IMG/VR virus record: IMGVR_UViG_3300025102_000012
Coordinates: 28,809 to 92,808 of that record
From: a virus
Reading direction: 5' to 3' (one strand)
Length of the DNA: 64,000 bases
Shown: piece after piece, positions 1 to 64,000 of the stretch
Position numbering within the stretch: the first letter of the stretch is position 1
Layout of the letters: the number at the start of each line of letters is the position of its first letter
Position numbers and translations under genes: made by a program
Notes under the pieces: generated by a model
The model's input: the letters and a program-made list of their open reading frames with translations, nothing else
Databases searched by the model: none
What the model was told of the DNA's origin: nothing

Positions 1-2
1 GT

Positions 3-128
3 AAGTTTGATTTTAGTTATTATTCTAAAGCAGGAGAAATTAAAAAAGATAGAATGAATGACCATCTTAATGAAGTAAGAACTAAGGTAAAATATTTGAG
101 AAATTTTGGGGTAGACGGAGGAATATAA
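3..128 (+). CDS. C-terminal end of a truncated virion gene
   Basis: An open frame runs in from the left edge of the window and stops at 126-128, giving the last 41 residues of a protein whose start is outside. The tail is hydrophilic and rich in Lys, Asn and Asp, ending in G-V-D-G-G-I. It sits one base before the TTG start of the adaptor gene, so it is the preceding gene of the same head/neck operon. By position it could be a capsid or capsid-associated protein, but 41 residues are not enough to say. Confidence 0.6.
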   Translation, partial: KFDFSYYSKAGEIKKDRMNDHLNEVRTKVKYLRNFGVDGGI

Positions 129-129
129 A

Positions 130-1470
130 TTGTCAATAACCTCCTCCCCAAGTGACTATGCTTTAGCAGGGACTCCTGACTATTCTGCTGGAATTGGTTT
201 CTATACTGATTATATACAAGTTGCTGATTTATTACAAATTCCACATTTCGATGTTTCTGCTACTTATCCAACAAGAGCGCAAGTTGGTAATATAATTAAA
301 AGAGTAGAAGGAATGGTAGATGATAAATTAAAAAGAAGTTATAGACCTATTATTACTAAAAAAGAAATTCATAACTTTGAATATACTAATAGACCGGGTA
401 ATACTCTTTTCGGAGGATATGTCGGGTTTATTCAATTAAGACAAATGAAGATACAAAAAATTATTTCTCTACAAGTTTGGTCGGGAAGCGGATATAAAGA
501 ACTAGCATCGGCTCAATCAAAAATAGAATTATTAGAAGGATATAGAGATATTACTTCTATTATTTTACAATTACCAAATGAGAGTATAGAGTTTACAATG
601 GCTTCAGAAAACAATGTTGCTAATTTAGGCAGTAATGAATTTTCAAATACCTTTGGAGTTAAAACAAGTGCTAATGATATAGTTTCATTAATTAACGAAG
701 AATTCCCTTCAATTAGACAATATACAAATGCTAGTGCTAAAAAGACCCTATTAGGAACACAAGTTTCCGACCCGTCAGTAAGTTCTAGTTTGTCCGTTTC
801 AGACTTTTTCTTTGCTCAAAAAGAGGAAGGAAATGGGGCTAACATTCTCATTTCATCCCTACTTTCGGGGGACGATGGTTCGGACTGTATAGTAAAAATA
901 CAGACACAGCAGACTTGTACTGCAAATCTTAGTTCGGCAAACTTGACAGTGGCCGATTCTTCTAAACTAGCAGTTGGGATGATTGTTCAAGGAGCAGGAA
1001 TTACCGGAAGCAAAACAATTTCTTCAATCACCGATGCAACTACAGTAGTTTTAGATAGTGGTTCGGGAATAACTAATAATAGTGGAACTTATACTTTTAC
1101 GGCAGTAAATATTAGTGTCCCTAATGTGGCTAATGTTGTACCATTTACAGATAAAGAAGATATGAAAAGAAATGGAGATTATTGGCTATTAAGAGAAGAA
1201 GGAAGGATATTCTTTTTACAAGATTATCCGTACCATACTAGAAATTCAGTTTTTGTTTCTTACATGGCTGGAAATAATAGAGTTCCTGCGGCTGTTCACG
1301 AAGCGGCTACAAAATTAGTTGCGGCTGAAATTATACGACATGATGACCAAAGTGTGCTAATTACTGAAACAGGAGCAAATATTTCTACAAAAGAAAAATA
1401 TGATATTCTTAAAAATGAGGCTATGGGCATTCTAAACGGAAAATCAGACATTGTTTACTTTATTGATTGA
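130..1470 (+). CDS. Putative head-tail adaptor (connector) protein
   Basis: This 446-residue protein starts with TTG behind GACGGAGGAA. Residues 30-75 (YIQVADLLQIPHFD, then a helix containing QVGNIIKRVEGMVDDKLKRS) resemble the helical start of HK97 gp6-like adaptors, which join portal to neck. Around residues 255-330 there is a Ser/Thr/Gly-rich beta domain (AVGMIVQGAGI, SSITDATTVVL) of the kind often inserted in virion proteins. The C-terminal part (VFVSYMAGNNRVPAAVHEAATKLVAAEIIRH) is an adaptor-like helix. It is much longer than a usual 100-150-residue gp6, so the extra domain is probably surface decoration. Position directly before the neck and tube genes supports the call. The alternative is another neck protein. 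Confidence 0.6.
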   Translation: MSITSSPSDYALAGTPDYSAGIGFYTDYIQVADLLQIPHFDVSATYPTRAQVGNIIKRVEGMVDDKLKRSYRPIITKKEIHNFEYTNRPGNTLFGGYVGFIQLRQMKIQKIISLQVWSGSGYKELASAQSKIELLEGYRDITSIILQLPNESIEFTMASENNVANLGSNEFSNTFGVKTSANDIVSLINEEFPSIRQYTNASAKKTLLGTQVSDPSVSSSLSVSDFFFAQKEEGNGANILISSLLSGDDGSDCIVKIQTQQTCTANLSSANLTVADSSKLAVGMIVQGAGITGSKTISSITDATTVVLDSGSGITNNSGTYTFTAVNISVPNVANVVPFTDKEDMKRNGDYWLLREEGRIFFLQDYPYHTRNSVFVSYMAGNNRVPAAVHEAATKLVAAEIIRHDDQSVLITETGANISTKEKYDILKNEAMGILNGKSDIVYFID

Positions 1471-1480
1471 GGTGCATAAA

Positions 1481-1690
1481 ATGAATCTTGATAATAAAAG
1501 AATGAAAGAATTTCTTAATATACAAAAAGAAAGACAATTAGCAATGAAAGAACTTTCTCAAATATTAGGAATAGATATTTCATTTTCAGAAAAAGAAATA
1601 ATACAAAATGCTCAAGAGGAATATGCTAAATATGTTACAAAGGAAATTGAAAAGGAGGTATCGTCATTGATGAAGTCTCTCTTCTCATAG
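1481..1690 (+). CDS. Small helical neck-operon protein
   Basis: This 69-residue protein starts at ATG 1481 behind GAGGTG; an upstream in-frame start at 1451 would overlap the adaptor gene and has no ribosome site. It is charged and almost entirely helical (ERQLAMKELSQILGIDISFS, then KEIEKEVSSLMKSLFS). It lies between adaptor and tail-terminator-like genes, where head-closure or assembly helper proteins are usually found. Its last 25 bases overlap the next gene in another frame, and its coding sequence carries that gene's AAGGAGG ribosome site. I do not recognise the family. Confidence 0.65.
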   Translation: MNLDNKRMKEFLNIQKERQLAMKELSQILGIDISFSEKEIIQNAQEEYAKYVTKEIEKEVSSLMKSLFS

Positions 1691-2178
1691 ATTTAATTAA
1701 TTCTAATTGGTCTAGTAGTGCTATTGCTTTAGAGGCTGATGGCACTATTCCTGCTTCCCATGCAGTTACTCCCGAAGTTATTGACATTAGGAGCATTACT
1801 GCAAACAAAGCACAAAGAGTTGATTTAGGTAAGTTTCCGGCAACAATTGTTATTTTTGAAGATTCTCAAAATATAGAATATCCTACAATTCACTATGAAA
1901 TTAGAAATGAAACTTATTCCTTTACTTTACATATTAGAGTGCTACATGATGAAAGGTCGGGCTTCGATTCCTCTTATGGTAAAGATAGGCTAAGGGCTAT
2001 ATACTTGATATTGCGTAGAGTGCTTGAAGGTAGTCGTAAAGGCTATACTGCAAGTGATGGCTCTAAATTCAGTCAATTGTTTGTAGGTTCAAGAAGCGAA
2101 AGTAATGACCGAGCAAAAAGATTATTCGGATATAAGGTGAGTTTAGAAGCAAAACGATTTAATTTAAGTATTCCCTAA
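1666..2178 (+). CDS. Putative tail terminator/neck protein with ATT start
   Basis: The frame is open from just after a TGA at 1648-1650 to TAA 2176-2178 and encodes about 170 residues (IDEVSLLIDLINSNW, YPTIHYEIRNETYSFTLHIR, KDRLRAIYLILRRVLEGSRK). No ATG, GTG or TTG occurs in frame before residue 90, yet a perfect AAGGAGG stands 7 bases before the ATT at 1666, so initiation at ATT is the simplest reading. Length, alpha/beta pattern (beta strands followed by a long helix) and position between adaptor and tube gene fit tail terminator or tail completion proteins. A sequencing error or frameshift from the preceding gene is possible but needs no start at all near the strong ribosome site. Confidence 0.7.
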   Translation: MDEVSLLIDLINSNWSSSAIALEADGTIPASHAVTPEVIDIRSITANKAQRVDLGKFPATIVIFEDSQNIEYPTIHYEIRNETYSFTLHIRVLHDERSGFDSSYGKDRLRAIYLILRRVLEGSRKGYTASDGSKFSQLFVGSRSESNDRAKRLFGYKVSLEAKRFNLSIP

Positions 2179-2209
2179 GTAAGTAAGTAGGAAAAGGGGG
2201 AGATATAAA

Positions 2210-4438
2210 ATGGTAAATAGAGACATATTTTTAGGAAGCGGGGCAAGTTTAACTTTTGTTCCCGAAACAGACATAGCGATAACAACGAATGGAACAACGG
2301 GCGATTTAAGCACAATAACATTTTCATCAACATTCACAACAGATTTTTCACTCGTAAATAATCTATATGTTGGTTGTATAATAAAGAGATACGCTAACGG
2401 AACTAACGCTTTCAAAAGTTCTCATAGAGTAACTGGAAATACTGCTACTACCGTTGATATTTCTCCTGCCGCTAAAAGCGTATTAAATAATGATTATTTT
2501 GTTATTGAGGCTTATGGTGCGCCAACTCCCGGTGGTAAAGACGGCACTATCAAACACTTACTTGCTGATGAATGGTTAGGTATTGTAGAGAGTGCAACAT
2601 TTCCTACAACTGAAGTCGAAACAAAACAAATGAATCTATCATTAGGAGGAAGTAGAAATAAAACATACCAATACAAAGGAATCGAAACTGCTAGTGGTGG
2701 TAATTTTGCATTTGTGGCTAATCATGCTTCTTTCTTGTATTACTTCTTTGGAAGATGCACAGAATTAGTATGCACTACAACTGCCGCTAGTGGAAGTATA
2801 ACTGCAACTGCTGTTGATTCGGGCGATACTGGTAAATTCCATATTGATACAAATGGAGTATCTTTAACAAATGGTTCTACAAGTGCATTTGTAGAAACTG
2901 GGCCAATATTTACTAGAGCAATTTTAACAACCCCAACTCCACATTTTAATCCTGCAATTATTGGAGGAAGTGCTAGTGCAACATTAGCAACTCCTACAAT
3001 ATCAAACGCAGGAGCGCAAATAGAAGCAGATAATTCCATTATAACTGATTTTACTGGTGTCGGAGGATTAACAATTACTGGTGGAGAATTAGTCCTTACT
3101 CTAAGTGCCGAAACCTCTACTGTTACTTTCCCTGCTGAAAGTGGCTCAAACTATAATAGTGGATTTTTAACAATTAATTTGGCTAGTCCTAGTGGAGCAA
3201 ATGGAGTTACTACCTTAGATATACTATTTGATGCTAGAAGCGCAACAGTAGCAACATCTACTGGTGAAGATTCAGTTACAGTATTAATTCAAAACAGCGC
3301 TACTGGTGCTGAAATAGCACAATCAGTATTAACAGCATTAGCAGGAAAAGATGTAACTGTTACAAGAAGTGGAGCAATTTTAACTATTACAAATAAAACT
3401 GGAGGATATGTCGGTGCTGCTCATATTACTGAAACTACTACTACTGCTACAACTGAAACAATGGGAAGCGTAGCCGGAGGAATTGTTACGGCAGTTTCGG
3501 TTACAGATGCAGGTTCTTCTGTTAGCGGAAGTGGAAATCTAACTTTAACAGCCAATACTACTGGCGGAACAAATATTGATGCAGTAATAGCATTAGCCGC
3601 ACAAAGCGCAAATCCTCTTACTGGTTTAACTGTTCTAACAGAACCAACAGAATCATCGGGATTAATACAGAATCACATAGAATATACCTTTGGTGAACAA
3701 GATGGTGATTTACTTCCTTCATTCGCAATAGAACAAGTATTCAGTAAACTGGCGACAACTACCAATACATACAGAACAGAAACAGATAATGCTGATGAGA
3801 GCCTAAACTTTGTTAAGATTGCTAGAGGTTGTAGAGTTAATACTCTAACAATGACCGCTAATGCAAACGAAGAAGTTAAAATGACTATGGATTATAATAC
3901 TAGAAATGTTCATTCATTAGAAAGAACAGAACCTTACGAAGCAAGAAGGGGCATAGAAACCGAAACTGATTTCATTAACTATACTAGTTCTAGTATTGCC
4001 CCAACCTTCCTAGAACCGTTTTTCTTTTCTGATGGAACCTTCAGTATTTTTGGAGAGAGTTTCCTAAAGATAACAACAATGAGTTTAACCATGAATAACA
4101 ATCTTCAAGATAAAAGATTCTTAGGTGTAGGAAGTAAATCCATTCAAGAGGCTATTCCTGCTGAAAGAACTTATGAATTACAATTTAATGGCCATGTTAC
4201 TAATGATAAACTATACACTGAATTACTAAAAACTCAAGAAAACACTACTCAAGATATAGAATTAATATTTGCTAAAGCAAATGGAGAATCTATCACTCTC
4301 AAATTTAAGGATTATTTTGTTTCGGCAAATAATTTCCCAATACCCGATGATAAGGGAGCAATTGAAGTAGAAACTACTGTTATGCCTAGAAATCTAGCAG
4401 AATGTAAAGTTAAAACTCATTGGATTCTACAGGGGTGA
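2210..4438 (+). CDS. Putative major tail tube protein with inserted Ig-like domains
   Basis: This 742-residue protein starts behind AAAAGGGGGAG. The N-terminal region (MVNRDIFLGSGASLTFVPET) and the C-terminal region (LTMNNNLQDKRFLGVGSKS, TYELQFNGHVTNDKLYTELL) are beta-rich and read like a tail tube fold that closes at both ends. Between about residues 180 and 500 lies a Thr/Ala/Gly/Ser-rich stretch that looks like two or more inserted surface domains (GNLTLTANTTGGTNIDA). Placement directly before the frameshifted chaperone pair and the tape measure gene is that of the tube protein. It is two to three times longer than simple siphovirus tube proteins because of the inserts. Confidence 0.7.
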   Translation: MVNRDIFLGSGASLTFVPETDIAITTNGTTGDLSTITFSSTFTTDFSLVNNLYVGCIIKRYANGTNAFKSSHRVTGNTATTVDISPAAKSVLNNDYFVIEAYGAPTPGGKDGTIKHLLADEWLGIVESATFPTTEVETKQMNLSLGGSRNKTYQYKGIETASGGNFAFVANHASFLYYFFGRCTELVCTTTAASGSITATAVDSGDTGKFHIDTNGVSLTNGSTSAFVETGPIFTRAILTTPTPHFNPAIIGGSASATLATPTISNAGAQIEADNSIITDFTGVGGLTITGGELVLTLSAETSTVTFPAESGSNYNSGFLTINLASPSGANGVTTLDILFDARSATVATSTGEDSVTVLIQNSATGAEIAQSVLTALAGKDVTVTRSGAILTITNKTGGYVGAAHITETTTTATTETMGSVAGGIVTAVSVTDAGSSVSGSGNLTLTANTTGGTNIDAVIALAAQSANPLTGLTVLTEPTESSGLIQNHIEYTFGEQDGDLLPSFAIEQVFSKLATTTNTYRTETDNADESLNFVKIARGCRVNTLTMTANANEEVKMTMDYNTRNVHSLERTEPYEARRGIETETDFINYTSSSIAPTFLEPFFFSDGTFSIFGESFLKITTMSLTMNNNLQDKRFLGVGSKSIQEAIPAERTYELQFNGHVTNDKLYTELLKTQENTTQDIELIFAKANGESITLKFKDYFVSANNFPIPDDKGAIEVETTVMPRNLAECKVKTHWILQG

Positions 4439-4442
4439 TTAA

Positions 4443-4556
4443 GTGGTTTCAAAATATACAAAACATTTACAGATTCTAGAAAAAAGTAAGGAGGTTGTTG
4501 AGGAAAAGCCCGCTAAGAAAAAAAGGGCGACTAAACCTAAGACAACCAAAAAATAA
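4443..4556 (+). CDS. Lysine-rich mini-protein
   Basis: A 37-residue frame starts at GTG 4443 behind GGGGTGATTAA, the same ribosome-site context used by neighbouring genes. The second half is highly basic (EEKPAKKKRATKPKTTKK). It starts 4 bases after the tube gene stop and ends before a hairpin. It could be a small nucleic-acid or scaffold-binding peptide; no family is recognised. Confidence 0.5.
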   Translation: MVSKYTKHLQILEKSKEVVEEKPAKKKRATKPKTTKK

Positions 4557-4562
4557 TATTCC

Positions 4563-4589
4563 ACCAACACCGTTTGTTTGTTTGTTGGT
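4563..4589 (+). terminator. Hairpin between tube and chaperone genes
   Basis: ACCAACA at 4563-4569 pairs with TGTTGGT at 4583-4589 around a T/G-rich loop of repeated GTTT. It lies in the only sizeable gap of this operon. It could reduce read-through after the highly expressed tube gene or stabilise its message. There is no clear T-run after it, so the terminator role is uncertain. Confidence 0.35.
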
Positions 4590-4605
4590 TTAGAGGTGGA
4601 GAAAT

Positions 4606-4968
4606 ATGGATAAGAAAATAATACAGGATAAAAGTGCGCTATTTGCGCTAACTGAGCCTATGCTACATTATGTAAAAGTAGCGCCCGAACAAGAAGAATA
4701 CCTCAAGGTATGGGTAAAAGAACCCACATGGATTGAGGTAGATAGAGCCATGAATAACATGATGAAGATTGATGCTAAGAATCAAGATATTGAATTAGAC
4801 ATCAATGCTATGTTTAAATTCATGGTAGAAAATTTTATTGTTAAGACGGAACCAAGTCTTTCAGCAATAGAAGTATTAAGACTCACTCCCTATATAGGGA
4901 ATCAATTAAAAGAAATTCTTCCGAACCCCTTTACGGCATTTGAAGAGGACTCGGAAAAAAACGACTAG
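4606..4968 (+). CDS. Tail assembly chaperone, short form (gpG-like)
   Basis: This 120-residue acidic protein (EQEEYLKVWVKEPTWIEVDR, NPFTAFEEDSEKND) starts behind GAGGTGGAG. It lies between tail tube and tape measure genes, the position of lambda G and its analogues, which bind the tape measure protein and recruit tube subunits. Its 3' end carries a perfect -1 slippery heptamer, A AAA AAC at 4956-4962, two codons before its TAG. Slippage there continues into the frame read by 4968-5177, producing a 190-residue long form. Confidence 0.8.
   Translation: MDKKIIQDKSALFALTEPMLHYVKVAPEQEEYLKVWVKEPTWIEVDRAMNNMMKIDAKNQDIELDINAMFKFMVENFIVKTEPSLSAIEVLRLTPYIGNQLKEILPNPFTAFEEDSEKND
4956..4962 (+). promoter_or_regulatory. 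Programmed -1 ribosomal frameshift site (A AAA AAC)
   Basis: The zero frame reads GAA AAA AAC GAC TAG. The X XXY YYZ heptamer A AAA AAC is exactly in register, and the -1 frame continues CGA CTA GTG into the next open frame. About 24 bases downstream a stem forms: GAAGCAA(A)TC at 4987-4996 with GATTGCTTC at 5006-5014, a possible stimulator, although it is further away than usual. The arrangement is the one known for lambda G/GT tail chaperones. Confidence 0.8.
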
Positions 4969-5177
4969 TGAGAGGAGCATTAAGAGGAAGCAAATCTAGT
5001 CCAAAGATTGCTTCTCTCATAGTTGTTTATTCACTTTCAAAGGCTTTGGGAATAAGCCCGATGGAAGTGTACAAAATGCCAATGAGTCTTGTAAAAGACT
5101 TACTAATGGTGCATAAGGAAGTAGAAGAACTACAAGCAGAAGAAATGGATAAAATAATGAAAAAATCAAAGATGTGA
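4968..5177 (+). CDS. Frameshift extension of the tail assembly chaperone (T part)
   Basis: This frame is one base back from the short chaperone and overlaps its stop codon. It could start at GTG 4968, but no ribosome site precedes that codon, so it is most likely made only as the C-terminal 71 residues of a fusion through the slippery site at 4956-4962. The protein part is helical (ASLIVVYSLSKALGISPMEV, then VHKEVEELQAEEMDKIMKKS), fitting the tape-measure-binding extension of lambda GT-type proteins. It ends 4 bases before the tape measure start. Confidence 0.75.
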   Translation: MRGALRGSKSSPKIASLIVVYSLSKALGISPMEVYKMPMSLVKDLLMVHKEVEELQAEEMDKIMKKSKM

Positions 5178-5181
5178 TAGA

Positions 5182-6888
5182 ATGACAGTAAATCTCAATG
5201 CTATGCAAGGCGCAGTAAACGCTATGAAAAAAGCAATTGATGATTTAGATAAATCCTTTAATGTTTCAAAAGAAACTGTAAAAGAAACTACCAAAACAAT
5301 AAAAGAAGCCGAAAAAGCACAAGTGGCCTTTACTAGAAGAACTACTATATTTAGAAGAGTTGCTAAAGATAATGCGGGAGTCGTAAAGTTTGGCTACAAA
5401 ACTCTCAAAGAGTTTACTGACGGTAAAGGCGGAACAAGAGAAGCAGGAACAGCATTAGAGTATTTGGCCGGGTTTCTTTCAGGTTCAAGCGAACAGTTGC
5501 GAATATTTGGTTTTGAAGTTTCGGGCGTTAGAAGATTTCTTTACGGATTTATGCCAGCAGGAACTTTTAGTTTACTAAATAGAACCGCTACTATTTTTAA
5601 TACTATAGGTGGAGCAGTTCGTTTCTTTAGAGGCAATTTAGATGATACAAAAGGTTCTCTCAAGGGTTCTTTAAAAATGATGAAATCACTACTGCCTTCA
5701 TTTTCAGGATTTGGCAGAAGCGAACTAATGAAATCATCTAAAAAAGGAATGAAATTCTATGATAAAAAACTAAGAAATACAGAAAGAGCATTACAAGGCT
5801 CTAACTTAAGTCAATCTACTAGAGATGAATTAATTTCCGCAAGGGGTAGGTTCCAAAAAAGAAGAGATACTAATAGAGAAACTTTTCTAAATCAGAAAAG
5901 ACTTCGTAGAAGCGGTATGTTTAATGATATGACAGGAGGATTCTTCAAAGGAATAGGAAGTGGTAAAGAATTCTTAGGAGGAGAAAAGGGAGATAGTATG
6001 AAAAATATACTAAAGAAATCTCCTATAGTAAAAATGACTATGGGTTTGTTTACTGTATTAAAAGGTATTAAATGGCGAGAACTAATAGGAGGAGGATTGA
6101 AAAAACTATTCAAAGGAGCAGGTATGTTCTTTGTAACAGTTATGAGATTTACTTTATATTTCACTTTAATGATTACTGCGGCCTTTATTTTATTCCATGC
6201 TCTAAAAACACCTATCATGGAAGCCTTTGAATACTTAAAAACAACACTTACTTTCGCATTTGCTATTATAGGTGCTGGATTTGCGACTATATGGGAAGGA
6301 ATTAGCGAAATATATACTGCATTTAAGAATGGAGATTTCTTTGGCGTATTGATGGGAGTTTGGACTATTGTGTGGGGCGTATTACAAATAGCGGGTGGAC
6401 TCTTTATTGCTGTATTAGGCGGTTTAGGAGCATTAATAGTTGGGTTTATTGCAGGTCTTGGAAGAGGAATATTCAATTTCTTCACCGATTGGAAAGGAGG
6501 CTTACAAAAGAATATCGGTAAAGTTGTTATACTAGTTGGTGTTATATTAGGTTTACTTTTCGGTTGGCCTATTGTTATAGCAGGATTAATATTTGCGGCT
6601 GTTGGTGCTTTGTTTAAGAAATTAAAATTCTTTGGAGATGGTGGTGTTTCTAGTGGAGGGATGGCCGTTGTTGGAGAAAGAGGCCCCGAATTAGTTAATC
6701 TACCAAGAGGAAGTAGAGTTCATAGTAGCACCCAAAGTAGAAAGATGTCAAGTAGTTCTAATGTCTTCAATATTACAATTAATGCTAGAGATACTTCGGA
6801 TTCTGAACTACGAAGAATTGCTGATAAAATAGGAAACATGGTAAATAATAAAGTGAATCGAAGAACAGGTTCGGGAACATTAGGGTGA
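5182..6888 (+). CDS. Tail tape measure protein
   Basis: This 568-residue protein begins with helical, charged sequence (residues 10-60, KKAIDDLDKSFNVSKETVKE) and has several hydrophobic segments between about 320 and 475 (FTLYFTLMITAAFILFHAL, VILVGVILGLLFGWPIVIAG). Near residues 480-512 it carries a Gly-rich motif typical of tape measure proteins, with VGERGPELVNLPRGSRVHS. The C-terminus (FNITINARDTSDSELRRIAD) is also typical. Such proteins set tail length and may enter the host membrane. At the usual 0.15 nm per residue it predicts a tail of about 85 nm (inference). It follows the chaperone pair directly. Confidence 0.88.
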   Translation: MTVNLNAMQGAVNAMKKAIDDLDKSFNVSKETVKETTKTIKEAEKAQVAFTRRTTIFRRVAKDNAGVVKFGYKTLKEFTDGKGGTREAGTALEYLAGFLSGSSEQLRIFGFEVSGVRRFLYGFMPAGTFSLLNRTATIFNTIGGAVRFFRGNLDDTKGSLKGSLKMMKSLLPSFSGFGRSELMKSSKKGMKFYDKKLRNTERALQGSNLSQSTRDELISARGRFQKRRDTNRETFLNQKRLRRSGMFNDMTGGFFKGIGSGKEFLGGEKGDSMKNILKKSPIVKMTMGLFTVLKGIKWRELIGGGLKKLFKGAGMFFVTVMRFTLYFTLMITAAFILFHALKTPIMEAFEYLKTTLTFAFAIIGAGFATIWEGISEIYTAFKNGDFFGVLMGVWTIVWGVLQIAGGLFIAVLGGLGALIVGFIAGLGRGIFNFFTDWKGGLQKNIGKVVILVGVILGLLFGWPIVIAGLIFAAVGALFKKLKFFGDGGVSSGGMAVVGERGPELVNLPRGSRVHSSTQSRKMSSSSNVFNITINARDTSDSELRRIADKIGNMVNNKVNRRTGSGTLG

Positions 6889-6892
6889 TTAA

Positions 6893-7516
6893 ATGGCATC
6901 AAGAGACTATTATGTATATTTAAAACTACAATCGTATAAAGGTAGTAACATACAAGTAAACACTATACCATTAAGAGTGAATTCTGTAGGTGTAACAACT
7001 GATAAAACAATACCTGCGTTTGGTATTCCATTTAGTTCTTTAGCCACAGGAGAGTCAGTAACTTTAGCCTTAGACCTAGCCAAATCAAATAAACAACTAA
7101 ACCTAAGGGGGATTATAACCGATATGCCAATTACTAAAAAATTTGGAAAAAATCCCGCTATTACTAGGGACTTTACTGGTGCTGAAATAGCGCAGATGAT
7201 TGCTTCGGGTGTAGACGCTACTGGTATTGCTATAAACCAAGCGTTTCAAGAATTAGTCGTATTAATACCTTCAAAGGTAGATTCTAATTATAATGCTAGA
7301 AGTTCCGAATTATTTGTTCCACTTAATTTTTCTGCTAGAGGAGATGCTTTAGAATTTGATAATCAAAGAGTAGTTGCTCCAATATCGTCATTCCCCGATT
7401 CAGAAACGGCCAAAGGACTACCGGGATTTATTCGTAATTTTAATTTTACACTAAATGCAGAAACAGTAGAAATAGAATTTACTATGGATTTCCAAGTCGC
7501 TACTATTTTACCATGA
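6893..7516 (+). CDS. Putative distal tail protein
   Basis: This 207-residue, beta-rich protein starts 4 bases after the tape measure stop, behind GGGTGATTAA. Sequence such as DYYVYLKLQSYKGSNIQVNT, LALDLAKSNKQLNLRGIITD and a closing FTMDFQVATILP suggests strands of a tail-tip ring or small adaptor. Immediately after the tape measure gene, siphoviruses encode the distal tail protein that joins tube to baseplate. I cannot recognise the family from motifs, so the role rests on position. Confidence 0.5.
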   Translation: MASRDYYVYLKLQSYKGSNIQVNTIPLRVNSVGVTTDKTIPAFGIPFSSLATGESVTLALDLAKSNKQLNLRGIITDMPITKKFGKNPAITRDFTGAEIAQMIASGVDATGIAINQAFQELVVLIPSKVDSNYNARSSELFVPLNFSARGDALEFDNQRVVAPISSFPDSETAKGLPGFIRNFNFTLNAETVEIEFTMDFQVATILP

Positions 7517-7525
7517 GGTGATTAA

Positions 7526-8677
7526 TTGTATAATATATTAGCAGGTAATCAAAGAGCATTGATATTTCCTGTTTTATGTAATGGATTTGTTAAAGTAGAT
7601 TATGAAGATAATATATCCGATACTAATTCAAATAACGATAACACCGATGATGTGGCTTATGGTCTTTGGTCGCACAGTGGTTCATTTACTTTTGAAGCAA
7701 TCGTTACGCCTTATGATATAAACGGATATGGGACTTATAGTTCTAGAACTCAACCAACTATTACTAACAATAGAAGAATAATGCCAGCATTACAAGCAGC
7801 GATATATGCCTCAGGAAATAAAAATAATTATCAAAGCGAAATATATCTATCTAGAACCGCTAGACTAACACACGAAATGCGACTATTTACTAGTGATAAT
7901 TTTACTATATCTTTAGTGAATGATACTAAGCATAATGAAAACAACCCTGCTAGGTTTAAACTAAAAGCAACTCTTAAATTAGGAACTGCTGCAATAGAAA
8001 CCTTTGAGACTCCTGTGTGTATTTCTCCTACCTTTTCTAAACAATTTAATTATGTTAATTCTAATAGTCTTAAAGGGTTTGATTCGGAAGGAAGGCAAAA
8101 GTTTGAGTTTATTGGAACATTAACTTCTCATAGTGGGGCAACATTAGATAATTCAAATAACGATTATACAACAACTAATCTTTTTAACGGTGATAATTTA
8201 GAAATGTTCTATAAAGATGGATTTAATTATGTTTCATTAGGCACAATATCTACTGCTACTGCTTCACAAATCGTATTAACAAATTCTTTTTCTACTCAAT
8301 TAAGTAGCCTAACTGAATTATATATTAAGTCAGATACAGAACCTACTTACATAAATGAGTCATTTCATATTGGTTTTGTTTTTAATATTACTGATAAAGC
8401 AGTTAATTTTTACATAAACGGAAATCTATTTTCTCAACATACTTATTCTGATACAGCAGAAGATTTTACATTTGGAAAGAATGATTGTTTTATTGGCGCT
8501 ACAGGTAGTGGGGCAAAGGGTACAGGTAGTGCAACAACCAATAAGCAATTTATGGGAGAGTTACATGAATTAAGTATGATGGGAGTTGCTAGGAATAATA
8601 TACCATTTATTTCTAATTTATTACCAAACTATAATGACACTCTTCTTTATCTTAGGTTTGAGGAGGTAGACGAGTAA
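7526..8677 (+). CDS. Tail-tip protein with LamG-like C-terminal domain
   Basis: This 383-residue protein starts with TTG behind GAGGTGATTAA. The N-terminal part (GNQRALIFPVLCNGFVKVDY) is unassigned. The C-terminal part (about 270-380: SFHIGFVFNITDKAVNFYIN, then GELHELSMMGVARNNIPFIS and LLYLRFEEVDE) has the pattern of concanavalin/LamG-type jelly rolls, which often bind carbohydrate. Its stop overlaps the start of the giant hub gene by one base. A surface-recognition or baseplate wedge role is likely. Confidence 0.55.
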   Translation: MYNILAGNQRALIFPVLCNGFVKVDYEDNISDTNSNNDNTDDVAYGLWSHSGSFTFEAIVTPYDINGYGTYSSRTQPTITNNRRIMPALQAAIYASGNKNNYQSEIYLSRTARLTHEMRLFTSDNFTISLVNDTKHNENNPARFKLKATLKLGTAAIETFETPVCISPTFSKQFNYVNSNSLKGFDSEGRQKFEFIGTLTSHSGATLDNSNNDYTTTNLFNGDNLEMFYKDGFNYVSLGTISTATASQIVLTNSFSTQLSSLTELYIKSDTEPTYINESFHIGFVFNITDKAVNFYINGNLFSQHTYSDTAEDFTFGKNDCFIGATGSGAKGTGSATTNKQFMGELHELSMMGVARNNIPFISNLLPNYNDTLLYLRFEEVDE

Positions 8678-11600
8678 TGGCGCTAAAACTATTTCAAAAG
8701 GGACAAAGTTCTAGCCTAACCAACTTTAACATTGATGTCCCTACTAATCCAAAAGCCACTACTGAAAGTGCTTCTTTATCGGGTAGAATATTTTCCGCTA
8801 TTTATCCCGATGATTCTACTTCAGATAATTTTGAAGAAATAATTAATGGTGCAGGTATTACTACACCATATTCTAACTTAACAACAACAAACGGATTTAG
8901 AATAAACTGTTATGATAGTACCTCTCAAGTAGGTATTCGTTTAAATTCTCTAAACATATCATCAGATTCTTTTGAATATTATGTATTAATTCATTCCGAT
9001 AATCATTTAAAGCATCACTTTGCTAAAATAACTGAAATAATAAAGAGCGATGTAACTGGTGATTCTTTTGATTTTACTCCTAAATTAGGAAATGAAATAC
9101 TAAAAGATACTAAATTTATGTTATTTAAATTCCCAAAAAATTCGACAGCAATAGCCGTAAGTGCAGGGTTATCTTTAGATTTACAAAATGAATTAATTAT
9201 ATCAAGACCACACTATTTTTTTAGATTAAGCACTGATAAAAAGGATGAATTAGACCACAATACTAAATATTTTATGAGAGTAAAAGACGGTTCATCTAGT
9301 CCTATTACATTAGATAATACAATTACTCTAAAGACTACTTTTTTAACAGCGCAGGATTATGATTTAGGACTAATAGATTATAGTAAATACACTCTTAAAG
9401 TTAAGATGGTAGACACTCTTAGGACACTAGATTTACAAGGAACTATTACTTTATCAGATGGTTCTATTTATAATATTGCTACTTCGGGTAGTCCCACTAT
9501 TACAAACTTAAATCCAACACTAGATACATCTCAAATATTTGTTGGTATGGCCATTAACCATGCAAGGTTTTCAGGAATACCTAAAATAGTTTCTATTGGA
9601 ACTAATGAGATAACACTATCTCAAAATGCTATTTCTACGGGAGTTAGCCCTATTCTATTTTTTAGTGGAAACGAAGGACAACAAAATAATACTCTTGATT
9701 ATACAGATTATAAAGATGCTTTTCCACATGCAAGAGCAGACGGTGATAACTTGTTATTACCTGTTTCTAATAACTTTACTTCAACTGGAGAAAGAAGATA
9801 TTTGCATTACGATTTCTCTCCGGAAAAATGTAATAAATTACCCAACGCTATGGATTCTATTATATACGAATCAGCAGGAAATAGAGGGGCTTTTGCTGAA
9901 GTAAAGGCAGTAGATTCATTTAGAATCCTTCCCAAGAAAATTGTAGAATTTAACAAACTAAAGGCTAGGCATATTTTACATAGAGGGACTTTATCAGATT
10001 TTAAAGAGTTTGATTGGGCTATTACAAATATATCTACTTTAACTATAACATTAGATACTAATAATGCTAATTTACATTTTGTGGCAGGTAATGAAATAAA
10101 AATTGGAAACTTAATTTGTTTGGTAGATTCAGTTACTACTGATACAATAGTTCTAGAATCTGCTTTTAGATTAGAAGAAGAAAGTACCTTTACTTCGGGA
10201 ACTCCGCCAATAACATCAACCGATAAAGTCTCTAGAAGGGCATATAATCATGCTAATAATACATTGATGACGGATTTAACTTTGGTAAGTGATAGAAGCG
10301 ATTCTTTATTTGTTACTTTTATAGATGTTAATTTTATAGAACACTACGCTACGGTAACAGCCGTTAATTCTAAACAAAAACTTTTGACTTTATCTCTAAA
10401 CAGTTCTGCTTATACTGCTAATCAAACTCTATTTATAGATGGGCAATATTTAATAGAATATCAAAAGTTTGATGGAGAAATAGAATCAATAGATTCTTAT
10501 CAACAAGATGGTCAAACTTTAATAGAATTAAAAGGTAGAAATAAATTTAATAAATTACTTTCACCTATAATAAACAAATCAACTCTATTTAGTGATGATA
10601 TATTATATTCTAGCGAAACCTTTTATTCAGAATTAGAAAGAATAAAAGATGGAGCCACTGATGCTTTTTTAACTGCAAGTTATGGTAGTGATTTCGTAAA
10701 TTTCACTGATAGTCTTGGTAATGGCATTTCTGTTACTACTTCTACTGGTGATAATCTTTTTATAAAAACAAAAGCAGGAAATATCAAATATGTTGGAAAA
10801 ATATTATCCGGCAGCAGCGGAGGCGGCGCTAAACAATTAGAAACACTAGCAAATACTCAAACTAGTATGGGTATTAATGGTGATGATACTATCGCAGTAT
10901 ATAAACAAAAGAAAAAGGAATATGTTTTCAATAAAGCGTTGGCTAGTAGTCATTTAGTTCCTTCTAGTACATCTCTATCAGGTTCTTCCAATAAAGGTGT
11001 TTTCTTTACAGGAGGAAGAAAATTAGTAGGTGGTAATGAAAGCACTAGATTAGTTGGTAGTTCATTCGATAATAATCCTAATGCGGTAGGTTATCACATT
11101 AGCAACATTAGAAATATGAAAAGCGACAACTTTTTTCAGTCTACATTAGGGAATGATGCGGATAGTGAAACTTATCAAAATTTTGATACAGTAAATACTC
11201 TTATGGATTTTACTGTTGTTAATGTTTCTAATAGCGGGGCTAATAAATTAGTGGAGATTGCTCCATATATACCTTTATCATTAGCCTCAATTAAACATAA
11301 TTACGCAAATACAAGAGACATTACTAATGCTACACAATTTAGTAGTCAAAATTTAGGAACAATAAGCGCTATTCAAGACACTTTTAAAATAGTAACTTTA
11401 GATTTTGGATTTTGTTCTACCAATGCTGACAAAAGAAGGCTTCATAATAAGCCATTATATGTTAGCACATTGGGACAAACAGACTATACTTTTGTAGGAT
11501 TTATTTTACAAGTAAATAGATACGGCACTACTGGTTCTTCTAAAACAATCATTTCTCTTGATAGGGGTGTTGTTGCTACTGTAGGACAGCAACTATCAAT

Positions 11601-14600
11601 TTTAGAACCGACTACTGCGGTTAGTGATAATGAATTTACCACTTCTGATAATAAATTAAATCACGAATTAAACATAATAAATGCAGGACATTTACATACC
11701 GGAAAAACAATTTCTTTGGTTCATCCTTCTTTTGGTGCAGATGGTCTTCCAAAAAACTTCGATGTGGATTTAGAAAACAGCGTAGCAAGCGTAGAAACTA
11801 CTAGTTTTAGGAAATATGGAGATTCTGTTTATAGATTATTTAACATAGAAAAGGGAGACATCAAAACAAAAGAACATGGATTATTGGGTTTATCAAGCAG
11901 ATTTTCAAAAGCAAGCGAACAAAAAGCAAGTGTTCCCTTTTATGCTTCCGGATATAGATTAGGGGCAGGTTATAATTACGAAAGTTCTTTTGATAATGGT
12001 TTACAGCCTGTAAATAAAATAACTACCCATAGCAATATTTATGCTTTGAACAATTTACCAATCGAAAGTAGGGGACAGGCAAGTGCAGGTTCTAGGTTCT
12101 TTGATAGTAATATTTTCCCTGCCGGAAATGAGGACTTTTCACTCTTCTTCCCAACCTTTGCGACTACCGATACCGAGCATGTTTCTCCAACAAATGATGA
12201 TTACCTAAAATTAGTTCCATATTCTGTTAAAGAATATTTGAATATTTTAGATATAAGCACTAAGAGAATGTTTTTGTTTTCTAATTGTGATATTTCTCCT
12301 TATTCTAGAAAAAGAACAACAAGCCTATTATTTGGAACTAAAACGATAGGCGACTACTCTATACTAGGGATAAAAGAACCCTTTTCATCCGGACGCTCCG
12401 ATGTAAAAGATGATGTATTATCTACTGAAACTATTAACCTAAATGACGATTCTTATTCTTCTAGTAACATTGTAGAAGCCAATAAAACCATAACTAACCT
12501 AAAGGGTTTTTCTATGATGAGGCTTACTGAAGTGTGTTTAGATTGGGCTTTTAATCAAGTAAATCCTGAATCACCAATAGATAAAAAAGCAACAATACCA
12601 CAATTAGATACCGCAGGTTATTCCTTTTCATCTATAGGAACTGGGATAACTGTTACTGCTAGTAATTATGAAGTTAATGCATTAGGTAATTATTCACAAA
12701 ACTCATTTGGGATATTAGCCGATGGCAATGCAAATTGGGCGGCTACTCCGGGTGGTGGTCATTCTTTGGTTGTAGGAGATATAATTACAGACGGTAATGG
12801 AAGATACATAGGAACTGTGGCGAGTTTTGCATCACCGGGAGCAACAACCAATTCAGTTTGTATGTTAGATAGAATACCATACAGAACAGATGGTGATAAT
12901 TACTTTACCGGACAAGTATTCAAAATAAGAAGAAGTGATATTCTTACAGATTTACAAATCAACGGTAAAGGAGGTGTAGATACCTTTACTTCAGTAGAAG
13001 AAGATATTCATATGTTTAAATCGGCTTTTATGAGTCGTGGAAAGTTTGAATTTATGAAACAAAAAGTTGCCTTTACTGTTAGTGCCACAGCAAATGACAT
13101 AGATACTGGTTCTGAGTTTCTATTAATAACATTACCAAAAGAAGACGGCACTACTGCTAATTTTTACATTTATTATAGTATTGGTGGGAGTAGTGCGCCT
13201 TCTTCTCATGCATCTACATATCCCACTTACGGCCTTATTGAAGTCCCTATTGATGGAATAAATAGCGTTGCTTATTCAGACAAACAGGCAAGACTATTAG
13301 CATTATATAATGCTCTAATAGGTAACTCAACTTTTATGTCCCATGTATACAGTATTGGTCATGCAAGCAATACCATACATCTAATTCCTGTAATAACTGT
13401 TGAGGCTTTTAATAATCCTACAATTTTTGATATGACTGGTTTTCCTACTAATCCTATTGGTGAATATTCTGCACCTACCTCTACAATGGGAGGAGTTCAC
13501 AAAATGGGATATGGTCAAGATGGGACTGTTAGTTTCAACAATGATGAGATATTAAATACAGCAATAATTATAACTGGTTCACATACTTTTAGTGCAGGAG
13601 AAGGCTATGGAGGAAGTAAAGATAGTTCTTGGCGACAAAAATCCGATGAAACATTAGGTGGTAAAATAACAGATGAATCTTATATTATGCATTCTGTTTT
13701 ACCAATTACTACTAATTTAAATCAAGCACGAATATTTTATCCATTTAGTATTTTTAGATGGTTGGCTAATCTTCCTAAAAGTGACAAAACCATATCTAGT
13801 AAAGGTCTTGGTCTAAGAACAACAACTACTGGGTATTGGGAATTCCTCTACAAATTCTTTAATACGGTGTGTTTAGAAAGGTATGATATTGAGGATAATG
13901 TTGGTGCTAAGGCCGTAGCAGGAATGTCTACACCTTATATTAGAGGAATATTTAGAAAAGAATACACAACTTCATTGAATAAAGCACTGTATGGAATAAA
14001 TTATCTTGGAGGTAGTTTTGGTGATTTATTAGTCACTGAAGCCAATACCATAACAAAAGCCGGTACTAGTGTATTTCCTAGAGAAAGATTTCAATTGACT
14101 GATAATCAAGAATTCGCACTAAAAGAATTTGACGGTAATCCTTCAACAACTGGATATAATCAAGAACTAAGAGAGGCTGATGGTGCTTTAACAGTATTTA
14201 AGCCAAAACTATTTGTTAGTGCTGATGTGTTTGCGACAGAATCAACACAAATAGGTCTAGGAAACCATACTCAATATAAATACACTTTTACTAGTGGGAA
14301 TTATCGTGGTGCATCTACAAATGTTTCTCAATACACTTGGTTAAATTTTGTAGATTTAACTGGTTGTTATTTAGCCTCTAGCCGAGGAAAGAAATATAGA
14401 ACAGATGGTTCCTCTACAATTACAGACACAACCGGACTTAGTGTTCCGTCTTCTAAAACAACCGACTATACACCCGAAACATTAGCCTATGTTTTATCAC
14501 ATGAATTAGATACTACTAATGCAGTAAATAAACACATTATTATTGTAGATAAACGATTGAATACAAATGAACTTTATTCATTATTACAGCCAAACCACAG

Positions 14601-15984
14601 ATTCTCACATAGTTTTAGTCCCAACAATATTAGATTGAATGAACTTTCAAGCAAATATACAAAGTTAGCAAATGAAAATTCTATGTATAAAAACATTAAA
14701 AATTACTCGGCTTTATCTAATGCTTTAGAAATAAACGGAGAAAGAGAAGGTGTAATGTCAATGTATGTTATTGCTGATATAGACGGACAAACTAATAGTG
14801 GAGAAATAGTGATACGCAACCCAAATACTCTCTCAGATAATAATGAAAGTATTATTGATTTACCTCCTAATATGATAATCAGTGATGGAGAAAACACACA
14901 TAAAGTATCAGTAGAGATGGAAAATTTAGGAGACACTATTGGGTATTATCTTTCTTTATCGGATATGTATGACCTAAAAGGAATAATAAGTTTAACAGAA
15001 TCTATTACTTTAACAGTAGGAAAAGAATTCGATAGCGAATCAAAGAGATGTTTAATTGGTTCCGGAGTAAAAATATGCAATGAAGCAGAAGACTTGATTA
15101 ACAATCTATTAGAAGAGGAAGGATTAGAATTTAATTTAGATTCTGTTGATTATCCTTTATTTGTTGCTCCAAACTTTCAAGGCTCAACGCTTATGGATGC
15201 TTTACACTTTTTAACAGAAAAGAAAGATAAAACTATTGTTTATGAAAATGATTTGTTTTCTATAAAAGATAAAGAATCTAATGATTTCTTTTCTAACATA
15301 TTGATTAACGATACAGGAGAGTATCAGATACTAGAATATGAAAAAGTTAGAACTACTTTTGACTTACACAATGAAATTATAGTTTATGGAAATAGTCATA
15401 AAGCAACTAAAAAGGATTTAAGAAGCATACAGAAAAGAGGAAGAAAAACTCTAGAAGTTTTTGAAAGAGAATTAATTACTCAAGATGAAGTAAATAAAAG
15501 AGCAAAAAACCTTCTAAAGATTCATTCTACACTCAATACCAAATTAATAATCACTGTCAGTTCTAAAGGATTAGGACAACTAAAAGCAGGAGACTTAATT
15601 CAAGTACAAATAGAAAGAGAGAATATAGAAAGAGGTCAATTTTTAGTATTGCAAATAGAGCATAAGATGACTGGTCTATTAAAATTAGAACTAGGAAGAT
15701 ACTCAAAGCAATTAGAAGATAGATTTGCAGAACTACTAATTGCTAATAAGAAAACTAATTCAGCCATTCGCAATCAAAAATTCAGTGAACCGACTACTGG
15801 CTTTGACTTCATAGATAACACAAGCGTTAAAGAAATAAGGTTGCACATTAGAAAAAGAACAACTAGTGGAACAGTATTAACATTAGGTTTTGGAACAACC
15901 CTAAATACAAGCACTATAGAACTAGGGTTTGAAGGTGGGGGCAGTATCACTCTCACCACTTTGATTGATGAGGATTTGCTATGA
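8677..15984 (+). CDS. Giant baseplate hub / tail-associated protein
   Basis: This single frame of 2,435 residues is the largest gene in the window. Most of it is Ser/Thr/Asn-rich beta sequence, as in receptor-contacting tail proteins. The C-terminal 400 residues read differently: ICNEAEDLINNLLEEEGLEF, LMDALHFLTEKKDKTIVYEN, LKAGDLIQVQIERENIERGQ, VLQIEHKMTG. This pattern of a short-loop beta domain plus a late-control-D-like region is known from baseplate hub proteins (gp27/gpD type), which cap the tube. I therefore read it as a hub with a very long N-terminal arm. It overlaps both neighbours by 1-4 bases, so the genes are translationally coupled. Confidence 0.65.
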   Translation: MALKLFQKGQSSSLTNFNIDVPTNPKATTESASLSGRIFSAIYPDDSTSDNFEEIINGAGITTPYSNLTTTNGFRINCYDSTSQVGIRLNSLNISSDSFEYYVLIHSDNHLKHHFAKITEIIKSDVTGDSFDFTPKLGNEILKDTKFMLFKFPKNSTAIAVSAGLSLDLQNELIISRPHYFFRLSTDKKDELDHNTKYFMRVKDGSSSPITLDNTITLKTTFLTAQDYDLGLIDYSKYTLKVKMVDTLRTLDLQGTITLSDGSIYNIATSGSPTITNLNPTLDTSQIFVGMAINHARFSGIPKIVSIGTNEITLSQNAISTGVSPILFFSGNEGQQNNTLDYTDYKDAFPHARADGDNLLLPVSNNFTSTGERRYLHYDFSPEKCNKLPNAMDSIIYESAGNRGAFAEVKAVDSFRILPKKIVEFNKLKARHILHRGTLSDFKEFDWAITNISTLTITLDTNNANLHFVAGNEIKIGNLICLVDSVTTDTIVLESAFRLEEESTFTSGTPPITSTDKVSRRAYNHANNTLMTDLTLVSDRSDSLFVTFIDVNFIEHYATVTAVNSKQKLLTLSLNSSAYTANQTLFIDGQYLIEYQKFDGEIESIDSYQQDGQTLIELKGRNKFNKLLSPIINKSTLFSDDILYSSETFYSELERIKDGATDAFLTASYGSDFVNFTDSLGNGISVTTSTGDNLFIKTKAGNIKYVGKILSGSSGGGAKQLETLANTQTSMGINGDDTIAVYKQKKKEYVFNKALASSHLVPSSTSLSGSSNKGVFFTGGRKLVGGNESTRLVGSSFDNNPNAVGYHISNIRNMKSDNFFQSTLGNDADSETYQNFDTVNTLMDFTVVNVSNSGANKLVEIAPYIPLSLASIKHNYANTRDITNATQFSSQNLGTISAIQDTFKIVTLDFGFCSTNADKRRLHNKPLYVSTLGQTDYTFVGFILQVNRYGTTGSSKTIISLDRGVVATVGQQLSILEPTTAVSDNEFTTSDNKLNHELNIINAGHLHTGKTISLVHPSFGADGLPKNFDVDLENSVASVETTSFRKYGDSVYRLFNIEKGDIKTKEHGLLGLSSRFSKASEQKASVPFYASGYRLGAGYNYESSFDNGLQPVNKITTHSNIYALNNLPIESRGQASAGSRFFDSNIFPAGNEDFSLFFPTFATTDTEHVSPTNDDYLKLVPYSVKEYLNILDISTKRMFLFSNCDISPYSRKRTTSLLFGTKTIGDYSILGIKEPFSSGRSDVKDDVLSTETINLNDDSYSSSNIVEANKTITNLKGFSMMRLTEVCLDWAFNQVNPESPIDKKATIPQLDTAGYSFSSIGTGITVTASNYEVNALGNYSQNSFGILADGNANWAATPGGGHSLVVGDIITDGNGRYIGTVASFASPGATTNSVCMLDRIPYRTDGDNYFTGQVFKIRRSDILTDLQINGKGGVDTFTSVEEDIHMFKSAFMSRGKFEFMKQKVAFTVSATANDIDTGSEFLLITLPKEDGTTANFYIYYSIGGSSAPSSHASTYPTYGLIEVPIDGINSVAYSDKQARLLALYNALIGNSTFMSHVYSIGHASNTIHLIPVITVEAFNNPTIFDMTGFPTNPIGEYSAPTSTMGGVHKMGYGQDGTVSFNNDEILNTAIIITGSHTFSAGEGYGGSKDSSWRQKSDETLGGKITDESYIMHSVLPITTNLNQARIFYPFSIFRWLANLPKSDKTISSKGLGLRTTTTGYWEFLYKFFNTVCLERYDIEDNVGAKAVAGMSTPYIRGIFRKEYTTSLNKALYGINYLGGSFGDLLVTEANTITKAGTSVFPRERFQLTDNQEFALKEFDGNPSTTGYNQELREADGALTVFKPKLFVSADVFATESTQIGLGNHTQYKYTFTSGNYRGASTNVSQYTWLNFVDLTGCYLASSRGKKYRTDGSSTITDTTGLSVPSSKTTDYTPETLAYVLSHELDTTNAVNKHIIIVDKRLNTNELYSLLQPNHRFSHSFSPNNIRLNELSSKYTKLANENSMYKNIKNYSALSNALEINGEREGVMSMYVIADIDGQTNSGEIVIRNPNTLSDNNESIIDLPPNMIISDGENTHKVSVEMENLGDTIGYYLSLSDMYDLKGIISLTESITLTVGKEFDSESKRCLIGSGVKICNEAEDLINNLLEEEGLEFNLDSVDYPLFVAPNFQGSTLMDALHFLTEKKDKTIVYENDLFSIKDKESNDFFSNILINDTGEYQILEYEKVRTTFDLHNEIIVYGNSHKATKKDLRSIQKRGRKTLEVFERELITQDEVNKRAKNLLKIHSTLNTKLIITVSSKGLGQLKAGDLIQVQIERENIERGQFLVLQIEHKMTGLLKLELGRYSKQLEDRFAELLIANKKTNSAIRNQKFSEPTTGFDFIDNTSVKEIRLHIRKRTTSGTVLTLGFGTTLNTSTIELGFEGGGSITLTTLIDEDLL

Positions 15985-16331
15985 TAACAAACAAATTAAG
16001 AGAACTTTTGGCTACACAAGTAAAAACATTAGCAGATGCTGGTAGTGGTCAAGTTGGCTACGGAGGCAACTCTACAAGTCCGTTCTCTAGTGTTCTTGAT
16101 GTACCTGCGGGAGTGGGTGTTCCAGTATCAATAGTAACAGCAAATGCTGATGAAAATGTTATTGAAATAAAAGCAAGCGTTGATGGCGCAAATGTTACTG
16201 GGCGTGTTTTAAGAGAACTGGGTATTTTTGATGGGTCATCAAACATGCTTACTAGAGTTAATTTTGACGGTATCGGGCCATTTTCAGCAGGAGAAACAAT
16301 TGAATTTTTTATAACGATAGAGGTAGAATAA
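15981..16331 (+). CDS. Small tail-fibre attachment protein
   Basis: This 116-residue protein overlaps the hub gene stop (ATGA). The pattern GRVLRELGIFDGSSNMLTRV followed by a beta strand and FITIEVE recalls the N-terminal domains of phage tail-collar fibre proteins (DUF3751-like), which dock fibres to the baseplate. It lies between hub and the large fibre gene. The family name is tentative. Confidence 0.5.
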   Translation: MITNKLRELLATQVKTLADAGSGQVGYGGNSTSPFSSVLDVPAGVGVPVSIVTANADENVIEIKASVDGANVTGRVLRELGIFDGSSNMLTRVNFDGIGPFSAGETIEFFITIEVE

Positions 16332-16332
16332 T

Positions 16333-18489
16333 ATGAGCCAAACAGAAAACAATAAACATAAATTTACACAAAGTTCAACTGGATTAACTTTGTCAGAAAT
16401 ACAAGACGGTGTTGATTTTCCGCATACTGGACTATTAAAATCACTACTTCAAACCGCCAAAGGAAACCATGTAGTTAAAACAGGAAATGGTAATTCAAAT
16501 GATGATTTTGCTATAACTAGAAGTAATTCTACAACTATAACGGTAAAAGGAGGTTCTTATTATAGGAATAATAAATTACACACTATTACTGATTCTGATG
16601 CTTCTCCTACGGTTACTCTTACTTTAGGATTTACTACGGCTAATGCTTATCATCTTTTAGTAATAAACGAAGCAGGTCAATTCGCAATAAGAAATCCAAC
16701 TGCCGCAAATAAAGTAGCAGATACAGAATTGAATGATGTTATTGTTGCCGTATTAACTTATACGGGTGCTGATATTCATGTTCAATACTTAACAAATGAC
16801 AAATCTGCTAATTCTTTGAGTATTGCTCATGATAATGGAGGTTCACAAGCGACGGCTGTTTATACTGAAGTTGGTGAAATAGCGCATGACTCAGCAACAA
16901 ATGGAGTTAAATTCAAAGTAACAGCAGGTGATTTAACAATTGAAAATGATGCGGCTGATGGCGATATTATCTTCAAAGGTAACGATTCAGATGGAACTGC
17001 TGATTTAACTGCATTAAGTCTTAATATGAGTCTTAATGGAAAGGCTACATTTAGCGGAGATGTTGTTTCGGGTACAACAACATTAACTGGCGGTAGTGTT
17101 GCTAATGAAGGCAATAATAGAGTCACTACCTCTACTGGTAGTAATGGTGATTTAAATGCAGAAGCAAACTTAGTTTTTGATGGTTCTAGTTTAGGAATAG
17201 GAACTGCAACTCCGGGATTTACATTAGATGTAGTAGGAGGAATTAGGTCTAGTCTTAATATGTTTTCACAGACAGACATTTCAGCAAGTAATGGAACTGT
17301 TAGTGGAGATAATATAGCAGCAACAACTAATCTTTCTAATAGCGGTTCAAGAACCAAAAGCAAATTAAAAGCCGCTAGAGTACAAGGACATGCTGCTGCA
17401 TCTGTATATGCCCATGCAACTATAAGTCAAGCGGTACAACATGGCGGTTTAATTGATGCCGCAAAAGAAATATATTATGTTGGTATGAATACTAATAGTG
17501 GTGCCTCTCATCAAAATACTCTTCTAAATGGTATACCTGTAAATGCCGGTAGCAATAACCCTTCAGATTTTTATACAATAACAGAAGCAAATTACAATGT
17601 ATTGAATTCCGGTGATGTAGTAAATGGCCATACTTATGTTGCAGAAAGTGTTTTTGGAGGCGGAGCAATATTTGTAGGTTTAGTAGCGCCTGAATATGCA
17701 TCGGATAAGGAAGTAATAATACATAATGTAACAGGGTTTGCATTATATGTTATTGCTATTAATCCTGCTATAGACCCAAGCAATTTTGACCACATAGCAA
17801 GAAATAGATTTAATGGAGGTTATCATCATCATACTCAGTTTGCTAATGTTACTGGTAATGATAGGCTTTTTGATTTAGGAAGACTATTATTAGGAGCGCC
17901 TTCTGCTTCTAATTTTAATTTTTCACCGGGCATACCAGTAGCGCCACATAATAATCCTTACAATAAAGATGCTATTCTAATAAAACCAAGAGAATCAGTA
18001 AGGCTAACTGCAATGAAATCCTCAACAGGAGAAGGCGGTACTAACTTTGAAACAGATTGGCATATTCAACAAGGACTATTAAATGTTTTTTCCGGAGACT
18101 TTCTATCTTCTCAATGGATGATTACTTCTTCTTCTAGTGGTACTGATAAAGCACAAATGGTAGAATTATTAGATTCATTTATGCATGTTCCTGTACATTA
18201 TACTGGAACAACTTTTATTTGCGAAGGAGATAATGAAATAGTATTGCCCAATTATCCCGAAGATGGTACACAATTTGCTTTTTTATGTATACAAGGTACG
18301 ACAACAATTACTTTACCAACAACATCAAACGCAATTTCTCAATTTGGGCAAAATATGCTTCCTCCTTCTTTTTTTGAAGTAGGTACAAACCCTGCTTCAA
18401 GTATAACTTTAACTGCCGGAGATGCTCGTACTTTTGTTCATTATACTTCTCAAATCGCTAGTACAAGAGGCTATCAAGTAATAGGTTGA
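16333..18489 (+). CDS. Putative tail fibre
   Basis: This 718-residue protein starts one base after the previous stop. The N-terminal part (SQTENNKHKFTQSSTGLTLS, then strands such as SNSTTITVKGGSYYRNNKLH) looks like a collar-type attachment and stalk. Residues about 280-310 contain a G-I-G-T-x-T-P-x-x-x-L-D-V-x-G-G motif, which is common at repeat units of trimeric fibres. The C-terminal 350 residues include a His-rich stretch (GGYHHHTQF) and aromatic beta sequence, probably the receptor-binding head. It is the likely host-range determinant. Confidence 0.6.
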   Translation: MSQTENNKHKFTQSSTGLTLSEIQDGVDFPHTGLLKSLLQTAKGNHVVKTGNGNSNDDFAITRSNSTTITVKGGSYYRNNKLHTITDSDASPTVTLTLGFTTANAYHLLVINEAGQFAIRNPTAANKVADTELNDVIVAVLTYTGADIHVQYLTNDKSANSLSIAHDNGGSQATAVYTEVGEIAHDSATNGVKFKVTAGDLTIENDAADGDIIFKGNDSDGTADLTALSLNMSLNGKATFSGDVVSGTTTLTGGSVANEGNNRVTTSTGSNGDLNAEANLVFDGSSLGIGTATPGFTLDVVGGIRSSLNMFSQTDISASNGTVSGDNIAATTNLSNSGSRTKSKLKAARVQGHAAASVYAHATISQAVQHGGLIDAAKEIYYVGMNTNSGASHQNTLLNGIPVNAGSNNPSDFYTITEANYNVLNSGDVVNGHTYVAESVFGGGAIFVGLVAPEYASDKEVIIHNVTGFALYVIAINPAIDPSNFDHIARNRFNGGYHHHTQFANVTGNDRLFDLGRLLLGAPSASNFNFSPGIPVAPHNNPYNKDAILIKPRESVRLTAMKSSTGEGGTNFETDWHIQQGLLNVFSGDFLSSQWMITSSSSGTDKAQMVELLDSFMHVPVHYTGTTFICEGDNEIVLPNYPEDGTQFAFLCIQGTTTITLPTTSNAISQFGQNMLPPSFFEVGTNPASSITLTAGDARTFVHYTSQIASTRGYQVIG

Positions 18490-18494
18490 TTAAA

Positions 18495-19154
18495 ATGAAT
18501 CCACTTTTTCTTATTACTAAAGGCATTAAAGCCAAAAAGAAAAGATTAGCAGGAGGAGGAGGCGGCGGTGGTATTTCTGCTGGAACTAAATTAATCGCAC
18601 GAACAAGTAAAGTTAGCCCGGTTACAAATCATGCTGAAGTAGTTTTACAAATAGAAGATATGACCAACGGACAATTCCATGTAGACCCAATAAGCGGTTC
18701 TTTAATTAGAAATGTTGTTGTTAGTGATGCTGTTGCCATTTCTAATTCTGTTGCTGGAACTTCGGCAGTATTAACTAATGGTACTGCTACATTAAGTATT
18801 GGTAATGATTATGAAATAAGACCTGACGCTTTTTATGGTAGTGCTAGTTCAGCAAGCCCCACAGGAACAGAACAATTAACTGTTTCAGTAATACAAGATA
18901 CTGCTAATAATGTATCAAATGGTCATGTTGGCATTGGTGGACTTAATCTTGCTGGCGGTCTAACTTTTAGTTTAAGCCACCCATATAGGTCAACTTTTAA
19001 TATAGGTAATATAGGAATTAGTTCTAATGCTTTAGCAGGAAATCTTACTTTTAAATTACAAATAGTAGGAGGAACAACCGATACAGATGCAAATGTACTT
19101 GCTGGAACTGCGGCAACTTCCGATAGTTATTATTTGAGGGTAATTTTACAATGA
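18495..19154 (+). CDS. Accessory fibre or tip protein with poly-glycine linker
   Basis: I chose ATG 18495 (219 residues); a TTG at 18486 in the same frame lies inside the previous gene. After a basic start (ITKGIKAKKKRLA) there is a run of seven Gly, then Ser/Thr/Ala-rich beta sequence. The poly-Gly hinge between a short anchor and a beta domain fits a small fibre or decoration protein. It is probably the last big gene of the tail operon. No family is recognised. Confidence 0.5.
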   Translation: MNPLFLITKGIKAKKKRLAGGGGGGGISAGTKLIARTSKVSPVTNHAEVVLQIEDMTNGQFHVDPISGSLIRNVVVSDAVAISNSVAGTSAVLTNGTATLSIGNDYEIRPDAFYGSASSASPTGTEQLTVSVIQDTANNVSNGHVGIGGLNLAGGLTFSLSHPYRSTFNIGNIGISSNALAGNLTFKLQIVGGTTDTDANVLAGTAATSDSYYLRVILQ

Positions 19155-19166
19155 AGTTTTGATTTT

Positions 19167-19292
19167 ATGTTTATTAAACTATTAATATACTTTTTACTTA
19201 GTTTTATCGTTGGTTATTTAACAGTTAGCGCACTATTAGTTGAAAATAAACCATTAGGTTTTATTATTTTAGAAGAAAAAAATCTTGATTAG
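19167..19292 (+). CDS. Small membrane protein at the end of the tail operon
   Basis: This 41-residue frame begins 12 bases after the preceding stop and consists of one hydrophobic segment (LLIYFLLSFIVGYLTVSALL) followed by a short charged tail (LEEKNLD). It could be a holin-like or other membrane peptide. It has no strong ribosome site but may be coupled to the upstream gene. It ends about 50 bases before a strong hairpin. Confidence 0.45.
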   Translation: MFIKLLIYFLLSFIVGYLTVSALLVENKPLGFIILEEKNLD

Positions 19293-19343
19293 CCCAACAA
19301 AATTGAATTTTAAGTGTTTTTTTAAAAAGACCAAAAAAAAATC

Positions 19344-19370
19344 GAGGGCGGGGCTTATGCCCCTACCCTC
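19344..19370. terminator. Bidirectional terminator between convergent blocks
   Basis: GAGGGCGGGGC at 19344-19354 pairs with GCCCC-TA-CCCTC at 19359-19370 around TTAT. This is the most GC-rich spot for kilobases. On its left lies a run of nine A, which becomes a U-tract for the minus-strand transcript. It separates the plus-strand tail operon from the minus-strand replication operon. Confidence 0.7.
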
Positions 19371-19504
19371 TTATTAGACCAAATGGCTAAACAATTTCTA
19401 CATTCCCATAATTTAATTTGTTCGTTTGAACCAACATAAAAACCAAGTATTCTTTTGGCTACTGTTGCTTCTTTACAATACGGACAAATTTGTTTAAGGC
19501 TCAT
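19355..19504 (-). CDS. Zinc-ribbon mini-protein
   Basis: This 49-residue protein has two Cys pairs, C-P-Y-C near the start (ICPYCKEATVAKRI) and C-R-N-C (WECRNCLAIWSN), that would form one zinc ribbon. It is the last gene of the minus-strand block and its stop codon lies inside the terminator hairpin. It overlaps the preceding small membrane gene by 11 bases. It probably binds nucleic acid or protein; the exact role is unknown. Confidence 0.65.
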   Translation of the reverse strand: MSLKQICPYCKEATVAKRILGFYVGSNEQIKLWECRNCLAIWSNKRVGA

Positions 19505-19646
19505 TTTTATCGCCAATATCCATCAAACGCTTCATATATTCCTCTACGCTTTCGTCGGTAACGCTAGTTCCTCCAAAGGCGGCAAAGAACAAAAGCATTA
19601 GAACAGTGACAAAAACGAACAAGCCGAACCATTCCCAACCAGTCAT
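19494..19646 (-). CDS. Small single-pass membrane protein
   Basis: This 50-residue frame starts with ATG overlapping the stop of the exonuclease gene (TAATG). Residues 4-26 are hydrophobic (WFGLFVFVTVLMLLFFAAFG), followed by an acidic tail (DESVEEYMKRLMDIGDKNEP). The N-out/C-in or reverse topology cannot be decided. No family is recognised. Confidence 0.6.
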   Translation of the reverse strand: MTGWEWFGLFVFVTVLMLLFFAAFGGTSVTDESVEEYMKRLMDIGDKNEP

Positions 19647-20239
19647 TACCACTTCACCTCCAAGTCTTTTTGTTTTTCTTTTTCAATAGAAAACGCCTTT
19701 ACTATACCGTTTTCTTTACCATATTGCCATAAATCATATACTAACTTTGTATCTTTCATACAATAATCAACAACTTCATTGTATTTTCCCATCTTCCACA
19801 GTTTTGGTGCATCTGCACTATCCATTAGTTTAGAATCTTGCATTGTGCATTTCACTAAATTCTTAAGTTGGAATCTCTCACCGTGTTCTTTTAATAAGAT
19901 TTTAGAAGTGTCTATGTATTGTTTTTCTTCTAAAAACTTTCTAATACAATATATATCTAAAGAGTCCCTAAGTATGGGTAAGTCAAACGCTACTATATTA
20001 TGTCCTAATAGTTTTACACCCTTTTGTAGATGTTCATCTAAATCAAACTTAAGTTGTCTTAGGGGCTTAACGATAAAATTAGATTTATTAATGCTATCTA
20101 ATCCTTCATCTAAATACACAGTACCAGTGTTACCATCCCAAGTAGCAACAGTAGAAACTTGAAACATATGCGTATTAGAAAAGCCGCCTATTTCATAAGA
20201 CATATTCTTTGTCTCTATATCAAGAGCCAAAACCGACAT
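19646..20239 (-). CDS. DEDDy-type 3'-5' exonuclease
   Basis: I chose ATG 20239 (197 residues), spaced 9 bases from AAAGGA; an ATG at 20248 would sit against that site. All three exonuclease motifs are visible: Exo I D7-I-E9 (LALDIETK), Exo II near D86 (HNIVAFDLP) and Exo III Y159-C-M-K-D163, the Y-x-x-x-D spacing of the DEDDy class. It probably removes 3' nucleotides in repair or proofreading. The polymerase gene in this window has its own exonuclease domain, so this is an additional enzyme. The gene lies downstream of the helicase-like ATPase gene, with one small gene between. Confidence 0.85.
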   Translation of the reverse strand: MSVLALDIETKNMSYEIGGFSNTHMFQVSTVATWDGNTGTVYLDEGLDSINKSNFIVKPLRQLKFDLDEHLQKGVKLLGHNIVAFDLPILRDSLDIYCIRKFLEEKQYIDTSKILLKEHGERFQLKNLVKCTMQDSKLMDSADAPKLWKMGKYNEVVDYCMKDTKLVYDLWQYGKENGIVKAFSIEKEKQKDLEVKW

Positions 20240-20244
20240 ACTTC

Positions 20245-20478
20245 TCATTCCTTTGAAGGACTAGACCAAAGTTTTGCGACTTTCTGTTCTTCCTTATTGA
20301 CTGTAGGTTCTGCATCTATGTCTGTTCTTCTTTTTAAGAAACAAACTATTTGCGAACCGGCTACAATCAATTGAGAACAACATTCCCATCCTTCGTCACC
20401 ATAAGTATTCAATGTATCTATAATTACTTTCGGCCCCTTTGCTACTTCAAAAACTAGGTATGTATTTTCCCACTTCAT
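20245..20478 (-). CDS. DUF4177-like small protein
   Basis: This 77-residue protein (KWENTYLVFEVAKGPKVIID, then LNTYGDEGWECCSQLIVAGS) has the W-x-Y-x-V...L-N-x-x-G-x-E-G-W-E pattern of small beta proteins annotated as DUF4177 in viruses and bacteria. Function is unknown. It overlaps the ATPase gene by 4 bases and is clearly part of the operon. Confidence 0.55.
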   Translation of the reverse strand: MKWENTYLVFEVAKGPKVIIDTLNTYGDEGWECCSQLIVAGSQIVCFLKRRTDIDAEPTVNKEEQKVAKLWSSPSKE

Positions 20479-21944
20479 TTATCTTCACCTCTCATTACTA
20501 ACTTAATATAAGTGCTTCTTCCTTCTCTTACTTCTTCAAACTTATGTTTAATGATATCATAATATCTGTATATTTGTGACCTTGATTTTTTTGCTTTCTT
20601 TCTAACATCGGTTAAGAACAGGCTTTTGTTTATATATCCATTTTCGTCTTTCTTTATTTTATCGTATGTTGCTAGGAATAGTGGTTCTAGTGAATTCTCG
20701 GCTATACTTTGCCTCTTGACCTTTAGGCTTTGCTCTAACCACATAACCAATGTCTTATAACATTGTTGCACAAGAAGGGATGCTTGATGCACATGAACAC
20801 CACTTACAATGAAGCGGTCTTTCTTAGAAGTAATGGAGGGAGCGGAAGCAACTGAACATAAAACGGACATCTTAATCATTATTTTCATTAATCTAGTTGT
20901 GAAATTAGAACAAATCTTAGCAACATCCGGTCTAGTATTTTGTAGTTCAATGTTCATTTTAGTATATTCTAACTTCAATGCTTGTCTAAAGTCCGGACTA
21001 TAAGTGATAGTCTTGAGTGGATTTTTACCTACCTCGTCATATCTCTCTCTAACTAAGTTGTATATGGCTACCAAAGAATCAGCGAACTTATCAACGGGTG
21101 CATTTACTTCTTCTATAGTTCCTGCTTTGTCAATCTGCTCTATTCTCATTTCATCTTGAATGTATTGTGGAACATCCCAAACATAAAGAAGCATCCTTTG
21201 TAGAACACCTTTTTCTGCCATAATAGTATTTAGATTATTAGGGGGATAAGTCATTGCTAATACTGACCTCTCACAATAACAATTCATTGTTTGACCATCC
21301 ATTGAGTCTAAGGCTTTTGAGATGACCCAAGATTCTCCGGCTAATGAATTCATTAAAGTATTCAAATAAACAATGCTTTGTTCTTTATGTTGAGATTGTT
21401 TAAATATTCCCGAATATTCAAATTCATCCCAATGGGCTAAACCATTTCCTTCAAGAATACCCGGTCTTCTTCTCCAATCCACCTCACCATCTTCATTTTC
21501 ATCTTTAACATATTTACCAATCAAGACTGAATCAGTATAATCGGTTACTGAAAATGTATTGAAAATTCTTTCCATAGGGAGATTATTTTCATTTCTGTAT
21601 GGTGGATGTTTGCCTATCGCATTTATTTTCTCAAATGTCTTGTTTGCTACTTTACCCACAAAGTTCCAAAGAGTAGATTTACCCGTTCCCGATGTTTGAA
21701 CCCAACAAAAATGTATTCTGCTATCTTCAATATTTCTGCCATTTGGAATCCTAATAAAATCTTTACAGATTTGTCCTAACATAACAAAGTAGGATATACT
21801 AGCCGGTATTGGATTTGAGTGTGATACTTCAAGTGCCGAGTTTTTAAATTCTCTAACTACATAAGGTAGGGCTTGGTTCAAAATCTTTGCGTCTTCTTCA
21901 AAGGAATCGTATTCCTCATTTTCTATATTTTCTTCTTCATTCAT
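20475..21944 (-). CDS. Replicative helicase-like P-loop ATPase (DUF3987-like)
   Basis: This 489-residue protein has a Walker A motif at about 83-92 (QTSGTGKSTL), a Walker B at about 169-175 (LAHWDEFEY) and further conserved-looking blocks (SVLAMTYPPNNLN as a sensor-like strand, EKGVLQRMLLYVW as an arginine-finger region). The C-terminal part (residues 400-489) is helical with a basic DNA-binding-like segment (KKAKKSRSQIYRYYDIIKHK), plausibly a winged helix. Such ATPases occur next to primases and probably unwind DNA at viral forks. Position between the XPF-like nuclease/primase and the exonuclease supports this. It is not a canonical MCM. Confidence 0.65.
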   Translation of the reverse strand: MNEEENIENEEYDSFEEDAKILNQALPYVVREFKNSALEVSHSNPIPASISYFVMLGQICKDFIRIPNGRNIEDSRIHFCWVQTSGTGKSTLWNFVGKVANKTFEKINAIGKHPPYRNENNLPMERIFNTFSVTDYTDSVLIGKYVKDENEDGEVDWRRRPGILEGNGLAHWDEFEYSGIFKQSQHKEQSIVYLNTLMNSLAGESWVISKALDSMDGQTMNCYCERSVLAMTYPPNNLNTIMAEKGVLQRMLLYVWDVPQYIQDEMRIEQIDKAGTIEEVNAPVDKFADSLVAIYNLVRERYDEVGKNPLKTITYSPDFRQALKLEYTKMNIELQNTRPDVAKICSNFTTRLMKIMIKMSVLCSVASAPSITSKKDRFIVSGVHVHQASLLVQQCYKTLVMWLEQSLKVKRQSIAENSLEPLFLATYDKIKKDENGYINKSLFLTDVRKKAKKSRSQIYRYYDIIKHKFEEVREGRSTYIKLVMRGEDK

Positions 21945-22630
21945 ATTTTCACCTTCTCTTCCGAGTTTAATGTGGAGAGTATTCTGTTGGCTAGGGCTTC
22001 TCCAATCCCGTCAATTACTTGGAGTTGATACTCCGAGCATTCTCCTATTTCCATAATAGAGCCAAATTCTTTTATTAGTGCTTTTGCTTTTTTAATTGAT
22101 ATTCCTTTAATACTGGTTAATAAATCTAATCTTAAATCATCTGTTGTTATTCTTTTAAACACTTGTGGGGATATTGTATTTCTTGTTATTGGTTTCATTT
22201 TGCTTACTGCTGTTATTATTAATGCTGCTTCTTCTTCATTACTTACCCAAATGGGTTTTATGTCTGTATCTAATATTATTCTTCCTAATGCTCCTAAAAA
22301 CTTATTATTTAGCATTACCTTTCTTGAAGAAATAGGCATTTTTGTCTTTGAATTAGCCAAGATATTTAAAATTGCTTCTTCTAAAGACCCATGTATAATG
22401 ACTACATTTGTTTTGTAGTGTCTATCCATATTATCTAATTGAGTCCAAAGCCTTTTTGACAAAACTGAACCTAAGAAATCTATAGTAGACTTTGCTTCAA
22501 AACAAACATCATCATATACATAATCACCTATTTCAATCCATTTCTTTTCATGGGGTATATTAAGAGCCTTAGCCTTCTTCATTACCAATTCAGCAAGATT
22601 TGACTTTTCTCTTGAATCAATTACTAGCAC
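21941..22630 (-). CDS. XPF/ERCC4-type structure-specific nuclease
   Basis: I chose GTG 22630 (229 residues), six bases after GGAGGT; a GTG at 22657 has no ribosome site. The N-terminal part holds the nuclease core: D5-S-R-E-K, G-D-Y at 35-37 and E45-A-K47, a variant of G-D-x(n)-E-R-K with Ala for Arg. Residues 165-225 contain two helix-hairpin-helix units (LLTSIKGISIKKAKALIKEF and LQVIDGIGEALANRIL). Archaeal XPF cuts branched DNA at forks or flaps and is stimulated by the sliding clamp. It overlaps the primase gene end by 14 bases. Confidence 0.82.
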   Translation of the reverse strand: MLVIDSREKSNLAELVMKKAKALNIPHEKKWIEIGDYVYDDVCFEAKSTIDFLGSVLSKRLWTQLDNMDRHYKTNVVIIHGSLEEAILNILANSKTKMPISSRKVMLNNKFLGALGRIILDTDIKPIWVSNEEEAALIITAVSKMKPITRNTISPQVFKRITTDDLRLDLLTSIKGISIKKAKALIKEFGSIMEIGECSEYQLQVIDGIGEALANRILSTLNSEEKVKI

Positions 22631-23657
22631 TGTGATACCTCCAACATTTACCAACACAAAATCCTTCGCTAATTAACTTGTCACAATGAGGGGTATTATA
22701 ATTATTGAATACTGTAAACTTTGCATGTTTTTTTGTGGTATGTTTATCCCAATCTAACCAAACTGTATCTGAATCTCCAAAAACTCTTTCTAACTCTTCT
22801 ATTACCAAATCTAATGTTTTTTGTTTTTCTTCAATAATTGTTAAATCACGATAGCCCGAAATCAAATCCCTATACCAAGATACTAGATATGCTCTTGCTA
22901 TGTGGGAAGGATTCTCCGTCATGACAGCATTGTGTAAACAAGGCAACATGGGTAATTTTCCTACCGTATCGGGAACAGAAACTTCCCCTTCAATCTCTTG
23001 AATAGGGGGTGCTTCGGGAAATACCACTAGTTTTTTTCCCTGTTTTTTGAAGGGTATATGGCGAGGTTCTTTTGCTAATAAAACCAATTGACTGAGAGGC
23101 AGTTTTAAGTCTTCTTTTAGTAAAGGAATGCAATAATATGGCATTTTATTTTCGTCGGATGATGACATATTTACTGTGTTAGGAACTCTTCGCAATCTAG
23201 TAGTTTGACCTACTCTATCATCTAATGAATTGTTTTCACCTACTTTAGAAACTAAGTGAGTTTTTATCTCTCTAAACTTTATCTGTATGTTTCTCATATT
23301 ATGAGTTTCTTCACCAAATAAGAACAAATGGAAGCCTCTTCCTGAAAAGAAAAGAGTATGTTCATACTCTTTAGAATATACTAATTCCATTACTATTTTT
23401 AAATCATTCCATGCTTTTTCTAAGTCATCTTCGTGAGCATCAAAGTCTAAAAAAATTCTATCTAATATTACAGTAGAATCTATCTTTGCTTTTTCAGTAA
23501 ATTGTCTAAAATCATATACAGTGGTATAGACATTCATCCTATTGTTTTGAGCATTAACAAAACCAATGTACTCATTTCTATTGAATACTATTCTTCTCTT
23601 CATCTGTGGAGCGTTCTTTATGTGACTCCCCGCCCACACTTCCCTCGGAAACTTCAT
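22617..23657 (-). CDS. Archaeal-type DNA primase, PriS-like with possible PriL-like tail
   Basis: I chose ATG 23657 behind GGAGGT (346 residues). The PriS catalytic motif is FLDFDAHE with metal-binding D71 and D73, and the nucleotide-binding motif S-G-R-G-F-H follows at 105-110 (FFSGRGFHLFLFG). The RLRRVPNTVN segment fits the substrate-binding Arg region. The last 110 residues contain four Cys (LPCLHNA, then HCDKLISEGFCVGKCWRY) spaced like the iron-sulfur domain of PriL, so the gene may fuse both subunits, as in some archaeal plasmid and virus primases. It makes the primers for the B-family polymerase. Confidence 0.8.
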   Translation of the reverse strand: MKFPREVWAGSHIKNAPQMKRRIVFNRNEYIGFVNAQNNRMNVYTTVYDFRQFTEKAKIDSTVILDRIFLDFDAHEDDLEKAWNDLKIVMELVYSKEYEHTLFFSGRGFHLFLFGEETHNMRNIQIKFREIKTHLVSKVGENNSLDDRVGQTTRLRRVPNTVNMSSSDENKMPYYCIPLLKEDLKLPLSQLVLLAKEPRHIPFKKQGKKLVVFPEAPPIQEIEGEVSVPDTVGKLPMLPCLHNAVMTENPSHIARAYLVSWYRDLISGYRDLTIIEEKQKTLDLVIEELERVFGDSDTVWLDWDKHTTKKHAKFTVFNNYNTPHCDKLISEGFCVGKCWRYHSASN

Positions 23658-23943
23658 TTTTATTACCTCCAAAATTTACTGTTGCTGTACCTAGCATTTG
23701 TTTTATTACTTCTGCTACATCAGCCTGTATTTGTATTAACCCAATGTCTCTAAAGACATCTTCATATGCTTTTCCTAGCATATTATCATTTATTCTAATT
23801 TCTCTTACTAAGTCAAATCTTTCTTTAAGCGATAGTTCAATGTATATCTCTTTGGCCAAAAGACCAATAGAGTTTGCTAAATCACTTACTTCTAGAAATG
23901 ACCAGTTCTTAGACAGCACCTTACTTTTAATTAAATCTTTCAT
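23578..23943 (-). CDS. Helical protein between nuclease and primase genes
   Basis: I chose ATG 23943 (121 residues), four bases after the Cas4-like gene ends; earlier in-frame starts lie inside that gene. It is amphipathic and helical (DLANSIGLLAKEIYIELSLK, then AEVIKQMLGTATVNFGGNKN) with an acidic, low-complexity tail. It overlaps the primase by 80 bases. It may be an accessory primase or nuclease subunit, but no motif identifies it. Confidence 0.6.
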   Translation of the reverse strand: MKDLIKSKVLSKNWSFLEVSDLANSIGLLAKEIYIELSLKERFDLVREIRINDNMLGKAYEDVFRDIGLIQIQADVAEVIKQMLGTATVNFGGNKNEVSEGSVGGESHKERSTDEEKNSIQ

Positions 23944-23947
23944 ATTA

Positions 23948-24853
23948 TCACAACCATGTATCTTCATTCGCACCATCACATATTCCAAAATAACTACAGT
24001 GTTGGCACATTCTATAAAAGAACTTATGAGGAAATTCCTTCCTTTCATAAGCATATATCAATTTAGCAATATTGTTCATTACAGAAGTCATTGAAGCCTT
24101 CTTAATTGGTTCGGCATAAACATAATTAGAAACAGGATAATACCAACCCCAATGACTAACTTTCATGTCTCTAGTTAATCCGTTTTTAATTAGAACTTCA
24201 TCGGGTGCATTCTCTATTAGAAGTTGATAGAAAGCCATTTCTTGCCTCATAGAAGTTGTTTTGTAGTCTTTCCAGCCACCAGTTTTATATTCAAAAGGAA
24301 TTAACTTACCATCTTCGATGAAGATTCGGTCAATTATGCCTTGAATATGTATAACATAATCTCTAGATAATGTGAATTTTTTATTCGTATCTGCCCTAAT
24401 TGTAATCTCAGCATCAAACTTTCCTTCATTTGAGATAGGTAAGAACTCATGGGTTTTATTTTCAGATACTGATTCAATGAATCTTTGGGCTTCAAAGGCC
24501 GCTACTGTTAAAGATATGTCAAAATATTCATCTACTGGCATTAAACCAGTGGCATATTCTACTATTTCTGAATTATTCATAGTAGTGGCTTTTTGTATAT
24601 CAAAATCATTAAAGAAATTTTCTCTATGATTATGTAATATTGTACCTTTACGCATTGCTTCTGTTTGGTCTTGTGGTAATCTTTCAATGTAGTTATATTT
24701 ATATTTTAAACTACACCAGTTAAAAGAACCTAGAGAAGATTTAGTTATCTTCAAAATAGGTTGTGATGGGTCATCGAAATTATCGGGTTGCCACTGATAT
24801 GTGTAATCTTTCATTGTTGCTATTTTTGCATTATATTTTTCATCTGTATTCAT
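23948..24853 (-). CDS. Cas4/RecB-like PD-(D/E)XK nuclease with Fe-S cluster
   Basis: This 301-residue protein shows the whole Cas4/AddB-type pattern: one Cys near the N-terminus (SFNWCSLKYKYNYIERLP, C47), H74 in GTILH, D175 in GIIDRIF, E188-Y-K190 in PFEYKTG, the Q-x-x-x-A-x-Y helix (RQEMAFYQ), and three C-terminal Cys (C283, C286, C292 in MCQHCSYFGIC). The four Cys would hold a 4Fe-4S cluster. Such enzymes resect DNA ends. In a virus this suggests recombination-dependent replication or end processing. No cas1/cas2 genes or CRISPR repeats are nearby. Confidence 0.82.
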   Translation of the reverse strand: MNTDEKYNAKIATMKDYTYQWQPDNFDDPSQPILKITKSSLGSFNWCSLKYKYNYIERLPQDQTEAMRKGTILHNHRENFFNDFDIQKATTMNNSEIVEYATGLMPVDEYFDISLTVAAFEAQRFIESVSENKTHEFLPISNEGKFDAEITIRADTNKKFTLSRDYVIHIQGIIDRIFIEDGKLIPFEYKTGGWKDYKTTSMRQEMAFYQLLIENAPDEVLIKNGLTRDMKVSHWGWYYPVSNYVYAEPIKKASMTSVMNNIAKLIYAYERKEFPHKFFYRMCQHCSYFGICDGANEDTWL

Positions 24854-24983
24854 CTTTTATTTCCCCTATAATAAAAATCATATAATCTTCAAAATCATAG
24901 TCCTCAAAATATCCTTCAACTTGTGCTGATTGATAGTCTTTCCATAACTCTTCTTTTCTTTTATCTAATTCTTCTCTATTCAT
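24840..24983 (-). CDS. Acidic mini-protein
   Basis: This 47-residue frame (NREELDKRKEELWKDYQSAQ, then EGYFEDYDFEDYMIFIIGE) starts at ATG 24983, directly before the polymerase C-terminal gene on the map, and overlaps the nuclease gene by 14 bases. It is acidic and probably helical at its N-terminus. Nothing identifies a function. Confidence 0.5.
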   Translation of the reverse strand: MNREELDKRKEELWKDYQSAQVEGYFEDYDFEDYMIFIIGEIKDEYR

Positions 24984-25898
24984 TTAAAACCACTCCGTTA
25001 AGGACATTGGAATCCAACCTGTTCTAATACTTGAAATATCCCAATCCATAGCCTCATAGATTGGTTTTGCTTTTTTGATAATTTGCTCGGCATAATGTTC
25101 ATGAGCAGGAATTTGTTTCTTAAAATCAGTAGCGATGTTACCTGCTACGAACTCTACATTCTTTTTCTCTTTGGTTAGAGGATTAATATAAGTTTCATTT
25201 AAAGGTCTTACTTTCATAAACAAATAAGAATCTTCAAAATTATCTTCTCCCTTTTGCCAAGAATATAAAACACCTGCTATTCCCGAACCAATAGAAGGTC
25301 TTTTCTGTTCTATCGTTAGAAACTCACTTACAGGAGTTCCACATTTATGGGTTCCTGCTCTACCTTCATTTTCACCACATAAGGCTAATTTAGTCAAATT
25401 TTTGAGATGATATTTTCTCTTACAGGATTGACACTGAACCATAAATCTAGATTCTTTAAGTCTACTTCTTTTTAATAGGAGAGAATTATCTACTTCCCCA
25501 CTAAGAATATTATTGTAAATAGTGCTAAGGTAATCGTTTATTTCTTTCATGCTTCTTTTAGTGACCCACATTTTAAGAGCCGTTGTTTGAACATCTTTTT
25601 CTAATTGTGTGGCGCTGACTCTTTTGGCAGTAAACCCAGTCATAACAAACTCCGGTTCGTCTAACCATTCTCCATCTTTCCATGTAATCATACCTGCATT
25701 TCTATTCTTAGTTGTGCCTACCCCTAATGCTGAATAATATTTCTCAAACTCTAACACAACAGGGTGTTGTTCTAATCCCATAACATTAGGAAAGTGTTCT
25801 CTTACACTAGTCTCAATCTCTTTGATTACTTCTTCGGCTTTCTCAACAGAATCTATTTGCACATAGATTGAATCTGTGTGTCCGTAAACTACTTTCAT
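24984..25898 (-). CDS. polB: B-family DNA polymerase, C-terminal part (motif C, thumb)
   Basis: I chose ATG 25898 (304 residues). It begins MKVVYGHTDSIYVQID, so motif C stands at the very start. The usual YGDTDS has become YGHTDS: the first Asp is His, the second is kept. The rest is palm end and thumb: KKYY-type residues (FEKYYSALGVGTTKNRNAG), FVMTGFTAKRVSATQLEK, and a Cys-x2-Cys/C-x-C region (VQCQSCKRKY, THKCGTPVS) that may bind zinc. The exonuclease, fingers and motifs A/B are encoded by the gene at 26,825-28,474. The two products must assemble to form one enzyme. Confidence 0.85.
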   Translation of the reverse strand: MKVVYGHTDSIYVQIDSVEKAEEVIKEIETSVREHFPNVMGLEQHPVVLEFEKYYSALGVGTTKNRNAGMITWKDGEWLDEPEFVMTGFTAKRVSATQLEKDVQTTALKMWVTKRSMKEINDYLSTIYNNILSGEVDNSLLLKRSRLKESRFMVQCQSCKRKYHLKNLTKLALCGENEGRAGTHKCGTPVSEFLTIEQKRPSIGSGIAGVLYSWQKGEDNFEDSYLFMKVRPLNETYINPLTKEKKNVEFVAGNIATDFKKQIPAHEHYAEQIIKKAKPIYEAMDWDISSIRTGWIPMSLTEWF

Positions 25899-25899
25899 T

Positions 25900-26046
25900 T
25901 TAACCAATCCTTTGATGTGTAATAATACCTATTCTTTTGCCATTGACATATAAAGATACTATGTCGTTATTAACCATAACAGTAGTAACATCATCTACAT
26001 ATCTTTTCATCCAACCAATAAGTTCTCTTTCTGTTTTCTTATTCAT
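25900..26046 (-). CDS. Small protein between polymerase halves (1)
   Basis: This 48-residue frame (ERELIGWMKRYVDDVTTVMV, then NNDIVSLYVNGKRIGIITH) starts with ATGA overlapping the next upstream gene and ends just before the polymerase C-terminal gene. Alternating strands and one helix suggest a compact beta fold. The function is unknown. Confidence 0.55.
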   Translation of the reverse strand: MNKKTERELIGWMKRYVDDVTTVMVNNDIVSLYVNGKRIGIITHQRIG

Positions 26047-26243
26047 GACATTCCCACCCTAGTTGGTGCAAGTATCTTATTAATAGGATAAAAGTCGCCT
26101 TTATCTCTAAGATACTCTTGTATCTCACATACTGCTCTTGCTAATTTAGCATTGTCTATCTCAAATAATGTATCTAGGTCTTTTTCTAAACCTTTGATTT
26201 TATTTTCTAAATTTTCTATTCTTCTTTTTGTATTTTCATTCAT
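26043..26243 (-). CDS. Coiled-coil protein between polymerase halves (2)
   Basis: This 66-residue protein has a strong heptad pattern in residues 5-40 (RRIENLENKIKGLEKDLDTL). It overlaps both neighbours by 4 bases. It probably forms a dimeric coiled coil and is otherwise unassigned. Confidence 0.6.
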   Translation of the reverse strand: MNENTKRRIENLENKIKGLEKDLDTLFEIDNAKLARAVCEIQEYLRDKGDFYPINKILAPTRVGMS

Positions 26244-26371
26244 AATATCACCGTTATTATAGTTATGATGGTTGCTATGTTTACGATATTTACCATCATT
26301 AATATCTTATTACTTCTTGCTATCATAGCCAGCAATTCTTCTAATAACTCATTCGTTCTGTCCATCATCAT
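26240..26371 (-). CDS. Small membrane protein between polymerase halves (3)
   Basis: This 43-residue frame starts at ATG 26371 behind AAGGAG. An acidic helix (RTNELLEELLAMIARSNKIL) is followed by a hydrophobic C-terminal segment (VNIVNIATIITIITVIL). It overlaps the next gene by ATGA. A tail-anchored membrane peptide is likely. Confidence 0.55.
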   Translation of the reverse strand: MMMDRTNELLEELLAMIARSNKILMMVNIVNIATIITIITVIL

Positions 26372-26522
26372 TTTTATCTACTCCTTGTTCGATGTCAATG
26401 ATAACAGCATTACGCTTCAAATTATTCATCATTTGAAATATCTCCTCAACTTCTTGTAAAGTAATAACCCAAGTTTCTTCTGTATCATAAGATACCTTTA
26501 CTGTTACATATTTTGTCTTCAT
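26349..26522 (-). CDS. Small protein between polymerase halves (4)
   Basis: This 57-residue protein (KTKYVTVKVSYDTEETWVIT, then LQEVEEIFQMMNNLKRNAVI) has a beta hairpin, a helix and a strand, ending in an acidic tail. It overlaps both neighbours. Such short alpha/beta proteins of unknown function are common in viral early operons. Confidence 0.55.
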   Translation of the reverse strand: MKTKYVTVKVSYDTEETWVITLQEVEEIFQMMNNLKRNAVIIDIEQGVDKNDDGQNE

Positions 26523-26725
26523 AGTTCTTTCCTCCTATATACTCCGTTTCTTAACTTCTCTACATTAGGAAGCCTGTTCAATAACCAACCAATTGCTGAT
26601 GCGGTTCCTATACTAGAAGTATTTCCTTTATTATGAATAATTCTATCTAGAATTTGACCGGAAGTAAACTCCCCGTTCATAGTTTCTACCGTTTCTGTTA
26701 TCCATTTTCTAAATATCTTATTCAT
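26519..26725 (-). CDS. Putative winged-helix DNA-binding protein
   Basis: This 68-residue protein has three predicted helices and a basic closing wing (FTSGQILDRIIHNKGNTSSI, then IGWLLNRLPNVEKLRNGVYR). The pattern helix-turn-helix followed by G-x-Y-R-R is that of a small winged helix. It overlaps neighbours on both sides and may be an early regulator or polymerase accessory protein. Confidence 0.5.
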   Translation of the reverse strand: MNKIFRKWITETVETMNGEFTSGQILDRIIHNKGNTSSIGTASAIGWLLNRLPNVEKLRNGVYRRKEL

Positions 26726-26828
26726 CGTTAGACCTCATTTTTAATTCTTCTGCACATCTTTTACAATGAAACTTACCCTCAAATTGGGGATTGTGTACTA
26801 ATGGTTTCATACATTTTATTCTATTCAC
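26718..26828 (-). CDS. Zinc-knuckle mini-protein
   Basis: A 36-residue frame starts at GTG 26828, overlapping the stop of the polymerase N-terminal gene (GTGTGA). It contains C6, C22 and C25 (FHCKRCAEELKMRSND), enough for a zinc knuckle with a His. It is the first gene after the polymerase N-terminal part and separates it from the remainder of the set. Confidence 0.5.
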   Translation of the reverse strand: MNRIKCMKPLVHNPQFEGKFHCKRCAEELKMRSNDE

Positions 26829-28474
26829 ACTTGCAACTCCTTAGCCTTAAACGCTGCCAATCTAATTGCTTCTCTTGCACTAGCAGTAATGCTAGCGGCT
26901 AAATCTACATCAGCCCATCCGAACCCTTGAAACGCTAATACACCATAGAAAGAAGCCATTAGTCTTTTTACTGCCATTTGGTTATTGTACCATTTAGAGT
27001 ATTCATTGTTGTCTTTGGCACCTTTCATTCTTTTCTTGTATTCATTTCTTAGTTCCTTTAATTCAAGAACTGCTCTAGGTAAAAGACCTAAACTATCTGT
27101 TTTGTAGTAGAGCATTTCTTGATTAGTTATAGCAGTAAAGTCTCTAGGAGTTGATATATTTACACCAAATTCGGTAGGTGTTTCACTCTTAGTTTCCCAA
27201 GATATGTTTCTAGCAACCATCATTGAAGGATATAGTTGTGCAAAATCAAAAGCCGCTACATTAAGATGAAGACCTTGAGTTTGTTCACTTAAAGGGTCAT
27301 AAATCATAGCCCCATCATATTCTTTTCTCTCTACATTTCTATCTCCAGTTGGTGCTTTCCACCAAGCATTTCTCATAAAGTAAATACTTCCCATATGAGA
27401 AGCATAGAAACAAGCATCGAATGGTGCTTTTAGTAGTCTTTGTAATGACAATATTGCTTCGCTACAATAATTCATTTCATCAATTCTAACAATAAGTTCT
27501 ACATCTTTTAGAGCGTATTCAAGATAAGTTTCTGTATCTTCTAACCAAGCCCTACGGAAAAACTCATTCTTATCGCTGAATTTACTTTCTTTTACCTTAC
27601 CTTCTTCAAAGAGTAATTGAGATACATATTCTAAAGATAAAGATGGTAGTGTTCCTCTTTGGGAATCAGTCCATTGCCTTTCAAATGCTACTTCAAGAGA
27701 GAGCGTTATGCGGCCTCCTATAGGTTGTTCTATTGAATTGAATCCTCTTTCAGCATTAGCAAAAGAAAAGCCCTCAGTAGTCTTCTTAACTCCCTTAACA
27801 TAGGCAATAGGAGACATTATTTGTGGGTCTAATCCTACAGCACATGCCCTATCTATTAGTTTAGGAATATCAGCAAAGTTACCAAACCAAGCAATTAACA
27901 TATCAGGGTCTTTTACAACCATTGTAGTCATGAAGTCTTCAAGCATATCTTTTTCATTATCAAAGACTCTTTCTTTGTCATGAAAATAAATACCGCCTGT
28001 ATTAACACTGTTGGGAAACCAAGCCCACTGATAGTATTCTTTATCATAATTATCATATGCTACAATAGTAGTAATACAATCGTGATAATCTCCACCTTGT
28101 TGCCATTCCATATCCCAATACCATTTTCTTAAATCATATTCGGGCATTTCATCAATACAATCAACTGCATATCTAAAATGAAAAGGAACATCTGCTTCAT
28201 AAGTTTTTTTAAACTTTCTTTTTGCCTTTTCCAAATCATAAGAATTTTCTACATAAACTCGCTTTAATTGTTTTTTATTCAAGTTTAAAAAATCGCCCTT
28301 TTCATACTCAAAATCTCTTTCAATATATTTGGAAGCATTGTATGAAGTAGGTTCTTTTACCTTATCGGCAATATAGAAATATGGCTTGTATTCTTCTATC
28401 TTGTGTTCTTTTATGCCGTTTGTTCTCCAAGAAGTATAGATGCTTTTTCCATCGTTACATCTACTTATTATCAT
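26825..28474 (-). CDS. polB: B-family DNA polymerase, N-terminal part (exonuclease, motifs A and B)
   Basis: I chose ATG 28474 (549 residues). Exo I is W-D121-M-E123-W, Exo II is near N199/D202 (AWFGNFADIP) and Exo III is Y320-x-x-x-D324 (YALKDVELI). Motif A is present (AAFDFAQLYPSMM, D410). Motif B reads K-R-L-M-A-S-F-Y-G: the usual Asn before Ser is Ala. The protein ends shortly after motif B (AIRLAAFKAKELQV), exactly where motif C would follow; motif C is supplied by 24,984-25,898. The start overlaps the sliding clamp stop, so clamp and polymerase are coupled. Confidence 0.88.
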   Translation of the reverse strand: MIISRCNDGKSIYTSWRTNGIKEHKIEEYKPYFYIADKVKEPTSYNASKYIERDFEYEKGDFLNLNKKQLKRVYVENSYDLEKAKRKFKKTYEADVPFHFRYAVDCIDEMPEYDLRKWYWDMEWQQGGDYHDCITTIVAYDNYDKEYYQWAWFPNSVNTGGIYFHDKERVFDNEKDMLEDFMTTMVVKDPDMLIAWFGNFADIPKLIDRACAVGLDPQIMSPIAYVKGVKKTTEGFSFANAERGFNSIEQPIGGRITLSLEVAFERQWTDSQRGTLPSLSLEYVSQLLFEEGKVKESKFSDKNEFFRRAWLEDTETYLEYALKDVELIVRIDEMNYCSEAILSLQRLLKAPFDACFYASHMGSIYFMRNAWWKAPTGDRNVERKEYDGAMIYDPLSEQTQGLHLNVAAFDFAQLYPSMMVARNISWETKSETPTEFGVNISTPRDFTAITNQEMLYYKTDSLGLLPRAVLELKELRNEYKKRMKGAKDNNEYSKWYNNQMAVKRLMASFYGVLAFQGFGWADVDLAASITASAREAIRLAAFKAKELQV

Positions 28475-29247
28475 CAATTACCACCGACATGGGGTGCTTT
28501 CATCAACATTCTATCGTTTGCTACTATCATCATAGGAAACTCATCTCTTACATAGAAGTTCAACAATTGGTCTTTCTTGAAGAAAGAATACAACGGAGAA
28601 CTAAAATCTAGAGTTGCTGATTCTCCAGTATTAAAAACAGCAGGTAAAACCTCTCTATACGAATTGGTGGCGTTGGTTGAAGAAGATATAACTACTTCTC
28701 CGTTATGGTAATTCAAATTATAAATTCCTTCACCGACTAATTCACAATTACGCAAACAACTTTGGAAGTCTTTTTGGTTTAAAGTAAAAGAACCTTCATA
28801 GTTTAAATTACTAAATGTGAAAAGAGTTGTTGGTTGTGGCTCATATCTTATGTGGCTAGTCATTTCAATTAATCTAGACAATGCTTCTTCATGTGGATGA
28901 TTAACTATCTTAGGAATACTAGCGGTTTTACTACCATTAGAAATAAGTATAAAATCACCAACAGTAATAGTTACAGTGCCATTAAATGATTTAAGGTACG
29001 GTAGAATAAGAGAAGCATCAGCATTACAGGTTCCTGTTTCGTGACCTTCTGTAGCAACCTCTAATGCTATCTTCAGCATAAAAGTAGAATCACCGTTTAC
29101 TAAAAGAAGTTGATTATCAACTAAATTAGCAGTAAAGACAGAACCAAAATTACCGGAACTAAATCCATTATTTGTTAGTCTCTTTCCTTTAACCTGTAGG
29201 CTTTCTAATGCTTCTTTAAGTTCAATACTATCTATTGTGAATCTCAT
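28474..29247 (-). CDS. pcn: PCNA-like sliding clamp
   Basis: This 257-residue protein has the length of archaeal PCNA, with its two-domain strand pattern (MRFTIDSIELKEALESLQVK, FTLNQKDFQSCLRNCELVGE) and a typical ending (FYVRDEFPMMIVANDRMLMK). A trimeric ring would tether the polymerase, ligase and XPF-like nuclease. It overlaps both the polymerase gene and the upstream ATPase gene by 1-4 bases. The C-terminal G-G-N is explained by the ribosome site of the next gene rather than a peptide signal. Confidence 0.82.
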   Translation of the reverse strand: MRFTIDSIELKEALESLQVKGKRLTNNGFSSGNFGSVFTANLVDNQLLLVNGDSTFMLKIALEVATEGHETGTCNADASLILPYLKSFNGTVTITVGDFILISNGSKTASIPKIVNHPHEEALSRLIEMTSHIRYEPQPTTLFTFSNLNYEGSFTLNQKDFQSCLRNCELVGEGIYNLNYHNGEVVISSSTNATNSYREVLPAVFNTGESATLDFSSPLYSFFKKDQLLNFYVRDEFPMMIVANDRMLMKAPHVGGN

Positions 29248-30062
29248 AATTTACCATCTCTCAGTTCGGGAATACCATTCCAATTTACATTTCCATTTTT
29301 TATTTCTAAAGATTCCCAAACCTTTCCTACAAGGTTGGTATTTGTTTTACTACTCAGTAGTTCTGCTTTATACACTACATTCCCCTTACGGAGTGTTCTT
29401 CGTGTATTGACTACTTGGAATAAGTAATCTCCCCAATTGTGCCAATTAGGTTTTGTTCCTACTACTTCTCCGGTTGCACCGTAGTCAGCCTTTGAATGAG
29501 TAATGTAGATTTGGTCACAATTAAGATTCTTACACATTGCTAATAATGAATAGAATGGAGCATTTCTTTTACCCCACTCAAACTTCATCTTTTGTGGTTT
29601 ACCAATCTTAGAACTTCCTGTAACATGAAGCGTACAACAATCTAACCATTTATCTACACCATCAAATACAAAAAGAACATCTTCTCCTTCTTCTATTTTA
29701 GACTTAACAAAAAGAACAAAATCTTCCGAGTTTGCTTCCGACCTTTGTATATCTAGTTCACCATTAGCATTTCTAATTTCAGGATTCCAAAGTGTGATTC
29801 TATCTGTCATTTCGTGGTTTTGTCTCCATGTTGGTTCACAACCATCATCCCAATCCAAAACATAAATTTGTTTATCGGGGAAATCTAGTGCTAGACCGCT
29901 TTTTACAGTTTTAGGTTCTCCCCAAATACCGCAAACTAATCTGCTGTTTCTTCCTTTTCTTTCGGTTAGTTGCTTAATCAATTTATCTTGAAAGGCAACC
30001 ACTCTTGCGTTATTATTCATTTCGTTACTTACTGCTTTTCCTTTATTACTACTTAATCCCAT
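29244..30062 (-). CDS. RecA-fold ATPase, Sak4-like recombinase
   Basis: This 272-residue protein has a Walker A at 48-56 (GEPKTVKSG), the G-x-P-K-x-x-K-[ST] form of Sak4/AAA_24 proteins, and a Walker B at 129-134 (VLFVFDGVDKW). D70-W-D-D (YVLDWDDGC) and the Q/H-rich ITHSKADYG segment also fit. Sak4 proteins are virus-coded single-strand annealing or RadA-like core enzymes. In this operon it would mediate recombination during replication together with the RPA-like protein. It overlaps the clamp gene by 4 bases. Confidence 0.7.
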   Translation of the reverse strand: MGLSSNKGKAVSNEMNNNARVVAFQDKLIKQLTERKGRNSRLVCGIWGEPKTVKSGLALDFPDKQIYVLDWDDGCEPTWRQNHEMTDRITLWNPEIRNANGELDIQRSEANSEDFVLFVKSKIEEGEDVLFVFDGVDKWLDCCTLHVTGSSKIGKPQKMKFEWGKRNAPFYSLLAMCKNLNCDQIYITHSKADYGATGEVVGTKPNWHNWGDYLFQVVNTRRTLRKGNVVYKAELLSSKTNTNLVGKVWESLEIKNGNVNWNGIPELRDGKL

Positions 30063-30063
30063 T

Positions 30064-30330
30064 TTAATACCTCCTATTTGTGTATTCTATTTCTTCTTTA
30101 TTGAAGAATATGTTTTTCATGCTTTTTGATGAAGCCCAATTCTCTAGAATCGTTATTGTTTCATCTAATGATTTAGTCATATATCTTGCTTCTTTTGCAC
30201 CCATATGAAACTTCATTTGCCATCTTTCGGGCTTATCTTCGTTTTGAGTATATGTTATAAAATCAACATTGTTGAAATCTATTACATATGCTCCTTTTTT
30301 GTTTAAAAATCTCTCTTCTTTTATATTCAT
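30064..30330 (-). CDS. Small protein of unknown function
   Basis: This 88-residue protein (KKGAYVIDFNNVDFITYTQN, then MGAKEARYMTKSLDETITIL) has a beta hairpin and two helices. It is separated by one base from the recombinase gene. It looks like a compact single domain. No family is recognised. Confidence 0.55.
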   Translation of the reverse strand: MNIKEERFLNKKGAYVIDFNNVDFITYTQNEDKPERWQMKFHMGAKEARYMTKSLDETITILENWASSKSMKNIFFNKEEIEYTNRRY

Positions 30331-30425
30331 ATTATTACCTCATTTAAGATAGGCTTCGCACCTATTCGAGTGTCAATTGTTTCCACAAGTTCACACTTAC
30401 ACTTGCCTCGTTTTATTTCCAACAT
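30327..30425 (-). CDS. Very small Cys-containing protein
   Basis: A 32-residue frame starts at ATG 30425 and overlaps the next gene's ATG. It contains C-K-C (RGKCKCELVETIDTRIGAKP). The frame is short and could be chance. Tight overlap with the next start and the presence of that gene's ribosome site inside it are the only support. Confidence 0.3.
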   Translation of the reverse strand: MLEIKRGKCKCELVETIDTRIGAKPILNEVII

Positions 30426-30515
30426 GAATTCTGTAATGTTGCCAACACATCATACCGCAATTTACCCGACTATATCAAAGCCGCAACATTCCTACGGGGA
30501 AATAAAGGAATCTAA

Positions 30516-31724
30516 TCAAAACCAGTCGAAGTCTTCCTCCGTTGGCTGATTTACTTCTACCGCAGAACCGTGTCTATCTGTACATAATAGTCCAGTAGTA
30601 TTGATAGTAGCATTTTCAATTACACCATCAACAGTTCTTTGGCTTGTTCTTCCAACAATAATCACATTAGAGCCGATACCGAAGTCTAATTCAAGATGTT
30701 CGGGAATCCAACAAGTAAAGATACCTGTTTCATCTTCATCTAATGTTGCATCCAAGTCAGAAATATTTATTATTCTGTTACCATTCTTAGTAGGTATCAT
30801 ATTCATAGTGATAACTGTTCCATCAGTAACAATAAATCTCTCCTTAGAAGGCAAAGCCTGTCTTTGGATATGTGCTTTATCTAATTCCACAAGAGGAATA
30901 ATGTGACTATCAAAGTTATCTTGTAGACACTTTTGGAAGTCAAAATCACCCATATCTCGGAACGCTTCATTTTCAGGGTCTAGAGAACTATTAAGAGTTA
31001 AACTGTTAATAGTCATATCTGTAGCACCGTAAATGTCTGTTCCATTAGAACCTTCAATACATAGGAAATGAACCCATTCAAATGTATTTGGCTTGAAGTC
31101 TAATCCGCCTTGATTCTTGTAAGAGAAATAATACATTTTCATTTCTTCTTGACCAACAGAACCAAAGAAGATGCCCGACCTTCTAAATTGTTCTTTAGGT
31201 AGGGGAGTACCGTATTTGTTGTTCTTTCCGCCATTCATATATGTAGCAGTATTATCCAAAGGAATAAATGTTCTACCATCTTCTAGAATTTCTGCTCCTT
31301 CCGGTAGGCTTGATAGAACTGCTTCTTTATATTCGCCATTATGATATCTAGATACAGTAAATTTACCAATAGCATTTTCATTTGCTACGGCAACAATTCC
31401 CTGTTCTAAAGCGTTATCGGAGTCTCGCAAAAACTCTTCTTTTGCTTTTGCTCTATTCCAACTCATCATATCTCTAGGTGTTTCTAGAGCGATAAAGAAA
31501 CCGAATGCATTCTTATAGTAAGAGTCATTATTGTTTTGGTTTCCACTTTTTTGGCTTCTTCTTGCATTAGCCACATAGTTTCTCCAAAGACCCAAACCGA
31601 TTCGGTTGTCCTTTTCTATTCCGTTCTCTTGACAAAGTTCTTCGTACTTTGCCATTGCCTCATCTTGAGTAAGTCCCAAGACTTCGGCTCCTTTCTGTAT
31701 TTCTTTTTTCGTATTTTCATCCAT
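30516..31724 (-). CDS. RPA-like single-stranded DNA-binding protein
   Basis: This 402-residue protein starts with a helical region (residues 1-65) and continues with beta-rich sequence. The stretch at about 290-395 (RFIVTDGTVITMNMIPTKNG, then LELDFGIGSNVIIVGRTSQR) is OB-fold-like. The extreme C-terminus is acidic with aromatic ends (PTEEDFDWF), as in single-strand-binding proteins that use such tips to recruit partners. It lies between clamp loader and recombinase genes. An alternative is another replication accessory protein. Confidence 0.6.
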   Translation of the reverse strand: MDENTKKEIQKGAEVLGLTQDEAMAKYEELCQENGIEKDNRIGLGLWRNYVANARRSQKSGNQNNNDSYYKNAFGFFIALETPRDMMSWNRAKAKEEFLRDSDNALEQGIVAVANENAIGKFTVSRYHNGEYKEAVLSSLPEGAEILEDGRTFIPLDNTATYMNGGKNNKYGTPLPKEQFRRSGIFFGSVGQEEMKMYYFSYKNQGGLDFKPNTFEWVHFLCIEGSNGTDIYGATDMTINSLTLNSSLDPENEAFRDMGDFDFQKCLQDNFDSHIIPLVELDKAHIQRQALPSKERFIVTDGTVITMNMIPTKNGNRIINISDLDATLDEDETGIFTCWIPEHLELDFGIGSNVIIVGRTSQRTVDGVIENATINTTGLLCTDRHGSAVEVNQPTEEDFDWF

Positions 31725-31750
31725 AGTTTTTCACCTCATTTTTCTTTAAT

Positions 31751-32662
31751 TTACAATAGTTGTCCCACCATCCATGATATTAGCACTTTTGGGGTCATAC
31801 TATTGGAACGCCATTCTGTTTCTCCTATTGTTCTTAACAATTTGAATTTCAACATCGTATCTAATCCCTCCGAATTAACGATGACATCATGTAATCCATT
31901 ACAGATTTCCTTGATGGTTTTTCCTTGATAGAGTAAGTCATGTATTTCACCTAGTATATTTTGATTCTTATTTGTTATTTTTATTAGCAGTTCATTATAT
32001 TCGCTAAGTGATACTTCTACTTGTTTTTTGAGTGTGCTATTGCTAGACTTTGCGGCTTGGATTTCCGTGATTGCCCTCCGCATATCACCATTCATGGAGT
32101 ATAAAAAGCCCCCTAACTCCTCGTCCGAGAATCGAGTGATTTTTTCTTTCGATAAAATTTCTTTTATCATATCTAACATTTTATCATTAGATAAAGGCTT
32201 AAAGTTATAATTAGCACATCTACTTTGTAATGCAAAGATAATTTTGTTTTTATCATTACAAGTGATAATAAATCTAATATTAGAAGAATATCTTTCCATT
32301 ATTCTCTTTAATGCTCCTTGAGCATCAGAAGTCATATTCTCCATTTCATCTAATAAACATATTCTAAATGGTACATCGCCTAACGAGGCACTTTGAGCCG
32401 CTTGTTTGATTGTAGTCCTAACAGTTTCTAATCTTCTATCATCGCTAGCATTAATTTCAAAGAAATTGTCTTTGAATCCTTCGCCTAATATTTCTTTAGC
32501 AAGGACTATTCCTGCCGTTGTTTTACCATTACCGGGATTGCCGTATAATAATACATTAGGCATGTTTCTTTCTTCTTTCCATGATTGAGCATCCATAACA
32601 AAGTTTTCTTGTCCGTAGATATCTCCTATTCTTTGTGGTCTATATTTTTCAGTCCATAACAT
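31751..32662 (-). CDS. rfcS: Clamp loader small subunit (RFC-S)
   Basis: This 303-residue protein starts WTEKYRPQRIGDIYGQE, the signature opening of RFC. Walker A is at 41-49 (GNPGNGKTT), Walker B at 101-108 (ICLLDEMEN; the usual D-E-A-D is D-E-M-E), and the S-R-C arginine finger is at 147-149. Sensor 2 sits in MNGDMRRAITEIQ. It opens the PCNA ring on primed DNA. The neighbouring ATPase at 32,951-33,802 may be its large-subunit partner. Confidence 0.9.
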   Translation of the reverse strand: MLWTEKYRPQRIGDIYGQENFVMDAQSWKEERNMPNVLLYGNPGNGKTTAGIVLAKEILGEGFKDNFFEINASDDRRLETVRTTIKQAAQSASLGDVPFRICLLDEMENMTSDAQGALKRIMERYSSNIRFIITCNDKNKIIFALQSRCANYNFKPLSNDKMLDMIKEILSKEKITRFSDEELGGFLYSMNGDMRRAITEIQAAKSSNSTLKKQVEVSLSEYNELLIKITNKNQNILGEIHDLLYQGKTIKEICNGLHDVIVNSEGLDTMLKFKLLRTIGETEWRSNSMTPKVLISWMVGQLL

Positions 32663-32663
32663 T

Positions 32664-32948
32664 TTAGTTACCTCCTATGTGGTGTTTTGGGTATTTGTGT
32701 GTTCTTCGATAAGCAATCCTATGATTATTTATCTTTCTTCTTTCTATTAAGCCTATATCGCATAGGTATTTGAAAAAGGTTCTACAAGCATCTATTCCAA
32801 ATTTAGTATTAGAATACTTCAGTATTTCTCTAATAGATTTCCAATCGGTGTCTATATTAAGCAATACTTCTAACCAATCAGCATCTAAAAATGCATTCTC
32901 GCCAAATTCTATGGATGTTACAAATCCTCTTTTACTTTTTATTTTCAT
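32664..32948 (-). CDS. Putative winged-helix DNA-binding protein
   Basis: This 94-residue protein has the order helix-helix-recognition helix-wing (DWKSIREILKYSNTKFGIDA, then TFFKYLCDIGLIERRKINNH) and a basic, His-rich tail. This fits a winged-helix regulator or architectural protein. It lies between two ATPase genes. Its final I-G-G-N is the read-through of the next gene's GGAGGTAAC ribosome site. Confidence 0.6.
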   Translation of the reverse strand: MKIKSKRGFVTSIEFGENAFLDADWLEVLLNIDTDWKSIREILKYSNTKFGIDACRTFFKYLCDIGLIERRKINNHRIAYRRTHKYPKHHIGGN

Positions 32949-32950
32949 AA

Positions 32951-33802
32951 TTAAGCCTCCTTAACAAACTGAAATAAAGAAGACTGTTGTAATTTAACAG
33001 GTTCTAATTTCTTTCTTTTTCTCTTTTCTCCTAAACTTAGTAGTCTGCAATCAGTGTTATTAAGTTTAGATTTAGCCCATTCTTTAAATTCATTATCTCT
33101 CAATAATTGGCGTAATACTTTGGGTTCTTTAACGCCTAACTTTCTAGATAAGTAAGGTACTTTGCTGTACTTTCCTCTTTTAGGAAACTCTACTCTACCG
33201 AAGAAGTCTCCGCTATGAGTATATGCTAAAATGTCGTAGAAATATTTCATACTCCATCTTCTGCGAACCACTCCGTCTACAAACAGTAGGCGATTAGGTG
33301 GCATATTGCCCGATAGCCAAGTTAGTATTTGAGTATCTGCGGGCTTATTGAAATGTAATAGTTTTCTAACTAGTTCTCTATCTTTTATTTTAAGATAGTC
33401 AAAAACTAATTTGTAAGTATCTCTTTGATAAGAAAGAGGTTTATCGCTTCTAGGAGCGATTTCTTTGAGTTGTTCTTCTAAGAAGTTCTTAGAACCTGCT
33501 CTTTTAATTCTGCACATTGACTTTATACTGCTAGGGACAGATTTTTCATCAATAGAAGTAATAACTATTTGTCCTTTGTAAGTCCTAAGTATGTTTAGAA
33601 TACCGTCTTTATCAGGTTTAATATGTATATCTTCTATAATAATACCATTATCAGTAGGTATAGACAATATATCATAATCAACATCATCTGCATATAGAAT
33701 AACTGGGTCATTAACGAAGGTTTTCGCCTTCGTAGACTTTCCTGTTCCTGTTTTTCCTGTAAGGAGAATTGCTCTTTTTGTTTCTAAATTAGTGAAGCCC
33801 AT
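32951..33802 (-). CDS. P-loop ATPase with C-terminal PIP box, possible clamp loader large subunit
   Basis: This 283-residue protein has Walker A at 16-24 (GKTGTGKST) and a Walker-B-like segment (GIIIEDIHIKP). The last residues form a PCNA-interacting peptide, Q273-S-S-L-F-Q-F279. Archaeal RFC large subunits end in such a box. The middle is shorter and more divergent than known RFC-L (usual length about 480). A basic stretch (LGEKRKRKKLEPVKL) precedes the box. I read it as a reduced large subunit or another clamp-bound ATPase. It is the immediate operon neighbour of RFC-S, separated by one small gene. Confidence 0.6.
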   Translation of the reverse strand: MGFTNLETKRAILLTGKTGTGKSTKAKTFVNDPVILYADDVDYDILSIPTDNGIIIEDIHIKPDKDGILNILRTYKGQIVITSIDEKSVPSSIKSMCRIKRAGSKNFLEEQLKEIAPRSDKPLSYQRDTYKLVFDYLKIKDRELVRKLLHFNKPADTQILTWLSGNMPPNRLLFVDGVVRRRWSMKYFYDILAYTHSGDFFGRVEFPKRGKYSKVPYLSRKLGVKEPKVLRQLLRDNEFKEWAKSKLNNTDCRLLSLGEKRKRKKLEPVKLQQSSLFQFVKEA

Positions 33803-34197
33803 TACAATACACCTTTTATTTTCATTAGCATTTCTAAACCATTAAGGGTTTTATGCTTATTTTTATTTATAATATCTACTATTTGTTTGAATTCGTTTAA
33901 ATCATTCCTATAATTAGGAACAATTGGTAATAAATCACTTATTATCTTTAAGTTCACTATACCAGTAATTTTTAAGAGAGGTCTTTTTCTTCTGGAGGAT
34001 TCCTCCAATTTTATTTTTGACTTAACTCCAAATTGTAATAATGAGCGTTTAACTGCCATTAAAAATAATTCATCACCTCTTATGTTTAAAGAGAAATTAA
34101 CACTATAGCCTAATTTAGCCTTTTCATTAGCATAAATAGTTAGGTTATGTCTAGCAACTCCTAGTAAAATACCCCTTAGTACATCATTACTATACAT
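33802..34197 (-). CDS. Degenerate LAGLIDADG-fold protein, probably catalytically dead
   Basis: This 131-residue protein follows the single-motif LAGLIDADG endonuclease layout. A first helix L-R-G-I-L-L-G-V-A-R-H replaces L-x-G-x-x-D-G-D-G. A strand pair (LGYSVNFSLNIRGDELFLMA), a helix, a second strand pair (KSKIKLEESSRRKRPLLKIT) and N-L-K-I-I...Y-R-N-D-L-N-E-F-K-Q-I-V-D-I-I follow. Both catalytic acids of the motif are missing. It is therefore probably a DNA-binding relic that has been domesticated. The gene sits in the replication operon, not inside an intron or intein. Confidence 0.6.
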   Translation of the reverse strand: MYSNDVLRGILLGVARHNLTIYANEKAKLGYSVNFSLNIRGDELFLMAVKRSLLQFGVKSKIKLEESSRRKRPLLKITGIVNLKIISDLLPIVPNYRNDLNEFKQIVDIINKNKHKTLNGLEMLMKIKGVL

Positions 34198-34552
34198 TGC
34201 TTTTCACCTCTTTTGCTCCTAAGTATTCTGCTTTGTATCTTAAATATTCTATACCATCTAGAATAATAGTTTTGACTATTGTTTCTAAGTCTTCTTGTGT
34301 AGCAAAGGCAAAAGTAAGTATTGCTCCTCTATAACAATTAAAAGCAACTGCTCTTTCTTCGCTAATTTCTTCCGCAACAACTAGTGCATCTCCTTTCTCT
34401 AGTTTCCCTAGAAACTGAACATAAAGACCTCTTGCTAACATAGCAACTTCAGGTTCTTCGGGTAGGCCAAAGATTAGAAACCGATAGGTTTGAACAGTCT
34501 CATTAGCATTAATGAAATCTAATAAATCCCTTTCTATCTCAATATCGTTCAT
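34190..34552 (-). CDS. Unknown alpha/beta protein
   Basis: This 120-residue protein (RFLIFGLPEEPEVAMLARGL, then AVAFNCYRGAILTFAFATQE) alternates helices and strands and overlaps the LAGLIDADG-like gene by 8 bases. It has a conserved-looking G-L-P and an AYF-poor core. No motif identifies it. Confidence 0.55.
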   Translation of the reverse strand: MNDIEIERDLLDFINANETVQTYRFLIFGLPEEPEVAMLARGLYVQFLGKLEKGDALVVAEEISEERAVAFNCYRGAILTFAFATQEDLETIVKTIILDGIEYLRYKAEYLGAKEVKSNV

Positions 34553-34556
34553 TCAT

Positions 34557-34997
34557 TCACCCTTTAATATAATTCTCATTATCTTTCCAATAGCCTTCTA
34601 CCGCATAGTTTGTTTCCACCCAATAGATATGTGCCGCAGTAATTCTAGAATGACCAAGCCTAATAGCGTTTTTCTCCGCATTACTAACTACATTGGCAAC
34701 TGCTGTCTCCAACCATTCCATCAAAAAGTTCTTTGCTGAACGAGATATTTGTAAATCAGTGTTCTCCCTTATTAGAGAACTGAGGTTTACTTTGCTTTTG
34801 GTTCTAGGCTTTTTTACTACTATCTTTTCGGGAACAATCAACTGATTATCTTTAACAAAGGGACATTCATCTACTTTAATTTTTTTAGCCCTTCCTTGTT
34901 CATGAAGAATGTTCTTTAGATAAGCAAAACCCTCTTCTATTTTTATACAAAGATAAGTGGTGGTTCCTATCATTGTTAGTTGTCCTTTCTCAATCAT
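34557..34997 (-). CDS. Histone-fold protein with N-terminal extension
   Basis: This 146-residue protein has, at residues 71-130, a complete histone-fold layout. The short first helix is VNLSSLIRENTDLQIS. The long middle helix is SAKNFLMEWLETAVANVVSN, continuing AEKNAIRLG. The loop S-R-I-T precedes the last helix AAHIYWVETNY. This is the pattern of archaeal HMf-type histones (LIRE..., AEKNAIRLGHSRIT). The first 70 residues are an extra, partly basic domain (VVKKPRTKSKV). It would dimerise and wrap or bridge viral DNA, or serve as a TAF-like subunit. The ATG overlaps the stop of the preceding gene. Confidence 0.75.
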   Translation of the reverse strand: MIEKGQLTMIGTTTYLCIKIEEGFAYLKNILHEQGRAKKIKVDECPFVKDNQLIVPEKIVVKKPRTKSKVNLSSLIRENTDLQISRSAKNFLMEWLETAVANVVSNAEKNAIRLGHSRITAAHIYWVETNYAVEGYWKDNENYIKG

Positions 34998-35200
34998 TCT
35001 GATTCCCCATTGAACAAAAAAGGCCTTCTATTCATTACTGATTCATATGCGTCAATTAACTTTTTAGCATTCCATATTTCGTCTGCGTGTATTGTGCCAT
35101 TAATAATAAGTGCCTGTAATATCATACGAGCCTCTACATCATGTATAACGGAGTTCTTGATTTTTTTTAGGTAAATATTTGCTCTTGTTTTTGGATTCAT
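34994..35200 (-). CDS. Helical protein next to histone gene
   Basis: I chose ATG 35200 (68 residues) behind AGGAGAG; the frame is open further upstream to 35263 but that part is already covered by another small gene. The protein is helical (NPKTRANIYLKKIKNSVIHD, then DEIWNAKKLIDAYESVMNRR). It overlaps the histone gene by 4 bases. Function unknown. Confidence 0.55.
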   Translation of the reverse strand: MNPKTRANIYLKKIKNSVIHDVEARMILQALIINGTIHADEIWNAKKLIDAYESVMNRRPFLFNGESE

Positions 35201-35313
35201 TCTAATCTCTCCTGTTCTATAGTTAATGCTATTGCTTCTTCGTATGCCTTCTTTATAGGCCAATTTTTTCTTAGCATAGCCATAAAATACATTCTATGTA
35301 GTGTCCAATTCAT
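35197..35313 (-). CDS. Mini-protein between ligase and histone genes
   Basis: A 38-residue frame starts at ATG 35313 overlapping the ligase stop (ATGA) and ends overlapping the next ATG. It is helical and basic (NWTLHRMYFMAMLRKNWPIK). Clean four-base overlaps on both sides support translation. Confidence 0.5.
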   Translation of the reverse strand: MNWTLHRMYFMAMLRKNWPIKKAYEEAIALTIEQERLE

Positions 35314-36839
35314 TCTAACCTCTCCACATCTTCTAAAGTATTAATATCAGCAACGAATTTATCGTCTCTAATTCTTTTACATCTAGGGAATCTAAGTCCT
35401 AAATTATCTTTAGCATCTCTACTAACTAAATCTGCTGATACTTCTAATACAACTATAGGAGATACATAATAGGTTCCATTTGAATAAGTTACTATATTTT
35501 TCCTTAGTGTATTTGTTAGACTTAACAAATCAGCATCGCTAAATCCAGTACCAACGGAACCAACGCCTACAAACCCATTAGGGCTAGAAACAGCAATATC
35601 AAAAGAAGCAAACACATTTGCTTTAGCGCCGTCACCATATCTAGCCTTAGTAATTACTACATCTAATTCAATGCGTGGAGGCTTGTATTTAGCCCACCCT
35701 GCGCTTCTCTTTCCTGCTTCATAGGGTAAACTAATATCTTTGACAATAATGCCCTCAAAACCATCGTTAATCGCTCTATTATAGAATGCTAGAACATCAC
35801 CGCCCTCTTCCATTCTATGTGCTTGGTCGGGTAAGTCTTTCATTTTTACTAGCCTTTCAGAATAAGGTAGATTCATTAATGTTTCAAGTTCATATTTGAG
35901 ACAATCAAATATTACCCATTTAACTTTGACCTTTTCTATTGCTTCTTCGTGGTTTTTAGAGTGAACTCTAGTTCCCATTAGTTTATGTTCAGCAGGAGAA
36001 CCATCTTCCTTTATTGGATATATCTCTCCATCTAGAATACATCTAAGAATAGGATATTGTTGCACTTTCTCTACCACATCTTGGAACTGAGGAGTGACTA
36101 TATTCCCTTTACGATTAAAGATAATTACATTGACTCCTTCTTTGTGTATTTGGTATCTATTACCATCATATTTGTAGTCTACAATCTTATTCTCCGGCCA
36201 TTTATTCATAGGAACATCTTTTGCTAACATTGGCTTTACAAAAGAACCATGCGATAAATTACACGGAGGTTCTTCTTTCATCGAATAGTACCTTGCTACA
36301 TTCTCTACGCTATTGAAATTAAGATGTTTCTTAACATCTGCTAACTTCTTTTTGTAATGTTTAGCAAGAATCTTCTTTACTAGTCCTTCGTTTACACCGT
36401 GTCTAGGTGTTTTTAACCAATAACGAATAAACCATTTTCTTTCCAAAGAAGACATCTTTAGAATAGAAGTTTTGATTAACTCAAATTGAGTAGAATTCAT
36501 TTTGGAAGAATCTAGTTCCAATAACCTAACAATACTATTGAGAGTATATCTCCCTTCATTTTCAGAAGAGTAGTCTAAATAGTAGATTGCATCTCCCAAG
36601 TCATTCATATGGGCGATATACTGCCCTTCTATTTCATCTTCAAATATATCAAAAATGCTTGCTAACCATTTCTTAGCCCTTGCTAAACCAATGTTATTAG
36701 ATTCATAATCCAAAGATAATATCTTTAGAAATAAAGGAGAATCGAACTCCAATAAATCATTTGCTATTTTTGTTACAATTGTAGTCGGTATTCCATTTTC
36801 AGTTGCTTCAAGTAATCTACTCGCTTTCTCCCAAGTCAT
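35310..36839 (-). CDS. lig: ATP-dependent DNA ligase
   Basis: This 509-residue enzyme has the nucleotidyltransferase lysine at K223 in motif I (DYKYDGNRYQIH), motif III (LDGEIYP), motif IV (EGIIVKD) and motif V (WAKYKPP). Residues 1-190 form the helical DNA-binding domain of archaeal LigI, including WFIRYWLKTPRHGVNE. It seals Okazaki fragments. Its length (archaeal ligases are about 560) shows a near-complete enzyme. The start follows GGTGAT and overlaps a small upstream gene. Confidence 0.92.
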   Translation of the reverse strand: MTWEKASRLLEATENGIPTTIVTKIANDLLEFDSPLFLKILSLDYESNNIGLARAKKWLASIFDIFEDEIEGQYIAHMNDLGDAIYYLDYSSENEGRYTLNSIVRLLELDSSKMNSTQFELIKTSILKMSSLERKWFIRYWLKTPRHGVNEGLVKKILAKHYKKKLADVKKHLNFNSVENVARYYSMKEEPPCNLSHGSFVKPMLAKDVPMNKWPENKIVDYKYDGNRYQIHKEGVNVIIFNRKGNIVTPQFQDVVEKVQQYPILRCILDGEIYPIKEDGSPAEHKLMGTRVHSKNHEEAIEKVKVKWVIFDCLKYELETLMNLPYSERLVKMKDLPDQAHRMEEGGDVLAFYNRAINDGFEGIIVKDISLPYEAGKRSAGWAKYKPPRIELDVVITKARYGDGAKANVFASFDIAVSSPNGFVGVGSVGTGFSDADLLSLTNTLRKNIVTYSNGTYYVSPIVVLEVSADLVSRDAKDNLGLRFPRCKRIRDDKFVADINTLEDVERLE

Positions 36840-36966
36840 CTATTATCACCAAATTTTTATTTACATTAATAACCAGTTCTTTTAGAAGGCGGGATATCTC
36901 ACCTTCATTTTTTTCTGAATAAGTCCACATAGCATTTGCTAAGTAAATCCATTCACTCTTCTTCAT
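36817..36966 (-). CDS. Small acidic-helical protein upstream of ligase
   Basis: A 49-residue frame from ATG 36966 (KKSEWIYLANAMWTYSEKNE, then ISRLLKELVINVNKNLVIID) overlaps the ligase start by 23 bases in another frame and the upstream gene by 14 bases. It would be a helical mini-protein. Overlap length makes it less certain than its neighbours. Confidence 0.4.
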   Translation of the reverse strand: MKKSEWIYLANAMWTYSEKNEGEISRLLKELVINVNKNLVIIDDLGESE

Positions 36967-37303
36967 CTACTTCACCATCTAATTTAGATAATAATCGTAA
37001 GAAGTTTTGCATCATCATACTTACAACTTCTATTTCTTCTTCTGCTCCCATCTCTATAAAACGATGTAACAGATGAATTAGTGATGCTTGAGTCATAGCA
37101 GGGGCTAATTTAGCCAAACTACCATTAGAATATATTTCCCAATAACAAACAAAGGTCGCTCTAGGTAGATAACTACTGTTCACTATTTCTGAATGACCGC
37201 TAACAAAATGTTCTAAAGCCGCACCATTTAGTTTCTTTTTCGTTCTTTTACACCATGCTTCAAATTTCTTATCGTTTACTGTTGTTAAATATATTTTATT
37301 CAT
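36953..37303 (-). CDS. Unknown 116-residue protein
   Basis: The N-terminal half is basic (KFEAWCKRTKKKLNGAALEH), the middle mixed (YLPRATFVCYWEIYSNGSLA) and the C-terminus acidic-helical (LRLLSKLDGEVDEEE). It overlaps the histone-fold candidate upstream by 4 bases. No motif identifies it; a nucleic-acid-associated role is possible from its basic start. Confidence 0.55.
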   Translation of the reverse strand: MNKIYLTTVNDKKFEAWCKRTKKKLNGAALEHFVSGHSEIVNSSYLPRATFVCYWEIYSNGSLAKLAPAMTQASLIHLLHRFIEMGAEEEIEVVSMMMQNFLRLLSKLDGEVDEEE

Positions 37304-37581
37304 TCTTCTTCACTCTCCTCTTCAATGGAATCTACAAATTCTCTTATAGCAATATACATCTTATTGTAAGCATTCTCTACATGAACACCCGTTAGTCTAC
37401 TTCCTCTTCCTATTTTTGGATAGGATTTTTCCACAAATAAACAAAACAGTTCTACTATACTATAAGAACACAAAGCCGCTTTTGTTATGGCTTCTTTTGT
37501 CATGCTTCTTCCTTTGTTATTGTTTTTAATAGCCGCATCTCTTAGTGCTATTTCTGCATGTTTCTTTAATATTTTAGTCAT
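37300..37581 (-). CDS. Second histone-fold candidate
   Basis: This 93-residue protein follows the histone-fold topology: first helix (HAEIALRDAAIK), loop, long helix of about 27 residues (EAITKAALCSYSIVELFCLF, continuing VEKSYPKI), loop with S-R-L-T, and a third helix (GVHVENAYNKMYIAIREF). The S-R-[IL]-T loop is shared with the histone-fold protein at 34,557-34,997. The C-terminus is acidic (EEESEEE). It could pair with the other one as a heterodimer. Sequence support is weaker than for the first, so this is tentative. Confidence 0.45.
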   Translation of the reverse strand: MTKILKKHAEIALRDAAIKNNNKGRSMTKEAITKAALCSYSIVELFCLFVEKSYPKIGRGSRLTGVHVENAYNKMYIAIREFVDSIEEESEEE

Positions 37582-37792
37582 CTAACTCCCTCTTTAATAT
37601 ATCTAGAAGTTTCTTTGCTTCTTCTTTGTTTAGTCTTATTCCTTTATATGAGGGTTTACTATTTGCATACCATCTAATATCTACGACTTCAATCATCCTG
37701 TATGTTCCCGTATTAACCAAAACTTCTTGTGTTGCATTTCTAGGTATTCTACCTACAATTTCTAATCCTTTATTTTCGCTCAATTCATCCAC
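37574..37792 (-). CDS. Small protein of unknown function
   Basis: This 72-residue protein (GLEIVGRIPRNATQEVLVNT, then RLNKEEAKKLLDILKRELDD) has a beta-rich start with W-Y and a closing helix (KEEAKKLLDIL), a layout often seen in small DNA- or protein-binding viral factors. It overlaps neighbours on both sides. Confidence 0.55.
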   Translation of the reverse strand: MDELSENKGLEIVGRIPRNATQEVLVNTGTYRMIEVVDIRWYANSKPSYKGIRLNKEEAKKLLDILKRELDD

Positions 37793-38178
37793 CCCTGTTT
37801 AAACTTCTCAAGTTCTTGTCTTGAAGTAAAATATCTTGGAGTATCTAAAGCATCTAAACGATTCACAACCCAACAAGCACCACCAAGAGAGGATATTTGG
37901 ACTATTTCAAACTGGCCATCGTTTATCTCTAAAACTTCTTTTGTTTGTATTTCGGGAGTTAATCCATATTTTTTAGTTATTTCATTAGCAACATCATGAA
38001 TATTATCTACAACATATTTGATAATATGCGCTCTTTGAATAGGTATCTTGGGTGCAACATCTATTTTAATTGAACCTGTCATATTACAAACTACACATTT
38101 GTTGCCTTTACAGATAGGACATTGAATTTGGGCTTTATGAGGAGCCGGTAATGTTACTGTAATTGCTTTCTTTTTCAT
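37780..38178 (-). CDS. Zinc-finger protein
   Basis: This 132-residue protein begins with a basic strand, then carries two closely spaced Cys pairs at 19-32 (CPICKGNKCVVCNMTG), like one repeat of a DnaJ-type zinc domain. The remainder (KIPIQRAHIIKYVVDNIHDV, then SLGGACWVVNRLDALDTPRY) is alpha/beta. It overlaps the downstream and upstream genes by 4-13 bases. Role unknown; probably RNA, DNA or protein binding. Confidence 0.6.
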   Translation of the reverse strand: MKKKAITVTLPAPHKAQIQCPICKGNKCVVCNMTGSIKIDVAPKIPIQRAHIIKYVVDNIHDVANEITKKYGLTPEIQTKEVLEINDGQFEIVQISSLGGACWVVNRLDALDTPRYFTSRQELEKFKQGWMN

Positions 38179-38267
38179 TTTTCTTCACCTTCTAAACATA
38201 CCTTACATTGATTATATCTTCTAGCATAATACTTAGACATATTTCTCCCACAGTTAGGACATTCCAT
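38175..38267 (-). CDS. Zinc-ribbon mini-protein
   Basis: This complete 30-residue frame (MECPNCGRNMSKYYARRYNQ, then CKVCLEGEEK) contains C-x2-C and C-x2-C, a full zinc ribbon. It shares ATGA-type overlaps with both neighbours, which supports translation. Confidence 0.6.
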   Translation of the reverse strand: MECPNCGRNMSKYYARRYNQCKVCLEGEEK

Positions 38268-38923
38268 TAATTATCACTCCAAGTATAGCCAAACTTATCC
38301 ATTAGTTCCGGAGATAAAAAGTATTTCCCCATTGCTCTTTGCTTTCCATGTGTAGGGTCTATTTCTACACGGTGTTTTGTTGAAAGCAAGTATCTCTTTT
38401 CTTCTTCCGTTGAAGCCTCTTTTATTGCTTTGTTCATACTAACATTAAAGATTTCTTTGGCAATGGTAGTGTTAGGCATAATGGATTGTTCGTTATATCC
38501 AAAATCTAATTTGTAGTCTTCGGGATAAACCCACATATGAAACTGATTACAGGTATCAACTAGTTTACTCATAGGAGGAAAAACTTCTACTGCTGTTCTT
38601 TCATGACCACATATTTCATTCTTCATCATCTGCATATCTCTCCAATCGTGAGCATGGTGAGAGTTTCTTAAATTTCTAAAACATAACCATGTAAACTTGT
38701 TATTAGGGAATTGATGAACAGGATTATCCGGATAATATACTTTAACAATATATTCGTTATTCATCCAATATTCATCATATTCCAAATCATCTACATTAAC
38801 TTCGGGAAAGTTTTCTTTTGATAATTCTATCCTAACTAAAGGAGTCCAAGCCTTCTTTTGGGATTTGTTTAGGTGCTTAACTAAATTTGCCCTTCTTTGT
38901 TTCTTAATAGTATTATATTTCAC
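38267..38923 (-). CDS. Conserved-looking viral protein (DUF7694-like)
   Basis: This 218-residue protein contains W-L-C-F-R-N-L, H-H-A-H-D-W-R-D-M-Q-M-M-K-N-E-I-C-G, E-R-T-A-V-E-V-F-P and L-V-D-T-C-N-Q-F-H-M-W-V-Y-P. That combination resembles a small family found in many tailed viruses (DUF7694-like), whose role is unknown. The C-terminus (KQRAMGKYFLSPELMDKFGY) is an extra domain. It overlaps neighbours by one to four bases. Confidence 0.55.
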   Translation of the reverse strand: MKYNTIKKQRRANLVKHLNKSQKKAWTPLVRIELSKENFPEVNVDDLEYDEYWMNNEYIVKVYYPDNPVHQFPNNKFTWLCFRNLRNSHHAHDWRDMQMMKNEICGHERTAVEVFPPMSKLVDTCNQFHMWVYPEDYKLDFGYNEQSIMPNTTIAKEIFNVSMNKAIKEASTEEEKRYLLSTKHRVEIDPTHGKQRAMGKYFLSPELMDKFGYTWSDN

Positions 38924-39138
38924 TTTATGTCCTCCACCAAAGTATAATATTTTTTATGTTCCTGCGTTGCCTTGTATTTCTTAGTGCTACCTGCAACAAA
39001 CATTAAGAAGAACTCACTTTCGGAAAGTTTAATCTTTCTATCAACTAAGTCCACTTTTAGATATACATAATAATCGCTAGAAAATAATTTCTTTTGTATT
39101 CTATATACTGACTTCTTTGTAAAACTTATTTTTACCAT
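38920..39138 (-). CDS. Small beta-rich protein
   Basis: This 72-residue protein (SFTKKSVYRIQKKLFSSDYY, then EFFLMFVAGSTKKYKATQEH) is basic with several strands. It sits 2 bases downstream of the GroEL stop. Function unknown. Confidence 0.5.
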   Translation of the reverse strand: MVKISFTKKSVYRIQKKLFSSDYYVYLKVDLVDRKIKLSESEFFLMFVAGSTKKYKATQEHKKYYTLVEDIK

Positions 39139-39140
39139 AT

Positions 39141-40628
39141 TTATTCCTCCACTAATACTGCTACATCTGTTGAATAGAATAACTGTGCTATTGACATTGC
39201 CGCTAAGAAACTGTTCTTAGTAACTTTAACTGGGTCAAATACTCCGAATAGAGAAAGGTCACAAACTACTCCGGTAAGAGCATTAAAGCCTGTAGGGTAT
39301 TCTGTAAAGGGAATAAATTCAGTATTGCTATTTTCAAATAAAGTCTTATATGGAGCCGACATTGCTGTTTTAAGCCACATAGGAGCCTCTATGGACTTTG
39401 CACACTCCATTAGGGCTAGACCTCCACCAGTTACAATACCTTCCGATAAGGCCGCTCTAGTAGCGTTTAGAGCATCATCTAATCTTTCTTTCTTTTCTAG
39501 CATTTCCATAGAAGAAGAAGCACCAACTCTAATAGTTGCTACTCCGCCTTTTAATCTAGCAATTCTTGATTTAATCCTAGCAGACTCAAAGCCTTCCATT
39601 GTTTTCAATAAGCCTTTCAAAGATTCTATTCTTTCGGAAGTATCTCCTTTAGCACCAATAACTATTGTTCTTTCTTTGTGGACTTCAATCATTTCACAGT
39701 TACCAAAATCAGTTTCCTTGAAAGAAGTAGGTCTATCTTTACTTTCTTCAGTGAAGATAGTTCCACCAACCATAGCCTGTATATCTGCTAACTCATCTAG
39801 TTGTTGGTCGCCAAAATTAGGGGCTAAGCATACAACACACTCAACAGTTTTATTCATGATATTCATTAGTAAATTGTTAAGGGCTGAACCGTCCATTCCT
39901 TTACAAAAGATAACTAGAGGTCTATTAGTGGTAGCAGCATGTTCTAACATAGGAAGTAGGTCTTTGAAGTTTCTAAACTTTAGATTAGACATAAAGATTA
40001 GAGGATTACTAAACATTGCTTTACCATCATCAGTATTAGCCATTAAATGACTGATATATCCTTCAGTAAGTTGCATGCCTTCTCTAACCATTAGTTCAGT
40101 TATATGAGATTTTGATTCTTCAACAGTAACTATTCCTTCTCTACCAACTTTAGATATGGCTTCTCCAATTAATGTTCCCAAAGCCATATCGTTATTTGCG
40201 GCAATGGTGGCTACATCTATTATTTCTTCATCTTTAATATCTAAGGCCAAATCATCTAATCTAGTTATCATCTCTACTTTGAATGATTCAAGAATATGAT
40301 ACACTTCGTGAGTAGTCATAGGTTCTTCTACACCAAACATATGATTACACAATGCTTGAGCAAGAATACAAGCGGTAGTAGTTCCATCACCAGAATTATC
40401 TTGTGCTTTACTTGCTAAGTTTTGAACCATTTGAATGCCCATTTGAACATAGGGGTCATCATGAGATATGTGTTTTGTTATTGTTACACCATCATTTACT
40501 ATAATAGGAGGATTACCTTGTAGAATAACTGTTTTGGCTTGTGGCCCCAAAGTTGGGCTTACCGTATTAGCAACTAAATTAATTCCTTGTAGTAGTTTTT
40601 CTTTTACTTCTTTTCCGTGTATAATCAT
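39141..40628 (-). CDS. groEL: Group I chaperonin (GroEL-like)
   Basis: I chose ATG 40628 behind GGTGGAAG (495 residues; cellular GroEL has about 545). ATP-site motifs are present (N-D-G-V-T-I near 46-51, D-G-T-T-T-A at 81-86), and so is the equatorial signature (LDDALNATRAALSEGIVTGG, then LALMECA). These are group I features, not those of the archaeal thermosome. The C-terminal Gly-Gly-Met repeat is absent. The apical domain is somewhat shortened. It probably folds an abundant viral protein. A GroES-like gene lies two genes upstream in the same operon. Confidence 0.88.
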   Translation of the reverse strand: MIIHGKEVKEKLLQGINLVANTVSPTLGPQAKTVILQGNPPIIVNDGVTITKHISHDDPYVQMGIQMVQNLASKAQDNSGDGTTTACILAQALCNHMFGVEEPMTTHEVYHILESFKVEMITRLDDLALDIKDEEIIDVATIAANNDMALGTLIGEAISKVGREGIVTVEESKSHITELMVREGMQLTEGYISHLMANTDDGKAMFSNPLIFMSNLKFRNFKDLLPMLEHAATTNRPLVIFCKGMDGSALNNLLMNIMNKTVECVVCLAPNFGDQQLDELADIQAMVGGTIFTEESKDRPTSFKETDFGNCEMIEVHKERTIVIGAKGDTSERIESLKGLLKTMEGFESARIKSRIARLKGGVATIRVGASSSMEMLEKKERLDDALNATRAALSEGIVTGGGLALMECAKSIEAPMWLKTAMSAPYKTLFENSNTEFIPFTEYPTGFNALTGVVCDLSLFGVFDPVKVTKNSFLAAMSIAQLFYSTDVAVLVEE

Positions 40629-40840
40629 TCTTCCACCAACCTTGTTTGTATTCCTCTCCACAAATCATAGGCTTGTTTCTTTTCGGGAATCGTAGTCAAT
40701 AATGTTTTTATCATCATTAGTAAAAACTCTAATTCACCAACCAAAAGCCTATCATCTATTTCTTCTCTAAATAAATCTCCATTTTCAGTAACATCAATCA
40801 TTCTTAACAAAATACTTTCATATAATTCTATATCGTTCAT
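40625..40840 (-). CDS. Small helical protein between GroES and GroEL genes
   Basis: This 71-residue acidic helical protein (DIELYESILLRMIDVTENGD, then LEFLLMMIKTLLTTIPEKKQ) overlaps both chaperonin genes by 4 bases. It may be an additional cochaperone or a folding client. No family is recognised. Confidence 0.55.
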   Translation of the reverse strand: MNDIELYESILLRMIDVTENGDLFREEIDDRLLVGELEFLLMMIKTLLTTIPEKKQAYDLWRGIQTRLVEE

Positions 40841-41052
40841 TCTAACACCGCCATTATCTTATCATAAGGAACAAACTTCATTCCGTCGTATTCTTGTATT
40901 GACCTTTCAGTGGAAAATATTACTACTTTACCTTCTAAATCGGGTTCTATTAAACAGGATAATACTCTTCCTACATTGTTTTCTTTCATCATAATCTTTC
41001 CACTACCTTGTATTTCAGGTTCTACAATTACATAATCATTCTTCGCTTTCAT
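40837..41052 (-). CDS. groES: Reduced GroES-like cochaperonin
   Basis: This 71-residue protein follows the GroES strand order in miniature: N-D-Y-V-I-V-E-P at the start, G-K-I-M in place of G-G-I-V, N-N-V-G-R-V-L-S, G-K-V-V-I-F-S, and the ending M-K-F-V-P-Y-D-K-I-M-A-V-L-E. Cellular GroES has about 97 residues; the mobile loop and roof hairpin are shortened. Only four genes' span separates it from GroEL. A lid role like phage T4 gp31 is likely. Short sequence limits certainty. Confidence 0.68.
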   Translation of the reverse strand: MKAKNDYVIVEPEIQGSGKIMMKENNVGRVLSCLIEPDLEGKVVIFSTERSIQEYDGMKFVPYDKIMAVLE

Positions 41053-41209
41053 TATTCTTCACCATACCGCCGTCTAATTCATTTTTTTTATTCAATTCTC
41101 TCTCAAACATTTCTAGAGCAGAATGAATAACCGGAGTTCCATTACCTTCGGCTATTATCTTTTTCATTCTCTTAATCGCCATCAAGTAATCGTGTTTGAA
41201 TACAGTCAC
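41036..41209 (-). CDS. Small helical protein
   Basis: A 57-residue frame starts at GTG 41209, overlapping the JAMM protein stop (GTGA), and overlaps the GroES-like gene by 17 bases. It is helical and basic in its first half (KHDYLMAIKRMKKIIAEGNG). No function is suggested. Confidence 0.5.
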   Translation of the reverse strand: MTVFKHDYLMAIKRMKKIIAEGNGTPVIHSALEMFERELNKKNELDGGMVKNNESEE

Positions 41210-41856
41210 TCTTCTTCACTCTCCGTCTCTTGACCCCAATATTGCATTCTTTCTAATTGACGATTACGATAGATTGCTAATTGTTTTGGTTTGGTTTGTT
41301 GCCACCAACCATAGTGTTCAACCCCACTACCTCCCAAAACAAATGCTTCTGTCATTAGAGGCTTCCATTGAGATACTGTTCTAATATCTACACCACTAAA
41401 ATAGGCGGCACCAAATGGATGAGTATGAGTCCAACATCTAATAGGAAGTTTCATTCCTACAGGAGGCTTCATTCCAAATTCTACATAGCCCGGAGAACCA
41501 GTAGTAACATAACAGTCATTATTTCCATCAATCACTACTTGCACTTCAAGACCCGGTAATATCTCGGTAGAAGCATGCCAAATAGCACCAAAGAATAGTT
41601 CGCTCTTATAGGATGTCATATCTACTGTGTGTCTATTATTCCAATCAACACCAATGCTTTTCAATTCTAACATTGCTTCTTCGACCCAAACATTTAGAAT
41701 ATGTTGTTCAGCCCGTTCTCTAGCCTTTTCTAAAGCCTCAAATTCCTTTTCTGCTTCAGCAATCTGTAAATCTTCAAGGTACTTATCATACCCATCATCA
41801 TCATGATAGCCTCTTTTTTCTTCTTCTCTTAAATTCCAATCACTTGTCTTACTCAT
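41206..41856 (-). CDS. JAMM/MPN+ metalloprotease (deubiquitinase-like)
   Basis: This 216-residue protein contains the JAMM zinc site: a Glu upstream (E86 in SELFFGAIWH), then H144-T-H146-P...S154-x-x-D157 (WTHTHPFGAAYFSGVD). The N-terminal 60 residues are a charged helix (EKEFEALEKARERAEQHILN). JAMM enzymes cleave isopeptide or peptide bonds after the diglycine of ubiquitin-like proteins. An E1-like gene is immediately upstream and a ubiquitin-like gene ending in G-G-Q-Q lies 4.5 kb further upstream in the same block, so a dedicated modification system is likely. Confidence 0.78.
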   Translation of the reverse strand: MSKTSDWNLREEEKRGYHDDDGYDKYLEDLQIAEAEKEFEALEKARERAEQHILNVWVEEAMLELKSIGVDWNNRHTVDMTSYKSELFFGAIWHASTEILPGLEVQVVIDGNNDCYVTTGSPGYVEFGMKPPVGMKLPIRCWTHTHPFGAAYFSGVDIRTVSQWKPLMTEAFVLGGSGVEHYGWWQQTKPKQLAIYRNRQLERMQYWGQETESEEE

Positions 41857-41867
41857 TTCTTTTCACC

Positions 41868-42431
41868 TCACATATTAATTACTTCATAATCCTTAACTGT
41901 CTCATTATCTTGAAACCATCTTTGAATCCATTGTGCGCCCAATCCTGCAATTGCCACTTGCATAAAATGAACTCCTTCTGTTGAACCATCCCATGTTTCT
42001 CCTTGACAACTAAACGAACCATCCTTTCCTGCTAAAAGCGTATCATACATCTTAGGGTCTGCTTTATGCGACACAAGTGCGGCATTCCTACCTTGCGCTC
42101 TCAAATCAAGCCATTTAATATTTGTGTTGTATAAAGTTCTTCTAACTGATAAATTATCTACACAACAAATAACCAAGTCATATCCTTTCATTTGTTTTTC
42201 TGTTAGAATAGGATATTGAGAACCACCCATTACACTACGGTATTTATTACCCATAACCGATGCTTTGTTTTCTCCTACATCATCAGCACTAAAGTTTTGA
42301 TATGGTAAATTTTTATTTTCTACCTTATCAGGGTCTGCTACTGATATGTTATACAATTCTACTTTATCTAAAAGCGGTAACAAGAAACTCCCGATACCAC
42401 CTGCTCCAATTATTAATATTTTTCTTTTCAT
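41868..42431 (-). CDS. E1-like ThiF/MoeB family adenylyltransferase
   Basis: I chose ATG 42431 behind GGGAGGAA (187 residues). The Rossmann motif is G-A-G-G-I-G-S at 9-15. The acidic pair of the second strand is in VADPDKVENKNLPYQNF (D33, D35, N41), K56 follows, and D92-N-x-x-x-R97 closes the nucleotide site. C142 (SFSCQGE) is a candidate catalytic or crossover residue. It is shorter than full ThiF (about 250), lacking much of the C-terminal zinc part. It would adenylate the C-terminus of the ubiquitin-like protein. It lies next to the JAMM gene. Confidence 0.8.
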   Translation of the reverse strand: MKRKILIIGAGGIGSFLLPLLDKVELYNISVADPDKVENKNLPYQNFSADDVGENKASVMGNKYRSVMGGSQYPILTEKQMKGYDLVICCVDNLSVRRTLYNTNIKWLDLRAQGRNAALVSHKADPKMYDTLLAGKDGSFSCQGETWDGSTEGVHFMQVAIAGLGAQWIQRWFQDNETVKDYEVINM

Positions 42432-42433
42432 TT

Positions 42434-42763
42434 TTATTCCTCCCAATATGGGTCTAGTTTGTCATTAGGTAGCATATCCCAACTACCTTTCATAGAATGT
42501 TCAAACGATACATCCTCTACAAAATCAGGATTCTTAAGCAATAACAAGGGCTTGTGCCAATTATCATCCGCTTGCGCTTGTTCTATTACTTTGTTCATCT
42601 GTTCTGCTTTGTCATCGGGTAATTCTACCCAATAAACCATAGCGTGTCTTTGTCTATTTAGTCTCGCTCTCATGGTTATTGTCATTGGAGCATATCCTAC
42701 ACCTTCACATTCCATAAAAGATTCTAAACCGTGAGCATCTGCTATTCCACAATATGTTTTCAT
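42434..42763 (-). CDS. Unknown protein next to E1-like gene
   Basis: This 109-residue protein (MKTYCGIADAHGLESFMECE, then YWVELPDDKAEQMNKVIEQA) ends 3 bases before the E1-like start. It starts with a beta strand followed by C5 and C19. I do not see the H-P-N or active-site Cys pattern of an E2. Its position next to the E1-like gene makes it a candidate partner or substrate. Confidence 0.55.
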   Translation of the reverse strand: MKTYCGIADAHGLESFMECEGVGYAPMTITMRARLNRQRHAMVYWVELPDDKAEQMNKVIEQAQADDNWHKPLLLLKNPDFVEDVSFEHSMKGSWDMLPNDKLDPYWEE

Positions 42764-42764
42764 T

Positions 42765-42923
42765 CTAATCTCTCCTAATTATTCCTTTATCACTTTTGTT
42801 GGGGTCAAAGGTTTCCCCTGTAAATTTTGCTTGTTTTTCCCAACATTCTATATTGCACCAATTCCTACTATTGATAGTAACTGTTGTAAACTTTCTACAT
42901 CTTGGTCGGCTACATCTTCCCAT
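42765..42923 (-). CDS. Zinc-binding mini-protein
   Basis: This 52-residue frame contains two Cys pairs (CSRPRC and WCNIECWEK) in a small zinc fold and a helical tail (GETFDPNKSDKGIIRRD). The first pair has four residues between the Cys. It lies in a gap between larger genes and its start falls right after the preceding gene's end. Confidence 0.55.
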   Translation of the reverse strand: MGRCSRPRCRKFTTVTINSRNWCNIECWEKQAKFTGETFDPNKSDKGIIRRD

Positions 42924-42924
42924 T

Positions 42925-43131
42925 TTATTCACCTCTACTAATTATTTTCTTTTCTATCAATTCAGCGTAGTTATCCATCCAGTTTGCTACAACCTTTATT
43001 GATTCTCTTCGGCCTAAACCGAACTCCTCTCTCAAATATGGAGCAGAACCAAACATATTGGTTACTCCACTTTGCCGTAATTCTTCTAAATACACATAGT
43101 ATTCAATCCATTCTTCATTTATTCCTGTCAT
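42925..43131 (-). CDS. Putative helix-turn-helix protein
   Basis: This 68-residue protein is helical (EEWIEYYVYLEELRQSGVTN, then GLGRRESIKVVANWMDNYAE) with a G-L-G-R-R-E-S-I-K-V-V-A-N-W segment that fits a recognition helix. It overlaps the next HTH-like gene by 4 bases. Confidence 0.5.
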   Translation of the reverse strand: MTGINEEWIEYYVYLEELRQSGVTNMFGSAPYLREEFGLGRRESIKVVANWMDNYAELIEKKIISRGE

Positions 43132-43361
43132 TGTTTATTCCTCCATATTATATTGTTATGTATTTTACAAAATCCTGCTTTTTCATAATGAATTCTAAGA
43201 ATCATTTGTAATTGATTAGGAGATACATGCCCCTTTTTAACTGGTCTACCGTTTGCATTTTTAGCATTAGATAATCTTTCTTTAATTTCTGTTGTTGTCA
43301 ATTCTTCTTTATCTAACATTGACTTTATTTTTAGATGCGCCCATTTATTCTTTTTTGGCAT
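43128..43361 (-). CDS. Putative winged-helix DNA-binding protein
   Basis: This 77-residue basic protein has a helix-turn-helix-like core (LTTTEIKERLSNAKNANGRP, then SPNQLQMILRIHYEKAGFCK) and a strand that could form a wing. It may be an early regulator. Together with its neighbour it forms a pair of small DNA-binding candidates. Confidence 0.55.
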   Translation of the reverse strand: MPKKNKWAHLKIKSMLDKEELTTTEIKERLSNAKNANGRPVKKGHVSPNQLQMILRIHYEKAGFCKIHNNIIWRNKQ

Positions 43362-43363
43362 TA

Positions 43364-43477
43364 TTATTCCTCCTCTAATGGTTTAAGATTGTCAAATGAT
43401 TTTTGACCCTGTTTTCTAAACCGAAACTTTAGTTTGGCTTTCTTTAAAATTTCAGCAAATCTTTCTAATCTAAACAC
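43364..43477 (-). CDS. Basic mini-protein
   Basis: A 37-residue frame starts with GTG 43477 immediately after the MazG-like stop (TAAGTG). It is strongly basic and helical (RFAEILKKAKLKFRFRKQGQ). It holds the ribosome site of the next gene at its end (GAGGAGG). Confidence 0.45.
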   Translation of the reverse strand: MFRLERFAEILKKAKLKFRFRKQGQKSFDNLKPLEEE

Positions 43478-43801
43478 TTAAAACGCCTTCCCATGCATAA
43501 ATTCCCGATTCTTATTATAATCTAGTTTGGCCAGTAATGCTCCTGCTACATCTAAATCCTTACCAAAAGCATAATCCATAATGCGAATTATGGCATCTGC
43601 TAGTTCTTCTTCTACACTAGAAAACTCTAGAATTTTAGAAGAAGTGGGGTTGCCGTTTCTCATAGCCTCTAATGCTTCGCTTATTTCCGAATGCACCAAA
43701 GCCATAGCCTCTCCGTCATTTCTTTCTTCTTTCCAAAAGCCGTGATTTACAGCATTTTTATATATTATTTTGGCCACTTTATTCCATTCTTTTTCAAACA
43801 T
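43478..43801 (-). CDS. MazG-like nucleoside triphosphate pyrophosphohydrolase
   Basis: This 107-residue protein has two metal-binding helix motifs of the all-alpha NTP pyrophosphatases: E39-x-x-E42 (HSEISEALEA) and E66-x-x-D69 (VEEELADAIIRIMD). Length fits a single-domain MazG/dUTPase-like enzyme. Virus versions are thought to adjust nucleotide or alarmone pools. It lies directly downstream of the TFB gene. Confidence 0.75.
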   Translation of the reverse strand: MFEKEWNKVAKIIYKNAVNHGFWKEERNDGEAMALVHSEISEALEAMRNGNPTSSKILEFSSVEEELADAIIRIMDYAFGKDLDVAGALLAKLDYNKNREFMHGKAF

Positions 43802-43803
43802 TT

Positions 43804-44658
43804 TTATTCACCTATTTTATTTACATCTTTTCCTCTTAATTGTTTTACATTGGTTAAGCCCAATAGCGTTAGAAGTGATTTAGTTTGTAAATAGATGCAC
43901 TTCTCATCTATTTCTGCCTTTTCAGCAATTAAACTTCTAGTATATTCTCTAACAAATACATTAGAAGTTATCCAACAAATACTTGCATAATACGACCTGC
44001 TTTTCGTATAATTAGCATTTAATAAAATTTGCTCAAATCTAGTCAATACCTCAATACTTTGATTGTAAAAAGATAAGTCATTTGTTATCTTTACTAGAGT
44101 TCTTCTTAGATAAGATTCTGGATTTACAGGAGTATAATTTATTTTATTTTTATAAAAAGAATTAATCTTCCTAAGAATCTTTTTGACTAGTTTAGTTTCT
44201 ACTTGGAATTCTTTACAGACTTCTTTTAAAGAAACAGGATTACCTTGTTCCTTCAAAACATAATACACTATTGCTGTTGCTCTATTTTCATAGGTGTATT
44301 TTTTGAAAGAATCTAGCGAAGCATATAGTTCTAAATACACTTCTTCTATTCTTTCTTTGGCTTCTAAAGAAGAAGAAACATTACTCAGTACCATATTACA
44401 ATATATGAGTGCAGTTCTAATATGAGGAGGGGTTGCCGAATAGTTTCTTCTATTGTATTTAGAAGAACCTTTTCCAGTAATTATTGACCCTAAATTACCT
44501 TTATCCGAACTATGTTTCAGTTCACCTTTACCGTCCAATATGTGTACTGTTTCTTCAAATATTTCTTGAACTAAGACTAGGCCGCATTCGGAACATACTC
44601 TTTCTCCTAATCTTTCATCAAAGTAGTTTTCTTTACTTGAGCATTCTTCACAAATCAT
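43804..44658 (-). CDS. tfb: Transcription factor B (TFIIB-like)
   Basis: I chose ATG 44658 (284 residues), with the zinc ribbon at the start: C3, C6, C22, C25 (MICEECSSKENYFDERLGER, then VCSECG). After a linker with Ser/Gly (SSDKGNLGSIITGKGSSKYN; B-reader/linker region) come two cyclin-like repeats at about 90-180 and 190-280. Host RNA polymerase needs TFB with TBP to start transcription. A viral copy could direct it to viral promoters. No TBP gene is visible. The first ATG of the frame lies inside the preceding gene. Confidence 0.85.
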   Translation of the reverse strand: MICEECSSKENYFDERLGERVCSECGLVLVQEIFEETVHILDGKGELKHSSDKGNLGSIITGKGSSKYNRRNYSATPPHIRTALIYCNMVLSNVSSSLEAKERIEEVYLELYASLDSFKKYTYENRATAIVYYVLKEQGNPVSLKEVCKEFQVETKLVKKILRKINSFYKNKINYTPVNPESYLRRTLVKITNDLSFYNQSIEVLTRFEQILLNANYTKSRSYYASICWITSNVFVREYTRSLIAEKAEIDEKCIYLQTKSLLTLLGLTNVKQLRGKDVNKIGE

Positions 44659-45796
44659 CCATATCAATCCTATTTTCATTTTCATTATCTGTAATATACG
44701 AATTAATCGTATTAACTATTTTTATTGTGTGAGTGTCATTCATTAATGCTAATGCTCTACCGGCAAACTGGTCGCCAACAGGAGTATGATTACCCATATT
44801 ATCTATGCAGATAGAACCTCTCCAACCGCATTTACCGAAATTAAACTCATCAGTTTTGTTGCCGTCATCATCATATACATAATTTTTTTCGGGTTGCCAA
44901 ATATAAGTAGATACTGCTTGATTAGCACTTTTACCTTTATATTCTAACTTCCAATCGAATTCCCTTCCTCGGACATATAGCGTTTGTAGTTTATCTTCTT
45001 TATAATTGGCTCGTAGTTTGCTAGGGTATTGTGCTAACATTTCTTGTACTAATTCATATGCTTTCTTTTCAACAATATCTGCTTTTCTATTTTGTTTTAG
45101 AAAGGCAACTAAAACTTTCAAATCAGATTCTGATGGAAATTTACCCATTAACCTATAATAGAACTGTTTTGGAGAAGTATATTTCCAAGAACAATTCTTG
45201 GTGTTTTTGGTATCAATATAAAAACTAGAATACTTTATTAGTTCTTTAATAGAAATAGAACCCCAAATACCATCTCCTATCTCTATGGCGCATTCATCGG
45301 GGGATATTTGTTTTACATTCAAACGAACTTCGTGTTTTACAAAGTCACTATAAAACCAATACGGTAGTCTATTTTCAATGACATATTTGACTACTTCGGG
45401 TAGTTTAGTAGTTTGATAAAGATATGGCATTAGTTTAAGTGGGTCTTTTTCAAAACAACTTTTGAATAAAACTCTTGCTAAGGCATGACATAATTCATCC
45501 ATTAGCATAATTTTGCCATTAATATAGTACCTAGACGATTTTTGGATAACGAATGGTGTTTCTCCTATCATTAGGGTAGTCGTTCCTTCCGGAATGCCAT
45601 GAAAAAACTTTTGTGTGCCTCTTTTATTTTTAAAGGAACTCAAAAAGTGTTGATAAATAGACTGGTGAATAGGGTCTTTAGCGCTAACTGGATGAATTGT
45701 TGCAATTGAACCATGTATGTTCCTACCAACAATATTTAGTTCAGTTTCCCAATATTCATTTGCTCCGTCATGTGGTTTTCTAATTCTTATTTTCAT
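44648..45796 (-). CDS. Unknown 382-residue protein
   Basis: This protein shows no family that I can name. Features: N-terminal basic beta (KIRIRKPHDGANEYWETELN), a central long mixed region, and a C-terminal block C-G-W-R-G-S-I-C-I-D-N-M-G-N-H-T-P-V-G around residues 328-346. G-S-I-C-I-D superficially resembles the G-x-I-C-L-D of E2 enzymes, but the preceding H-P-N is missing. It lies between the ubiquitin-like gene and TFB, which makes a connection worth testing. It overlaps TFB by 11 bases. Confidence 0.6.
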   Translation of the reverse strand: MKIRIRKPHDGANEYWETELNIVGRNIHGSIATIHPVSAKDPIHQSIYQHFLSSFKNKRGTQKFFHGIPEGTTTLMIGETPFVIQKSSRYYINGKIMLMDELCHALARVLFKSCFEKDPLKLMPYLYQTTKLPEVVKYVIENRLPYWFYSDFVKHEVRLNVKQISPDECAIEIGDGIWGSISIKELIKYSSFYIDTKNTKNCSWKYTSPKQFYYRLMGKFPSESDLKVLVAFLKQNRKADIVEKKAYELVQEMLAQYPSKLRANYKEDKLQTLYVRGREFDWKLEYKGKSANQAVSTYIWQPEKNYVYDDDGNKTDEFNFGKCGWRGSICIDNMGNHTPVGDQFAGRALALMNDTHTIKIVNTINSYITDNENENRIDMDDL

Positions 45797-45801
45797 TTAT
45801 A

Positions 45802-45963
45802 TCACATCATATATACATTTTTATTATCTTTGTTGCATTTTTCATGCATTTCTATTTTTATTTCTTGTGGAGTGTAAAGTTTGCCGCCACACACTCGACA
45901 GTGCGTAGCAACCATGTTATTTTTTCTGTTATTTAAAATATGCTTAGGGTCTTTTTCTTTCAT
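45802..45963 (-). CDS. Zinc-finger mini-protein
   Basis: This 53-residue frame contains a C-x2-C pair (HCRVCGGKLY) and a later H-x3-C (EMHEKCNKDN), a C2HC-type finger. The ATG overlaps the stop of the preceding gene (TAATG). No other motif is visible. Confidence 0.6.
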   Translation of the reverse strand: MKEKDPKHILNNRKNNMVATHCRVCGGKLYTPQEIKIEMHEKCNKDNKNVYMM

Positions 45964-46319
45964 TAGTATTCCCCAAATAAATAATCAATGTTTTTCTTTC
46001 TTTCGTTGCATATTTTACATTCTTTTTTACCATCTAATAAAACACAATTTTTTTCATGGTATTTTGATAGATGGTAATAGTAGTTTATTTTATTGTCAAG
46101 ATAAATACTAAATCCTTTATCTACGGCAAGCGGAACCTGCCAAAATATATCGTATAGTGTTGTCTTTAACATGAATTTTTTGTCTCTATCTGAGTAGTTA
46201 GAAGACATAATGGTGATGTTTCTTATTATATTTTTATCTTCTGCTTTTAATTCTCGCATAAATAAAATTGTTGCATCCAATACACCGCTATAAGGCAGTT
46301 TATTGAACACGATGAACAC
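45963..46319 (-). CDS. Unknown protein with C-terminal zinc knuckle
   Basis: This 118-residue protein (LDATILFMRELKAEDKNIIR, then SIYLDNKINYYYHLSKYHEK) ends with C-K-I-C (KECKICNERKKNIDYLFGEY). The H-x-x-K-Y-H-E-K-N-C and C-x2-C could together bind zinc, in a McrA/HNH-like or treble-clef layout. It lies downstream of a hairpin region that separates it from the ubiquitin-like gene. Confidence 0.55.
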   Translation of the reverse strand: MFIVFNKLPYSGVLDATILFMRELKAEDKNIIRNITIMSSNYSDRDKKFMLKTTLYDIFWQVPLAVDKGFSIYLDNKINYYYHLSKYHEKNCVLLDGKKECKICNERKKNIDYLFGEY

Positions 46320-46335
46320 CGAAGGGTTGGAAAGC

Positions 46336-46388
46336 CACTATCTAGGGTTAGGATAGTGACTCTCCACAACAAACAGAATAAATACTGT
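46336..46388 (-). terminator. Tandem hairpins downstream of the ubiquitin-like gene
   Basis: Two stems are visible: CACTATC 46336-46342 with GATAGTG 46352-46358, and AAACAG 46371-46376 with CTGTTT 46385-46390, the latter touching the stop codon of the ubiquitin-like gene. This 70-base gap is unusual in the tightly packed block. It could attenuate transcription so that the ubiquitin-like protein is made in excess over the E1 and protease genes. Confidence 0.4.
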
Positions 46389-46595
46389 TTATTGTTGACC
46401 TCCAACAATCGCAGGGGTTAAGTCTACTGATGTAACATCATCCCAATTAATTCCTGTAATCTCTTCTCTCGCTACCATTTCCCCATCAATAAAGCACCAA
46501 TGGGTTGGGTGTCGGTCTATCTGTTCAATTATCTCTTCTTTTGCGAGAGATAGCGTTGTGTGTCCTGTCTCGTTTAATATTCTTAATGTAATCAT
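46389..46595 (-). CDS. Ubiquitin-like (beta-grasp) protein with C-terminal GG-QQ
   Basis: This 68-residue protein has the beta-grasp order: strand (MITLRILNET), strand (HTTLSLAKEE), helix (EIIEQIDRHP), strands with D-G-E-M-V, and a last strand D-V-T-S-V-D-L-T-P-A-I-V running into G65-G66-Q67-Q68. The P-A-I-V-G-G ending recalls the ubiquitin-like domains of phage gpI and other bacterial/viral Ub-like proteins that occur with JAB proteases. The two residues after G-G would need removal, fitting the JAMM protein in the same block. The E1-like enzyme would activate it. Small size limits certainty. Confidence 0.62.
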   Translation of the reverse strand: MITLRILNETGHTTLSLAKEEIIEQIDRHPTHWCFIDGEMVAREEITGINWDDVTSVDLTPAIVGGQQ

Positions 46596-46648
46596 AATTC
46601 TTCACTTCCTCTTGTTTTATCTAATCTGTTTGCCATATTTAAAACACC

Positions 46649-46813
46649 CTATACTGGTTCATTGTCTTGAGAATCAATCACTTCATAAATGTTTAATCCT
46701 ACTCCAAGTGCGACAATGCTTGCACTTCCCCATAATAGTCCTTTACCAATTAATTTGGTAATCGTCCACATTACTTCTGCGGGGTCTTCTCTTTTAAAAT
46801 TCTTTTTTGACAT
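46649..46813 (-). CDS. Small single-pass membrane protein
   Basis: A 54-residue frame from ATG 46813 overlaps the end of the preceding gene. A basic start (SKKNFKRED) is followed by a hydrophobic segment at 21-43 (LIGKGLLWGSASIVALGVGL). It lies directly upstream of the ubiquitin-like gene. No family is recognised. Confidence 0.5.
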   Translation of the reverse strand: MSKKNFKREDPAEVMWTITKLIGKGLLWGSASIVALGVGLNIYEVIDSQDNEPV

Positions 46814-48077
46814 CTATCTTTTCCTCCTTTTGTATTAGAACTTCAGCCTCTAATCTATTTATTAGACCATATTCGATACCGATATCTAAAGCCTCGAGTT
46901 TCTTTATTTGCTCAACTGTTGGTGCTTTGGTAAGAAAGAACTGACAGTTTTTTAGCCAATACATACCATCTATTAATTTAGATTCAGTTTCCCGCATTAA
47001 TGATGATAATATTTTCATCTCTTTCAAAGAATCACATACTCTAAGGGTAAGAATAGGAACTCCTAAGAATTCAAGGTTTTGAGCATAAATATCTGTTACT
47101 GGTTCAGAAAGTCTACGATTCAATCGTCGTATTTGTTTTTCTTCTTCTGCCTTTTCTCTCGCTAATCGTTCTTCTCTAGCGATTCTTCTTTCTTCTTCTC
47201 GCATCATTCGTTCTCTTGCTCTTTTCTCTACATTTTCGGGTAGATTATAGATTCTATCGGCCTCTATTCTTTGTGCCTCTATTTTTACTTGTCTTTCTGC
47301 TCTAGCCTTTCGTTGAGCCTCTCTTTTGTCGGTAACTTCTTTAGCCTTAGCAATCCTATCTTCTTTCCATTTAGTGTATTTCTCCAATAAAGGGTCACTA
47401 GTTACATAAAGATAGGCTAAGTCCTGCATTAGTTTAGCATTAGGATAACCATGAACAGTAAATTGATTTTTAGGGTTATCGGGATGATTCCATCTCCAAA
47501 CAATAGAAGCCATTTTATAATCGTAACTTCCAAACCGGCCTTTACCTTTCTTTCTTAGGATTCTTCTTGGTTCTGTTCTACACAAAGCAGAATTGTAGTG
47601 CCAATCTTTTTTGTGTACATTATACCAACAATCCAATTCTTTAATTTTATCAAACATTAATTTGAATGAATCTCCATTCTCAGCCCACCATGCTTCTGCT
47701 TTCATAGAACCGACTCTAACTTTAATCCATTCAGCAACTTGTTCATCAGTTACTTCACCAACAACAAGTCCTTTCTCTTCTGCGATTTGTCGCATAATAA
47801 GGTAACTGTTGATGTGGTCACTACCTACTATTTCTTCAATACCGTTTTCAGTATTTCTAATACGGAAGTGATAAACAATTGGATGGCCACAAAGACACTG
47901 ATTTGGATGGCTACTTGAGGAAACCCAATCGGGAATATCCCCATTACCATTCCACCAAACATCTCCAGTGGCTATCCACTCATCTTTAGCCTCATTATAA
48001 TTATCAGCAACAGAAAGTTCTGTCATTTTTCTAATAAGTATTCTATCCCAACGGCCTTCGCCTAATTCTCTTTTCAT
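46794..48077 (-). CDS. Zinc-binding, coiled-coil protein of unknown function
   Basis: This 427-residue protein has a N-terminal zinc-like motif (CLCGHPIVYHFRIRNTENG, then EIVGSDHINSYLI), a basic middle segment (RRILRKKGKGRFGSYDYKMA) and a long, very charged helix at about 230-320 (AKEVTDKREAQRKARAERQV, EKRARERMMREEERRIAREE). The N-terminal C-x-C-G...F-x-I-x-N...V-G-S pattern is seen in phage proteins of unknown role. The long helix suggests a scaffold or a rod. It is one of the largest unassigned genes of the block. Confidence 0.55.
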   Translation of the reverse strand: MKRELGEGRWDRILIRKMTELSVADNYNEAKDEWIATGDVWWNGNGDIPDWVSSSSHPNQCLCGHPIVYHFRIRNTENGIEEIVGSDHINSYLIMRQIAEEKGLVVGEVTDEQVAEWIKVRVGSMKAEAWWAENGDSFKLMFDKIKELDCWYNVHKKDWHYNSALCRTEPRRILRKKGKGRFGSYDYKMASIVWRWNHPDNPKNQFTVHGYPNAKLMQDLAYLYVTSDPLLEKYTKWKEDRIAKAKEVTDKREAQRKARAERQVKIEAQRIEADRIYNLPENVEKRARERMMREEERRIAREERLAREKAEEEKQIRRLNRRLSEPVTDIYAQNLEFLGVPILTLRVCDSLKEMKILSSLMRETESKLIDGMYWLKNCQFFLTKAPTVEQIKKLEALDIGIEYGLINRLEAEVLIQKEEKIDVKKEF

Positions 48078-48079
48078 TT

Positions 48080-48460
48080 TTATTTCTCCTTGATTAATTT
48101 GTTGTTTAACTTAAATAATAAGTTTTCTTGTTTAGTTAAACGCTTATTCAATGCAATGTTTTCATCTACTAAATGTTGCATAGTATTCGCATACATTTTT
48201 TCTAATTTTTTATTTTTTTCATTAAGAATAGTTTCTATTATTAGTTCTATGTTAGAAAACTTGTCTTCGCACTTAGATAACCTACTGTTAAATGCCATTA
48301 TTTCATGCTGAGTTCCTTTGTTTAGGCTCTTGATGCTCTTAGCAGTTTTATTTTTTCTTCGGCAGTTATCACATACTGGTTTAAACTTAGCAATCCTTTC
48401 TGCTAAAACAGTTGATTTAACCACAAAAGGAGTATTGCACAATACACAAACAAAATGCAT
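48080..48460 (-). CDS. Zinc-ribbon plus coiled-coil protein
   Basis: This 126-residue protein has an N-terminal zinc ribbon (MHFVCVLCNTPFVV with C-x2-C, then VCDNCRRKNK) and a coiled coil at 60-120 (KCEDKFSNIELIIETILNEK, LDENIALNKRL-like heptads). Such domain pairs often bind nucleic acid as dimers. It lies 2 bases upstream of the large charged protein gene in transcription order. Confidence 0.6.
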   Translation of the reverse strand: MHFVCVLCNTPFVVKSTVLAERIAKFKPVCDNCRRKNKTAKSIKSLNKGTQHEIMAFNSRLSKCEDKFSNIELIIETILNEKNKKLEKMYANTMQHLVDENIALNKRLTKQENLLFKLNNKLIKEK

Positions 48461-48706
48461 TTAACCACCGTAGTCTCTATCTTCTATTTCAAAATTGTAT
48501 TGTTCTTGAAGATAACTTGTTAAAATCATATCCATCTTTTCTTGAAGGCTTCCTATGATACCTGCAATAATTCTGCGATTTAAACTAATCCATAGTCTAT
48601 GATAAGTGTTTATCACTACTTTTGGTTCGTTATTTTCATTCTCACTTATAACAATCGGAGGTAATTCCGATGTATTTATTATTCTAAATTCTACTTCTTT
48701 ATTCAT
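48461..48706 (-). CDS. Small protein of unknown function
   Basis: This 81-residue protein (KEVEFRIINTSELPPIVISE, then ISLNRRIIAGIIGSLQEKMD) has two strands and two helices. It ends in an acidic-aromatic tail. It overlaps the upstream gene by 4 bases. Function unknown. Confidence 0.5.
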   Translation of the reverse strand: MNKEVEFRIINTSELPPIVISENENNEPKVVINTYHRLWISLNRRIIAGIIGSLQEKMDMILTSYLQEQYNFEIEDRDYGG

Positions 48707-48987
48707 TTTAAATTCACCTCTAAGAAACTCATAATTGATATATAGTTCTTCTCTTTTAGCATTGTCTCTAATCTACTAGAGTCTATTTTTTTAACACAAA
48801 ATACTGCTAACATTTTGCTCATTTTTTCTTGGCTTGTTTTGCTAATAAGTTTAGCAGTTCTACTCAACAAATCTTGTTGGTATTTTTCTTCTGCTAAACA
48901 ATCTAAACATTGAGTCCATTCCATAACTTCATGTTGATAATTGGGCTGTTGAAACCAACCTGCTCCATTACATATTTCACATTCCAT
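48703..48987 (-). CDS. Zinc-finger protein, DnaJ-like single repeat
   Basis: This 94-residue protein starts MECEICNGAGWFQQPN, a C-x2-C-x-G-x-G type knuckle, with a second pair C-L-D-C at 29-32 (WTQCLDCLAEE). The remainder is helical with a basic middle. Such motifs occur in chaperone-like or nucleic-acid-binding proteins. Confidence 0.6.
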   Translation of the reverse strand: MECEICNGAGWFQQPNYQHEVMEWTQCLDCLAEEKYQQDLLSRTAKLISKTSQEKMSKMLAVFCVKKIDSSRLETMLKEKNYISIMSFLEVNLK

Positions 48988-48989
48988 TT

Positions 48990-49139
48990 TTATTCCTCAC
49001 TTATCATCCAACCACTACCACACATCATATGCCATATAGCATCGCCTTTTGTTTTGAAGAACTTTGCTTCTTCTTCATCATCATCAATGTGTAATAATTT
49101 CCATTTGTATGTTTTTGTTTTTGTTGTTTTGTAATTCAT
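48990..49139 (-). CDS. Small protein of unknown function
   Basis: This 49-residue frame from ATG 49139 (NYKTTKTKTYKWKLLHIDDD, then KFFKTKGDAIWHMMCGSGWM) reads like a beta hairpin plus helix and lies between two well-supported genes with spacings of 2 bases. No function is suggested. Confidence 0.55.
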   Translation of the reverse strand: MNYKTTKTKTYKWKLLHIDDDEEEAKFFKTKGDAIWHMMCGSGWMISEE

Positions 49140-49141
49140 TT

Positions 49142-49798
49142 TTAAGCCTCCTTAAGTAGAGTTTGTGGATATTTAGGATTAGTTGAGTTATATGCTCGTA
49201 CTCCCACATTATACTTTACAGCAAAATGATTACTAGGCCACCACTTAGGCATCTGACCTTGAGGCCATTCCGCAAATTTCCATTTACCTTCTAAGTAATA
49301 GTGTTTGTATGAGTCTATAACAAAATCCCATTCATCGTTATTAGGATTGTTTTTGAAATAATCTTCTTTATCTAACCTATAGACATCAAGCATAGCAATT
49401 GATACAGGGGTTGCTTCACTTGCATCAGCATCATAATCTATTGCTGTTTGAAGTATTCTTTCAAAACTACCATGTTCTTTATTGTATCTTGAATTGTATT
49501 CTCTACATAGTTCAACACCATGTTGAAATAACCATAGTGCGTTGTTATTGTTTTGCCTAGCCCAAATAGTGCTAGGATGATTGAGCATAGCAGGTTTCAT
49601 TAGAATAGAACCACTATCACTATGATATTGTTTTAGTTGCGCTAGTGTAGGTTCATAGCCAAACTTATCAGTGAATTCATTACATAACTCATTGGTATGT
49701 AGCATTTGACAAGTTTCCGTTGGCATTTTTACAACATGCTTGTTTAGCATTTGTTGTGCTGATTCTTTTGGGCATCTTGATAATGCAAATATATTCAT
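49142..49798 (-). CDS. Pyrimidine-dimer DNA glycosylase-like protein
   Basis: This 218-residue protein begins MNIFALSRCPKESAQQMLNK followed by H-V-V-K-M-P-T-E-T-C-Q-M-L. The L-x-K-H-V-V-K-M-x-x-E-x-x-Q-x-L helix is the signature of the T4 endonuclease V-related family often found in marine viruses. Further blocks (NHPSTIWARQNNNNALWLFQ, then LCREYNSRYNKEHG) fit the longer members. Function in UV-damage repair is likely but not certain for this length. The gene overlaps the next by 4 bases. Confidence 0.65.
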   Translation of the reverse strand: MNIFALSRCPKESAQQMLNKHVVKMPTETCQMLHTNELCNEFTDKFGYEPTLAQLKQYHSDSGSILMKPAMLNHPSTIWARQNNNNALWLFQHGVELCREYNSRYNKEHGSFERILQTAIDYDADASEATPVSIAMLDVYRLDKEDYFKNNPNNDEWDFVIDSYKHYYLEGKWKFAEWPQGQMPKWWPSNHFAVKYNVGVRAYNSTNPKYPQTLLKEA

Positions 49799-49932
49799 TT
49801 TCCTTCACCTTCTATTAATACTAAATCATCCATGCTTATGTCGCAAAGCCATGAATGGTCGTAGCCTAACCTTGTTGTGTATAATTTACCATCTATTTCA
49901 TAGGTTATGTCGAATAACATTATATCGCTCAT
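49795..49932 (-). CDS. Small protein of unknown function
   Basis: A 45-residue frame from ATG 49932 (SDIMLFDITYEIDGKLYTTR, then GYDHSWLCDISMDDLVLIEG) with a beta-rich pattern. It overlaps the genes on both sides by 4 bases (ATGA), which supports translation. Confidence 0.55.
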   Translation of the reverse strand: MSDIMLFDITYEIDGKLYTTRLGYDHSWLCDISMDDLVLIEGEGK

Positions 49933-50171
49933 TCTTCTTCACCTACTATTGAGTTATAATGGTCTAGGGCTTGAACCCAAGATGTGCAAGTTATAGTTAG
50001 TTCTCTTCTATCAACTTCCCATGTATTGCCATCATCTTCGGGTCTATTAGTCCATATTTCATCTCTAAAGAATAGCATCATAGATACTACATCTTCAAAA
50101 ATATATTTGACCTTCATAGCAATTGTTCCATCATTGTAAATTGTATTTCCAAATTCTTGTTTTACTTTCAT
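49929..50171 (-). CDS. Small protein of unknown function
   Basis: This 80-residue protein (KVKQEFGNTIYNDGTIAMKV, then MLFFRDEIWTNRPEDDGNTW) is beta-rich with an aromatic core. It overlaps neighbours on both sides by 4 bases. Confidence 0.55.
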   Translation of the reverse strand: MKVKQEFGNTIYNDGTIAMKVKYIFEDVVSMMLFFRDEIWTNRPEDDGNTWEVDRRELTITCTSWVQALDHYNSIVGEEE

Positions 50172-50440
50172 TCAATCATCTCCTTCCATGTTTCGGGTAA
50201 GTCTAATCCTTGTTCAAGTGCTTTCATCATTTCAACATGGCTCGCATAATTTCTAATCATTTCATCTAATGTTGTAAGAACATCACCTTTCTTTTTACTC
50301 TCTTCACTCAACCGCTTGACTTCTTCAAGGAGTAGTGGTGCGTCTCTCAATAGTGCATAAGTAGCCATGTGCTGTTCAATCGTTCCAGCCACTTCTTTCA
50401 AATCTGATAAGTGTCCTTCGTATTTGTCTGTGTCAATCAT
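50168..50440 (-). CDS. Helical protein of unknown function
   Basis: This 90-residue acidic helical protein (YEGHLSDLKEVAGTIEQHMA, then LLLEEVKRLSEESKKKGDVL) has coiled-coil character between 25 and 75. It overlaps neighbours by 4 bases on both sides. Confidence 0.55.
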   Translation of the reverse strand: MIDTDKYEGHLSDLKEVAGTIEQHMATYALLRDAPLLLEEVKRLSEESKKKGDVLTTLDEMIRNYASHVEMMKALEQGLDLPETWKEMIE

Positions 50441-50655
50441 TCAATCACCCTCTTCTGCACCCAATATTGGTAAGTTAGCATAGCCGCCTTCAGTAAGTTG
50501 TAGTGTTCTGCACTAGGGTTTCGTCTAAAACTTAAAAAAGCCATATCAAGACCTTCGCTTGTGGCTAACTTTCGTTCTTCTACTTGCTTTTTAGGGGCAG
50601 GTTGAAAAACAGTTCCGTATGTTTCTGTTATTATTTTATATATTTCTTCTTCCAT
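50437..50655 (-). CDS. Helical protein of unknown function
   Basis: I chose ATG 50655 (72 residues) behind AGGTGATTAAA; the longer frame to 50721 lacks a ribosome site and overlaps another gene. Sequence such as EEEIYKIITETYGTVFQPAP and SAEHYNLLKAAMLTYQYWVQ indicates helices. Unassigned. Confidence 0.55.
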   Translation of the reverse strand: MEEEIYKIITETYGTVFQPAPKKQVEERKLATSEGLDMAFLSFRRNPSAEHYNLLKAAMLTYQYWVQKRVIE

Positions 50656-50665
50656 TTTAATCACC

Positions 50666-50827
50666 TTACTTGAAGAACCTCTTTGCTTCTTCGTATATTG
50701 TATAATGGTCTTTACGACCACTTTGAGTCTGCATTCTACAATACTCTTTTCTTTGTTCTGCTATCGTCACATCTAAGTTTAGATATTCATCTTTCCATAT
50801 TCTTTGTTCTTTCACTTTGTCTTTCAT
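50666..50827 (-). CDS. Charged mini-protein
   Basis: A 53-residue frame from ATG 50827 (KDKVKEQRIWKDEYLNLDVT, then EQRKEYCRMQTQSGRKDHYT) ends 10 bases before the next gene. An in-frame ATG at 50833 is an equal alternative. It overlaps the C-terminus of the zinc-binding gene upstream by about 40 bases, which lowers certainty. Confidence 0.45.
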   Translation of the reverse strand: MKDKVKEQRIWKDEYLNLDVTIAEQRKEYCRMQTQSGRKDHYTIYEEAKRFFK

Positions 50828-51038
50828 TTTCATTTGGTTTCACGCCCATTTTTATTTTTATTTCGTCAAGACAACCTTGACATATATTTATTTTTATTTC
50901 TGATAGTTCTTCAGTTTCCAACTCGGTAAAAACTGCAACAACTTCATGTTTTGCTCTTAGATAACAAACATTGCATCTAAGTATATCTTCTGTTTTGAAG
51001 ATAGTATTTCCTATAATTTTCTTAATCCATTCAAACAT
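50787..51038 (-). CDS. Zinc-binding protein
   Basis: This 83-residue protein has C-x2-C at 22-25 (ILRCNVCYLRAKHEV) and C-x2-C at 52-55 (INICQGCLDEI), a single zinc ribbon with strands in between. The C-terminal tail is charged. It lies early in the minus-strand block, so it may be an early regulator. Confidence 0.6.
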   Translation of the reverse strand: MFEWIKKIIGNTIFKTEDILRCNVCYLRAKHEVVAVFTELETEELSEIKINICQGCLDEIKIKMGVKPNENERQSERTKNMER

Positions 51039-51044
51039 AGGACA

Positions 51045-51287
51045 TCATCCTAATCTGTCGTCTTTGAATTTTTGATAGTCAATGTCTTCTTTGTCTGCCT
51101 TTAGTTGTTCTTCATCAACATAACCTAAGTCCGATGCTATCTCGTCAATTATATCATTGACTGAATCTAGGTTCTCTACTAAGATTTCTTCTAACAAATC
51201 CATGTAGTCATCCGGAGTCATGTTGCTCTTTAGCATATCTACTATTGTGGAATATCCACAACTTTCTACTATATCTTGTATTGTCAT
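51045..51287 (-). CDS. Acidic helical protein at the start of the minus-strand block
   Basis: This 80-residue protein is strongly acidic (LKSNMTPDDYMDLLEEILVE, then LDSVNDIIDEIASDLGYVDE). It is the first gene after the promoter-like TATA element near 51,475 and a structured leader. Acidic early proteins often act as DNA mimics or inhibitors; that is only a possibility here. Confidence 0.6.
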   Translation of the reverse strand: MTIQDIVESCGYSTIVDMLKSNMTPDDYMDLLEEILVENLDSVNDIIDEIASDLGYVDEEQLKADKEDIDYQKFKDDRLG

Positions 51288-51316
51288 TTAAATTACCTCT
51301 TTATTAGTGAATAGGA

Positions 51317-51390
51317 GGAGAAGGGAGTCGCCTATTGGGAGTTGAGTTCAACAGGCTTACTTCTTTGTTGCACCTGACTCGACCTTCTCC
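51317..51390 (-). ncRNA. Candidate structured leader RNA, 74 bases
   Basis: GGAGAAGG 51317-51324 pairs with CCTTCTCC 51383-51390, and GAGTC 51325-51329 with GACTC 51376-51380, forming 13 base pairs with a two-base bulge. Inside, GCCT/AGGC encloses GTTG-AGTT-CAAC, and CAACA/TGTTG forms a further stem. The region lies between a TATA-like box and the first gene of the minus-strand block, so it would be in the 5' leader. It has tRNA size but no T-loop sequence, so I do not call a tRNA. Structure is read by eye. Confidence 0.45.
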
Positions 51391-51469
51391 ATATTTGAAT
51401 CAATTGATTACCAATTAACTCAACAAAACCAACCGTCATTACAACCATTGAATCGCCCTACCCCCCCTC

Positions 51470-51484
51470 GACAGTATATAAGGG
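51470..51484 (-). promoter_or_regulatory. TATA-box promoter candidate for the minus-strand block
   Basis: The minus strand reads CCCCTTATATACTG here, a good archaeal box A, inside an otherwise GC-rich stretch. It is flanked by a direct repeat of a C-rich motif (CTACCCCCCCTCGAC and CTACCCCCTCGAC at 51458-51472 and 51488-51500). It stands in the 229-base gap before the gene at 51,045-51,287. It could drive the structured leader and the long replication operon. Confidence 0.5.
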
Positions 51485-51516
51485 GCGCTACCCCCTCGAC
51501 CCTCCCCTCAAACAAG

Positions 51517-51777
51517 TCAAATTGGGAACGATTCGGTCAAAAAGAGATAAAGCATCACGCTAAGTAACAACAAACTACTTCCCCACCGTATAAGGTTTAA
51601 TCTTACATTGTTAGGAGGATTGCACTTCTTTTCTTGACAATAATGATTGGTTATTAAATTTCCTCGATTAACATAAGTCTCTAGCAAATGATTCGTTCCT
51701 TTTGGAATATCTATTCCGCAGGTTTGGCAAATTGTATCTTCTTTTGCTTTTATAAAAACTTCTTCTATTAATCTCAT
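51517..51777 (-). CDS. Zinc-knuckle membrane protein
   Basis: This 86-residue protein has a Cys cluster (TICQTCGIDIPKGTNHLLET, then HYCQEKKCNPP) forming one zinc site and a C-terminal hydrophobic segment at 63-81 (RWGSSLLLLSVMLYLFLTES). It would be tail-anchored in the membrane with the zinc domain inside the cell. It stands alone between two control regions. Confidence 0.6.
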   Translation of the reverse strand: MRLIEEVFIKAKEDTICQTCGIDIPKGTNHLLETYVNRGNLITNHYCQEKKCNPPNNVRLNLIRWGSSLLLLSVMLYLFLTESFPI

Positions 51778-51862
51778 ATAATCACCTTAAAAATAAGAGG
51801 GAGAAAACCTTTTGGAGGAAAGAGAATGCACCACAGGTTTTTTTAATTCACCACAAACTCCC

Positions 51863-51883
51863 AATGGGGAACTAGTCCCCTAG
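51863..51883. terminator. Hairpin downstream of the paralogue A gene
   Basis: GAACTAG and CTAGTTC form a 7-bp stem around TCCC just downstream of the stop codon of the gene at 51,898. A T-run on the plus strand lies about 20 bases further away, at the wrong side for the minus transcript, so a classic terminator is uncertain. Confidence 0.35.
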
Positions 51884-51897
51884 TTCATTGTGACCAC

Positions 51898-52341
51898 TCA
51901 CAACGAATCAAAGTTTCCATCCCAAGAACCCTCTTTGAATAGTTTTGCCAAATGTGTTCTTGTTCTCTTTACTATTGCCTTAGCATAGTCTTCGGCATTC
52001 TCATATTGCTTGCCACCTCTAGCAACTAAAACCTTAGCCATTAGAAAATTGCTATTGTAATATGCTAGTGATGATTCTTCTACTAAGGAACAAGCCTTAT
52101 CTATAGAAATTCTAACTGTAGTTGGCACAGAACTCTTTTTGCCCTTACGGAAAGGTGTTCCATCCCTGCCTCTTAGGAGAGCCTTCAATGCACCCTTAGC
52201 CGCATCTCTCTCATCGGGACTATTATCTCCAATTTGAAGATTCAACCTTAGCACCTGCTTTAGTCCATCTTCTAATTTCGTGTCTGCTTCTAAATATTCT
52301 TCAACCTCTACTTTGAGGCTATTCCATTCTATGTTATCCAT
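51898..52341 (-). CDS. Paralogue A of the W-D-G protein family
   Basis: I chose ATG 52341 behind GGAG (147 residues). It shares length, layout and its C-terminal motif (Y-A-x4-K-x6-L-x-K-x2-K-E-G-S-W-D-G) with the two plus-strand proteins at 53,663 and 56,724. Other shared spots are R-K-G-K-x-S in the middle and R-G-G-K before the last helix. It is helical and basic. It is expressed from the opposite side of the candidate origin region. Unknown role; DNA binding is plausible from its basic charge. Confidence 0.65.
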   Translation of the reverse strand: MDNIEWNSLKVEVEEYLEADTKLEDGLKQVLRLNLQIGDNSPDERDAAKGALKALLRGRDGTPFRKGKKSSVPTTVRISIDKACSLVEESSLAYYNSNFLMAKVLVARGGKQYENAEDYAKAIVKRTRTHLAKLFKEGSWDGNFDSL

Positions 52342-53140
52342 GTTAATCTCCAACAAATTATTACTTTATTTGGCGTATATAAGCGACCCTAATGTTTTAC
52401 TTAAAGCATTAAATCACTATTACTCTAAATCAATTTTATGCGGTCTTTTACATTCATCTCATGGATGATACATCCCATCATTCGTCTCAAAGTGAGACAA
52501 ATGCCTTATGTTACACAAGTCACTCTTACAGAAGGACATCTCGTAAATTCAATTCGTCTCATCTCATCTCATCCATCTCACCATATATCTCTCTCATAGG
52601 GACTCATAACTACCCTCTAAGAAAAGGACTTATGGGGTAGTAGTATTATGATGATGATGATGATATGAGATATGAGATATATGAGATAGATATAGTGATA
52701 ATATATATTATGTTACATATCTCTACCTCTCAGCCCCAACTATGTCGCATCTCATTCAATTTTTTCGGTGAGACGAATCAAACATTCTATATTATATTAT
52801 TATAGATATACAAGATATAATATTCTTATTATAATACATATAAGACCAATTGAAAGAGAGCATTAATTGAATATGCTATACATATAACGATAAGTTTTGA
52901 TAAAAAATAGGGGTTGTTTAAGTATTGCTTAACCAAAACCCTTTGTTAAGTGATGTTATTACCATATGGTTGCACTTTGGTTTAACCCGGTGCGATTTTT
53001 TGAATAGGTTCGCTTCCTATTGGGGGTTTGGAGGGGTGGGACTTCTCAGGAGTTATCATCGCTTAACCCTAAGCGGGGTAATTTTTCATTCCCGTATGTA
53101 CATTCTATTTTGAACTCGTTTCGATACTGCCCCATGAATA
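52342..53140. other. AT-rich non-coding divergent region, candidate origin/control region
   Basis: No convincing gene is found here. The motif ATTCGTCTCA occurs at about 52489 and 52552, and its reverse complement TGAGACGAAT at about 52789; the first is part of the dyad GTCTCA-AAG-TGAGAC. TCATCTCA and ATGAGATA variants are repeated around 52455-52700, including a GATGAT run and alternating A/T sequence (TGATAATATATATTATG). Plus and minus blocks diverge here. Repeated short motifs, dyads and AT-rich stretches are the usual parts of a viral origin or a two-way promoter. No gene-coding signal was found in either strand. Confidence 0.5.
52928..52987 (+). repeat. Double-hairpin CATATG element 1 (divergent)
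   Basis: The core ACCATATGGT stands at 52961-52970. To its right GGTT...CTTTG...AACC forms the usual half; to its left CTTAAC...GTTAAG forms a hairpin but lacks the CAAAG loop. It is the first and least regular of ten copies. Confidence 0.65.
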
Positions 53141-53386
53141 TTAACCAAATATATCATCAAATATTGTTCTCTTTCTCCCTAGTGGTTTTATGCTACTAGG
53201 TCTATCATGACAAGTAACGCATACATCTGTAAAATCAATTAAGGGATTTGCTGTGTTTCTAAATTTTTCGGTATATACTCGAATATGAGGTTGCCGACCT
53301 GCATAACCGCCTTTGAATTTATCGCATTCATAGCAACTCTTTGTTGGCATTTCTTTTTCCCAATGAATTTCATTTTCTCTAGTCAT
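53141..53386 (-). CDS. Zinc-ribbon protein
   Basis: This 81-residue protein has C-x2-C at 18-21 (SCYECDKFKGG) and C-x2-C near 56-59 (DVCVTCHDRPS), one zinc ribbon. The C-terminus is basic with an acidic-aromatic end (KRTIFDDIFG). It is the first gene to be transcribed leftwards from the region between elements 1 and 2. Possible early regulator. Confidence 0.6.
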   Translation of the reverse strand: MTRENEIHWEKEMPTKSCYECDKFKGGYAGRQPHIRVYTEKFRNTANPLIDFTDVCVTCHDRPSSIKPLGRKRTIFDDIFG

Positions 53387-53533
53387 TCTTCATACCTCTT
53401 AATCAAAATAATGTTATAATTTGGATTTATCACATTTAGTCCATTATACAAGGCGTTGCGATAATATAATTTTCCTCTATAATTTAATATGTCATATTTA
53501 TGCATGGTAAACCCATAACTCTACTATATTTAA

Positions 53534-53583
53534 GGTAATGACCACAAAGTTACCATTACCATATGGTAGTGCTTTGGGCTACC
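53534..53583 (+). repeat. Double-hairpin CATATG element 2
   Basis: Core ACCATATGGT at 53558-53567. Left half GGTAA...ACAAAG...TTACC, right half GGTAG-TGCTTTGGG-CTACC. Outer bases TTAAGGTA (53530-53537) and TACCTTAA (53580-53587) also pair, so the whole unit is a long palindrome. It stands about 80 bases before the start of paralogue B. Confidence 0.75.
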
Positions 53584-53662
53584 TTAATTAATATCAAATA
53601 GAGTTACTTGGGTGCTTCAATGGGGAGCAAACACATCAAATCAACCATAAGGAGTTGAAACC

Positions 53663-54187
53663 ATGAAAGAAACAAATTGGAATATAAATGCAAACAAAGT
53701 AAAGACTTGGGCGGAAACCCAAAACGAAAAAGACCCTCAAGTAATGGCAATTATGCTATCACTTGGGCTTGGTGAAGCGGCAGGTACTGACGAAATGAGA
53801 AGTACATATTGGACGGCTATTCGTTCAATAGGTTCTACTATGGAAGGTTTTCCAGCCGCTCGCAAAGGACAGTTATCATCACTTACAGACAAACAACAGA
53901 TTGTTTTGGATGCTGTGGAAACAACAGTCGTGAATGCTTTTGCGGCAATCCCTACTGAATACCACGATGTCATACTTGCTGTCATTGTACCAAACGGTAG
54001 GACTGGTGGCGTATTTGAAGATTACAACGCATTCACTAGCGACATGAAAAGAAAGGCTCACAACTATATGTTGAAGTCAATCAAAGAAAACCGTTGGGAC
54101 GGAACAAAGGCAAACAAAGCCGGAGTACCAACAATAACCCCATCGGTTCCAAAATCAAAGGTCGAAGAGGTGACTGAAGAGGTTTGA
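53663..54187 (+). CDS. Paralogue B of the W-D-G protein family
   Basis: This 174-residue protein is preceded by TAAGGAGTTGA and is closely related to paralogue C at 56,724 (shared M-R-S-T-Y-W-T-A-I-R-S-I-G-S-T, F-P-x-A-R-K-G-Q, W-D-G-T). Predicted helices alternate with two strands (VILAVIVPNGRTGGVFEDYN). The C-terminal tail is Pro/Val/Glu-rich and differs between copies. Its leader has a hairpin similar to that of C. It is the first gene of the right-hand array. Unknown function; candidates are a DNA-binding or regulatory protein. Confidence 0.7.
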   Translation: MKETNWNINANKVKTWAETQNEKDPQVMAIMLSLGLGEAAGTDEMRSTYWTAIRSIGSTMEGFPAARKGQLSSLTDKQQIVLDAVETTVVNAFAAIPTEYHDVILAVIVPNGRTGGVFEDYNAFTSDMKRKAHNYMLKSIKENRWDGTKANKAGVPTITPSVPKSKVEEVTEEV

Positions 54188-54198
54188 TGTTGTTGTTT

Positions 54199-54230
54199 CC
54201 CCATTGTTGCGCCTTTGCGCTTCATTGGGG
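54199..54230 (+). terminator. Hairpin after paralogue B
   Basis: CCCCA at 54199-54203 pairs with TGGGG at 54226-54230, with an inner GCGC-CTTT-GCGC stem. It begins 12 bases after the stop of paralogue B and runs into element 3. A terminator or transcript-end stabiliser is likely. Confidence 0.5.
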
Positions 54231-54274
54231 TTCGCCAAAGACAAACCATATGGTTGTATGCTTTGCATACGACC
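54229..54274 (+). repeat. Double-hairpin CATATG element 3
   Basis: Core ACCATATGGT at 54245-54254. Left half GGTT-CGCCAAAGACA-AACC, right half GGTTGTATG-CTTTG-CATACGACC. It is followed by CCTAATATAT and then the next gene. Confidence 0.75.
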
Positions 54275-54314
54275 CTAATATATCAATTAAGAATATTTTG
54301 TTTGGTGATAAAAT

Positions 54315-55025
54315 ATGGATATGACATACGAGCGCACAATGAAAATTAAATATACAGAAAACGAATTAACAGATACAGAAATGAGAAAACTAGCCCACGA
54401 CTTACAACAAGAAGGGCTTGATATGGTAGATTGGGGAAATGAGGAAGTATTACAATACGGATTCAAACCAATGACCACAACTAAAACTCGCCATGTAATA
54501 AAAAACAGTAGGGGCAAAGTAATTTACTCAAACACATACCGACACAATACCGCAGAAGTTTACAATCAAATAAAAGAGTTCTACAAAGTAACAAGAGAGG
54601 AAGTGGAACAAGTTACCACAATCGAAGGTTGGGTAGAGCCGAACGGAACTAGGTTGAGCCTTGTTGATGAAAGTGACAAATATAGAATAGTAACGGATTA
54701 TGTTGGTAATTATTATTATGAGGAAGAAGAAGTACAAATGCTAGTCAAAATAAATAATAGCAGTTATCAAGGTTTTACATTAGAAATAATTACTACTTGG
54801 AAGACTGATAAAATTCAAAGAGCAGACCTTATCAAACAACGATTAGTAGAACTTCCACTTGAAGAAGTTGGTAAAATACAAACTATCTTAGAATCTTGTT
54901 TGAGTGAGTATAGAGTAGTACCCGAACATCCGGAGATTGATTGTCACTTTGATGCTAAGACTGAAACAACTAGTGAATGTTCACCCGATATAATCAAGTT
55001 AGTTAGAGAGGCGAGAAATCAATGA
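54315..55025 (+). CDS. Unknown 236-residue protein of the element array
   Basis: The start follows TTTGGTGATAAAAT. The first half (NELTDTEMRKLAHDLQQEGL, KTRHVIKNSRGKVIYSNTYR) and second half (FTLEIITTWKTDKIQRADLI, LPLEEVGKIQTILESCLSEY) are alpha/beta with Glu-rich stretches. An acidic run E-E-E-E stands in the middle. It is the largest protein of the array. No family is recognised. Confidence 0.6.
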   Translation: MDMTYERTMKIKYTENELTDTEMRKLAHDLQQEGLDMVDWGNEEVLQYGFKPMTTTKTRHVIKNSRGKVIYSNTYRHNTAEVYNQIKEFYKVTREEVEQVTTIEGWVEPNGTRLSLVDESDKYRIVTDYVGNYYYEEEEVQMLVKINNSSYQGFTLEIITTWKTDKIQRADLIKQRLVELPLEEVGKIQTILESCLSEYRVVPEHPEIDCHFDAKTETTSECSPDIIKLVREARNQ

Positions 55026-55168
55026 AGACATACAAGATAATAAGATTTAGACAAGGTAGAGAAACAATAACAATACAAACGGGATTGACACTTGAAGAAG
55101 CACAAGCCCATTGTCAAGATGATGAAACAAGAGGAGATGGTTGGTTTGACGGTTACACTGAAGAATAA
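55022..55168 (+). CDS. Small GLTLEEAQAHC-type viral protein
   Basis: This 48-residue protein overlaps the previous stop (ATGA). It contains G-L-T-L-E-E-A-Q-A-H-C-Q-D and G-W-F-D-G-Y, a pattern I know from many small marine phage proteins of unknown function. Sequence and overlap make it a credible gene. Confidence 0.65.
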   Translation: MKTYKIIRFRQGRETITIQTGLTLEEAQAHCQDDETRGDGWFDGYTEE

Positions 55169-55271
55169 ACTCATTAACATTGTATCACTTGAATGTGCTA
55201 GAACTGACCACAGACATGATTTAAAGCACTGTAAGATTTGTATGAAGGAGAGGAGGAAAAATGGCTCATAA
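55137..55271 (+). CDS. Possible zinc mini-protein overlapping the previous gene
   Basis: A 44-residue frame from ATG 55137 (one base after GAGGAG) contains H-R-H-D-L-K-H-C-K-I-C, a C2H2-like zinc site. It overlaps the previous gene by 32 bases. Plausible but unproven. Confidence 0.4.
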   Translation: MVGLTVTLKNKLINIVSLECARTDHRHDLKHCKICMKERRKNGS

Positions 55272-55323
55272 ACCCCAAACCAGCATCAATTAAGTTTGAT
55301 GCCCTGTAAGTCCTATATGGCAA

Positions 55324-55370
55324 GGTTATGCAAAGCATAACCATATGGTAATGTAACTTTGAGGACTACC
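55324..55370 (+). repeat. Double-hairpin CATATG element 4
   Basis: Core ACCATATGGT at 55340-55349. Left half is a perfect hairpin GGTTATG-CAAAG-CATAACC. Right half GGTAATGTAACTTTGAGGACTACC closes with GGTA/TACC. It stands 29 bases before the next start codon. Confidence 0.78.
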
Positions 55371-55398
55371 CCATATACTATCTAGAAATTGGTTTGTC

Positions 55399-55587
55399 AT
55401 GCAGAAATGTAGAGGAATTGCAGGGAAAGGTTGTGGAAAAACAGCATCTTACAGATTGCCATATGCGACAGTTTGTTTTGAATGTTTTGAGATTAATAGA
55501 AAAGATTGGGAATCTAGAGATGAATTAGAAAAAGCCTCAATTCGTCGAGAATGGCGAGTTCAAGGAATTCCTAATCCTTTCGATTAG
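55399..55587 (+). CDS. Zinc-binding small protein
   Basis: This 62-residue protein has C4, C12 in a KCRGIAGKGCGKTA segment and C-x2-C (VCFECFEINRKDW), forming one zinc fold, followed by a charged helix (SRDELEKASIRREWRVQGIP). It fills the unit between elements 4 and 5 alone. Likely nucleic-acid or protein binding. Confidence 0.65.
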   Translation: MQKCRGIAGKGCGKTASYRLPYATVCFECFEINRKDWESRDELEKASIRREWRVQGIPNPFD

Positions 55588-55592
55588 GTTTT

Positions 55593-55610
55593 CCGGCCTC
55601 TTTTGAGGCC
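55593..55610 (+). terminator. Hairpin after the zinc gene
   Basis: GGCCTC-TTTT-GAGGCC is a perfect 6-bp stem with a T4 loop a few bases after the stop codon, flanked by GGTT and AACC. It is a good intrinsic terminator-like structure directly before element 5. Confidence 0.55.
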
Positions 55611-55612
55611 AC

Positions 55613-55659
55613 TAACCACAAAGTTATGACCATATGGTTGGGAGGCTTTGTTCTCAACC
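55613..55659 (+). repeat. Double-hairpin CATATG element 5
   Basis: Core ACCATATGGT at 55629-55638. Left half TAAC-CACAAA-GTTA, right half GGTTG...CTTTG...CAACC. It is followed by CCTAAATAGG and stands 28 bases before the next start. Confidence 0.72.
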
Positions 55660-55686
55660 CTAAATAGGGTTGTTAGTTCTTTGGGC

Positions 55687-55902
55687 ATGTCAAACGATAC
55701 CACACTAGTAGGATATGTAAGAATGACCAACGCAGGGGGACAAATCAAAGTTTCAATCAATGTTGATGCTTTCAAAGATTGTCAAACCTATACAACAAGT
55801 GACGGACAAGTATATGTCCCACTGATTATATCAGCAAATGCTCTAAAAGCAGTACAAGATGGAGAAAGAGTAGTAACAACAATCTTTCAGCATGTAGATT
55901 AA
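55687..55902 (+). CDS. Small beta protein of the element array
   Basis: I chose ATG 55687 (71 residues) behind TTTGGG; the longer frame begins inside the leader. Sequence TTLVGYVRMTNAGGQIKVSI and VYVPLIISANALKAVQDGER shows a small beta-rich fold with a helix. It is the only clear gene between elements 5 and 6. No family is recognised. Confidence 0.55.
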   Translation: MSNDTTLVGYVRMTNAGGQIKVSINVDAFKDCQTYTTSDGQVYVPLIISANALKAVQDGERVVTTIFQHVD

Positions 55903-56100
55903 TTCCAATGGTTATTAGTGGCCATAACACTATTGAGAAACGAAGGCGAAAGTCAAAAGACCAATATATCAGTCGGAAGGATATGCACGACAGGTTGCAC
56001 AGTGAAGAATACTAGTTGTACTTCATTCACTCCCCTAGAGTCAAGTATCAGCGCTTTAGCGGCTTTTGAATTAGTAGCCCAAGTTTCTCATGAGTATTGG

Positions 56101-56146
56101 GGTAATGCAAAGCATTACCATATGGTTGCTTCTTTGGTAATAAACC
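56101..56146 (+). repeat. Double-hairpin CATATG element 6
   Basis: Core ACCATATGGT at 56117-56126. Left half is a perfect hairpin GGTAAT-GCAAAGC-ATTACC. Right half GGTTGCTTCTTTGGTAATAAACC closes with GGTT/AACC. On its right lies a minus-strand gene, so here it would face two gene ends. Confidence 0.75.
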
Positions 56147-56189
56147 CCGCAGGGAAAATGGCCGAAACCATCTTTTTTGTCGGGATATC

Positions 56190-56579
56190 TCAATAATCTG
56201 CTCTTGGATATCCGTATTGGCCGTAAGTGCAATTATTACACATACAATCGGTATTACAAATATCAAACCCATATCTGCTCCGCCTATATTTTTGAAGGCA
56301 TATGTAGCAATCGGGATTACTTTCATATTCATCACATTCACAATATAACAAGACTTCTAAATTGCTATATGCGTCTTCTATCGGCTTTTTTGCTTCTTTT
56401 GGGAGATTTTTATAGAATGGTTCTTCCATTAAGAGTTTGATAGCGTCTAACTCTTTTAGAGTTGTATCTTTTCTAGCCTCTATCTTCTCTCGTATCTCTT
56501 CATCCGTCAATCCTTCATCTACCCATTGTTCGTATTCGTCTTCGCTGACTCTAATATCATCACCAAAGAATATTGGCAA
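56190..56579 (-). CDS. Cys-rich protein on the minus strand inside the array
   Basis: This 129-residue protein has an acidic helical N-terminus (DEYEQWVDEGLTDEEIREKI) and a C-terminal part with nine Cys (CECDEYESNPDCYICLQKYR, then CNTDCMCNNC), able to bind two zinc ions. It is the only leftward gene between 53.6 and 64 kb and sits exactly between elements 6 and 7, as if one unit had been inverted. Confidence 0.65.
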   Translation of the reverse strand: MPIFFGDDIRVSEDEYEQWVDEGLTDEEIREKIEARKDTTLKELDAIKLLMEEPFYKNLPKEAKKPIEDAYSNLEVLLYCECDEYESNPDCYICLQKYRRSRYGFDICNTDCMCNNCTYGQYGYPRADY

Positions 56580-56596
56580 TATTCACCTATACTTAG

Positions 56597-56654
56597 GGTA
56601 GACAAAGCCTACCATATGGTTGTAATCGCTTTGCGAGCGTAGTGCATTACAACC
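56597..56654 (+). repeat. Double-hairpin CATATG element 7
   Basis: Core ACCATATGGT at 56611-56620. Left half GGTAG-ACAAAGC-CTACC, right half GGTTGTAAT...CTTTG...ATTACAACC with a perfect 9-bp stem and an enlarged loop. It is followed by CTAATACTTA and stands 70 bases before paralogue C. Confidence 0.78.
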
Positions 56655-56723
56655 CTAATACTTACAGGAAGTACAGGGTTGCTTCGGAGGGATTGAAGCA
56701 TTAACTTTTAAGGAGTTGATAAT

Positions 56724-57233
56724 ATGAAGGAAGAAAATTGGATAACAAACATAAACAAAGTAAATTTGTGGCTTGAAGAAGAAGATAGAGGAGCAAGCGG
56801 CCAAGCAATTGGTTTGTCTATTACTCTAGGAAATGACTGTGGTAGTGACGATATGCGTTCTACTTATTGGACGGCTATCCGTTCTATAGGTAGTACATAT
56901 ACCGACTTCCCTTTAGCAAGGAAAGGCCAAGCATCTACATTACCAGTAGAAATACAAGTGGCGGTAGATGGTGTGACTTCTGCGGTACAATCTGCTTTTG
57001 CGGATATTACTAATGGTGAGTTAATTACTACTGTAATCTATGCAGGGCTTGGTCGAAGAGGCGGAAAATACTCTTCAATGAATGAATTTGCTGACTATAT
57101 GGCTAAACAAGCAGGTCAAAACCTGTTGAAAGGATATAAAGAAGGTCGTTGGGACGGAACCATGAATGGCGATATCCCGACAATGGCTGCTCCTCCTGTA
57201 AAGGAGAAGAAGGAGGCCAATAAAGAAGATTGA
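56724..57233 (+). CDS. Paralogue C of the W-D-G protein family
   Basis: This 169-residue protein shares its whole layout with paralogue B, including the identical block M-R-S-T-Y-W-T-A-I-R-S-I-G-S-T and G-R-W-D-G-T. The ribosome site TTAAGGAGTTGA is almost identical to that of B. The C-terminal tail (PVKEKKEANKED) differs in sequence but is also charged. B and C look like a duplicated unit of the array. Function unknown. Confidence 0.7.
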   Translation: MKEENWITNINKVNLWLEEEDRGASGQAIGLSITLGNDCGSDDMRSTYWTAIRSIGSTYTDFPLARKGQASTLPVEIQVAVDGVTSAVQSAFADITNGELITTVIYAGLGRRGGKYSSMNEFADYMAKQAGQNLLKGYKEGRWDGTMNGDIPTMAAPPVKEKKEANKED

Positions 57234-57265
57234 TGCGGCATTCCCTCCGTTGCACCTCTTTAGGG

Positions 57266-57310
57266 GGCAATGGCAAAGCCATTACCATATGGTAGTAACT
57301 TTGTGGTACC
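57266..57310 (+). repeat. Double-hairpin CATATG element 8
   Basis: Core ACCATATGGT at 57284-57293. Left half AATGG-CAAAG-CCATT inside GGC...ACC, right half GGTAGTAACTTTGTGGTACC closes with GGTA/TACC. It stands 30 bases before the next start. Confidence 0.76.
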
Positions 57311-57339
57311 ACACTAATAGGGTTAGATTTTATTTGGGC

Positions 57340-57690
57340 ATGTTTACGAAGAGTATTGGTGATGAAGAAGACGGAGTAGTAGTTAATGTAGGATTATGTG
57401 CTGGAAGGCATGATATTGAGGGAATCACTGATTATATTTTTTCAGAACCTATTGAAAATCCTAATGACTTTAAAACTCTAAGACAAATCGCAAATGAAAG
57501 ATTAGAGGAAATGTGGAATGATGGAAATTGTATCAACATTTATGTTACTGGATTAAGCCAAGCATTAACTATCGTTTTATCAGAAGTTTTTGGTTTATAC
57601 GAATTAACAGAATATGATATTCTGGTTCAGGTCTATCATTGGGATAGAGAAACAGAAACCTACAAGGGTCATACCATCGTAGGTAGTTAA
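57340..57690 (+). CDS. Unknown 116-residue protein of the element array
   Basis: I chose ATG 57340 behind TTTGGGC; the longer frame would run through element 8. The C-terminal half (NIYVTGLSQALTIVLSEVFG, then YELTEYDILVQVYHWDRETE) has a Rossmann-like strand-helix-strand pattern. It resembles small phage alpha/beta proteins of unknown function. It is the only gene between elements 8 and 9. Confidence 0.6.
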   Translation: MFTKSIGDEEDGVVVNVGLCAGRHDIEGITDYIFSEPIENPNDFKTLRQIANERLEEMWNDGNCINIYVTGLSQALTIVLSEVFGLYELTEYDILVQVYHWDRETETYKGHTIVGS

Positions 57691-57700
57691 AACCCTTCGG

Positions 57701-57755
57701 GGCAACCTCAAAGATATTACCATATGGTGTGGTCTTTGACCGTTGGTAATACACC
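57701..57755 (+). repeat. Double-hairpin CATATG element 9
   Basis: Core ACCATATGGT at 57719-57728. The right half GGTGTGGTCTTTGACC...ACACC closes with GGTGT/ACACC and CTTTG; the left half keeps CAAAG but pairs only weakly. CCC-TTCG-GGG, just upstream at 57693-57702, is a small terminator-like hairpin. Confidence 0.68.
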
Positions 57756-57784
57756 CTATATAGGAGGTATTTGAGTCAATAGTC

Positions 57785-58267
57785 ATGGATAATGATATTA
57801 CCATTAATAAGGAGGCAAAAACTAACAGTTCTATAACTCTCCATGTATGTAGAACTGGGAAGAAAGAGCAATACTACACCCTATACGAGGAAGGGATAGT
57901 AGCAAGACCATATAGGTGCAATTACTTTTGTAACTATGTACAAAACTTAGCACACTCAAAAGTTGATGCTATGGAAAAGGCACAAAAGAGGCAACAAGAA
58001 TTAGTTGATAGTGGCTTTTGGTTCACTGTTGAAGTAGAATATCATGATTCTCCACGAATCATATATGCTAGAATGGAGGCCTTTGGTGCTGAATTCAAGA
58101 CTTCTAAATCCGGTACTACAATGTGGGCTAACGCTACACCCGAATTTTGGGACAATTGGAAAGCAAATAAACAATTAATCAAGAATGCTGGATTTTGGGT
58201 CAAGAGAACTAATACTGGTCAATGGCTTGTTTTCGTCAAGAGGGATGCAGACTTCGATTATAGTTGA
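57785..58267 (+). CDS. Unknown 160-residue protein of the element array
   Basis: This protein has a Cys-containing start (LHVCRTGKKEQYYTLYEEGI, then NYFCNYVQNLAHSKVDAMEK) and a mixed C-terminal part (FWDNWKANKQLIKNAGFWVK, then TNTGQWLVFVKRDADFDYS). The segment N-L-A-H-S-K-V-D-A-M-E-K-A is typical of small marine phage proteins of unknown function. It occupies the last unit, between elements 9 and 10. Confidence 0.6.
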   Translation: MDNDITINKEAKTNSSITLHVCRTGKKEQYYTLYEEGIVARPYRCNYFCNYVQNLAHSKVDAMEKAQKRQQELVDSGFWFTVEVEYHDSPRIIYARMEAFGAEFKTSKSGTTMWANATPEFWDNWKANKQLIKNAGFWVKRTNTGQWLVFVKRDADFDYS

Positions 58268-58313
58268 GGCCTAATAAAAAACACATGATGTTTTCCCCAA
58301 TTGGGGTTTTTAC

Positions 58314-58340
58314 GGGCAAAGCCCAACCATATGGCTTTGT
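58314..58340 (+). repeat. Double-hairpin CATATG element 10 (half-degenerate)
   Basis: ACCATATGGC at 58326-58335 replaces the usual core, followed directly by TTTG. Left half GGGC-AAA-GCCC is a hairpin. A palindrome CCCCAATTGGGG stands just upstream. No gene follows for 460 bases, so this looks like the end of the array. Confidence 0.6.
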
Positions 58341-58800
58341 ATTCTAAAATTTTTATTTTTGATTAGATTAAAACAAACAGGCTTTTAATGTAGCGTTTTG
58401 CCTATTTTCAAAGAACTAATATTGCTTTAATTAATACCGATGAAGTTATATCTTGCATAACATTACGCTTTCTTGATACGGATGCCTACTAATGAAGAGA
58501 ACTACAAATACTCTTTTAATTGTATTAGTTTTTTAATATAACTTAATTAGTACGCATATGTAACAACGGTAAATGGAGGTAAAGCGTACTTTTAAATGAA
58601 TTACTGGTTAAATTCTAATTAACTAATTCAGAATTATATAGGTTAAATAAAACAATTAAAAACTATATTATTATTATAAATCAATACATTATAATTAAAT
58701 GATTATCTTTTTATCCTGTTTATACATACGAATATAAAAAAATAAAAACGCAAGTGCCAAATAAATTCCACCACATTTTTTGAGAAAAAGAGATGATAAC
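58341..58800 (+). other. AT-rich non-coding region, probable promoter of the late block
   Basis: No gene of more than 40 residues is convincing here. The stretch is very AT-rich with several TATA-like boxes, for example near 58,730 (GAATATAAAAAAATAAAAA), and it stands directly upstream of a long same-strand gene block. It is the only large gap between the array and the late block, so I expect the late promoter here. Nothing else is seen. Confidence 0.5.
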
Positions 58801-59040
58801 ATGACATGGAAAAATAATATTAAGAAAAAAGACACATTAGACGACCTACCCGAGGGATTTAATAAAAGTATAGGGATAGTAATACGAGGGCTTGAAAATG
58901 CCGATTTGTTTGAATATTTAGATGAGAAACAAAATAGAGGAATGACTAATAGTGATTTAATCGGTTTACTTGATGATTTACAAGGAACTCTTGAGAAACT
59001 AATGGAAGCAGATTACGATAGAAGAACAGGTAATATTTGA
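58801..59040 (+). CDS. Late-block protein with shared N-terminal peptide (1)
   Basis: I chose ATG 58801 behind AGAGATGATAAC (79 residues) because it places the shared peptide, here MTWKNNIKKKD, at the start. The rest (LPEGFNKSIGIVIRGLENAD, then SDLIGLLDDLQGTLEKLMEA) is helical and acidic. Copies of the peptide begin nine other proteins of this block. No family is recognised. Confidence 0.65.
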   Translation: MTWKNNIKKKDTLDDLPEGFNKSIGIVIRGLENADLFEYLDEKQNRGMTNSDLIGLLDDLQGTLEKLMEADYDRRTGNI

Positions 59041-59073
59041 AAAAATCCGCCACAAATTTTTGGAGAAATTAAT

Positions 59074-59298
59074 ATGACATGGAAAGACGAGATTAAAAAA
59101 GAAGATAGAAGAAGTCCTGTTGATATGGGCGATGGTGTTCCTTTAAGTAAGATAGAAGAAAATATTTACCAAGCCCTTGCTAATGTTGAAGATAAGTGGG
59201 AAGCAAGAGATAAAGAAGAAAACAAAATTAGGCGAGAAACTATTAAGAGATTAGAAGATGCCTTAGAAGATATAGCAGAATTATTAAAAGAGGATTGA
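59074..59298 (+). CDS. Late-block protein with shared N-terminal peptide (2)
   Basis: This 74-residue protein starts MTWKDEIKKED and continues as a charged helix (KIEENIYQALANVEDKWEAR, then RRETIKRLEDALEDIAELLK). The ribosome site is TTTGGAGAAATT. It is probably an alpha-helical core or scaffold-like protein. Confidence 0.7.
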   Translation: MTWKDEIKKEDRRSPVDMGDGVPLSKIEENIYQALANVEDKWEARDKEENKIRRETIKRLEDALEDIAELLKED

Positions 59299-59300
59299 TT

Positions 59301-60041
59301 ATGACATGGCAAGATATTCTAAAACGCCTAAGTTCTTATGAAAGAGCGACGGTTGAAGAGTTTGCCTTTGAAGAGTTATTTAAAAATAGAAGAAATATTA
59401 AAATTCCTAAAAGAAGAGATACTAAGGAAGTTAGTCGTGGGTTTTCCCCTTCTCGCCCTGCCATTAAGACAGGCGAGCAAATCCAAGCCGACAAAGAAAA
59501 ACTAAAACAAAAAGGGGAAAGGCAGAAAAAGATAAATCTCTATATTAAGAATATTGAATATACGGAAAAGAAGTCGAATGATAATTTAAAGATTCTTATT
59601 GACAAGATAGAACTCTACGAAGCAACAAGCAGATTCGCAAGAGAAGATTTGGATAAACTAGAAAGTGATAGCACAATTGACTCCGAAGATGAAAGGATTC
59701 TCTCTCTTGAAAATAGAATAAAACAAATAAGCGAAGATTCCGAAGAATTTATTGTTTATCACATTGTATATTATTTTATTGATGTTGTTAAGCGGTTTGT
59801 TAGACTAATGGAACAAAGAAATACAATTCCTAAACAGGGAGAAGCAACGGAAGCGCATTTAATAGAAACAGTAGGTTTAGACGACGAGGATAAGCAAAGA
59901 ATAGAGAGAGCATTTGTTAATACAAAGAAAGCCCTACTAGAAAATTATAAAAAATATGATAAATATGTTGGTTTTCTAAGAGAGGATAAAGAAAATTTTG
60001 ATAAATATAAAGAACTAAAAGAAAAATTAAAAGGTGAATAA
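59301..60041 (+). CDS. Late-block protein with shared N-terminal peptide (3), coiled coil
   Basis: I chose ATG 59301 (246 residues), which begins MTWQDILKRLSSYERATVEE. The middle is basic (NRRNIKIPKRRDTKEVSRGF, then KEKLKQKGERQKKINLYIKN) and the second half is a long charged coiled coil (TSRFAREDLDKLESDSTIDS, IKQISEDSEEFIVYHIVYYF, RAFVNTKKALLENYKKYDKY). It is the longest protein in the window to carry the peptide and may be the scaffold or a packaged DNA-binding protein. Confidence 0.7.
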   Translation: MTWQDILKRLSSYERATVEEFAFEELFKNRRNIKIPKRRDTKEVSRGFSPSRPAIKTGEQIQADKEKLKQKGERQKKINLYIKNIEYTEKKSNDNLKILIDKIELYEATSRFAREDLDKLESDSTIDSEDERILSLENRIKQISEDSEEFIVYHIVYYFIDVVKRFVRLMEQRNTIPKQGEATEAHLIETVGLDDEDKQRIERAFVNTKKALLENYKKYDKYVGFLREDKENFDKYKELKEKLKGE

Positions 60042-60042
60042 T

Positions 60043-60222
60043 ATGACATGGAAAGAAATTTTAAAAGAAAAAAATGATGATGAAATCTTGGAAAAAAACA
60101 AAGATAAGCCGGATTATATTGATTTAGATAAAGACGGCGATAAGAAAGAATCTATGAAACAAGCGGCTAAAGATGCTAAAAAGAAAAAAGGAACAAATAA
60201 TGCTTTTATGGCTAGGGATTAA
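60043..60222 (+). CDS. Late-block protein with shared N-terminal peptide (4) and EF-hand-like loop
   Basis: I chose ATG 60043 (59 residues), beginning MTWKEILKEKN. The C-terminal part contains D-L-D-K-D-G-D-K-K-E, a calcium-loop (EF-hand/dockerin) pattern, followed by a basic helix (MKQAAKDAKKKKGTNNAFMA). A combination of peptide and calcium-type loop suggests a virion-interior protein. Confidence 0.65.
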   Translation: MTWKEILKEKNDDEILEKNKDKPDYIDLDKDGDKKESMKQAAKDAKKKKGTNNAFMARD

Positions 60223-60224
60223 TT

Positions 60225-60380
60225 ATGACATGGAAAAAAATTCTAAAGAATGAAGATGAAGAGGAACTTCCGGAGCATGTTAAAAGAGCGAGAGAAAGAG
60301 TAAGACAGGGATTACCTTCTAAAGAACAACCGCTTATTTCTCAATTTGATGATAAAAAGAGAATGAAGAGTGATGAATAA
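60225..60380 (+). CDS. Late-block protein with shared N-terminal peptide (5)
   Basis: This 51-residue protein begins MTWKKILKNED and continues acidic then basic (ELPEHVKRARERVRQGLPSK). It starts 3 bases after the previous stop and would be missed by a 60-residue cut-off. Unassigned apart from the shared peptide. Confidence 0.65.
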   Translation: MTWKKILKNEDEEELPEHVKRARERVRQGLPSKEQPLISQFDDKKRMKSDE

Positions 60381-60381
60381 T

Positions 60382-60489
60382 ATGACAAGGTGTAATTATC
60401 TCGATAAGTGGTTTGATGCAAAGTCAAAAGAAGTAGACAAGAAAGAGGCAAAGTCAAAGAAGTGTTTTGTTACAGGTGGTAAGAAATGA
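60382..60489 (+). CDS. Small basic protein without the peptide
   Basis: A 35-residue frame starts one base after the preceding stop and overlaps the next gene (ATGA). It is basic (YLDKWFDAKSKEVDKKEAKS) with two Cys. It is the only gene between 58.8 and 61.1 kb without the shared start. Confidence 0.5.
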   Translation: MTRCNYLDKWFDAKSKEVDKKEAKSKKCFVTGGKK

Positions 60490-61031
60490 GTTGGGAAGAT
60501 GTATTGAAGAGAAAGAAGGTCGTTGATGGATTTTATACTAGTGGAGAGAATGAAGCCCGTAGAAGGGCATTTAAGTCACTTAAAAATAAATATCCCACAT
60601 ACCCCACATTTTACAACGAAAAAGAAAGAAAACAATTTAATAAAGAACTCAAAAGAAAAATTAGAGAAGAAATGAAAAAAGTTAGGAGAGAAGGATATAC
60701 AATGTCGCTACCGGCTCACCGCCAACCAAGAGGTAAAACTAGACCAAGAGATTCTAAAAAAGTTAGAGATGCACAAAGAGACAAGCGAGAACAAGAAGAA
60801 GCATTTGGCGATGTAACAGATTCACCTAGTTATGAACAACCTCAACCAAAGGCAAATCAACAAAGAAAAAGAAAAAAGGTAGGGTTTGGAATGGCAGGTA
60901 ACAAAACTAACCCAATGCCAAGAAAGGCTAGAATGAAAGCAAGAAATCGCCCATATAATCCATTTTCAGGAGAAGGCAGACAGGTTGGTAAGAAAAAGCA
61001 TCATCACAAGTATTTAGGTGATAAGAAATGA
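60486..61031 (+). CDS. Late-block basic protein with shared N-terminal peptide (6)
   Basis: This 181-residue protein begins MSWEDVLKRKK. The rest is extremely basic, with Arg/Lys runs (LKRKIREEMKKVRREGYTMS, then RQPRGKTRPRDSKKVRDAQR) and a His/Lys-rich end (KKKHHHKYLGDKK). Such charge suits DNA condensation inside a capsid. It overlaps the next gene by 4 bases. Confidence 0.7.
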   Translation: MSWEDVLKRKKVVDGFYTSGENEARRRAFKSLKNKYPTYPTFYNEKERKQFNKELKRKIREEMKKVRREGYTMSLPAHRQPRGKTRPRDSKKVRDAQRDKREQEEAFGDVTDSPSYEQPQPKANQQRKRKKVGFGMAGNKTNPMPRKARMKARNRPYNPFSGEGRQVGKKKHHHKYLGDKK

Positions 61032-61168
61032 ATTGGAGAGATATTCTTAAAGTAGAAAGCGACGAGGAGAAAATGGCGGGAGCAGTAACTACATCCTCTT
61101 CTCCTGCTTTATTTAACATTTCATACGGGAAAAAGAGGAAGAAAGATGGCGAAGAAGAAGAAGATTAA
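61028..61168 (+). CDS. Late-block protein with shared N-terminal peptide (7)
   Basis: This 46-residue protein begins MNWRDILKVES and ends in a basic then acidic tail (NISYGKKRKKDGEEEED). It overlaps the previous gene by ATGA and the next by 23 bases in another frame. It is missed by a 60-residue cut-off. Confidence 0.6.
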   Translation: MNWRDILKVESDEEKMAGAVTTSSSPALFNISYGKKRKKDGEEEED

Positions 61169-62255
61169 TGTTGGCGGAAATAATTTTAATCAAGATTTTA
61201 ACAACTTAAAATTTGTTAAAGACTATGATGAATGGAAAAATAACTGTTTAAGTATTAGTGGGGAAAGTATTGGTGTCGTCAATATTCCAACTCTTTATGA
61301 TTTTCTAATTGTGCATGTATTTGAAAACATTAGGCCTAATTCCGTGAATTTAGGAAGAGATGGAGAAGGGGCGATTGAGGCTCTTACTGCGATAGAAAAA
61401 ATAATGGATGAACAGGTATTAACTAATTTAGATATTTCTAAAATTAGAAAATTAGCAAATACATTAAAGAATTTAGAAACAGAAGATACTCTTAATCCAA
61501 AGGACATAGTTTTTACTGAAACTACTTACGATAGAGCCGGTGATGTTAGTGGAGAAAGAAGATTAGCCGGTCACTACAGAACACCCGAATATGTTAAGAG
61601 GTCTAAAAGCCAAAACACACTACCTGCTGTTCCTTCCGGTTGGTATTCGGGAACAGGTAATCCTCCTTCTTGGGCTTTATTTGGTGGTAATTCTACTTAT
61701 GCAAAACCAACTGGGCTTGTTGAAATAATGGAAGGAATCACTGATGAACTAGGAAAAGAAGGTACAGGAATATCAATTAGAGATTTAGAAATTGTTGATA
61801 TTAAAGGTAGAAACCAAGTTGATAATTTGTCCGGTATTCGTGGCGTTGAGAAATATTTTGATGATATAATTACCAAAGAACAATTTTGGAAGGGAGGAAA
61901 ACTTCTAGTTGGTAAAGTCGCTGATGATTTTAGCGCCCAACAATTTAAACCAACTCCTAGAGAACAAAGTAAAGTTAGGGCATTAGCAGGATTAGGAACA
62001 GGTAAAGATTCAATAGCAGGTATTATTAGAGAATTTAAAATTACTTCAACGGCACTTCCTATCATTGATTTAGTAAATGCCGCTTTAGTTAGAGCAGGAA
62101 CAAATAAAGCGCCCGATGGATATAGAGCGTGGCAAAATGCTAGAAGAGGCGGGTTTGATTATAGAAAAACTAGAAGAGAAAAGTTCGGTGAAGGTACTCA
62201 AAGTCCTGATAGCAAGGTAATTTCTAAAAAATGGCAATCTTATCTTTGGAGATGA
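61146..62255 (+). CDS. Unknown 369-residue late protein
   Basis: This protein lacks the shared peptide (MAKKKKINVGGNNFNQDFNN). The first part (DEWKNNCLSISGESIGVVNI) is alpha/beta; the middle has a Gly/Ser/Pro-rich linker (PAVPSGWYSGTGNPPSWALF). The C-terminal part is helical and basic (GYRAWQNARRGGFDYRKTRR). It lies next to the terminase-like gene and could be a portal-adjacent or internal virion protein. No family is recognised. Confidence 0.55.
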   Translation: MAKKKKINVGGNNFNQDFNNLKFVKDYDEWKNNCLSISGESIGVVNIPTLYDFLIVHVFENIRPNSVNLGRDGEGAIEALTAIEKIMDEQVLTNLDISKIRKLANTLKNLETEDTLNPKDIVFTETTYDRAGDVSGERRLAGHYRTPEYVKRSKSQNTLPAVPSGWYSGTGNPPSWALFGGNSTYAKPTGLVEIMEGITDELGKEGTGISIRDLEIVDIKGRNQVDNLSGIRGVEKYFDDIITKEQFWKGGKLLVGKVADDFSAQQFKPTPREQSKVRALAGLGTGKDSIAGIIREFKITSTALPIIDLVNAALVRAGTNKAPDGYRAWQNARRGGFDYRKTRREKFGEGTQSPDSKVISKKWQSYLWR

Positions 62256-62260
62256 TTTCT

Positions 62261-62923
62261 ATGATAACAAGAAAACGCTGTGGTTTTTGCCAACATGAAG
62301 ATAGGGCAGAATTAGAGCGAATGCTTGAAAGTAGAGAAATGACTTGTGATGAGTTAGATGAAAAATATGGATGGAGAAGTGGAACTGCGGCTCAACACCA
62401 AAGAAATCATATGGGGGATTATGTCAATAGTAGTAATCCTAAATGCGTATTATGTACAGACCCAATGAGAAAACATTATGAAACTGCTATACACAATGGA
62501 GAAATAAATTCAGATGCAGTAGCAACGGCATTAGATACTACGAAACAACAAATTCAAAGACATATGAAACATCATCTTACTCCTATTGTTCAAGAAAGTG
62601 CGGCTATGATTATTGCTCAAAAAGAATTAAATGAAGTAGATTTACTTTCTAACAATGTTCAAAAATTAGATGTAAGATTAGAACAAGTATTCAACGACTT
62701 AGGAAACGATTTAGACCCTAAGATGATTGATGCTTTGACTAAACTTGCTAGAGAAATTAGAGAGTCGCTAAAATATCTTATGGAGTTTAAGGGTAAATTG
62801 GTTCACAAGAGACAAGATACAATTATAGTTCATCAAATGCAAATAGTCCAAGAAGTGTTGGCGCAAAACAATCCCGAAATTTGGTTAGACATTAAGAAAA
62901 GAATGCAGGAGAAATTACAATGA
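62261..62923 (+). CDS. Putative small terminase subunit
   Basis: I chose ATG 62261 behind TTGGAGATGATT (220 residues); in-frame ATGs at 62252 and 62231 are alternatives. Two zinc pairs stand at the start (RCGFCQHEDRAELERMLESR and NPKCVLCTDPMRKHYETAIH), followed by a helix-turn-helix-like region (DATVAT-like helices, LDTTKQQIQRHMKHHL) and a long helix. This combination of zinc pairs, HTH and H-x3-H is what I associate with small terminases of marine archaeal viruses. A large terminase gene would be expected nearby; it is not seen before the window ends. Confidence 0.55.
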   Translation: MITRKRCGFCQHEDRAELERMLESREMTCDELDEKYGWRSGTAAQHQRNHMGDYVNSSNPKCVLCTDPMRKHYETAIHNGEINSDAVATALDTTKQQIQRHMKHHLTPIVQESAAMIIAQKELNEVDLLSNNVQKLDVRLEQVFNDLGNDLDPKMIDALTKLAREIRESLKYLMEFKGKLVHKRQDTIIVHQMQIVQEVLAQNNPEIWLDIKKRMQEKLQ

Positions 62924-63084
62924 ATTGGGAAGATATATTAAAAGAGGAAAAAAGAACTAAAGAAATGATGGCTGAAATAAAACAAAGCCTTCACGAATTA
63001 TTATTTGACGGTGAAAGAAAAGAAAGAATTACCGTTCCGAGAGAATTTCTTCATTTGATTTGGGGAATGCTTAGTGATTATTAA
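62920..63084 (+). CDS. Late-block protein with shared N-terminal peptide (8)
   Basis: This 54-residue protein begins MNWEDILKEEK and overlaps the terminase-like gene by ATGA. The body is helical (KEMMAEIKQSLHELLFDGER, then PREFLHLIWGMLSDY). Below a 60-residue cut-off but supported by the shared start. Confidence 0.65.
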   Translation: MNWEDILKEEKRTKEMMAEIKQSLHELLFDGERKERITVPREFLHLIWGMLSDY

Positions 63085-63101
63085 TGCAGGAGTGATTCAT
63101 A

Positions 63102-63461
63102 ATGAGTTGGGAAGGTATATTGAAAAACGAATTTACGCTTTGGGCTAAAGTAGAAGACACTAGAAATTGGATGGAACTAGCAAAAGAAATAGGCTCAAGA
63201 GAGGATATGTTTGAGGTAGCAAAACATGAGGCAAGAAAAATAGGTAGGACAGTAGTGGGTAGTGCTTCCGAAGGTAAAATAGTTACTATTGATGAAGGCA
63301 TTTTTGAAAATGTTACCGAGCCTTTAATTTATTATGTAATTAAACCAACAGGAGATTCCGCACCCGACCCTTCTTACATACCTAATACTACCGAGTCCAA
63401 TACCGCAGAAGGAGTCCAAAGAAGATTTAGGGGAGATTTCGATATTAGCGAAAGATATTAA
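63102..63461 (+). CDS. Late-block protein with shared N-terminal peptide (9)
   Basis: This 119-residue protein begins MSWEGILKNEF. The centre (EVAKHEARKIGRTVVGSASE, then GKIVTIDEGIFENVTEPLIY) is alpha/beta; the end is a Pro/Ser/Thr-rich tail (TGDSAPDPSYIPNTTESNTA). The ribosome site is GCAGGAGTGA. Unassigned. Confidence 0.7.
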   Translation: MSWEGILKNEFTLWAKVEDTRNWMELAKEIGSREDMFEVAKHEARKIGRTVVGSASEGKIVTIDEGIFENVTEPLIYYVIKPTGDSAPDPSYIPNTTESNTAEGVQRRFRGDFDISERY

Positions 63462-63473
63462 GGAGAAATTACA

Positions 63474-63746
63474 ATGAGTTGGAAAGATATACTTAAAATG
63501 AGTCCAGCACCGGAACTGATTAAATTAGGTGGAGTTTTCTATGGGTTAAACTTCAATAGGCCAATTAGTCGTAAAGGATTCTATAACTATTTGCCCCTAC
63601 ATATAGAAACTAAAAGAATAACTGATGTTGGTGAATTCTTATCGGGAGATGGTGTTGATGTTGATATTGCTGACGCAGATGAACATGCTTTTGTAGGCCG
63701 TAGAGGAGAAATGGCAGAAAACTATTTTAGGATGAAAAATCAATAA
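63474..63746 (+). CDS. Late-block protein with shared N-terminal peptide (10)
   Basis: This 90-residue protein begins MSWKDILKMSP. The remaining part (IKLGGVFYGLNFNRPISRKG, then DVGEFLSGDGVDVDIADADE) is beta-rich with an acidic loop rich in Asp, possibly calcium-binding. The ribosome site is AAGGAGAAATTACA. Unassigned. Confidence 0.7.
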   Translation: MSWKDILKMSPAPELIKLGGVFYGLNFNRPISRKGFYNYLPLHIETKRITDVGEFLSGDGVDVDIADADEHAFVGRRGEMAENYFRMKNQ

Positions 63747-63757
63747 GAGAGATTACA

Positions 63758-63988
63758 ATGAAAAAATCGGAAGAATATACTAAAGAAGTTGGAGAACTAA
63801 TGACCACTTTAGGAAAATTGTCATTAAAATCATCAGAAGCATTAACCCAAATGACTAGGCTTTCTCAAGAGAATAAAGATGAGTTTTTAACAGAAAGACT
63901 ATTAGAGGCTTTAGAAATTAAAAAGCAATTTGATGAAACTATGGTCAAAATAATTAACAACCTTGTAAGAAGAGAAGATATGAGATAA
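63758..63988 (+). CDS. Helical late protein at the right edge
   Basis: This 76-residue protein (YTKEVGELMTTLGKLSLKSS, then KDEFLTERLLEALEIKKQFD) is a charged helix-rich chain without the shared peptide. It follows a GAGAGATTACA leader. Only 12 bases remain before the window ends. Confidence 0.6.
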   Translation: MKKSEEYTKEVGELMTTLGKLSLKSSEALTQMTRLSQENKDEFLTERLLEALEIKKQFDETMVKIINNLVRREDMR

Positions 63989-64000
63989 AGTGATTTCAAT

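Follow-up and report, generated by a model that had tools for sequence, protein, structure and literature searches.

The window, i.e., the whole 64,000-nt stretch of viral DNA analysed, carries on its minus strand a set of neighbouring genes for a ubiquitin-like modifier (Ubl), a small Zn-finger-like protein, an E2-like protein, transcription factor B (TFB), an E1-like adenylyltransferase and a JAMM metalloprotease, beyond which lie the genes of a GroES-like protein and GroEL (Table 1). The three ORFs that the initial annotation had grouped as a ubiquitin-like modification set (Ubl, E1 and JAMM) were found in their places on the minus strand with the motifs ascribed to them, and the E1 cysteine that it designated C142 is the C147 of the present numbering, because the ATG at 42431 lies within a TTG-started ORF. 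The GroES-like 71-aa product had no match in Pfam. A split PolB, GroEL, TFB and archaeal replication genes are the Magrovirales traits that were found (as compared with the family profile alone), and the PolB proteins had no match in the phage collection. Magroviruses are a very common ocean virus group infecting archaea.

Table 1. Features of the ubiquitin-like module and its chaperonin neighbours in the window.
Feature	Position	Strand	Basis or remark
GroEL	39141-40661	-	Cpn60_TCP1; comes after JAMM in 99 loci fetched
GroES-like gene, 71 aa	40837-41052	-	Just beyond the module; name taken from position and appearance
JAMM/MPN+ metalloprotease, 216 aa	41206..41856	-	Invariant residues, Prok-JAB, PDB profiles
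JAMM motif HTHPFGAAYFSGVD	41386..41427	-	Sequence; H-x-H-x7-S-x2-D invariant
E1-like ThiF adenylyltransferase, 192 aa if started at TTG (187 aa at ATG 42431)	41868..42446	-	Pfam ThiF
Candidate E1 thioester Cys147 (C142 from ATG), in S-F-S-C-Q	42006..42008	-	Conservation
TFB (transcription factor B)	43804..44685	-	Zn_Ribbon_TF above Pfam cut-off; overlaps the end of the E2-like gene
E2-like protein, 382 aa	44648..45796	-	UBC-like C-terminal domain, residues 238-380 (about 44657-45085)
Candidate E2 catalytic Cys330, in GSICIDN	44807..44809	-	Invariant in viral and host rows
Zn-finger-like protein, 53 aa, ATxCRxCG...H..C	45802..45963	-	Directly upstream of the E2-like gene
Ubl, 68-aa ubiquitin-like modifier, end PAIVGG-QQ	46389..46595	-	AlphaFold, VIA, VGG conservation
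Di-glycine codons G65-G66	46398..46403	-	Invariant residues; QQ tail at 46392-46397

Gene order and distribution among magroviruses

The order Ubl, 53-aa Zn-finger-like protein, E2-like protein, TFB, E1, JAMM and GroEL was seen in full in 99 of the loci fetched (a set in which some contigs are counted more than once), with TFB flanked by the E2-like gene and E1, and the remaining loci fit cut contig ends. Each of the 26 examined magrovirus records with a length of 80 kb or more has all four of the Ubl, E1, JAMM and E2-like genes (these contigs had been found at least partly via Ubl or E1), and two fragments reached only via the DNA polymerase (G017 and G022) possess all four as well. The co-occurrence that had been proposed as a check is thus borne out in related viruses, the E2-like gene being an addition to it, and no relative retaining E1 and JAMM without a Ubl was encountered, save for contigs ending before the Ubl gene. 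The earlier impression that such a set is “unusual” in a virus of this kind has to be given up, as this magrovirus lineage has the set among its core genes. That some magroviruses have lost the module was considered for long records of 78 kb and 58 kb that lack it and was rejected: to judge from the position of their polymerase, they appear to stop short of the place where the module would be expected, and they were not scored as absences.

Protein components of the module

The AlphaFold model of the 68-aa Ubl (pLDDT 87) is a beta-grasp of the arrangement bb-a-bb-(a)-b, which leaves the fold presumed by the initial annotation standing, and the rows of the VIA fold search are nearly all Ub/Ubl/MoaD/ThiS-like, with MoaD, ThiS, Ub, SAMP2 and bacterial Ubl at the top and MoaD as the best match (Z 6.0, rmsd 3.7, 63 aligned). 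Known Ubl profiles did not match the protein, and its best match in Pfam was to the Lon inhibitor PinA, at an E of 1.4e-4 that is under the cut-off. VGG is invariant in 59 of the 59 distinct Ubl sequences and is followed by a variable tail of 0, 1 or 2 residues; as the Ubl gene differs among the relatives at 51% of its third codon positions and 17% of its second positions, and as all four Gly codons are in use at both of the invariant glycines, the motif is more than chance. Covalent attachment to targets would be the role of such a protein.

The E1-like protein scored 60.5 bits against Pfam ThiF (PF00899), well above the cut-off of 28.1, and its PDB profile matches include bacterial ThiF, UBA5 and Cap2. 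The motifs GAGGIGS and DNxxxR and the candidate cysteine, as reported initially, are all there, and G14, G16, G17, G19, D38, D40, N46, K61, D97 and C147 are invariant in 43 viral rows, i.e., the ATP-site set (GxGGxGS, DxD..N, K and D) and the candidate thioester Cys are all kept, the latter being invariant also in 11 host E1s (as SCQ). Canonical E1/MoeB enzymes have an Arg in the N-x-x-R-Q motif; it is absent from the 43 viral rows, which have an invariant Y49 instead, and the host E1s have a nearly invariant His at that site.

For the JAMM protease, E104, H144, H146, S154 and D157 are invariant in 44 rows and the PDB profile matches are AMSH-type isopeptidases. The window protein scored 14.6 bits against the Pfam JAB model, under the curated cut-off of 25, Prok-JAB was matched weakly by 43 of the 44 relatives (best E 1.4e-4), and no match was found in the phage collection. 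Eight distinct Ubls are tail-less and their loci nevertheless hold an intact JAMM motif, so that the role of the protease probably goes beyond Ubl maturation.

Two genes had been put forward as the E2 that the initial annotation was missing, and only one of them has stood up: the 109-aa gene adjoining E1 is a poor candidate and was rejected because it was found in just 7 of 115 loci, whereas the 382-aa protein combines a predicted UBC-like fold with an invariant cysteine and is, judging by its model, probably the missing E2. That model has a pLDDT of 89; the top Foldseek match is UBCH5C (E 0.19), and the VIA rows listed are all UBC/UEV/RWD-like, with a best Z of 5.6 set against the tool's caution line of 8. 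Cys330 (G-x-I-C-I-D-N), placed after strand 314-329 and before helix 340-352, is invariant in 45 viral rows and also across the virus and host rows taken together. The HPN tripeptide is absent, with WQP or other residues in its place, and no E2 family was matched in Pfam, NCBIfam, PADLOC or the PDB profiles, whether a single protein or a profile was used as the query, nor was there a match in the phage collection. Coiled-coil envelope proteins, the only PDB matches of the combined E2-like profile, were judged spurious. The 53-aa Zn-finger-like protein, encoded at a median gap of 5 bp from the E2-like gene, has matches in 107 loci and retains CxxC..H..C in the sequences listed; it might, speculatively, be an E3-like or adaptor part.

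Host homologues and known systems

Homologous Ubl, E1-JAMM and E2-like genes were detected in about half of the 115 surveyed genomes of Poseidoniales, the presumed host order. E1 and JAMM are fused there, the Ubl homologues form tandem repeats, each with a GG end, and some of the genes are poly-Ubl, Ubl-Ubl-E1 or Ubl-E2-like fusions; the Ubl profile of the viruses is a strong match to that of the hosts, and a TFB-like gene adjoins the Ubl-system genes in several host loci. No description of this host kit was found in the literature searched. Recent capture from the host is not favoured, because the E1 tree sets the viral rows apart as a separate group outside the host rows (with long branches), and the viral module is best read as an old sister system to that of the host.

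As for systems already known, the ThiF of PRTRC plasmids is the best NCBIfam match of the viral E1 (50.3 bits), yet far under its cut-off of 144.75, and PRTRC cassettes contain JAB-type proteins too. The Haloferax SAMP system (SAMP, UbaA, JAMM) resembles that of the virus in its GG-end beta-grasp modifier, ThiF-type E1 and JAMM, although the UbaA model gives the viral E1 29.6 bits, far under the cut-off of 450, and it is not known to have an E2. The bacterial 6A/Bil/Bub/CBASS-Cap2 systems likewise have E1, E2, JAMM and often Ubl, but are host defence loci, many with an E2-E1 fusion where the virus has separate genes; PADLOC E1-E2 models match the viral E1 (best E 3.7e-10), which also has Cap2 among its PDB matches, and it alone was matched in the module, where PADLOC/NCBIfam models for bacterial E2, Ubl and DUB gave nothing. 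In crAss-like phages, ThiF adjoins JAB as well, with an E1 that is longer than the viral one and is placed among bacterial E1s by the tree; neither a Ubl nor an E2 was identified at these neighbours. Lambda-type phages also encode a Ubl, TAPI-Ubl, with a JAB in TAPK (PMC1779556), albeit in a tail-assembly context and, unlike the virus, with no E1. The Ub/E1/E2/srfp/Rpn11 operon of Caldiarchaeum subterraneum brings together, like the virus, a tailed Ubl precursor, E1, E2, a small Zn protein and JAMM (PMC5654768, PMC6043591), and its cascade is active in vitro, where Rpn11 acts in maturation as well as in deconjugation (PMC5654768); the system described here differs in being viral, in its far diverged Ubl, E1 and E2-like proteins, in having no recognised RING, in the viral E1 being a minimal ThiF domain and in the HPN-less E2-like protein.

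A proposed cascade and its alternatives

From the genes, motifs, predicted folds, conservation, gene order and host homologues described above, we infer chemical steps, targets and target fate as follows. The virus likely encodes a self-contained cascade of Ubl conjugation and deconjugation, in which JAMM would expose VGG by cutting off the tail of 0-2 residues, the E1-like enzyme would adenylate the Ubl glycine and then probably hold Ubl on Cys147, the E2-like protein would hand it via Cys330 to target lysines, perhaps assisted by the adjacent Zn-finger, and JAMM would remove or recycle the tag as well. This reading is weakened by the E2 call coming from a predicted fold of modest score rather than from sequence, by the invariant Tyr of the E1 at the site of the canonical Arg and by the Ubl matching no known Ubl profile, and no E3 or substrate was identified. 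The likeliest use would be a remodelling of the infected cell through the marking of proteins of the host or of the virus. Among possible targets, transcription initiation factors are favoured, a guess made because TFB is constant in the module, and for which the turnover of TBP2 in Haloferax is a precedent (PMC4895103).

Some of the same observations could be read as counter-defence, i.e., the viral JAMM stripping host conjugates while the viral Ubl, E1 and E2 compete for host partners, as the host order has a homologous system with a strongly matching Ubl, JAMM-like deSAMPylases of Borgs have been proposed to act against host tagging (PMC12660748), and bacteria turn Ubl conjugation on phages (PMC12660748 and its references). 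Removal, however, requires less than the full set that the virus has, with every catalytic residue constrained, and about half of the surveyed genomes of what is a presumed host order have no detectable homologues; as the main purpose of the module, counter-defence is rather unlikely. Lower still is the chance that the 382-aa protein is something other than an E2 and that E1 or another protein conjugates Ubl, as in SAMPylation: the missing sequence match to E2s, the missing HPN and the modest fold score speak for it, but every listed VIA row is UBC-like, the Cys is invariant in virus and host, and the hosts have a Ubl-E2-like fusion as well as operon neighbours.

An improbable reading is that of a sulfur carrier, with Ubl made into a thiocarboxylate (as are MoaD, ThiS and CysO) after unblocking by JAMM, for a viral sulfur-transfer step, e.g., in tRNA or cofactor modification. 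MoaD and ThiS are among the fold neighbours of the Ubl, the E1 is of the ThiF/MoeB type, and ThiS/MoaD-JAB-E1 sulfur operons do exist (PMC1779556), yet the module includes an E2-like protein whose Cys is invariant, which makes sulfur transfer less likely, the Ubl is fused to such a protein in hosts, and no rhodanese or other sulfurtransferase was found among those genes from Ubl to JAMM that were searched against Pfam. It seems most improbable that the 68-aa product is no modifier at all but a Lon protease inhibitor of the PinA kind; PF10465 is matched by 28 of the 45 members (best E 1.4e-4, under the cut-off), but the match of the window protein spans residues 8-53 only, and the invariant VGG end, the co-conservation with the E1, JAMM and E2-like genes and the GG-ended repeats of the host homologues all stand against it.

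If the cascade reading is right, the core genes of an abundant group of oceanic viruses include a full Ubl cascade, and a Ubl system that has poly-Ubl precursors and a divergent family of E2-like proteins exists in marine archaea for which sequencing is almost the only source of knowledge. The recurring TFB link suggests a role in transcription, and a bolder version, to which we assign a low probability, would have magroviruses and Poseidoniales share an ancient undescribed Ubl system with an E2-like family of its own and poly-Ubl precursors, the virus tagging host TFB/TBP-type factors and thereby switching transcription while the viral TFB takes over. The cascade, if it is one, would offer a compact, testable system for the action of a tag in infection and for the origins of ubiquitin-type pathways outside the known archaeal lineages.

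Conservation of the gene module in magrovirus-like genomes

The 92,808-base virus record from which the window was taken encodes, within the window, a family B DNA polymerase (PolB) in two genes, an RFC-like AAA protein, a DNA ligase, a tail-tube-like protein, GroEL and TFB. These genes agree with the features reported for magroviruses, viruses of Poseidoniales archaea: a replisome of their own, a two-part PolB, TFB and GroEL/GroES (PMC10768690). That published profile is silent on ubiquitin-like genes, nor do the terms "ubiquitin", "ThiF" or "JAMM" occur in the other magrovirus literature searched. The Ubl, E1 and JAMM reading frames placed by the initial annotation within 5.4 kb of one strand are all present in the sequence as described there.

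Genes of the ubiquitin-like module in the window
Feature	Position	Strand	Remarks
JAMM protease	41206-41856	-	
ThiF-type E1	41868-42446	-	
TFB	43804-44685	-	
382-aa E2-like protein	44648-45796	-	predicted model, pLDDT 89
53-aa CxxC..H..C Zn-finger protein	45802-45963	-	conserved beside E2-like gene
68-aa Ubl	46389-46595	-	

Related loci were taken from viral contigs (115, some contigs being present repeatedly, so the count of loci is not a count of viruses), and the order Ubl, Zn-finger protein, E2-like protein, TFB, E1, JAMM and GroEL is seen in 99 fetched loci, the others being partial and mostly truncated by contig ends. Ubl, E1 and JAMM co-occur in related viruses, together with the E2-like gene, in whole-record searches of 45 virus records: all four core genes are present in 26/26 records of at least 80 kb, all of which were found at least partly via Ubl or E1, a bias that concerns the gene used and not its partners. 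Two records found via DNA polymerase, outside the Ubl, E1 and JAMM lists (G017 and G022), contain all four, and a third (G012) contains three, its contig stopping near the expected Ubl; fragments of 78 kb and 58 kb without module genes appear to stop before the expected module site. Three contigs of magrovirus-like type (L151, L152 and L153) lie inside bacterial MAGs (Maricaulis, Altibacter), probably as a result of binning errors.

Sequences and predicted folds of the module proteins

All 59 distinct Ubls carry VGG followed by a tail of 0, 1 or 2 variable residues, the query patterns of the scan having stopped at VDLTPAIV, with the GG left out. Among relatives, Ubl codons differ three times as often at third as at second positions, and all four Gly codons are in use at each of the two glycines. 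The beta-grasp-like fold claimed for the protein is supported by a ubiquitin-like AlphaFold model (pLDDT 87; strands 2-8 and 11-17, helix 19-28, strands 32-36, 39-41 and 56-61). Among its best VIA matches are MoaD, ThiS, ubiquitin, JAMM1-bound SAMP2 and bacterial Ubls; its Foldseek E-values are weak (best 5e-3). Pfam also gives weak but recurrent matches of the Ubl to the family of the T4 Lon inhibitor PinA (28/45 members, best E 1.4e-4).

In the alignments of relatives, E1 residues G14-G19, D38, D40, N46, K61, D97 and C147, the candidate thioester Cys, as well as JAMM residues E104, H144, H146, S154 and D157, are strictly or almost strictly conserved. Canonical E1 enzymes have an Arg within N-x-x-R-Q, a position held by an invariant Tyr in the viral relatives. 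PDB matches of the E1 profile are bacterial ThiF proteins, UBA5, Cap2 and NEDD8 E1, and those of the JAMM profile are AMSH-type isopeptidases, at a marginal E of ~6e-4.

As for an E2, the 382-residue gene initially offered as a candidate stands as E2-like by its predicted fold and invariant Cys330, but sequence searches from it do not reach known E2s. The predicted element order of its C-terminal part (helix 239-256; strands 261-266, 269-276, 281-286, 295-308 and 314-329; Cys330; then helices) resembles that of an E2, the best Foldseek match is UBCH5C (E 0.19), and among the VIA matches listed the model pairs with E2, UEV or RWD-like proteins. The best Z, 5.6, lies under 8, below which scores can arise from a common structural arrangement, so the model hints at a UBC-like fold without proving one. 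All 45 viral rows share Cys330, within G-x-I-C-I-D-N; its spacing to the preceding strand in short-loop members is like that of canonical E2s, but the HPN tripeptide is absent. Because of the modest fold score, the missing HPN and the failure of sequence searches to reach E2s, the protein is named E2-like and kept outside the E2 family.

Relatives in Poseidoniales and elsewhere

A scan of cellular genomes with E1 found relatives of ~30% identity in Poseidoniales, the presumed hosts, including a closed MG-II chromosome (L155). At many of these loci, a Ubl directly precedes E1 and JAMM is fused to or follows it (profiles), and several also have a gene resembling TFB close by, together with a large E2-like protein. 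Host Ubls also end in GG plus 1-2 residues, and viral and host profiles match at P 2e-16 (Ubl) and 2e-31 (E1); the E2-like comparison is weak (P 2e-3 and 2e-4), with an invariant Cys and a GD..LxD pattern common to both, and a combined virus and host E2-like profile picks up further host members absent from its training set. Among 115 genomes of the order, E1 is found in 57, Ubl in 55, the E2-like gene in 58 and all three in 50, a strong co-distribution (Fisher P ~1e-23 for each pair, on genomes that are related rather than independent and whose completeness is not established). Some host loci (L231, L232, L233, L236) have tandem poly-Ubl ORFs of 2-4 repeats, each ending in GG, like polyubiquitin precursors; fusions of Ubl-Ubl-E1 (L234:480-1760, L235:1042-2292) and Ubl-E2-like (L237:1762-2859) were also observed, and one contig (L240, from genome G133) has several E2-like genes, TFB, an AAA+ ATPase, Ubl and E1 adjacent.

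The E1 tree unites the virus rows and three divergent viral-looking contigs from bacterial MAGs in one group beside host and Methanoperedens rows, with bacterial and crAss-like E1s elsewhere; long branches make fine placement unsure. Since the viral E1 is not nested among host E1s, the tree fits an old virus/host split better than a recent capture. In Methanoperedens-type genomes (L159, L161, L178), E1 relatives adjoin a ~160-aa protein ending in KGKGG, with a gene of ~712-741 aa upstream. In crAss-like phages (L147, L148, L150; gp76/gp77 in crAss001), a Prok-JAB protein is directly followed by a ThiF-type E1 among neighbours of unassigned function, possibly a parallel E1/JAMM system.

Ubl/E1/JAMM sets and phage-carried parts (PMC1779556), as well as JAMM proteins of Borgs (PMC12660748), were already known, and an earlier survey had noted a few further genes of ubiquitin type in a single MG-II genome (PMC4327156); neither the full set with an E2-like gene as archaeal-virus core genes nor the related Poseidoniales system was found in the literature searched.

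Proposed working and use of the module

In the likeliest scheme, JAMM would mature the Ubl tag, E1 would activate it, the E2-like protein would transfer it, and JAMM would also remove it again, as is suggested by eight distinct Ubls that end exactly in GG, without a tail, and still accompany an intact JAMM motif. Rpn11 of the Caldiarchaeum cascade, which both cleaves the precursor and deconjugates (PMC5654768), is a precedent for these two roles. The E2-like protein in the module makes sulfur transfer a less likely purpose. Counter-defence against the host's related Ubl system is a serious alternative or added use. For the proposed tagging, Haloferax TBP2, which is modified by a SAMP-type linkage and degraded (PMC4895103), offers a precedent, and transcription factors are attractive as targets since TFB always adjoins, even if linkage is not function.

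Follow-up and report, generated by a model that had tools for sequence, protein, structure and literature searches.

A putative array of mobile, mostly single-gene cassettes between two-hairpin elements in magrovirus-type genomes

Our results suggest that part of an archaeal virus genome is an array of mobile, mostly single-gene cassettes, which would bring their own promoters, end on both sides in a hairpin half-site and recombine at the core where two half-sites meet. Judged from sequence comparison, we give this reading a probability of roughly 0.6. Among the sequences compared, cassette exchange at the core has strong support, and a dedicated system may drive it.

The window, i.e. the whole stretch of 64,000 nucleotides that was analysed, comprises bases 28809–92808 of a 92,808-base IMG/VR virus record. 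This virus encodes a family B polymerase, an RFC-like AAA protein, TFB, an ATP-dependent ligase, a chaperonin, an SU10-type capsid protein, a portal and a terminase, and its closest named polymerases, at ~25% identity, are those of haloarchaeal tailed viruses. Based on this gene set and these polymerases, we place the record with the magroviruses, viruses of the ocean archaea Poseidoniales. Magroviruses are uncultured and common across the surface ocean. Their replication and structural modules are transcribed in opposite directions and they have no integrase (PMC12999244). The layout of the window agrees with this, and the array is located where the leftward replication genes meet the rightward structural ones. 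Within the open-licence literature that we searched, one survey of magroviruses makes no mention of repeats, palindromes or cassettes (PMC10160649).

Architecture of the element and the array

Read from the core outward, a half-site has the form GGT-n-CTTTG-n-ACC. Two adjoining half-sites meet at ACC-ATAT-GGT and produce a palindromic element with the consensus GGT-n-CAAAG-n-ACC-ATAT-GGT-n-CTTTG-n-ACC, in which CAAAG lies 2–12 bases from the core. The original observation of ten palindromic cores in the window was confirmed at all ten positions, well beyond chance (10 found with at most one mismatch versus 1.9 expected; 10 or more were reached in 0 of 100 shuffles). The ten are not all alike, however. 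The copy at 52961 has a right half alone and that at 58326 a left half alone, and these two are therefore array boundaries and not ordinary copies; the others are two-sided.

The left boundary (52961–52987) consists of the core and a right half-site only (GGTTGCACTTTGGTTTAACC), with the backbone to its left. Cassette 1 has a reversed gene of 81 aa (53141–53386, minus strand) and is followed by element 2 (53534–53583), with two half-sites. The gene of cassette 2 (53663–54187, plus strand; 174 aa, predicted all-alpha) belongs to the dominant cassette family, here called family 0. Beyond element 3 (54229–54274), again with two half-sites, cassette 3 holds two overlapping genes of 236 aa and 48 aa (54315–55168, plus strand). 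Element 4 (55324–55370), with the left stem GGTTATG/CATAACC, precedes the 62-aa gene of cassette 4 (55399–55587, plus strand), and element 5 (55619–55659), in which the right stem is good and the left stem weak, precedes the gene of cassette 5 (55687–55902, plus strand; ATG start by inspection). Element 6 (56101–56146) has the left stem GGTAATG/CATTACC. The gene of cassette 6 (129 aa; 56190–56579, minus strand) is reversed, and is followed by element 7 (56597–56654), with the right stem GGTTGTAAT/ATTACAACC. Cassette 7 carries a family 0 paralogue of 169 aa (56724–57233, plus strand). Element 8 (57269–57310; left stem AATGG/CCATT), the gene of cassette 8 (57340–57690, plus strand; ATG start by inspection), element 9 (57709–57755) and the 160-aa gene of cassette 9 (57785–58267, plus strand) complete the series up to the right boundary (58305–58339), a left half-site plus core, ACCATATGGC-TTTG, without a right half. 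Its AT-rich flank (58340–58366; TATTCTAAAATTTTTATTTTT...) is conserved beside many arrays.

The claim of one gene per interval thus applies to the nine intervals except for the small operon at 54.3–55.2 kb; the genes at 53.1 and 56.2 kb are reversed. Start codons do lie shortly past the element, at a median of 55 bp after the core.

Pattern scans recovered at least 178 loci on viral contigs of the magrovirus type, with at least 755 elements, at least 658 of them distinct. Bacterial and archaeal genomes (257 Gb) contained just 32 matching stretches, mostly isolated. The one cellular match with a multi-element array, from an 'Altibacter' bin (L128), is probably a viral contig put in the wrong bin. 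Given this rarity in cellular genomes, the element is a property of these viruses. The window had no match in Rfam at gathering thresholds, and array DNA had none among named phages. Unrelated phages reached via a pyrimidine-dimer glycosylase marker contained 0 elements in 745 kb. Records bearing family 0 either have elements or are cut at the family 0 gene. As a marker for element-less relatives, TFB yielded just 11 loci, most of them fragments.

Selection on hairpin shape, with compensating changes in the stems, was supported by exchanging arms between half-sites of equal length, which we used in place of a covariance model. In half-sites from the 658-element set, three or more pairs beyond GGT/ACC occurred in 158 of 732, versus 27.8 after shuffling (~6-fold). 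Stems were found on both kinds of half-site, on the gene-start side (0.24 versus 0.05) as well as on the gene-end side (0.17 versus 0.03). Pairing across the two halves beside the core was below expectation (0.327 versus 0.378), and a single long cruciform, similar to the attC fold, was rejected, as there was no cross-half covariation. The two-hairpin design therefore holds statistically, but stem quality is uneven among the window copies. Folded as single-stranded DNA these form modest hairpins of about −8 to −13 kcal/mol. Stems are good in the right halves at 54245, 55629 and 56611 and in the left halves at 53558, 55340 and 56117, and poor in the right halves at 55340 and 56117 and the left half at 55629; some elements lack a good stem or have alternative folds across the halves. 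The loops are complementary, as had been pointed out, but this provides no independent evidence because the element is palindromic overall.

Cassette exchange at the core

Elements lie between genes rather than inside them, as predicted: only 10 of the 755 fall within family-supported genes, where 299 would be expected. A single predicted gene occupies 230 of 376 inter-element intervals. All four relative orientations of neighbouring genes occur (190, 167, 137 and 111), and the 111 elements flanked by gene ends on both sides are no less complete than the rest (60% versus 59–66%). On the start-adjacent sides, TATA-like tetramers are most frequent 24–27 bases ahead of the start codon, directly beyond the outer ACC. 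In leaderless archaeal promoters, a TATA box is expected at such a spacing. Most cassettes would seem to have a promoter of their own, and the element would precede the transcript. Since the TATA box lies between the element and the start codon in most cassettes, the element is probably absent from the mRNA.

Gene order differed among related viruses in a way that points to the movement of single units. Relative to the backbone, 86 of 461 array orthologue pairs were inverted (many of the 461 are not independent), as opposed to 2 among 1296 pairs of backbone genes; with the dominant family excluded, inversions were found in 27 of 204 array pairs, from 10 families. These data come from metagenomic contigs with simple gene calling, in which related sequences are counted more than once. 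The clearest inversion is a cassette at 4158–4891 of locus L025, which aligns directly to 10766–11499 of L165 with the backbone and array segments around it matching in the opposite direction, and its match stops on the final base of the core. When counted more strictly, no other cassette was inverted in place between two conserved neighbouring cassettes. One-unit gains or losses numbered 15 and replacements 22, as raw counts in which some cases are trivial or related; such changes of a single unit are exemplified by L103/L111, L039/L102 and L162/L177. In one case, viruses with 62% identity between their backbone proteins share a cassette at 88% identity. Neither a recombination product, such as a circular cassette, nor a mixed population was seen.

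At the 88 ends where homologous cassettes adjoin different neighbours, identity amounts to 0.82 just ahead of the core, 1.00 within it and 0.38 just past it, compared to 0.39 for random sequence. Judging from these alignments, the exchange point is the 10-bp core ACCATATGGT. L104 and L183, for instance, have a 92%-identical cassette in common but differ in both its neighbours, and the switch occurs at the core. Overall, alignment ends are enriched at elements (28% versus 11%). When the neighbour differs, the near half-site remains similar (0.774) in contrast to the far one (0.546; random 0.49). The near half thus stays with the cassette and the far half with the neighbour, so that each cassette owns a half-site at both ends. 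Chimeric assembly is an unlikely source of these junctions, because the shared core is shorter than the usual assembly word lengths. Across relatives, units are gained, lost, replaced, inverted and moved one at a time with breaks at the core, which supports the proposal, one of three made originally, that the elements are recombination sites around single-gene cassettes.

The ends of the arrays have a form of their own. The outward half is missing from 47 of 65 first cores and 31 of 43 last cores, versus 326 of 416 internal cores with both halves present. A boundary type that recurs in many viruses consists of an A/T-rich tract followed by ACAAAGCCATATGGTTG; its instance in the window is the reverse complement of 58326–58366. 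In some viruses, a short leader of ~25–220 bp separates this boundary from the first cassette. Insertions showed no clear trend in polarity from the boundary (12 related pairs). The boundary search gave no clear empty array site, and L243 may be a decayed one.

Possible mechanisms

Known recombinases were not found in the viral records. Tyrosine recombinases (PF00589) were found in 0 of 41 records, some of which may be fragments; the control matched in 14 of 14. Serine recombinases (PF00239) occurred in 0 of 29 records and Hjc in 0 of 24. Family 0 was considered as a recombinase and rejected, as it lacks a conserved catalytic R/H/Y set, its model is all-alpha and it has no PDB match. The family is predicted to be all-helical, has no relatives in Pfam, PHROGs or PDB, and has a paralogue just outside the array as well (51898–52356, minus strand; TTG start as called). 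An XPF/ERCC4-like nuclease with a helix-hairpin-helix (21944–22657, minus strand), a candidate structure-specific nuclease, is encoded in 23 of 24 records with elements. Since these viruses probably have it as a core gene, its wide presence is no proof of a role in exchange, and on sequence grounds it is only a candidate for processing the element.

Recombination between any two cores would excise, insert or invert a cassette, and the symmetry of the core would make it orientation-free. The hairpins may be recognised as folded DNA. The actor could be a viral or host recombinase of an unrecognised kind; alternatively, cleavage might come from a structure-specific nuclease, for instance the conserved ERCC4-like protein, and be followed by joining at the core. 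In the sequences compared, arrays are enclosed by two boundary sites with an inward half only. Tentatively, and with more doubt than belief, we suggest a dedicated magrovirus system for cassette exchange with a new type of site, in which two outward hairpin half-sites join at a palindromic core, symmetric and acting as folded DNA, and with an enzyme from a family not recognised as recombinases; this would be the natural equivalent of a loxPsym array.

The main rival is passive shuffling akin to that proposed for the PeSL elements discussed below. General homologous or microhomology recombination would act at a short conserved element that is kept for another reason, e.g. gene regulation. We regard this as unlikely but worth serious consideration, since no dedicated recombinase was found, the virus has its own polymerase, ligase and nucleases, and a TATA box stands beside the element on start-adjacent sides. 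Yet the shared identity, 10 bp plus CAAAG/CTTTG at variable spacing, is little for homologous recombination to act on, inverted single cassettes keep both of their cores intact, and stems are retained at gene-end half-sites too, which have no promoter. Another explanation might be that the cassettes are MITE-like transposable units, with half-sites as their ends, which insert into ATAT with duplication and form elements where insertions abut. Half-sites that belong to the cassette and not to the element, and inward halves only at array ends, would both fit. However, the similarity between the ends of a cassette (0.545) is at the level of random halves from its own locus (0.538), transposition alone is not expected to invert a cassette in place, and no transposase was present among the 25 listed of the 43 own-genome Pfam families, which makes such units very unlikely.

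That the elements serve as promoters, another of the original proposals, is true in part: a TATA box lies just outside the element on start-adjacent sides, but the 111 elements between gene ends are equally complete. As a full explanation, a promoter/operator recognised by a dyadic regulator and common to a single viral regulon has a slight chance at best. It would agree with the position of the TATA peak and with the intergenic promoter repeats of related haloviruses (PMC8707807), but not with the variable spacing between CAAAG and the core or the covarying stems, and it leaves the inversions and core breakpoints without explanation. The third proposal, paired and possibly kissing hairpins at transcript ends, is disfavoured to the point of being barely credible, because in most cassettes transcription would begin downstream of the element, which also occurs at 5' and 3' gene ends alike. 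Stem covariation would suit an RNA role, and so would the excess of G.T over A.C that each half shows on its CTTTG strand (59:13 versus 39:22 in shuffles). This excess is on opposite strands in the two halves, however, so a single RNA would not account for the bias.

Comparison with known systems

If the array is indeed one of mobile cassettes, it would account for ongoing change in the small accessory genes of magroviruses, and the element would offer a direct handle on such genes across metagenomes. An enzyme acting on it, if there is one, would probably be of a kind not yet tied to recombination, and the symmetric site could serve as a new tool for genome engineering.

In a related tailed archaeal virus, the halovirus HF2, intergenic repeats with promoters lie at conserved genomic positions; these lack the two-hairpin core, and no shuffling is reported for them (PMC8707807). 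Our elements resemble PeSL in the TATA peak beside the half-site on start-adjacent sides and in the stems at gene boundaries. PeSL reportedly combine a repeated hairpin with a promoter at the boundaries of small genes, in a variable region subject to modular shuffling. PMC4503421 cites Arbiol 2010 and Comeau 2014 on these promoter/stem-loop shuffling elements of T4-type phages. In contrast to PeSL, the elements described here are symmetric two-hairpin palindromes with an invariant core, single-cassette inversion, breakpoints in the core and an archaeal-type promoter.

Integron arrays, including phage (PMC9892861) and archaeal (PMC9668308) integrons, are likewise rows of mostly single-gene cassettes with structured recombination sites, a distinct boundary site and cassette gain and loss; here too, a single-gene cassette array lies between recombination sites, beside a distinct boundary site. 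However, IntI or another tyrosine integrase was not found (0 of 41 records), and the attC motif RYYYAAC...GTTRRRY occurs in 0 of 658 elements in either arrangement. An integron site moves as a whole together with one side of its cassette, whereas here the site splits at the core and leaves half at each cassette end. Unlike integron cassettes, moreover, these cassettes occur in either orientation and have their own TATA box.

Shufflons and loxPsym sites, as used in SCRaMbLE (PMC4691749, PMC10850332), also lie between genes, and symmetric sites of the loxPsym type allow deletion, duplication and inversion, as here. A trait in common, on comparative evidence, is that segments bounded by such sites are inverted, with the breaks inside the site core. 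Yet loxPsym is synthetic and requires Cre, shufflons require a tyrosine recombinase, and neither has hairpin half-sites of variable length. Such invertible DNA depends on a dedicated tyrosine or serine recombinase, neither of which was found in the viral records, although a host enzyme or one of an unrecognised family may act here. By this analysis, the magrovirus array works like an integron or loxPsym array but belongs to neither class, because the defining features of integrons are lacking and no recombinase like that of loxPsym was found.

The dominant cassette protein family

The dominant cassette family comprises 207 members over 119 loci, and 140 of these members lie within arrays. The window contains copies at 53663–54187, 56724–57233 and 51898–52356, the last of which is located immediately outside the array. 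The proteins are ~170 amino acids long, share the conserved motifs RRGxxSxLP and GxWDG, and have a predicted all-alpha structure. A search for known relatives in Pfam, PHROGs and the PDB returned none.

Very short units and flanks of the array

At four loci, two cores are separated by only 24–50 bp (L014, 5279/5308; L015, 1906/1956; L170 and L091, near the boundary). Some of these units form a hairpin without the loop motif CTTTG. Possibly, the short units represent gene-less cassettes.

Low-complexity repeats of the GATGAT/ATATGAGAT type lie immediately left of the window array (52500–52750). Adjoining the conserved right boundary site is a stretch of ~450 bases with few ORFs (58340–58780), a possible origin, late promoter or leader.

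Other viral genes and an array in a bacterial bin

The window encodes an XPF/ERCC4-like nuclease with an HHH motif (21944–22657); of 24 virus records that carry the element, 23 have this nuclease. At 41209–42446, a ThiF-like gene and a short gene, which may be its partner, lie side by side; other genes of this record include one that is HMGL-like and one for a pyrimidine dimer glycosylase.

An array with five elements was also present on a contig (L128, NZTP01000027.1) of a GTDB bacterial genome, the 'Altibacter sp.' bin. This is probably a misbinned magrovirus contig.
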